A stretch of DNA of 20,515 nt from Halieaceae bacterium (lineage in GTDB: Bacteria > Pseudomonadota > Gammaproteobacteria > Pseudomonadales > Halieaceae): contig JABJAS010000203.1 in assembly GCA_018666055.1 (NCBI GenBank), positions 1-20,515 of the forward strand. The letters are read 5' to 3'. Made by a program: the position numbers and the translations under genes. Of the stretch, positions 1 to 20,515 are shown one piece after another. Position 1 is the stretch's first letter. Each line of letters starts with the position of its first letter. Under the pieces are notes generated by a model. It had not been told where the DNA came from. It saw nothing but the letters and a program-made list of their open reading frames with translations, and did no database searches.

Positions 1-1
1 C

Positions 2-160
2 GACCATCATTACCTCAACGACGTGCCCGGTTTAGAAAATCCCACCAGTGAAAACCTCGCACACTGGATCTGGCAGCGACTGAAGCCCGACCTCCCTGAG
101 CTGGCCGAAGTGGAAATCAAAGAGACCTGCAACACCGGCTGTCGCTATCGTGGGCCCTAA
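2..160 (+). CDS. queD: 6-carboxy-5,6,7,8-tetrahydropterin synthase, C-terminal part (partial)
   Basis: Only the last 52 codons are in the window; the frame is open from base 2 to the TAA at 158-160. The peptide begins DHHYLND, continues with PGLENPTSE and ends [13 protein letters not shown]. These are the conserved C-terminal blocks of QueD in the 6-pyruvoyl-tetrahydropterin synthase family: the His of the DHxxLND block and the Glu of KET are active-site positions in this family. QueD converts 7,8-dihydroneopterin triphosphate to 6-carboxytetrahydropterin in the cytosolic queuosine/7-deazaguanine pathway. The N-terminal zinc-binding half lies outside the window. The gene converges on ybfF across a 347-bp spacer. 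Confidence 0.9.
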
Positions 161-364
161 TACCACCAAGACCCCTATTTTTTAAAAAAAAGTGCGCTAA
201 GGGATATACGAGAGAGAAAATCTGTAGTAGCACCCGCCAACTTCTTATACACACCATCTGCCGGCGCTTCAATTTTAAGGTGGTTATGACGCACATCACA
301 TAATACGCCTCACAGGTATGCTTTAAGTATCTGTTATATATGGTTAATTACCGATTGGTTAAAT

Positions 365-394
365 TTTGACCAATATCACAAAGGCCACTATCTC
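365..394 (+). promoter_or_regulatory. Possible sigma70-like promoter with overlapping CRP/FNR-like site
   Basis: TTGACC (366-371), a 17-bp spacer and TATCTC (389-394) form a moderate -35/-10 pair reading right. The -35 overlaps TTTGA-N6-TCACA (365-380), which matches 9 of 10 positions of the CRP half-site consensus. The same bases also read TTGAC-N4-ATCAC, 8 of 10 positions of the FNR consensus. The left flank is part of the inverted repeat ATTGGT(354-359)/ACCAAT(369-374). There is no gene on this strand until 1328, so any transcript would be short. Confidence 0.25.
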
Positions 395-430
395 TCGGTG
401 CTGAGGTGCGAGGTAAACAAATTATCCAAC

Positions 431-460
431 GTGTTATCCACAGAAACTGTGGACACTTTT
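431..460 (+). terminator. Hairpin with short T tract, weak intrinsic terminator candidate
   Basis: TCCACAG (437-443), an AAA loop and CTGTGGA (447-453) form a perfect 7-bp stem. Flanking GTG (431-433) and CAC (454-456) can extend it around a TTA bulge, and TTTT follows at 457-460. It could end read-through from queD, which stops 270 bp upstream, or a short RNA starting near 401. The stem shares bases with the DnaA box, so the symmetry may instead reflect a protein site. Confidence 0.35.
434..442 (+). promoter_or_regulatory. DnaA box (perfect consensus TTATCCACA)
   Basis: TTATCCACA is an exact match to the high-affinity DnaA box. A poorer relative, TTATCCAAC, lies just upstream at 422-430. 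The perfect box overlaps the left arm of the hairpin at 431-456. One strong plus one weak box is far from an origin, and dnaA, dnaN, gyrB or gidA are not nearby. If functional, it would be an orphan titration or regulatory site. Confidence 0.45.
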
Positions 461-507
461 GATGACAAGGCACCCCACAATAACTCTCCCGCCCCATCGA
501 CGGTGAC

Positions 508-1275
508 TCACCCCCGAAAGTGACGCCGCACCTGATCACAAAAAGCCTCTGGCTGATCTACATGGAGCCAATGCCCCGCCCCTGCCAATGACACCATATG
601 GCTCTCGGTGAACCATTGCTTCATGATGATTTCATGCTCCGCGCGAACATAGTCCGAATCGGCGCCCCGCAGAAACAGTGTTTGACCGGTGAAAACCTGA
701 TCAAAATCAGGCGCCGCACGGAGCTGGTCGTATCCCCTCAGTAGCCCCTGAACATTAAAGCGCCAGTCATAAGTGCCCTCTCTTCTTTCTAGCGCCATCA
801 GTAAATAGCCCCTCACTCCTGGGTCCTCGATCAAGCCTGCCAAGACCTCGTCTGCCGCCTGCCGCGACTGGCAGCCCGCTTCCACTACCTGCTGAAGCGC
901 ATCAAAGACACTAGTGTGCTGCCCGGCATAAGCGACCGGTGCGATATCGGCGACCACCAAACGGTTGACCAGCGGCGCATGGCTCAGCGCTAATTGCATC
1001 GCCACCTTGCCACCCAGAGAATGCCCCACAACATGCGCGCTGGTGATGCCTGATTCGCTCATCCACAGCACAATCGCCTGCGCATACTGGGATAAAGAAG
1101 CCTTGTCCAGCCAGACAGAGCGGCCATGGTCGGGCAAATCAAGGCAGTGCACCCTAAACTCGCCCTCTAAGGCTCTGCCGATAGCCCGGAGGTTACTGCC
1201 TTGCCCAAAGAGGCCATGGAGTAACAACACATCGGGACCTTGCCCTGAGGTGCTCGCGTAAATCGTTGTGTTCAT
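508..1275 (-). CDS. ybfF: Alpha/beta-fold esterase, YbfF type
   Basis: A 255-residue serine hydrolase, matching the usual size of E. coli YbfF. The sequence shows the oxyanion-loop block LLLHGLFGQGSN (about 17-28), the family block LDLPDHGRS (45-53), the nucleophile elbow GHSLGG with Ser86, an acidic residue in GADSD (Asp206 or Asp208), and GAGHW with His235, giving a Ser-Asp-His triad. There is no signal peptide, so it should be cytosolic. YbfF acts on short acyl esters including acyl-CoA thioesters in vitro; the physiological substrate is unsettled. The start at 1275 is preferred over the longer frame beginning at 1314 because AAAGGAGA stands at the right spacing before it. It is divergent from the lipoprotein gene with a 52-bp gap. 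Confidence 0.85.
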   Translation of the reverse strand: MNTTIYASTSGQGPDVLLLHGLFGQGSNLRAIGRALEGEFRVHCLDLPDHGRSVWLDKASLSQYAQAIVLWMSESGITSAHVVGHSLGGKVAMQLALSHAPLVNRLVVADIAPVAYAGQHTSVFDALQQVVEAGCQSRQAADEVLAGLIEDPGVRGYLLMALERREGTYDWRFNVQGLLRGYDQLRAAPDFDQVFTGQTLFLRGADSDYVRAEHEIIMKQWFTESHMVSLAGAGHWLHVDQPEAFCDQVRRHFRG

Positions 1276-1327
1276 CCGCGATTCTCCTTTTGGTAGCATA
1301 GGCCTTTCGATCAATAGGAATCATAAA

Positions 1328-2167
1328 ATGTCAGGGCACTCTCTGTTACGACTTCCGCGGCAACTGTTTCAAGCGACACTGGGGCTCGCACTCGGGCGCC
1401 TGGCCATTGCGACGACCCTGATCACGCTGCTTGTGGCCTGCGGATCAGCCACCGTGGGCGGAGGATACAACGTTACCACCCCCACCAATATCTTCGATGA
1501 AGGGCTCTTTAGCCAGCTCGAGAGTGATGTGGTCGTCATTGCCAACGTCAATCTCGGTGGGCCGTCGCGCAACTATCTCAAAAAGCGCGAGCTGTTTGTT
1601 GATCAACGTGTCGAGGAATATCTTGAGAGTGCTGGCTACACCGTCAGGCCGCAGCGAGAATTTGCCCAGCGCTGGAGCAATGCGATCTTAATTTACGGAG
1701 ATCCCATTGACCCCACCACTGGGCGGGTCAATCAAAAATCATTCATTCAAATTGTGCAGGCTGTGCGTGACCAGCTTCGAGAGCAAACGGATATCACCAG
1801 CATTATCTTCACCGACATCATCGAAAAAGATATTTATTACGAGCAGGGATTAAATCGCATCACGCGATTCGACGGGGTCACCCGTAAGCCCGCCATCCAG
1901 GGCGCGGGAAGTGGTGTGACATCAGAATTTGATTGGTCTCGCGCAGTGGCCGCAGCCTCAATGCGCATTGCATGGTTCAACATGGACCTAGGTCGCGTGT
2001 TCTCAGGAGAGGGCGGCATGGAGGTCACTGATGCGGTCGATACGCGCAGCGGAACGGCTTTTGTGCGGCGCAGAGATGTATTAGAAAACGACAATCACAT
2101 CGACGAGGGCCTTGCCATCGCCCTGCATCCCGCCATCCCGATGAAGAACTGGCCTGGCAATCCATAA
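1328..2167 (+). CDS. Predicted lipoprotein of unknown function
   Basis: A 279-residue protein I cannot assign to a named family. A hydrophobic N-terminus (about residues 13-37) ends in a lipobox LLVAC with Cys38, so it should be a lipid-anchored envelope protein handled by Lgt, LspA and the Lol route. The mature part starts with a glycine-rich stretch (GGGYN), then a region with alternating beta-like segments (DVVVIANVN, AILIYGDPI, ITSIIFTDII) and charged helices, which suggests an alpha/beta domain. The start at 1328 has AGGA about 9 bp upstream; an in-frame start at 1268 overlaps ybfF and lacks the ribosome-site logic. It converges on the HupE-like gene with 40 bp between stops. Confidence 0.7.
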   Translation: MSGHSLLRLPRQLFQATLGLALGRLAIATTLITLLVACGSATVGGGYNVTTPTNIFDEGLFSQLESDVVVIANVNLGGPSRNYLKKRELFVDQRVEEYLESAGYTVRPQREFAQRWSNAILIYGDPIDPTTGRVNQKSFIQIVQAVRDQLREQTDITSIIFTDIIEKDIYYEQGLNRITRFDGVTRKPAIQGAGSGVTSEFDWSRAVAAASMRIAWFNMDLGRVFSGEGGMEVTDAVDTRSGTAFVRRRDVLENDNHIDEGLAIALHPAIPMKNWPGNP

Positions 2168-2209
2168 TCTGGATTGAGAGCCCAGATTGAGAGTCTAGAC
2201 CGACAATCT
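2166..2209. repeat. Two overlapping, mutually exclusive hairpins in a convergent gap
   Basis: AATCTGG (2166-2172) pairs with CCAGATT (2182-2188), while AGATTG (2184-2189) pairs with CAATCT (2204-2209). Both stems use the bases around 2184-2188, so only one can form at a time. The same stretch holds a direct repeat GATTGAGAG (2172-2180 and 2185-2193). No T tract follows on either strand, so this is at best a weak or Rho-assisted end of the two convergent transcripts. Confidence 0.3.
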
Positions 2210-3185
2210 AAACCAACACCTCTAGACCGCGCTCTATGCACCACATGGCCGACAAAGCACCCAGTGTGTAAACCGGCACAGAGCGCCATCCACTGATTCG
2301 GGGCCCGAGCACTCGGGTCCCGATCGCGGCAACCACCACTAGCAGCATAATGAAAGCCAGTTGACCGAGCTCGATACCCACATTAAAAAATAACAGCGCC
2401 AGTGGAATATTAGATTGCGGCAATCCGGTCTCTGCCAGCGCACCCGCAAACCCCATACCGTGCAGCAAACCAAAGAGACCGGCCAGCCACCACGGTTGCC
2501 GCCACAGTCGTCCGCCCACATCACCGCGCGCCAGCTCAACAGCCAACACAAAAATCGACAACGCTATCATGAACTCTACTAGCGAGACCGGGTAGTCAAA
2601 GACGCCAAGCGTCACCATCGCCAATGTCACGCTATGCCCCAGCGTGAAGGCGGTAACAGTATAAATAAGTCGGCGGTTCCACCCGACTAACAACAACAAA
2701 CCCATGACGAATAAGAGATGATCTGGTCCTGCCCAGATGTGCTCAGCACCCAGCCAGCTGTAATCAAGGATGACCGCGCTTGAGCTAGCCTCAGCAGGCA
2801 CCACAAACGCCGGCTGATCAGCGGTAAACACCGCCTGATGAAAAACATCATCGACCAGATAAACTCGCAGTAAAGCTGACGACTGATTCTCACCTAAACC
2901 ATTAACCGAGAGGGTCTTTCCCACTATGCCGCCGGGGCAGGTCAGCTGTATTTGCCGCAACATGCCCGTCCCTTCTTGAATCCAAGGAGACTCAGAGGTA
3001 CGCGCACAATCCGGGGGAAACTGCGGCTCAATGGGTGTCGCCGACACTTTCTGCGCTGGCGTTTTCCAAGTTGCTGTCAAGCCATTATCCGAGAGTTGCC
3101 GAACCTCTAGCAGTGATGGCGCAAAGCGATGCGCCCCTGCTTCTACCGACAACAATAGCGTGATGACACAGAGCAACCACTTCAT
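2208..3185 (-). CDS. HupE/UreJ-family membrane protein
   Basis: A 325-residue protein with a signal peptide (MKWLLCVITLLLSVEAGA) whose predicted cleavage exposes an N-terminal His (HRFAPS). A His at the mature N-terminus is typical of HupE-type proteins. Residues up to about 135 form an extracytoplasmic beta-rich part. The rest holds about six to seven membrane segments with GPDHLLFV, FTLGHSVTLA and FGLLHGMGFAG, the His-containing signatures of the HupE/UreJ fold. HupE and UreJ are linked to nickel handling for hydrogenase and urease, but no hydrogenase or urease genes are visible here, so another metal or role is likely. The ATG overlaps the stop of the upstream parvulin gene by 4 bp (ATGA), implying translational coupling. 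Confidence 0.75.
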   Translation of the reverse strand: MKWLLCVITLLLSVEAGAHRFAPSLLEVRQLSDNGLTATWKTPAQKVSATPIEPQFPPDCARTSESPWIQEGTGMLRQIQLTCPGGIVGKTLSVNGLGENQSSALLRVYLVDDVFHQAVFTADQPAFVVPAEASSSAVILDYSWLGAEHIWAGPDHLLFVMGLLLLVGWNRRLIYTVTAFTLGHSVTLAMVTLGVFDYPVSLVEFMIALSIFVLAVELARGDVGGRLWRQPWWLAGLFGLLHGMGFAGALAETGLPQSNIPLALLFFNVGIELGQLAFIMLLVVVAAIGTRVLGPRISGWRSVPVYTLGALSAMWCIERGLEVLV

Positions 3186-4102
3186 GAGCGCACGACCTCA
3201 TACCCAACAAACGCATTGTCCACCCAATCGTCCACCGCGCGCTCCTCAGCCTCACGAACGAGCGCTCCCTCTATTTTCAGACTCACTTCTTCCAGCGGCA
3301 TCGTTCGTTCGGGCTGCACCGCGGCAATAAAAACATAATGCTGACCGAAGACTGAGGTAATAGGCCCAATCCAGTCGCCAAGGGCGGGGGCCAGTGCCGT
3401 CAGCTCCTGCGCAAAGACCGCTCCAAACACCCGAGTCATCTGGTCAGCGCTTTGTAAGCTGAAGTCATAGCCCGACAGAAACGGGGCGCCCAACGCCCTC
3501 GCCTGCTCGCTGTTCATCTGCTCAGCCTCTACCGCTGCGATGAGACCGGGCATCTCGTCTACACGTTCAGCTGACAAAAAAACATGACTAAAAGTGTAAC
3601 GTGGGGGCTCCAAGTAACGACTGACGTCGCGCTGATAACGGGTAGCAATCTCATCTGGTGTGGGCCGTGCAGTAGCCGCCGTCGCCACGATCAGTCGCTC
3701 CATGATCTGAACGAGCCGTCGGCGAATCACCTCATCGGTTAGTGGCAACCGCAGGGCGTAGCCTTGCGCGATGAGCGTGGCATCGTCGGCCTGAGTATCC
3801 GCATCCAGAAACCGCATATTACGGATGATCCGTTGCTCAATCGCAGCATCGCGGTATTGCAAACCCCGCTGAAGCGCCTCTCGAAACAGCAGCTCGTCAC
3901 GCAACTCAGCGTCAATAAATCTAGAGAGCACCTCAGTGCTAATCTCAGCGCGGCTGAATTGGCGGTAATTCTCGGTCATTGCCTGCAGCCGTGCCGCATT
4001 GGGCGGACCCAGCACCGGCTTAGGCACGGGGAAGGCCCAGCGACCTGCCATAAACAGGAATAAGCCCAGCACTAAAAAGTGCAGCCAAGGTTTTTTCAAC
4101 AT
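3182..4102 (-). CDS. Membrane-anchored peptidyl-prolyl isomerase, PpiC/parvulin type
   Basis: A 306-residue protein with one N-terminal hydrophobic segment (about 5-25) that acts as an uncleaved anchor or signal, placing the rest in the periplasm. Residues about 35-160 are helix-rich and SurA/PpiD-like. Residues about 165-265 carry a degenerate parvulin domain: PPRYTFSHVFLS, then GAPFLSGYDF, then FGAVFAQELTALAPALGDWIGPI followed by a conserved-type FGQHYVFI. Parvulins catalyse prolyl cis-trans isomerisation and assist folding of exported proteins. It is translationally coupled to the HupE-like gene, so that membrane protein or its metal-binding ectodomain is a reasonable client (inference). 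It starts 35 bp after the nitroreductase stop. Confidence 0.75.
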   Translation of the reverse strand: MLKKPWLHFLVLGLFLFMAGRWAFPVPKPVLGPPNAARLQAMTENYRQFSRAEISTEVLSRFIDAELRDELLFREALQRGLQYRDAAIEQRIIRNMRFLDADTQADDATLIAQGYALRLPLTDEVIRRRLVQIMERLIVATAATARPTPDEIATRYQRDVSRYLEPPRYTFSHVFLSAERVDEMPGLIAAVEAEQMNSEQARALGAPFLSGYDFSLQSADQMTRVFGAVFAQELTALAPALGDWIGPITSVFGQHYVFIAAVQPERTMPLEEVSLKIEGALVREAEERAVDDWVDNAFVGYEVVRS

Positions 4103-4137
4103 CGTGAGTGCGCTATCGCCAAAACGGGGTCAGCAAT

Positions 4138-4689
4138 TTAAAAGTAGCTAACAAAAGTATCAAGCGGTTCTACGGGACACAGTTTCTGCGGCCCTTCCCG
4201 GGTGCCCAAATACAGAAAGCCAATCACCTGATCATCGACGGCGCCCCCTAACGATTCGATCACTGATGGATCTGTCGCATAGCCGCCGGTTCGCCACATA
4301 CTGCCAATACCCAGCGCTTCAGCAGCTAATTGCGCCGCAGATAGCGCTGCCGCTACCGCATGAGCTTGTTCTTCTCGTGCAATTTTAGGATGTGCCACCG
4401 GATGAAGGAGGCCAGCGATAATGAGCGGCGCGCGCAGCGGCGCGTTGGCTGCTTTTTCCAACTTTGCCGGATCATCGACGCCTTTTAATCGAAGGCTCTT
4501 CACAAACACATCACCCAGGGCCCGCCGCCGATCACCGGCAACGACTACAAACCGCCAGGGGCGCAAGCGACCATGGTCTGGGGCGCGCAAGGCCGCTTGC
4601 AAAATGGTATTCAACTCGCCTGCGTCAGGGCCGGGATCCACCAGCCGAGCGTGCGAGTTACGGTTGAGTAAGGTGTCAATCGCTGACAT
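4138..4689 (-). CDS. Nitroreductase-family FMN flavoprotein, YdjA type
   Basis: A 183-residue protein, the same length as E. coli YdjA, the minimal nitroreductase fold. It shows the N-terminal flavin-binding block RNSHARL (about 10-16), APDHGRLRPWRF (about 36-47) contacting FMN, and a C-terminal GIGSMWRTG block. Such proteins are dimeric, bind FMN and use NAD(P)H; physiological substrates of YdjA-like members are unknown. I chose the ATG at 4689 over a TTG five codons upstream; AGAGG lies rather close (3 bp), so the start is not certain. It lies 46 bp downstream of the fabY-like gene and 35 bp before the parvulin gene, consistent with one minus-strand transcript. Confidence 0.8.
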   Translation of the reverse strand: MSAIDTLLNRNSHARLVDPGPDAGELNTILQAALRAPDHGRLRPWRFVVVAGDRRRALGDVFVKSLRLKGVDDPAKLEKAANAPLRAPLIIAGLLHPVAHPKIAREEQAHAVAAALSAAQLAAEALGIGSMWRTGGYATDPSVIESLGGAVDDQVIGFLYLGTREGPQKLCPVEPLDTFVSYF

Positions 4690-4735
4690 GGGCCTCTGTT
4701 CCAAAGATGATGTGAAGGGATGGCCAATCTATTAC

Positions 4736-6571
4736 CTAGCCATCGATTTGCCAACCCTCTGGAATGGCGCCATGCAGCGGAATTGTCTGCTCCCCCAAGG
4801 TAATCGACGTGTCTGTCAGGGACACTTCAGCATCCGTTAGCACACCTTCGTCAAAGTGATACGCCGGCGACCACTCGCCCTTGAGCCGCTGCGTTTCAAT
4901 CGCGCTCTGCGCTGCTTGCACTGCCTCGTGGCGAACCCGCCACGACGTCATCGCGGCAGATCCATGGTGTTGCTGCAATAAGGCTTCTGTTGTGCGGGGG
5001 CTCAGCAGCGCGGCCGTGGCGTTATTACCACCAAATCCCTTGCTGTTAATCAGCGCATAGTCGCGATCAGTGATCTCTCGCTCACTCAGTGCGAAAGAAA
5101 GACGTGCCGTTTCCACGTCTGACGCTAGCCCGTCAATCGTATGAATACCGGGTATGATCCCGTGTTGCCAAATCCCGAGAGTTGCCGTGAGTTGGTCACC
5201 GGCTGCGGCAGCAAGGGAGTGGCCCACAAAACTCTTGATCGCGGCGACTGGCCAGTCTTTGATGTCGAAAGCTTGCGCCACCTTGCTCAGCAGGGTCGAT
5301 TCCGTCACCCGGTTTTGCGGCGTGCCGGTGCCGTGCGCTTGCACCATCCCACCCGCTCGCAAACGCTGACTACCCAGCATGCTGCGCAATGTGCTCACGG
5401 CCTCCGCCATCGTCACATAGTTGCCCGCTCCAGGTCCCGAAATGGATTTTTTAGCGCCATCCGCCCGCACACTCACAAAAGGCGCACCAGCGAGAATGGG
5501 AGCACCCAGCTCAATCGCTAATGCGTCGTCCATCAAAATCACGACCTGGGCAGATTCCGCCATCGTAAAGCCGCAGTTGTTGCCAAAAGGCCTGCAGGCT
5601 CTGCGATTATCGGGTCGTTCGTTATCTGCCTGACCGTCGAGTTGCCGCAAGCCCTTATCCGTTGCCAGCGCACCCATGGCCAAATAACCGTCCATCAGCT
5701 CGGCATTGACCGGCGCCTCTGCCGCACCGACTACCGCGATGCGAGACCGACCAGCGCGAATATCATCAATACCGAGCCGAAGGTTATAGAGAAACGTGGC
5801 GCAAGCACCGAGCGCGGGACCCGTGCGACTCATCGCGCCCAGAATATAAGCACTGATAAAATCGCCCGGCATTTCCGCGAAACCCAGCGGGCATTGCTTC
5901 GAACTCACGCGACGGCCCTGCCAGCGTGATCGCATCATGCCACCGTAACCCGCCTCGTCTAACTGCCCCATCGCGCTCGACACATAAACGCTGATCGCTT
6001 CAGCGGGCACGTGAGCCGCCAAGCTGGGCCAGTCCATACCCAAATCAGCCAGCGCATCCGACATCGCGAAAACGGTCATCTGTAGCGCGCGCGGGTGATT
6101 CCTTGACGGGTAAAGTGCGCCCGGATCAAAGCCCGTAGGCAATTGACCTGCGCTACTGACCTCAAACTGCCGCGTACTCGGCAGCAGCACTTCGGACTCA
6201 GGCTGGAGCGCAAGTCGGACTCGCTTGCCCTCTACTGTTTGGGCACCACCGCCAATCACCGTGCCGTCAGTCATCGTCCCCGCACTATATTCAAAGCAGT
6301 GATCTGACTGGCCCGCCGCGATCGTCGCTCGCCGATGCCATGGCACGGCGCGGTGATCAAACCAGCCGGCCTCTATCTCTCTGATCAACGTGTGCTGGCG
6401 TATCAGCGCACCATCTTGGGTCCCCATCATTTGGGCCAACGCCGATTCAGTGCCGGCACGATCGCCCACACTCAGATGGTCCCACACCATCCTGCGGTAA
6501 GCATGGCGCCGCGACGTGCGCCCTGCACTGTTGACGCCACCCGCAGCGACCATCACCGGCATTCTGAGCAT
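4736..6571 (-). CDS. fabY: Beta-ketoacyl-ACP synthase, FabY type
   Basis: A 611-residue condensing enzyme, about 200 residues longer than FabB/FabF and close to Pseudomonas FabY in length and in its N-terminal block (PVMVAAGG-N-AGR). The thiolase-fold active site is intact: Cys257 in GACATF, His413 in VQAHGTGTP, and Lys446 and His451 in KSFVGHS. A glycine-rich GFGGNN loop follows near 512-516. FabY performs the first condensation of fatty acid synthesis, joining acetyl-CoA to malonyl-ACP in the cytosol. A role as a general or specialised ketoacyl synthase remains possible. The start at 6571 has AAGGGCGG 7 bp upstream; the frame runs open to 6841 but that extension crosses the divergent regulator and its promoter. 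It heads the minus-strand group with ydjA-like, ppiC-like and hupE-like genes. Confidence 0.75.
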   Translation of the reverse strand: MLRMPVMVAAGGVNSAGRTSRRHAYRRMVWDHLSVGDRAGTESALAQMMGTQDGALIRQHTLIREIEAGWFDHRAVPWHRRATIAAGQSDHCFEYSAGTMTDGTVIGGGAQTVEGKRVRLALQPESEVLLPSTRQFEVSSAGQLPTGFDPGALYPSRNHPRALQMTVFAMSDALADLGMDWPSLAAHVPAEAISVYVSSAMGQLDEAGYGGMMRSRWQGRRVSSKQCPLGFAEMPGDFISAYILGAMSRTGPALGACATFLYNLRLGIDDIRAGRSRIAVVGAAEAPVNAELMDGYLAMGALATDKGLRQLDGQADNERPDNRRACRPFGNNCGFTMAESAQVVILMDDALAIELGAPILAGAPFVSVRADGAKKSISGPGAGNYVTMAEAVSTLRSMLGSQRLRAGGMVQAHGTGTPQNRVTESTLLSKVAQAFDIKDWPVAAIKSFVGHSLAAAAGDQLTATLGIWQHGIIPGIHTIDGLASDVETARLSFALSEREITDRDYALINSKGFGGNNATAALLSPRTTEALLQQHHGSAAMTSWRVRHEAVQAAQSAIETQRLKGEWSPAYHFDEGVLTDAEVSLTDTSITLGEQTIPLHGAIPEGWQIDG

Positions 6572-6634
6572 ATTGCGTCCGCCCTTTGATAACCGCCCAC
6601 CCATCGTGGCCGGGCTGTGGCACGCAGTGTACCC

Positions 6635-6663
6635 TCGACAGACAATTAAAGTATGCGTATAAA
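6635..6663 (+). promoter_or_regulatory. Sigma70-like promoter of the GlxA/AraC-type regulator
   Basis: TCGACA (6635-6640), a 17-bp spacer and TATAAA (6658-6663) match the -35 and -10 consensus at 5 of 6 positions each. Transcription would begin near 6670, a few bases before the second in-frame ATG (6674). The first ATG (6653) would lie upstream of the RNA start. This favours 6674 as the real start and a leaderless or nearly leaderless mRNA; no Shine-Dalgarno sequence precedes either ATG. Confidence 0.5.
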
Positions 6664-6685
6664 GCCATATATTATGCGTATAAAG
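6652..6685 (+). repeat. Two perfect 13-bp direct repeats, 21 bp apart (AraC-type operator candidate)
   Basis: TATGCGTATAAAG occurs at 6652-6664 and again at 6673-6685, an offset of exactly 21 bp, two helical turns. AraC-family proteins commonly bind tandem direct half-sites at about this spacing. The first copy contains the -10 hexamer of the candidate promoter and the second contains the likely start codon, so binding could block transcription or translation. It also sits in the spacer to the divergent fabY gene. The repeat makes the encoded N-terminus read MRIK twice. Confidence 0.6.
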
Positions 6686-7687
6686 ACAAGCGAACCGGCC
6701 AGTTTTCGCGTTGCCGCCCTGCTCCATGAGAATATTTTGGCCTCCTCTATCACGCTCCCGATGGAAATATTGGCGGGCGCCGCACAGGCGCTTGGTCGTG
6801 GCGCTCAGCAGTCGCTGTCCTTCCAGTGTCTCAGCGAGCAAGGGGGGCCGCTCACATTACAAACTGGACTGACCGTCGCGACCGAGCCATTCGGTGCACT
6901 CACGGAGGCGGACCTATTGATCATCCCTGCGATCTGGAGGCAGCCGCAACGTGTGCTGCAAAAACACCCAAAGCACATCGAGGTGATCACACAACATCTG
7001 AGCAAACGAGGACTCACGGTCAGTATTGGGTCGGGTAGCTTTTTACTGGCTGCCACCGGGCAAATGAATGGGCGCTCAGCCACGACACACTGGCACTGGT
7101 TTGATCACTTTAAAAAACGCTATCCACTGGTGCAGCTAGAACGCGAGCAGCTGATCACGCAATCGGATCAGGTATTCTGTGTCAGCAGCGTCAATTCTGT
7201 TGCTGACCTCATGGTCTATTTATGCGGCCAAATTTTTTCTCCACGAGTGGCACGCCACATCGAAAATCAGTTTTCGCCCGAAATTCGCCAGCGCTTTTCG
7301 CCCTCTCCAGTCGGCGCACCCAGAGACTTGCACGGTGACGAGTTAATCGTCGATGCACAAATCGAGATCAGCAGGGATCTTCGATCCGTCATGCCGTTAC
7401 AAGACATGGCGCAAAAGCTCGGTGTCAGTTCACGAACCCTCGCGCGACGCTTTAGTGCCGCCACCGGCGTATCAATGACCGAGTATCGCCAGCAACGGCG
7501 ATTAGATGAAGCACAAGCGCTGCTCCGTCGGACCAATCTATCCATCATGGAAATAGGCCATGCGGTGGGCCTGACCGACGCTTCTCACTTTACCCGCATG
7601 TTCCGAGAACAAACCGGATTAACGCCGAGCGGTTATCGTATCGCGGTCCGCGAAAAAGCCTTCGCGCCCCATCCTCCGTCAGACTGA
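6674..7687 (+). CDS. GlxA-type transcriptional regulator (DJ-1/PfpI-like domain plus AraC DNA-binding domain)
   Basis: A 337-residue regulator from the ATG at 6674 (344 from 6653). Residues about 11-190 form a class-I amidotransferase/DJ-1-like sensor domain. The block SIGSGSFLLAATGQMNGRSATTHW aligns with the SVCTGAFLLA block of GlxA, but Gly119 replaces the Cys, so it should be ligand-binding and not enzymatic. Residues about 230-325 are the AraC domain with two helix-turn-helices (about 243-264, QDMAQKLGVSSRTLARRF, and about 291-312, MEIGHAVGLTDASHFTRMF). It is divergent from fabY and precedes a thiolase, so lipid or acyl-CoA metabolism is a likely target (inference). Paired repeats over its start suggest autoregulation. 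Residue numbers use the 6674 start. Confidence 0.85.
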   Translation: MRIKTSEPASFRVAALLHENILASSITLPMEILAGAAQALGRGAQQSLSFQCLSEQGGPLTLQTGLTVATEPFGALTEADLLIIPAIWRQPQRVLQKHPKHIEVITQHLSKRGLTVSIGSGSFLLAATGQMNGRSATTHWHWFDHFKKRYPLVQLEREQLITQSDQVFCVSSVNSVADLMVYLCGQIFSPRVARHIENQFSPEIRQRFSPSPVGAPRDLHGDELIVDAQIEISRDLRSVMPLQDMAQKLGVSSRTLARRFSAATGVSMTEYRQQRRLDEAQALLRRTNLSIMEIGHAVGLTDASHFTRMFREQTGLTPSGYRIAVREKAFAPHPPSD

Positions 7688-7749
7688 ACTTGCAGGGTCG
7701 CCACAGTTCGGGCTAAATGCCCAGCCCTGCGTGATTTGAGATCGAGACC

Positions 7750-8925
7750 ATGCCTGACGTAATGATCATAAACGGTGCCCGTACCCCAATGGGTGCACTT
7801 CTGGGAGACTTAGCTGACGCATCAGCGACCGAGCTCGGTACCAGCGCCATCGCTGCAACGCTCGACAACACCCAGGTGCCCGCTGCGGCCATTGATGAGG
7901 TCTTTATGGGCTGCGTGCTACCAGCCGGGCTCAAGCAATGCCCAGCTCGGCAAGCGATGTTAGCGGCCGGCATCCCAGATACGACAGGCGCGGTTACCGT
8001 CAATAAGGCCTGCGGCAGTGGTATGCAAGCCACCATCTTTGCCGCCGACAGTATTACCGCCGGCACCAATCAGCTGGTGATCAGTGGTGGACTAGAGAGC
8101 ATGTCTAATGCGCCACAAGTGTTGCTGACCGGTCGCAAAGGTCAGCGCCTTGGGCACACCAAACTTTACGATCATATGTTCATCGATGGCCTTGAAGACG
8201 CCTACACTGGCGCGGCAATGGGCACCTTTGCGCAAAAAACCGCAGATGAGCATGGTCTGACACGAGAAGCGATGGATGCTTTTGCCATTGAAAGTCTGAC
8301 TCGAGCACAACGAGCCATCGATGAAGGGCTTAATCACAAAGAAATTGCCCCGGTGACCATCCGCACTCGCCGCGGAGAACATACGGTCTCCGCCGACGAA
8401 CAGCCCCACAAAGCGAACCTCGAAAAAATCCCCCAGCTGCGGCCGGCATTTGCCGAAAACGGCACGATCACACCCGCCAATTCGAGCTCCATTTCAGATG
8501 GCGCCAGCGCGCTTTTATTAGCCAGTGAACAGGCTGTCGAAACCCACGGGCTGACCGCCAGAGCGCGCATTGTCGCGCATTCGCGCAATAGCTTAGCGCC
8601 AGAAGCGTTCACACTCGCACCCATCGGCGCAGCTGAGGACGTACTTGCCAAAGCAGGCTGGAGCGTCGCAGACGTTGATTTATGGGAGATCAACGAAGCC
8701 TTTGCCATGGTCACGATGCTGACCGTGGAGGCACTGAAACTCGACCCCGCCTGCGTCAACGTTCACGGTGGTGCCTGTGCGCAGGGGCACCCCATTGGCT
8801 CAACTGGCTCTCGCATTATTGTCACGCTGATGCATGCTCTAGAGCATTACGGCAAAAAGCGCGGTGTTGCCGCCCTCTGCATCGGTGGCGGTGAAGCTAC
8901 CGCTGTCGCGATTGAACTCGTCTAA
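7750..8925 (+). CDS. Acetyl-CoA C-acetyltransferase (thiolase)
   Basis: A 391-residue protein of standard thiolase length. The catalytic residues are all visible: nucleophile Cys88 in [14 protein letters not shown] at 315-318, His347 in [12 protein letters not shown], and the second catalytic Cys377 in CIGGGEATA. It should reversibly condense or cleave acetyl-CoA units in the cytosol; the sequence does not tell a biosynthetic (PhaA/AtoB) from a degradative role. [10 protein letters not shown] is slightly unusual because most thiolases have an NGGAIALGHP-like block. It begins 62 bp after the GlxA-type regulator and ends 21 bp before ribB, so all three could be co-transcribed. The ribosome site before ATG is weak (GAGA). 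Confidence 0.9.
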
Positions 8926-8946
8926 GCCCGGCGCGAAGCAACCAAC

Positions 8947-10062
8947 ATGCTGAGTGATATCCCAACGCTGCTCGATGATATCGGTGCTGGCCGCATGGTC
9001 ATCCTCATGGATGATGAAGACCGAGAGAATGAGGGCGACCTCATCATTGCGGCGGAAAAAGTCACGCCGGAGATCATCAACTTTTTCGCGGCCGAGGCTT
9101 GCGGTTTAATCTGCATGCCGATCACTGCGGAGCGCGCCCGCCAACTCAATCTCCCCTTGATGGTGCGCGATAATCGCTCTCAGCACGAGACCAACTTCAC
9201 GATCTCGATTGACGCGACAGAACAAATCAGCCCGGGCGTCAGCGCGGCACAACGCGCACATACTATTTTACAGGCAGTCGCTGAAAACGCCTCTCCTCGG
9301 GATATCACGCAACCGGGACATATTTTTCCACTGGTGGCCAAACCCGGCGGCGTACTCAAGCGCGCTGGTCATACCGAGGCTGGCGTCGATCTTGCCAGAA
9401 TGGCTGGGCTTGCACCCGCAGCCGTGATCGTTGAGATTATGAATCCGGATGGCACCATGGCACGGCGACCTCAACTCGAGGTCTTCGCAAAAACGCACCA
9501 ACTGAATATGGGCACGATTGCCGATCTGATTGAGTATCGGTCGCTGCACGAACAGTCGATTGAGCTCCACAGCCAAGATTCAGTGCACACCGAGTGGGGC
9601 GTATTTCGACTCCACACCTTTCGAGATCTGCTAGACGATACCCTGCACTTTGCCCTCAGCCTGGGTAACTTACTGGAAGCGGGTTCAGTGCCCGTGCGAG
9701 TCCAACCCGTGAATACCTTGAGAGACCTCTTGGGCACTCAACTGGGCATGGACCAGCCCTCTGGGTGGTCTTATCGCGCAGCGATGGCGCACGTTGCCAA
9801 ACAAGGGTGTGGTGCAGTGGTATTGCTCGGAGGCACTGAGACGCCCGCCACCATCCTCGAAGACTTGGGACAATTACTCCACGCCGAGCAACGTCCTGCG
9901 CCACCTCAAAATTACCGCTTGATTGGCACCGGGGCACAAATCTTGAGGCATCTGGGGCTGAGCGACTTACAGCTGATGTCGGCACCGCTACACTTTAACG
10001 CGCTGTCGGGCTTTAATCTCAACATTACAGAGTTCTTACCCGCACCGCGCGACGACGCCTGA
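8947..10062 (+). CDS. ribB: 3,4-dihydroxy-2-butanone-4-phosphate synthase with degenerate GTP cyclohydrolase II domain
   Basis: A 371-residue two-domain protein. Residues 1-200 are the RibB domain with the Mg-binding acidic block [10 protein letters not shown] (22-31), [23 protein letters not shown] (132-154) and [11 protein letters not shown] (163-173), all expected active-site regions. It converts ribulose 5-phosphate to 3,4-dihydroxy-2-butanone 4-phosphate and formate in riboflavin synthesis. Residues about 205-371 follow the RibA fold ([12 protein letters not shown]), but the zinc-binding SECLTGD-RCDCG region is replaced by [18 protein letters not shown], so cyclohydrolase activity should be lost. 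The usual AADRA near residue 101 reads AAQRA. No other rib gene and no FMN riboswitch are visible nearby. It follows the thiolase by 21 bp with no clear ribosome site. Confidence 0.85.
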
Positions 10063-10147
10063 CAACGCATTCATGAGGGCGGCACGCTTCGTCGACCCAC
10101 CCAACGAACCGTTCCACCCGCCAGCGGCTGGAGTCCAACCGATCGAG

Positions 10148-10819
10148 TTATTCGTGAAAGGTGACGACGTCGTGCAAGGCGGCGCGCTCTGTCTGCACCT
10201 GATTCACCGGGGTCTCTGTCGGATAGCCAAACGACAAACCGAACATCAGCTTTTCATGATCACCGAGGCCCAAGGCAGGTCGAATTACATTGGCCATAAA
10301 GCCCAACGACGTTTGTGGGCAAGACCCTAATCCATGCGCTACTAGGCCCAGCATCACGGTTTGCGCATACATCCCGAGATCGCAGGCCTCGCGCAGACCA
10401 AACTGTGAAGGCAGCGTAAAAAAAGCAACGGCAGGCGCATCGAAGAACGTAAAATTACGCATGAACCAGTTATTGCGTGCAGCCTTCTCATCTCGACTAA
10501 TGCCCAATGCATCGTACAACGCCGTCGCCGAGGCGTACTGGCGTTCCTTGTAGACACCATCGTATTGGCCGTCGTAGGGAAAATCGAGCGCCATCTCGCC
10601 TGCTGCGAACTGAGTCGGTAGCGTTGCTCTTAACTGCTCCAGCATGTCACCGGTGACCACATGAACGAACCAAGGCTGGGTATTACAGTTGCTCGGTGCT
10701 TGCTGTGCTCCCCCCATCACCGCCTCAATCACGGCTCGAGGCACCGGATCTGGCTTAAACGCCCGCATCGAACGCCGATTAGCAACAATGTTGAGAAACG
10801 CTTCCGCTTGCTCCGACAT
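10148..10819 (-). CDS. Nitroreductase-family FMN flavoprotein
   Basis: A 223-residue nitroreductase with FMN-binding NRRSMRAF (14-21), the APSNCNTQPW block (41-50) and a C-terminal HGLGSCPQTS block. It is unrelated in detail to the shorter YdjA-like protein in this window. These enzymes reduce nitro groups, quinones, enones or flavins with NAD(P)H as cytosolic dimers; the substrate cannot be read from sequence. The start at 10819 is chosen because GGAG stands 9 bp before it, while an ATG five codons earlier has no such site. It lies 103 bp downstream of the S41 peptidase gene on the same strand and converges on ribB with an 85-bp gap where I see no clear terminator. Confidence 0.85.
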   Translation of the reverse strand: MSEQAEAFLNIVANRRSMRAFKPDPVPRAVIEAVMGGAQQAPSNCNTQPWFVHVVTGDMLEQLRATLPTQFAAGEMALDFPYDGQYDGVYKERQYASATALYDALGISRDEKAARNNWFMRNFTFFDAPAVAFFTLPSQFGLREACDLGMYAQTVMLGLVAHGLGSCPQTSLGFMANVIRPALGLGDHEKLMFGLSFGYPTETPVNQVQTERAALHDVVTFHE

Positions 10820-10922
10820 AATTCGTGACTCCATGACAATAAACTGCTCGATGATACGTTTTCAGGACAGCGGCGATAAGCCCTCTCACCGACCGCGACG
10901 CCAACCGCAGGGACTTAGCCTC

Positions 10923-12368
10923 TTACCGTAGAGTAGGATCCAGCCGATCCGGGCGCACCGTATTCACTCGCCACCAAGACGGGTCCGCACCCCCGGCCTT
11001 AGCGGGTCGCGATTGCCTCACATTAAGACTGCGCTCGGTCTGACACGTCCCCGTCGCAAGCCAATCCATTGCTGCAGCGAGCGACGCTTCCTGCGGATCG
11101 CCAAAGACATTCAGAATATCGTCCTGTGCACTGCACAGGGTGAAGCGTCCCGTGTCGAACAGACCAGTGTAATAGCCTCCTTGGCCTTCACCATTCACAA
11201 TCTCGAAGGCCGTTAACCGCAGCCGCACATCACATTGCTCCAAATCAAAAGCATACTGACCGACCGCCTTACCGTAGGTGTCGGCACCAATCAGCACCAC
11301 CTCAATGTGGGGGTCGAGGGCGTTAATCACCAGCTCACTCGCCGAGGCCGTTGAACCTGAGGTAATGAACGCGATGCGCTGCGGCGCCATCGTATTGAGT
11401 AACTCATCAAAAAAACCTTGCTGATTGGCATCCTCCTCTGTGTGCTGACTGTTGTGGCTCAGCTGAAAGCTTAAGGCACCGTTTGCAACACCTCCGCCCA
11501 ACAAATCCAGCATGTTATCCGCGACACTCAAGAGGCCACCGCCGTTGTACCGCAGATCAACAACCATATCGGTGACCCCCGCCTCTGCGAAGGCTTGCGA
11601 GGCCGATGAGAGCGGATCATTCGCTGAGAGAATGAACTGCCTGAGGTTTAAATAGGCCACAGGTGAATTACCGGGGCGCGCCAACAGTAAGGGTTTTCCA
11701 GCGAGCGCAGGCGGATCCAATTCAACCTTAGCAACGACTGCTTCCAGCAGTGTGTCAGCTTTACCCAACCTAAAGAGTCGCTCTGTGCCGATCTCATTCG
11801 CGCCGAAGATCTCCTCTGAGGTCGCGCCGCGATCGCGCAGCGCCGCCATGGTTTCAAACCCAGTTCCGAGATCAATTGCTAACAGCTCCCAACCACGACG
11901 GAACCCTGCCTCATAAGCCGGACTTCCCTCAAAAACATCGATCATAACGAACTGATTGGCGGCGGTGATGGTGTAACGAAACCCAAAACCAATATAGGCG
12001 CCCGACGTAAATCGAGCTTCATCAGCAGTGATCGATGTCAGATAAGAAAACCCAGGATCGCGCAGGTCTGCCGCCAAAGGCGCAACCAGTGCGTCGAGAT
12101 ACACCGCCGGATCGGTGTAGTCTGCCTTGTCGACCTCAGCCAGCTCGTCGAACCAGAGATACCAACTTTGCGACACCTGCTCTATGAAATCTAACTGGGC
12201 GGGCACACCGCAACTATCATCGGGGTTATCAGATAATCCATCGGAGCCACCATCACCCCCGTTGTCTGCGATCGGTGCTGATGGCACCGACGAACTGCCG
12301 CCGCCACCGCCACACGCAGCCAAGAGCAATAACAGTGCTGCGTAAAAAATTCGGCTCAGTGAGTCCAT
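10923..12368 (-). CDS. S41-family (C-terminal processing type) serine peptidase lipoprotein
   Basis: A 481-residue envelope peptidase. A short hydrophobic signal ends in LLAAC with Cys19, followed by a Gly/Ser/Asp-rich linker (20-50) that tethers the catalytic part to a lipid anchor. A helical block (about 56-110) precedes a PDZ-like region (about 125-170, IGFGFRY and GSPAYEAGFRRGWELLAI). The S41 core follows with DLRYNGGG (271-278), the nucleophile in GSTASASE (Ser342) and the general base in TYGKAVG (Lys367), 25 residues apart as in CtpA-type enzymes. It should cut or trim extracytoplasmic proteins. The start at 12368 is chosen for GGAG 7 bp upstream and the lipoprotein signal; the frame is open to 12509. 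It is divergent from the catabolic operon. Confidence 0.85.
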   Translation of the reverse strand: MDSLSRIFYAALLLLLAACGGGGGSSSVPSAPIADNGGDGGSDGLSDNPDDSCGVPAQLDFIEQVSQSWYLWFDELAEVDKADYTDPAVYLDALVAPLAADLRDPGFSYLTSITADEARFTSGAYIGFGFRYTITAANQFVMIDVFEGSPAYEAGFRRGWELLAIDLGTGFETMAALRDRGATSEEIFGANEIGTERLFRLGKADTLLEAVVAKVELDPPALAGKPLLLARPGNSPVAYLNLRQFILSANDPLSSASQAFAEAGVTDMVVDLRYNGGGLLSVADNMLDLLGGGVANGALSFQLSHNSQHTEEDANQQGFFDELLNTMAPQRIAFITSGSTASASELVINALDPHIEVVLIGADTYGKAVGQYAFDLEQCDVRLRLTAFEIVNGEGQGGYYTGLFDTGRFTLCSAQDDILNVFGDPQEASLAAAMDWLATGTCQTERSLNVRQSRPAKAGGADPSWWRVNTVRPDRLDPTLR

Positions 12369-12700
12369 TGTTCTGCTCCGTGATTCATGTTGCTCTTCCC
12401 GCTGTTCCTTTCGCTGCAAAGCCACCCACTGACTGATGACGTCCTGATCGCCCGCCCGACAGTCGCCACGGAATCCGGCCCTCTGCAGGTCTCGACATAG
12501 CAGCCGCAAGATCGGCTGACGCCCCTGGAACTCCCAAACTTAAGCCTTATTGACCTCTCGTTTCAGCGCGAGAATCTGGTCACGTCGGTTGATCCCGAAG
12601 GGTCTGATGGCCTACAGTGCTCCAAAGCTTGTTCTAAACAAGTAAACAGCGCCCGATGCGCAAAATAGAAGCATACCGTCACCTGCTAAGGATTCACATC
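12369..12700. promoter_or_regulatory. Divergent control region between the S41 peptidase gene and the catabolic operon
   Basis: This 332-bp gap must carry the promoters of both gene groups. Toward the operon, TTGATC (12589-12594), an 18-bp spacer and TACAGT (12613-12618) form a moderate promoter. A perfect inverted repeat follows at 12628-12642, just past the expected RNA start. I found no convincing promoter for the S41 gene. The open frame from 12509 is better read as non-coding. Confidence 0.4.
12628..12642. promoter_or_regulatory. Palindromic operator candidate CTTGTT-CTA-AACAAG
   Basis: A perfect 6-3-6 inverted repeat, about 10 bp downstream of the candidate -10 (12613-12618) and 59 bp upstream of the first operon gene. 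The position suits a repressor of the TetR or MarR type controlling the seven-gene operon by substrate or CoA-ester induction. No regulator gene of that type is in the window, so the protein is unknown. Confidence 0.45.
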
Positions 12701-13114
12701 ATGCCATCAGTCGAAGACCGATTCGCCATCTCTGAGTTACTCACTCGCATGGCCTATTACTATGACGAGGGTCTCCTCGATCACCTCGAAGCCAGTTTTT
12801 CGCACAATGCCGTCATGAGCATGCAGATCGCCGGTGGTGACCTAGTCGGTCCTTTTCAGGGTCGAGAAGACATCATGGCGCTCTACCGCAATGCCAAATC
12901 GACACAAACTGATGTGCGCCGGCATGACATCACCAATGTGTTCTTTGATGTCGCTGATGGGGTCATCAGCACGACCTCCTATCTGACGCTCTTTGCCACG
13001 GAACATGGCGAGACCAAGCTGCTCACTACGGGCGTTTACCGCGACATCGTCGAACAAAGCGAGGGCGCTTGGCATGTCGTGAAACGCCACATTGATCTCG
13101 ATAGCGGCTATTGA
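12701..13114 (+). CDS. SnoaL/NTF2-like protein
   Basis: A 137-residue small protein with the cone-shaped NTF2-like fold pattern: an N-terminal helix pair (EDRFAISELLTRMAYYYDEGLLDHLEASF), then the short-strand block AVMSMQIAGGDLVGPFQGREDIMALYR, then three beta strands ending in GAWHVVKRHIDLD. This resembles the SnoaL_4 type often found in aromatic and steroid catabolic clusters. Family members act as isomerases, dehydratases or small subunits; the beta subunits of Rieske oxygenases share this fold. The start at 12701 has AAGGA 8 bp upstream; a longer frame from 12656 has none. It is the first operon gene, 9 bp before the acyl-CoA synthetase. Its activity cannot be named. Confidence 0.75.
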   Translation: MPSVEDRFAISELLTRMAYYYDEGLLDHLEASFSHNAVMSMQIAGGDLVGPFQGREDIMALYRNAKSTQTDVRRHDITNVFFDVADGVISTTSYLTLFATEHGETKLLTTGVYRDIVEQSEGAWHVVKRHIDLDSGY

Positions 13115-13123
13115 GGCGCTGAC

Positions 13124-14680
13124 ATGAATCTCGGCCTTATTCCAGCGAAAACCGCGGCGCTCGATCCGTCTCGAGAGGCACTCATTGATATCCCTAATAA
13201 CCGACGTATGAGTTTCGGTGAGCTCGATCATCGTGTGCAGCGCTTGGCCAATGGGTTAAGGGGGACGCTGGGGCTAGCCAAGGGTGATCGGGTCGCGATC
13301 CTCTCCAAAAACTGCATCCAATACATGGAGGTTTTTTACGCCTGCGCTCGCTGTGGCCTCATTGCACAGCCACTTAACTGGCGCTTGAGCCAAATCGAGA
13401 TGGCGCGGATTTTGCGCGACGGCGAGCCCAGTCTGCTCGTCGGCTCTGAGGAATATGTGACGCTGGTGAACGACCTTGCAAAGGAAACGAGCATTCCGCA
13501 CTCACTGGTCTTCACATCCGACGCCAACGCTGATTATGAGCAGCTGATCAGTGGCGCCGCGACCGGCATGGTGATCGGCGAAGACGAGGTCAGCGGATCA
13601 GATCCAGCACTGATTCTTTACACCGGGGGCACCACCGGGGAGTCCAAAGGCGCGCTGCACTCCCACCACTCCCTTTACATGGGCATGCTCAACCAATCGA
13701 TTGCAGAACGCATTGTGCCCACTGATGTTTACATGCTGACCGGGCAAATGTTCCACATACCAGTTGCTTTAGCGATGAACTACATGGCGCATGGCTGTCC
13801 CGTCGTCTTGATTAACTTTGATGCCCAACTGGCCCTTGAAGTCATCGAGCAGGAAAAGGTCTCCGCTTTCCTGGGCATTACCACCATGATCAACTGGATG
13901 ATGGCGGTTGAGGGATTTGAAAATTACGACTTGAGTAGCCTGCGCAACTTTCAATATGGCGGTGGCCCGATGCCACGCTCTGTAGTACAAGCCGCACTCG
14001 AGGCTTTCCCGTGCACGATGATTCAGGGCTATGGACAAACAGAAGGCATGACCATGACCTTTCTGTCGCAAGAGGATCACCAGCGCGCTATCGCAGGAAA
14101 CCACCCCGAACGGTTGGGCTCCTGTGGTCGAGAGGGCTTTGTTTCAGAGATTCGCGTTGTCGACCCCGAAGGCCAGCCGGTGCCGAAAGATGGCAGCGCT
14201 TATGGTGAAATCATCGTCCGCTCAGAAGCTAATATGCTGGGCTACTGGCGACGTCCCGACCTGACCGAGAAAACTCTGCGCGATGGCTGGATGTGGACAG
14301 GGGACATTGCCGTTTGGGACGAGCAAGGCTACGTTTTCATCGTCGACCGAGCCAAAGACATGATCATCTCAGGTGGCGAGAATATCTACAGCACGCAAGT
14401 GGAGGCGGCGATCCACCAACATTCAGCGGTCTTAGAGTCAGCGGTATTTGGCGTGCCCGACGATGTATGGGGCGAGGCGGTAAAAGCCGTTGTCGTACTC
14501 AAGCCCGGCCAGGCGGCGACTGAAGCAGAGATTATTGCCGAGGCCAGCAAGCACCTCGCGTCATATCAGAAGCCCAAGACAGTCGATTTCGTGGACGCAT
14601 TACCCAAAGCGCCGACCGGGAAAATACTCAAGCGAGAGCTGAGAGATCCCTACTGGCAAACGGAGTCACGCAAAGTATGA
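13124..14680 (+). CDS. Acyl-CoA synthetase (AMP-forming ligase)
   Basis: A 518-residue ANL-superfamily ligase that should activate a carboxylic acid through an acyl-AMP to its CoA thioester in the cytosol. Motifs in order: P-loop YTGGTTGESKG (166-176), the adenine-binding block YGQTEG (303-308), TGD (392-394), the hinge region DRAKDMIISGGENIYS (408-423) and the C-terminal catalytic lysine in PTGK (Lys500). The acid cannot be deduced from these motifs; long-chain, aromatic and steroid acids are all possible. GAGG stands 7 bp before the ATG. It follows the SnoaL-like gene by 9 bp and its stop overlaps the next start by 4 bp (ATGA), so it should be made with the hydratase subunits. Confidence 0.9.
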   Translation: MNLGLIPAKTAALDPSREALIDIPNNRRMSFGELDHRVQRLANGLRGTLGLAKGDRVAILSKNCIQYMEVFYACARCGLIAQPLNWRLSQIEMARILRDGEPSLLVGSEEYVTLVNDLAKETSIPHSLVFTSDANADYEQLISGAATGMVIGEDEVSGSDPALILYTGGTTGESKGALHSHHSLYMGMLNQSIAERIVPTDVYMLTGQMFHIPVALAMNYMAHGCPVVLINFDAQLALEVIEQEKVSAFLGITTMINWMMAVEGFENYDLSSLRNFQYGGGPMPRSVVQAALEAFPCTMIQGYGQTEGMTMTFLSQEDHQRAIAGNHPERLGSCGREGFVSEIRVVDPEGQPVPKDGSAYGEIIVRSEANMLGYWRRPDLTEKTLRDGWMWTGDIAVWDEQGYVFIVDRAKDMIISGGENIYSTQVEAAIHQHSAVLESAVFGVPDDVWGEAVKAVVVLKPGQAATEAEIIAEASKHLASYQKPKTVDFVDALPKAPTGKILKRELRDPYWQTESRKV

Positions 14681-15132
14681 CGGGCTTACTTTCGACAGAG
14701 GTGTTGTCCCACATCGGCCAACAGACTGACCCTCAACGTGAGATTGTCACGCGCCGTGACATTCGCAAATACGCTGTGGCGACGGGGAGTCGGTTACAAA
14801 AATATCTCGACGGCGATGTGGCGCCGCCCCTATTCCACCTGCATCTGTTTTGGGATGTCGTCCCGCTCGACACGCTATCACCCGACGGCGTGTTTACCGA
14901 TCATTTGCTACCCAAATTCCCTCTGGAAAAAGCCATGGCGGGCGGCCTCGATATTCAGTACCACCAACCTATCAAACCGGGCGATTGGCTAACGGCCACA
15001 CGCACTTTATCCAATATTTATGAAAAAGCGGGCCGCAGCGGTGCGCTCATTTTTTACGAAGTGATGATGGAAATCCGCAATGACAGCGGCGAGCTGGTCG
15101 TAAGCGAGAAGACAACGAGGATCTTACGATGA
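14677..15132 (+). CDS. MaoC-like hydratase, FAS1-like dehydratase (N-terminal) subunit
   Basis: A 151-residue single-hotdog protein. It shows APPLFHLHLF (about 49-58), the AGGLDIQYHQPIKPGDWLTA block (about 88-107) and the KAGRSGALIFYEVMMEI strand block (about 117-133). This is the pattern of the N-terminal half of two-hotdog hydratases such as the 3-methylfumaryl- or mesaconyl-C4-CoA hydratase group and eukaryotic-type HTD. In that architecture this half supports substrate binding and the partner half carries the catalytic His. Here the halves are two genes that overlap by 4 bp (ATGA at 15129-15132), so a heterodimer is expected. It is also coupled by ATGA to the acyl-CoA synthetase upstream. 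Confidence 0.8.
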   Translation: MTGLLSTEVLSHIGQQTDPQREIVTRRDIRKYAVATGSRLQKYLDGDVAPPLFHLHLFWDVVPLDTLSPDGVFTDHLLPKFPLEKAMAGGLDIQYHQPIKPGDWLTATRTLSNIYEKAGRSGALIFYEVMMEIRNDSGELVVSEKTTRILR

Positions 15133-15536
15133 CGCCTGAACCGTCGATCGGGATGGCACTCCCGGAGCGTCATCACCATTGCGATGTCGTGCAGCAAATG
15201 CTCTACAACGCGTCGCTGTGGAACGGCCATCGGATCCACTTTGACCTACCTTATGCGACTGAGGTCGAGGGCTATTCAGGCCTCGTCGTGGCAGGCCCAC
15301 TGTTGGGTGATTGGTTGCATCAGATCGTCGATGAGTGGCTGGACGATGCCGGCATGATTACCGGCATCGAATACTCCAACCGTGTTGCCGCCTTTGTTGG
15401 AGAAACGGTGACAGCCGGCGGTACCGTGACCCAGTATGACCCGGACAGTGGAGCGCTGACGCTCGAGGTCTTTGTCAAAAATGACCGCGACGAAGTGCTG
15501 GCTCCGGGTATCATTACCGCCCAGCTTCAGCGTTAA
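15129..15536 (+). CDS. MaoC-like hydratase, catalytic-type (C-terminal) subunit
   Basis: A 135-residue hotdog protein that looks like the second half of a two-domain MaoC hydratase. The active-site stretch NASLWNGHRIHFDLPYATEV (27-46) matches the family's FNAHRIHYD block; by alignment His37 takes the place of the catalytic His and Asn32 takes the place of the Asp of PhaJ-type hydratases, which is usual in this subgroup. The following VVAGPL has Ala55 where VVHGPL is common. With the upstream subunit it should add water across the 2,3-double bond of an enoyl-CoA. It ends 10 bp before the thiolase-fold gene. Confidence 0.8.
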   Translation: MTPEPSIGMALPERHHHCDVVQQMLYNASLWNGHRIHFDLPYATEVEGYSGLVVAGPLLGDWLHQIVDEWLDDAGMITGIEYSNRVAAFVGETVTAGGTVTQYDPDSGALTLEVFVKNDRDEVLAPGIITAQLQR

Positions 15537-15546
15537 GTCAGACCAT

Positions 15547-16725
15547 ATGAAATCGCAAGCATTGAGAGGCGAATACGCTCTCGTCGGCATGGCAGAGAGC
15601 GCCGTGGGTGTCGTCCCCGACAAAAGCCCTCGTGAACTGTGTGTCGAGGTCACCCTCAACGCCGTTAAAGATGCTGGGCTCACCCTCTCCGATTGCGATG
15701 GATTGATCACCTGCAACGCTTTTGCTGAACCCATCTTGTATCACGCGGAGGCGGTCGCCGAATATCTCGGCTGGCAACCGCGGCATTGTGTGACCGTCAA
15801 TACCGGCGGCGGCACCACCTTTATGGCCATTAATATGGCGATCGCCGCGATCGCAGCGGGCATGGCGGACACCATTGTGGTCTCGATGGCAGACAGCCTC
15901 CGCAGCTTCATGACACGCGACCAGGCCATGGTGGTCCAGTCTAGCTCGGGGCACCCGCATTACGAGCAACCCTATGGCCCCACGGTACCGGCTTACTACG
16001 CTTTAATTGCTCGCGCTCACATGGATCGCTTTGGCACCACAGAGGCGCAGTTTGCGGAGGCGGCAGTCTCTTGCCGCGCCTGGGCAAATCAACACCCCAA
16101 CGCGCAAAAACGAGAGCTGATTACCGTAAACGATGTTTTACAGTCTCGTCCGATTGCTGACCCCCTAAAAGTACTGGATTGCTCATTGGTGTCGGATGGA
16201 GGCGCCGCAGTGGTGATTACGCGCCGAGAACGTGCTCAGGAAGGACCTCATCAGCCGATCTATGTGCTGGGCTATGGTGAGGGACATGCTTACGAGCACA
16301 TAAGCCAAGCCGCAGATTTAACCACTTCTGCAGCGGTCATAGCCGGCGATGCCGCCTACGCCGCCGCCGGTCTCACACCCGATCAGATCGACCTCATGCA
16401 GCTCTACGACTGCTTCACGCCAGCGCTGTTAATTCAGCTCGAGGATCTTGGCTTTTGCCGTAAAGGTGAAGGGGGCGATTTCCTCGCCAGCGGCGTGACG
16501 CGCCCTGGGGGATCCAAGCCACTCAACACCCATGGCGGAATGCTGTCTCACTGCCACCCCGGCAATCCGGGCGCGATGTTTGGACTGACTGAGGCCATGC
16601 TGCAAATGCGGGGCGATGCTCAAGCACGCCAACTTGCCAATATTCAAACCGCCCTCTGTCACGCCCAGGGCGGGATTATGTCGAGTCACGCCACGTTGAT
16701 CCTTGGCGTAGAGGCAACACTATGA
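15547..16725 (+). CDS. Thiolase-fold lyase/lipid-transfer-type protein (Ltp2/SCP2-thiolase family)
   Basis: A 392-residue thiolase-fold protein. Where true thiolases carry the nucleophilic Cys (for example NNNCSTGS), it has VNTGGGTTF (84-92). The NEAF loop reads YDCF (287-290), and the GHPxGxSG block reads CHPGNPGA (336-343) after NTHGGMLSH. These traits mark the Ltp2-like group, some of which are retro-aldolases that remove a side chain from a 3-hydroxyacyl-CoA when paired with a DUF35 protein. The next gene is such a partner, coupled by ATGA. A retro-aldol reaction is therefore more likely than thiolysis (inference from family and context). The start at 15547 avoids the 25-codon extension that overlaps the hydratase gene; its ribosome site is weak. 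Confidence 0.8.
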   Translation: MKSQALRGEYALVGMAESAVGVVPDKSPRELCVEVTLNAVKDAGLTLSDCDGLITCNAFAEPILYHAEAVAEYLGWQPRHCVTVNTGGGTTFMAINMAIAAIAAGMADTIVVSMADSLRSFMTRDQAMVVQSSSGHPHYEQPYGPTVPAYYALIARAHMDRFGTTEAQFAEAAVSCRAWANQHPNAQKRELITVNDVLQSRPIADPLKVLDCSLVSDGGAAVVITRRERAQEGPHQPIYVLGYGEGHAYEHISQAADLTTSAAVIAGDAAYAAAGLTPDQIDLMQLYDCFTPALLIQLEDLGFCRKGEGGDFLASGVTRPGGSKPLNTHGGMLSHCHPGNPGAMFGLTEAMLQMRGDAQARQLANIQTALCHAQGGIMSSHATLILGVEATL

Positions 16726-17129
16726 GCCGGCCAACGCCGAATCCGACCCCCACCGAGCAGCCATTTTACGATGCCTGTCAGCGCGGCGAGCTCTTATTGC
16801 AACACTGCAACGACTGTCAGCACATCTTGTTTTACCCCCGCACCCATTGCGATGCCTGCCAAAGTGACTCGCTGTCGTGGCGAACGGCGAGCGGCAAAGG
16901 CGTCATTGCCACTTATACCGTGGTGCGCCGAGGCGTTTCTGCCGACTTCCCAGCACCGTATATCATCGCGCTGATCGATCTTGCTGAGGGCCCTCGCATG
17001 ATGAGCCAGATCATTGACACAGAACCCGAAGCACTCTCAAGCGGTTTATCCGTCATGGTCGACTTTGAAAGCTGGTCCGATAGCATCACACTACCCGTGT
17101 TTCGCCTAGTAACAGGGCAGACACCGTAG
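16722..17129 (+). CDS. Zn-ribbon/OB-fold protein (DUF35 family), partner of the thiolase-fold protein
   Basis: A 135-residue protein with an N-terminal helix, a rubredoxin-like zinc ribbon with Cys29, Cys32, Cys43 and Cys46 (CNDC and CDAC), and an OB-fold (about 55-130; GVIATYTVVRRG, PYIIALIDLAEGPRMMSQI). Such proteins pair with Ltp2-type thiolase-fold enzymes; in actinobacterial steroid side-chain breakdown the DUF35 domain of ChsH2 is needed for the Ltp2 aldolase. Here the domain is a separate protein, not fused to a hydratase. Its ATG overlaps the stop of the thiolase-fold gene by 4 bp, which fits equal production of both subunits. It ends 14 bp before the Rieske gene. Confidence 0.85.
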   Translation: MSRPTPNPTPTEQPFYDACQRGELLLQHCNDCQHILFYPRTHCDACQSDSLSWRTASGKGVIATYTVVRRGVSADFPAPYIIALIDLAEGPRMMSQIIDTEPEALSSGLSVMVDFESWSDSITLPVFRLVTGQTP

Positions 17130-17143
17130 AGCGAGAAAAGGCT

Positions 17144-18496
17144 ATGACTAACCGAATGATTCCCACTGCCATCCTCAACCCCGACGCCTCCCCCGAGAGC
17201 CTCGAAGCGAAGCAACCTGCTATCAACAATGGCGCCGAAATCTATGGCAAATCCGGGTACTTCAGTCATGAGCAAGTCGAGCAAGAATGGCAAAAGATCT
17301 GGACCGACAGCTGGCTGATCGCAGGGGTCAGCACTGACCTACCTCATATCGGTGATTATTTTCTCTTTCGGGTGCGCAGCGAATCGCTGATCATCACGAA
17401 AACCGCGGAGGGCATCAAAGCCTTTTATAACGTTTGTCCCCATCGAGGCGCTCGCCTCATCACCGAGGAGCGCGGCAATAAGAAGGTCTTTGTCTGCCCT
17501 TTTCATAGCTGGAGCTTCCACAATAACGGCGAGTTGCGCACCATTACCGACGAAGACACCTTCCAAGAGGCGGTGATCTGTCATCGACCCGGCTTAACCG
17601 CGGCCGCCTGTGAAGAACACGCAGGGCTCATTTTTATTAGCATGGCTGATCAGCCTCCTGCCCTAACAGACGTGATTGGCCTACCCGAGGGTTATCTTGA
17701 GAATTACCAGATCGATAAAATGCGTGTCGTGCGTCATGTGCGCAGCGAATGGGGCTCAAACTGGAAAGTAGGGGTCGAAGCTTTTTATGAGAGCTACCAC
17801 CTCCACGCAGTGCACCCAGAAACGCGGGGGGTCATGGGCGACCTTAACGTGCAATATGACCTCTACCCGAACGGTGCTAGCCGCATGATTGTGCCGCTGG
17901 GCCAGCCCAGTCCACGACAAGCCGATCAAACGACGGTCAATGAAGGCCTCCAATGGATGTTGCAAGAGGCCGGTGTTGACCCCGCCACCTTTGAGGGTAG
18001 CGCCGGCGACGTACGTGCTGCGATTCAGCAAGCCAAGCGGGATCGGTCGAGTCGCTTAAATTTAGGCTACGACCGTTTCGCAGATGGGCAACTTTCCGAT
18101 AGTTGGGCCACCGGTATTTTCCCTAACGTACAGATCGGCTGCCATCCTGAGGCCATTTTTTTGATGCGCTTTATGCCTCATGAAACCGATCCCGAGCGGT
18201 TCTGGTATGACACCATGACACTGCTCTTCCCCGTCGACGATCCGGATTATTGTCCACCAGGCTGGATGGGGTTGCCCGAGGGCACCGACGCGACAGGCGC
18301 CGTGCGTCCTAAGACGGAAACCTTCTTACTGAACGAGGATCCTGGTTTGGGCTTAGTGCTCAATCAAGACGCCGACTTCCTCCCCTCAGTGCAAGAAGGG
18401 ATGCGGAGCAAAGCCTTTCAAGGGCAGCTTTGGGGTGAGCAAGAACAGCGGTTACGACATTTCCACGTTGAGCTCGAGCGGCGGTTAGGGCGTTAA
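17144..18496 (+). CDS. Rieske non-heme iron oxygenase, alpha (catalytic) subunit
   Basis: A 450-residue oxygenase. The Rieske [2Fe-2S] ligands are Cys98 and His100 (NVCPHRG) and Cys118 and His121 (CPFHSWSF). The mononuclear iron site is in EAFYESYHLHAVHP: Glu216 as the bridging acid, His219 and His224 as ligands, and probably Asp409 in NQDADFLPSVQEG as the third. It should activate O2 for ring hydroxylation, O-demethylation or another oxidation in the cytosol. Electrons must come from a ferredoxin/reductase, and none is encoded here. There is no classical beta subunit either, unless the SnoaL-like protein serves. The ATG at 17144 has AAAAGG very close; a second ATG at 17156 is possible. It is the last gene of the operon. 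Confidence 0.9.
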   Translation: MTNRMIPTAILNPDASPESLEAKQPAINNGAEIYGKSGYFSHEQVEQEWQKIWTDSWLIAGVSTDLPHIGDYFLFRVRSESLIITKTAEGIKAFYNVCPHRGARLITEERGNKKVFVCPFHSWSFHNNGELRTITDEDTFQEAVICHRPGLTAAACEEHAGLIFISMADQPPALTDVIGLPEGYLENYQIDKMRVVRHVRSEWGSNWKVGVEAFYESYHLHAVHPETRGVMGDLNVQYDLYPNGASRMIVPLGQPSPRQADQTTVNEGLQWMLQEAGVDPATFEGSAGDVRAAIQQAKRDRSSRLNLGYDRFADGQLSDSWATGIFPNVQIGCHPEAIFLMRFMPHETDPERFWYDTMTLLFPVDDPDYCPPGWMGLPEGTDATGAVRPKTETFLLNEDPGLGLVLNQDADFLPSVQEGMRSKAFQGQLWGEQEQRLRHFHVELERRLGR

Positions 18497-18862
18497 TCGC
18501 TGCCAACCTGCGCGGCGGCCTCTCACCCTGTCACAGAGGGCGTTCCTACGTTTTGGCAAAACACGTCGCGGTGCTATTCATCGTGACAGCCCCGGCAAGC
18601 AGCGGACACCTAGGCACCCTTGACGGCTTAGCCCCCACGAACCCGGCAGGCTCATCCCCCCTTGTCGCCAGCTGCGGCGCGACAATTCAGACCAGTAATT
18701 CGCCATGAGAAATCACTTTAAATTACAATTAATTGTTTTAAATCAAATATTTGGAATTTATATCTGAATTTCATTCTCCTTAACTCAGTGCGCACCGCGT
18801 CTGCCCTCCTACAGAGCAAACTGTGTATACTTTGCGGCCGCAAGTCCGGTGAGGAAAAAAAC
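18497..18862. promoter_or_regulatory. 366-bp intergenic control region before the aldehyde dehydrogenase
   Basis: No gene is apparent. From left to right it holds an inverted repeat GTTTTG-G-CAAAAC (18550-18562), a hairpin TTGTCGC (18662-18668)/GCGACAA (18679-18685) with a 10-nt loop, a strongly AT-rich block (about 18715-18775) containing the perfect palindrome ACAATTAATTGT (18725-18736) flanked by TTTAAA on both sides (18717-18722, 18737-18742), and the ALDH promoter region. No classical T-tract terminator for the upstream operon is visible, so some read-through into the ALDH gene is possible. Confidence 0.45.
18826..18843 (+). promoter_or_regulatory. -10 element and start-site palindrome of the aldehyde dehydrogenase gene
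   Basis: TATACT (18826-18831) is a good -10, placing the RNA start near 18838 and giving a leader of about 25 nt. No good -35 stands at 17-18 bp, which suggests an activator. Directly after it is a perfect 12-bp palindrome TTGCGGCCGCAA (18832-18843) covering the start site, a likely place for a repressor. The ribosome site GTGAGG follows. Confidence 0.45.
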
Positions 18863-20320
18863 ATGAATGCCCCACAACAAGTCGCTGTCAGTCCCGATAC
18901 TGAAATCAAAATGCAAGACGCGCTCAAGGCGCAGCAAGCAAGCTATATAAAAGAAGGATACGTCTCGGCTGAGACACGCATCGACCGTATCAACCGAGCT
19001 ATTGATGTTTTGGTTCGCCATGCTGACCGCATCAGTGACGCGATTGACAAAGACTTTGCAGGCAGGCCCCACCAAATTAACTTGATGACGGACGTCGCCG
19101 CCTCCATTGGCTCGATGAAGCACTGCCGCAAGCACCTCAAAAAGTGGATGAAAGCGGAGAAGCGGCCGTCCACCTTCCCTCTGGGTCTACTGGGAGGACG
19201 CTCTAGGATTCACTATCAACCCAAAGGGGTCGTTGGGATCGTCGCGCCGTGGAATTTCCCTGTCGCCATGATTTTCCAGCCTTTAGCCGGTGCACTGGCG
19301 GCCGGTAACCGCGCCATGATTAAACCATCCGAATTTACGCCTGAAACGTCAAAAGTGGTTGCAGAAATTATTGCTGAAGCCTTTGACCCGACCGAGGTCA
19401 CTACCTTCTCAGGCGGCCCCGAAGTTGGACAGGCTTTTACGTCGCTCCCTTTTGACCACATGATCTTCACCGGCGCGACCAATATCGCGCGGCATGTGCT
19501 GACCGCAGCAGCGCGTAATTTGGTCCCGGTCACCTTAGAGCTGGGTGGCAAGTCTCCTGTTGTGCTGTCTCGCAGCGCCGATCTTGAGCAGGCCATTGAG
19601 CGCATCATGGTGGGCAAGACCCTGAACGCGGGGCAGATCTGTCTGGCACCCGATTATCTTTTAGTCCCCGAAGAGCAGCTGGAAGAAGTGATTCGCGTTG
19701 CCACCGAGACCGTTGCCAACATGTATCCCAGCCTGCTGAGTAATGAGCAATACACCTCCGTCGTGAATGAGCGTCACCATACGCGGCTGAGTTCGTATAT
19801 TGCCGATGCTGAGCAACGCGGCTGCCGTGTAATTCCCATTAATCCGGCCAACGAAGATTTCAGTGCGGGAACCCACAAGATTCCCCCGACGCTGGTCATC
19901 GCCCCCGAAAACGAAGCGCTGTGCATGGAGGAAGAAATCTTTGGTCCACTGCTTCCGATCCGCACGTACTCGCAGTTTGACGAAACCATTGACCACATTA
20001 ACAATGGTCCGCGTCCCCTCGCTGCCTACTACTTCGGCAGCGATAAAAACGAGGAGGAAGCGATTCTGCATCGCACGACGTCAGGTGGCGTTTGCATTAA
20101 TGATGTGATCTTTCACATTGCGCAGGAAGACATGCCCTTTGGCGGCATTGGCCCCTCAGGCATGGGCTCTTACCATGGTATAGAAGGATTCAAGACCTTT
20201 AGCCACGCTAAGTCAGTTTACAACCAGACGGTGAAGTTTAATGTGGGCAAACTCGGCGGCATACTGCCACCTTATGGCAAAGCGACGGACAAGAACATTA
20301 AATCGCAGATCAAGCGTTGA
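18863..20320 (+). CDS. Aldehyde dehydrogenase, coniferyl-aldehyde dehydrogenase type
   Basis: A 485-residue NAD(P)-dependent ALDH, similar in length to coniferyl aldehyde dehydrogenases. Motifs: GIVAPWNFP with Asn131, the nucleotide-binding lysine in IKPSEFTPET (Lys154), FTGAT (202-206), the general base in LELGGKSP (Glu226) and the catalytic Cys260 in GQICLAPDY. The ICLAPDY context and the short C-terminus (GKLGGILPPYGK) resemble the CALDH subfamily, which oxidises aromatic and aliphatic aldehydes to acids. Beside the CoA-ligase/hydratase/aldolase operon it could act on the aldehyde released by side-chain cleavage or make the acid that feeds the ligase (inference). The start at 18863 has GTGAGG upstream and fits the promoter; the frame is open from 18788 but that part lies before the RNA start. 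Confidence 0.85.
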   Translation: MNAPQQVAVSPDTEIKMQDALKAQQASYIKEGYVSAETRIDRINRAIDVLVRHADRISDAIDKDFAGRPHQINLMTDVAASIGSMKHCRKHLKKWMKAEKRPSTFPLGLLGGRSRIHYQPKGVVGIVAPWNFPVAMIFQPLAGALAAGNRAMIKPSEFTPETSKVVAEIIAEAFDPTEVTTFSGGPEVGQAFTSLPFDHMIFTGATNIARHVLTAAARNLVPVTLELGGKSPVVLSRSADLEQAIERIMVGKTLNAGQICLAPDYLLVPEEQLEEVIRVATETVANMYPSLLSNEQYTSVVNERHHTRLSSYIADAEQRGCRVIPINPANEDFSAGTHKIPPTLVIAPENEALCMEEEIFGPLLPIRTYSQFDETIDHINNGPRPLAAYYFGSDKNEEEAILHRTTSGGVCINDVIFHIAQEDMPFGGIGPSGMGSYHGIEGFKTFSHAKSVYNQTVKFNVGKLGGILPPYGKATDKNIKSQIKR

Positions 20321-20372
20321 ACGAATCTTAATCAGACGCTTTTGTCCTGTACATCAGGCTAACAACGAGTAT

Positions 20373-20402
20373 AAAAAAACCCGGCGAATGCCGGGTTTTT
20401 TT
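20373..20402. terminator. Strong bidirectional intrinsic terminator
   Basis: CCCGGC (20380-20385), a GAAT loop and GCCGGG (20390-20395) form a perfect GC stem. Seven A precede it (20373-20379) and seven T follow it (20396-20402), so it can end transcripts from both sides. It serves the ALDH gene on the plus strand and the convergent gene ending at 20415 on the minus strand. Confidence 0.95.
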
Positions 20403-20414
20403 ATATGGTTCGCG

Positions 20415-20513
20415 TTATTTCAGAATATACGCTTTGACCAGCAGTTCCTCGGTAAGAGGATTAAATTCGATCACATCCAGGTTCATGGTGCCGTTGGTGA
20501 TACTCACCACGTT
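20415..20513 (-). CDS. C-terminal end of an unidentified protein (partial)
   Basis: On the minus strand a frame enters from the right edge and stops with TAA at 20415-20417, giving 32 residues that begin NVVSITNGTMNLDVIEF and end LLVKAYILK. The stop is placed just beside the bidirectional terminator, which supports a real gene end. The pattern of alternating hydrophobic residues suggests a beta-strand-rich C-terminus. Too little is present to name a family. Confidence 0.6.
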   Translation of the reverse strand, partial: NVVSITNGTMNLDVIEFNPLTEELLVKAYILK

Positions 20514-20515
20514 TC

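Follow-up and report, generated by a model that had tools for sequence, protein, structure and literature searches.

The seven genes at positions 12701-18496 of the window, which is the whole 20,515-bp stretch analysed and comes from a 66% complete Luminiphilus (Halieaceae) MAG, constitute a tight and conserved operon. On balance we favour, from sequence, the reading that part of the marine Halieaceae break down a lipophilic compound, probably terpenoid-like or alicyclic, by a pathway in two parts, of which this operon supplies the CoA-dependent one (module B). Gene content, conservation, active-site residues, clade position and co-occurrence were read directly from the genomes; every reaction, the order of the reactions and the substrate class we infer. 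The cluster has no prior description in the available text of the open-licence PMC literature on Halieaceae, Luminiphilus or thiolase/DUF35 retro-aldol enzymes, and the accessible portions of PMC5790920, PMC10100682, PMC8371827, PMC11321319, PMC12329534, PMC8399759 and PMC12440821 hold no account of it.

The seven-gene operon and its conservation

All eight genes of the segment 12701..20320 (+ strand) are intact. The first seven are separated by intergenic gaps of 9, -4, -4, 10, -4 and 14 bp, each of the three negative values being an ATGA overlap, and the order SnoaL-ligase-MaoC1-MaoC2-ThlL-DUF35-Rieske, in the same orientation, recurs in every well-flanked locus from the clade of the window (10/10, with frameshifted genes in L040) and in 19/21 such loci from other clades and genera, the 15 short-flanked members of the 46-locus set having been excluded from gene-order counts. 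Coordinates, Pfam domains and conservation of order thereby bear out the tight operon with three ATGA overlaps of the original prediction. The thiolase-fold gene is carried by 53 of 140 Halieaceae genomes. A scan for promoters and terminators returned 2 and 5 sites, respectively, below the 5.1 and 8.4 of shuffled sequence. CoA-transferase III was rejected as a regular operon member, the copy present in locus L041 being without a reciprocal partner among 32 clustered loci.

The first gene (12701..13114, + strand) encodes a SnoaL_4 (Pfam), NTF2-fold protein whose Ring_hydroxyl_B match sits at the Pfam cut-off. Its best solved fold matches were the polyketide-tailoring proteins Aln2 and ActVI-ORFA of Streptomyces. 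It might be the beta subunit of the Rieske enzyme, and the fold search could not tell such subunits from other enzymes of the NTF2 fold; in one genome (G039), however, the Rieske gene lies about 27 kb away and SnoaL remains with the ligase operon. The AMP-forming acyl-CoA ligase that follows (13124..14680, + strand; AMP-binding, 264.6 bits) has as its best solved relatives the fatty-acyl/feruloyl-CoA synthetase 8weu/8wev (287 bits) and FadD13 (268 bits). Two hot-dog subunits come next: MaoC1 (14677..15132, + strand; MaoC-like FAS1_DH_region, 64.7 bits), the gene of which shares an ATGA overlap with the ligase gene, and MaoC2 (15129..15536, + strand), which has no Pfam match and resembles itaconyl-CoA hydratase (8khg/8huc, 42 bits) over the C-terminal half of that enzyme. 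Among the orthologues recovered from the 46 loci, the NxHRIHxD motif was found in 43/43 MaoC2 proteins and an HxxHxD-type motif in 0/42 MaoC1 proteins, the arrangement of a heteromeric MaoC hydratase (two hot-dog subunits with the motif in one only), of which MaoC2 is the probable catalytic half. The organisation is like that of ChsH1-ChsH2, although the sequence match of MaoC2 points to itaconyl-CoA hydratase and not to ChsH1.

The last gene (17144..18496, + strand; Pfam Rieske and Ring_hydroxyl_A) encodes the alpha subunit of a Rieske oxygenase and comes closest to GbcA/CntA, which are alpha-only enzymes. The best NCBIfam model was GbcA, at 124 bits against a cut-off of 670, and the best PDB hit was carnitine monooxygenase, at 92 bits. 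The CxH...CxxH and E/DxxHx4H motifs were present in all 40 recovered orthologues with loose spacing (23/40 with a fixed-spacing pattern), and a Rieske orthologue (E<=1e-120) was found in 18/18 in-genus carriers of the operon compared with 0/19 in-genus non-carriers.

Active site of the thiolase-fold protein and its DUF35 partner

ThlL (15547..16725, + strand; Pfam Thiolase_C_1), with its start placed at ATG 15547 and not at the mechanically called TTG 15472, has Gly88 where thiolases carry the nucleophilic Cys, followed by Y287-D288-C289-F290 and His337, and this Gly/YDC/His triple was retained in 118/118 close homologues. The closest solved structures were 4u4e (the top score, 292 bits), CtSal (9myr) and TcLtp2 (6ok1). 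ThlL falls in a clade of its own (12 rows, support 100/99), apart from CtSal, which clusters with L095 (100/100), and from TcLtp2, which clusters with L099, L107 and L103 (100/99). The triple also occurs outside the clade in four neighbouring proteins (L048, L085, L092 and L096), one of which lies in a plasmid cluster with an acyl-CoA dehydrogenase. The adjoining gene (16722..17129, + strand) encodes a free DUF35 protein composed of a Zn-ribbon and an OB-fold (zf-ChsH2 and OB_ChsH2_C), nearest to the DUF35 domain of CtShy (84 bits) and then to that of TcChsH2 (63 bits). Its C4 zinc motif was found in 44/44 orthologues recovered from the 46 loci, and the Shy-type C3H1 motif in 0/44.

CtSal-CtShy of Comamonas testosteroni, which acts on the bile-acid side chain, shares with the window the thiolase fold, the Gly at the nucleophile position, the Tyr-Asp-Cys motif, a DUF35 partner and a preceding MaoC hydratase step. 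However, Gln347 and Gln352 of CtSal, the proposed stabilisers of the Cys thiolate, align with Met and His of the window (their positions were assigned from residue spacing along the printed chain); the DUF35 of CtShy is fused to MaoC and has a Cys3His1 zinc site, whereas that of the window is a separate gene with a C4 site; and the hydratase of the window is split into two subunits. Membership of the Sal group was therefore rejected on the Gln pair, the clade and the Shy-type fused DUF35, the Tyr-Asp-Cys motif and the Gly being shared. TcLtp2-ChsH2(DUF35), which acts on the steroid C3 side chain, has in common with the window a thiolase fold lacking the nucleophile, the Tyr base, the DUF35 partner and a heteromeric MaoC hydratase upstream, but Ltp2 has YDHF and a second catalytic Tyr where ThlL has YDCF and His, and its membership was rejected on this motif and on clade position. 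The 'Ltp2-type' label given to the protein at first is accordingly imprecise: the fold and the DUF35 partner hold, and the active site is neither that of Ltp2 nor quite that of Sal. Nor does ThlL belong with SCP-2-type/acetoacetyl-CoA thiolases, 6esq having Cys and HDCF against the Gly and YDCF of the window. Thiolase 4u4e and the YDAF/YDSF proteins from plasmids and order-level genomes have the Gly and keep the His, like ThlL, but lie in separate clades; the motif of 4u4e is YDSF. In six plasmid thiolases a DUF35/OB-fold gene adjoins in every case (the sixth neighbour being annotated as hypothetical); five have YDAF and the sixth (L085) YDCF, all six fall outside the ThlL clade, and several of their clusters contain ACADs, crotonases or CaiB-type CoA-transferases.

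The catalytic role of Tyr302 and Cys304 in CtSal was proven by mutagenesis, as given in the available text of PMC12329534. Because of this precedent, the Gly/YDC/His signature and the best match of the DUF35 protein to the CtSal partner, we read the ThlL-DUF35 pair as non-thiolytic and probably a retro-aldolase whose step comes after those of the CoA ligase and the hydratase. His337 corresponds to the thiolase His, and other chemistry, such as decarboxylation or Claisen-type acyl transfer, is conceivable. The combination of ligase, split MaoC and thiolase-fold/DUF35 pair fits the hydration and retro-aldol cleavage first proposed for the operon; this chemistry is the part of the original interpretation that found support, whereas its missing dehydrogenase, its aldehyde dehydrogenase step and its hydroxycinnamate substrate were not supported, as set out below.

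A second locus and the proposed pathway

The absence of an acyl-CoA dehydrogenase (ACAD) had suggested that the substrate may already be an enoic acid, but it appears to reflect the limits of the window. In 11/11 relatives followed upstream, the cluster is flanked by a dehydrogenase of the ACAD10/11 (LvaC) type together with an LvaA-type kinase. This module A occupies a separate locus in five genomes that belong to the clade of the window, and it is present in the sisters G032 and G004. Its layout in the 11/11 genomes followed was ACAD<>SDR-APH-ligase-TetR-hydrolase, then mostly LLM, with a Baeyer-Villiger-type monooxygenase in 7/11; the BVMO fingerprint was found in all seven adjacent FMO-like proteins. 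Separate TetR-type regulators were seen in loci of other clades (TetR1 in 15/21, TetR2 in 14/21), and modules A and B could serve successive or separate pathways. Family-wide neighbours comprised TonB receptors, quinoproteins, a Baeyer-Villiger-type monooxygenase, an alpha/beta hydrolase and the kinase/ACAD pair.

Across the 140 Halieaceae genomes the ACAD was present in 43/53 carriers of the operon and 4/87 non-carriers (21/28 vs 3/29 within the genus; 22/25 vs 1/58 in other genera), Fisher p-values for this co-occurrence overstating independence because the genomes are related. Most, not all, of the exceptions (10 carriers without it and four non-carriers with it) were less than 90% complete, and a search of the window's own assembly, only 66% complete, gave no ACAD orthologue, so that module A is visible in sister genomes only. 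Equivalents of ACAD11 R626, H634, R637 and D753 were present in 22/22 ACADs, and the HGD motif in 16/16 kinases, recovered from 23 loci (the rest falling below the coverage cut-off), the key residues being those given in the available text of PMC12440821. LvaA/LvaC of Pseudomonas putida and mammalian ACAD10/11 convert 4-hydroxyacyl-CoA to 2-enoyl-CoA, and module A keeps their residue equivalents; its ACAD differs in having HAMR vs HCMR, with a score of about 240 bits against ACAD11 and of 249 bits against the uncharacterised bacterial ACAD 4hr3. Unlike LvaA/LvaC, module A is tied to a putative retro-aldolase operon with Rieske oxygenase, hydrolase and monooxygenases. Since the ACAD and kinase occur in relatives, the enoyl-CoA may come from 4-hydroxyacyl-CoA.

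In the proposed pathway the ligase would form the acyl-CoA, the MaoC1/MaoC2 heteromer would hydrate 2-enoyl-CoA to 3-hydroxyacyl-CoA, and ThlL-DUF35 would cleave the latter by a retro-aldol reaction, releasing an aldehyde or ketone of reduced chain length together with acetyl-CoA or propionyl-CoA; Tyr287 would act as the base on the hydroxyl, and Cys289, with His337, would protonate the acyl-CoA enolate. The enoyl group need not be in the substrate; by analogy, the module A kinase and ACAD would supply it from 4-hydroxyacyl-CoA. Module A would further contribute a second ligase, an alpha/beta hydrolase and mostly a luciferase-type monooxygenase, and its Baeyer-Villiger-type monooxygenase could serve in the opening of a ketone or lactone. 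At some step, oxygen would also be inserted by the Rieske oxygenase.

A more specific and speculative version, which we hold to be rather unlikely, is that ThlL represents a third class of thiolase-fold retro-aldolase (Gly/YDCF/His, common to a neighbouring clade) which, with the 4-hydroxyacyl-CoA kinase/ACAD pair and Baeyer-Villiger-type oxygenases, forms an undescribed marine pathway for phytoplankton isoprenoid or alicyclic lipids. Under it, for example, a 3-methyl-2-enoyl-CoA would yield a methyl ketone and acetyl-CoA, the ketone passing through an ester or lactone and a hydroxy acid to a further enoyl-CoA; a retro-aldolase would take the place of a thiolase because no ketone can form by oxidation of a tertiary 3-hydroxyl. 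No relevant paper on bacterial phytol genes appeared in the portions available of the open-licence PMC literature. In the available text of the open-licence literature on these enzymes, proof of retro-aldolytic chain cleavage by the thiolase fold is limited to steroids; if the reading is true, compounds of another class would come within reach of this chemistry through a distinct, conserved clade that has an active site of its own, occurs in a common family of marine bacteria and is tied to a 4-hydroxyacyl-CoA-type module. The named genes are available in cultured relatives such as L. syltensis, and the case illustrates how a step encoded at a second locus can seem to be missing when only 20 kb are in view.

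The adjacent aldehyde dehydrogenase and alternative readings

The aldehyde dehydrogenase gene (18863..20320, + strand; Pfam Aldedh) begins 366 bp past the Rieske gene. Its nearest solved relative was the steroid aldehyde dehydrogenase 9nxl (463 bits) and its best NCBIfam model the benzaldehyde dehydrogenase MdlD (310 bits, under the cut-off of 550). It adjoins the operon in 10/10 loci of the window's clade and in 0/21 other well-flanked loci; outside the genus it showed no association with the operon (21/25 carriers vs 48/58 non-carriers), although inside the genus the two were associated (23/28 vs 6/29). Notwithstanding this in-genus co-occurrence, it was rejected as part of the operon on the gap, the clade-limited adjacency and the lack of out-of-genus association, and is a neighbouring gene that probably does not belong to it; its earlier assignment to the next step of the pathway was not upheld.

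Degradation of a steroid or sterol side chain, with ThlL/DUF35 as a variant steroid aldolase and the dehydrogenase as a Sad-type enzyme, is the alternative that survives best, and we regard it as unlikely. The nearest characterised relatives are steroidal (CtSal and TcLtp2 for ThlL, CtShy and ChsH2 for DUF35, Sad 9nxl for the dehydrogenase), Shy/Sal/Sad (hydratase, aldolase and aldehyde dehydrogenase) is the known proteobacterial cholate route in the available text of PMC8399759, and a Halieaceae isolate grew on cholesterol according to that of PMC5790920. KshA_C proteins (E<=1e-40) were found in 22/25 out-of-genus carriers, but they were not associated with the operon, occurring in 45/58 out-of-genus non-carriers, and in 7/28 carriers vs 13/29 non-carriers within the genus (29/53 vs 58/87 overall). 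Twenty-four of the 53 carriers lacked them, and re-searching seven of these at E<=0.001 gave 0/7, including a 99%-complete one-contig genome matching L. syltensis NOR5-1B. Moreover, ThlL lies outside the Sal and Ltp2 clades, relatives carry separate Sal- and Ltp2-like paralogues (L095, L099), and the Shy-type zinc finger is absent. The KshA-type steroid-ring genes do not track the operon, which weakens the steroid alternative named at the outset.

The substrate first put forward, a hydroxycinnamate-type acid, would make the operon a counterpart, built on MaoC and a thiolase fold, of the crotonase-type feruloyl-CoA hydratase-lyase, the aldehyde dehydrogenase oxidising an aromatic aldehyde. The joint-best solved relative of the ligase is named feruloyl-CoA synthetase (8wev, 287 bits), and the MdlD match of the dehydrogenase and its in-genus co-occurrence with the operon also speak for this reading. 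However, the ligase matches fatty-acyl enzymes equally, the dehydrogenase is non-adjacent in 21/21 well-flanked loci beyond the clade and unassociated outside the genus, and the conserved partners are instead the 4-hydroxyacyl-type kinase/ACAD pair, TonB receptors, quinoproteins and a BVMO-type enzyme, so that we consider this substrate improbable.

About equally improbable is a biosynthetic role in C-C bond formation, in which ThlL would be a DUF35-bound condensing or acyl-transfer enzyme comparable with archaeal thiolase/HMG-CoA synthase and PhlABC. DUF35 partners these systems too, as the structure matches of ThlL and DUF35 show, aldol reactions are reversible, and the Streptomyces matches of SnoaL are polyketide-tailoring proteins; against this, a cluster that family-wide includes TonB receptors, hydrolase and monooxygenases speaks for uptake and degradation, and no HMG-CoA-synthase-type partner was detected in the operon by Pfam. 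Least probable of all is an ordinary beta-oxidation thiolase mistaken for an aldolase, for although Pfam and NCBIfam label the ThlL family thiolase/acetyl-CoA acetyltransferase and the thiolase His is kept, Cys is replaced by Gly and HDC by YDC throughout the 118 close homologues, and the aldolases CtSal and TcLtp2 likewise have Gly and Tyr.

Layout and conservation of the operon

The Halieaceae are marine Gammaproteobacteria, and the window corresponds to contig 35 in a 1.99 Mb draft genome (66% complete) whose closest named relatives, by the gene for the thiolase-fold protein ThlL, are Luminiphilus/Halieaceae MAGs (95–98% identity). The seven genes (SnoaL-like protein, CoA ligase, hydratase subunits MaoC1 and MaoC2, ThlL, its free partner DUF35 and Rieske protein) occupy 12701–18496 on the forward strand, and the tight operon of the original prediction, with three ATGA overlaps, was borne out by intergenic spacings of 9, −4, −4, 10, −4 and 14 bp. 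The gene families were also as claimed, with the refinement that the second MaoC subunit had no Pfam match and resembled the C-terminal half of itaconyl-CoA hydratase. Elsewhere in the window, 2208–6841 on the reverse strand carries genes for HupE/UreJ-like, PPIase-like and nitroreductase-like proteins and a 701-aa ketoacyl-synthase-like protein.

The ThlL gene was present in 53 of 140 Halieaceae genomes (E≤1e-100; hereafter carriers). Among the 31 of 46 loci that were well flanked (at least 7 kb upstream and at least 6 kb downstream), all seven genes were kept in order in every locus from the window's clade (10/10) and in 19/21 of the others, the exceptions being L041, with its Rieske gene ~27 kb downstream of the operon, and L042, which retained ThlL and DUF35 alone. 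Such a split is seen in genome G039 (L054:16881–19006, L091:157–5490), where the Rieske gene stands with those for the divergent TetR, TonB receptor, GST and quinoprotein in a cluster of their own, ~27 kb from the ligase–MaoC–ThlL–DUF35 operon. Several frameshifts in one MAG (L040, G022 contig 8) affected ThlL, DUF35, Rieske and ALDH (aldehyde dehydrogenase) genes alike, which looks more like sequencing error than decay.

Active-site residues and phylogeny of ThlL

At the aligned positions the window ThlL has Gly for the nucleophilic Cys and Tyr-Asp-Cys-Phe for His-Asp-Cys-Phe, with the His kept, and judged by these residues it is not a thiolase. Its pattern, Gly/YDCF/His, differs from that of the archaeal thiolase 6esq (Cys/HDCF/His), and also from those of CtSal (Gly/YDCY/Gln), TcLtp2 (Gly/YDHF/Tyr) and 4u4e (Gly/YDSF/His). 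CtSal is a retro-aldolase in which Tyr302 and Cys304 proved catalytic by mutagenesis (PMC12329534). The Gly/YDC/His triple was found in 118/118 homologues longer than 350 residues among the best 120 of 3755 proteins passing the E-value (two shorter ones were left out), and also in four neighbouring proteins outside the ThlL clade (L048, L085, L092, L096). In a 49-row tree, the window ThlL fell in its own 12-row clade (support 100/99); CtSal with L095, the Ltp2 group and the 4u4e group all lay outside it. ThlL is thus predicted to be aldolase-like, resembling CtSal and TcLtp2 in residues, yet it failed membership of both the Sal and Ltp2 families, and the earlier "Ltp2-type" label is imprecise.

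Module A and the proposed pathway

Over much of the remaining family, the operon makes up the right-hand half of a longer gene cluster. The left part of this cluster, module A, comprises an SDR, an aminoglycoside-phosphotransferase-type kinase, a second CoA ligase, TetR, an alpha/beta hydrolase and a luciferase-like monooxygenase; a divergent TetR and an SDR then precede SnoaL to Rieske, and in many loci genes for a TonB receptor, for a GST-like protein and for a quinoprotein with its cytochrome follow at the right end. In the 21 well-flanked loci outside the window's clade we counted kinase (15), second ligase (14), TetR (15), hydrolase (15), luciferase-like (13), second TetR (14), TonB receptor (10), GST-like (12) and quinoprotein (15) genes.

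The claim that the operon stands without an acyl-CoA dehydrogenase did not survive this comparison, since a divergent ACAD (ACAD10/11- or LvaC-type acyl-CoA dehydrogenase) adjoined the SDR and kinase in 11/11 chosen genomes extended upstream. Within the window's clade, module A lay in unchanged order on another contig than the operon in G034, G020 and G024, and likewise, as far as the contigs reach, in G032 and G004; it was absent from the 7–10 kb around the operons of these five genomes (the upstream side of G020 being outside view). ACADs of at least 81% identity occurred in 21/28 carriers vs 3/29 non-carriers in the genus and in 22/25 vs 1/58 in other genera, associations whose significance is overstated by the relatedness of the genomes. 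No orthologue was found in the window's own genome, an absence that its incompleteness makes indecisive.

Among solved structures, the ACAD matched 4hr3 (249 bits) and then ACAD11 (240 bits) best; the kinase likewise matched the ACAD11 kinase domain. In 23 loci, equivalents of ACAD11 R626, H634, R637 and D753 were present in 22/22 ACADs recovered and the HGD motif in 16/16 kinases recovered. Both ACAD10/11 and LvaA/LvaC turn 4-hydroxyacyl-CoA into 2-enoyl-CoA by way of a phosphorylated intermediate (PMC12440821). An FMO-like protein was encoded beside or near the ACAD in 7/11 genomes (L119:3277–4908 and six orthologues), with the type I Baeyer-Villiger fingerprint FxGxxxHxxxWP in 7/7.

We propose a route, predicted at every step, in which the operon ligase would form the acyl-CoA, MaoC1/MaoC2 would hydrate the enoyl-CoA, supplied at least partly by the module A kinase/ACAD pair, and ThlL–DUF35 would perform retro-aldol cleavage to acyl-CoA and an aldehyde or ketone. 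In our judgement the operon is genuine and conserved, and probably encodes a variant form of retro-aldolytic side-chain cleavage. This class of chemistry is already known; no description of the variant was found in the portions of open-licence literature searched.

The aldehyde dehydrogenase and candidate substrates

The ALDH gene following the operon (start 18863, forward strand), whose best match among solved structures is a steroid aldehyde dehydrogenase, was adjacent in 10/10 well-flanked loci of the window's clade vs 0/21 others, and many other carriers had it elsewhere in the genome. Inside the genus it occurred in 23/28 carriers vs 6/29 non-carriers, a co-occurrence that could also stem from shared ancestry, whereas outside the genus it was as common without the operon (21/25 carriers vs 48/58 non-carriers). 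Because it is adjacent in the window's clade alone and shows no association outside the genus, and with a gap of 366 bp, it was left out of the operon, although it may have a role in that clade. A DAO-type FAD oxidoreductase gene, absent from the window, lies 3' of the Rieske gene in 8/19 Luminiphilus-clade loci (L035:13072–14472, with equivalents in L028, L029, L032, L033, L036, L038 and L039), and precedes the ALDH gene wherever the locus extends that far.

The TonB receptors, quinoproteins, Baeyer-Villiger- and luciferase-type monooxygenases, hydrolases and 4-hydroxyacyl-CoA-type module together would better fit a lipophilic terpenoid-like or alicyclic substrate. A steroid, the main rival in the original prediction, fits less well: the nearest characterised relatives act in steroid metabolism, and growth on cholesterol is recorded for one Halieaceae isolate (PMC5790920), but KshA_C proteins (E≤1e-40) did not track the operon (29/53 carriers vs 58/87 non-carriers). 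Seven KshA_C-less carriers searched again at E≤0.001 gave no match (0/7), one of them a 99% complete one-contig genome matching L. syltensis NOR5-1B. The hydroxycinnamate-type acid of the original prediction also fits less well than a terpenoid-like or alicyclic compound, its positive hints being limited to a ligase match (287 bits) to an enzyme named feruloyl-CoA synthetase, a sub-threshold ALDH match to benzaldehyde dehydrogenase and the in-genus co-occurrence of ALDH with the operon.

Relatives of the Rieske protein (~50% identical) are encoded on two sphingomonad plasmids (L112, L113; Sphingobium sp. RAC03, Croceicoccus marinus) near genes for TonB receptor, PQQ-type dehydrogenase and CoA transferase, so that a comparable set occurs in a different class. 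An OB-fold and thiolase gene pair lies less than 10 kb from each, the plasmid thiolases being of YDAF type, in contrast to the YDCF of ThlL.
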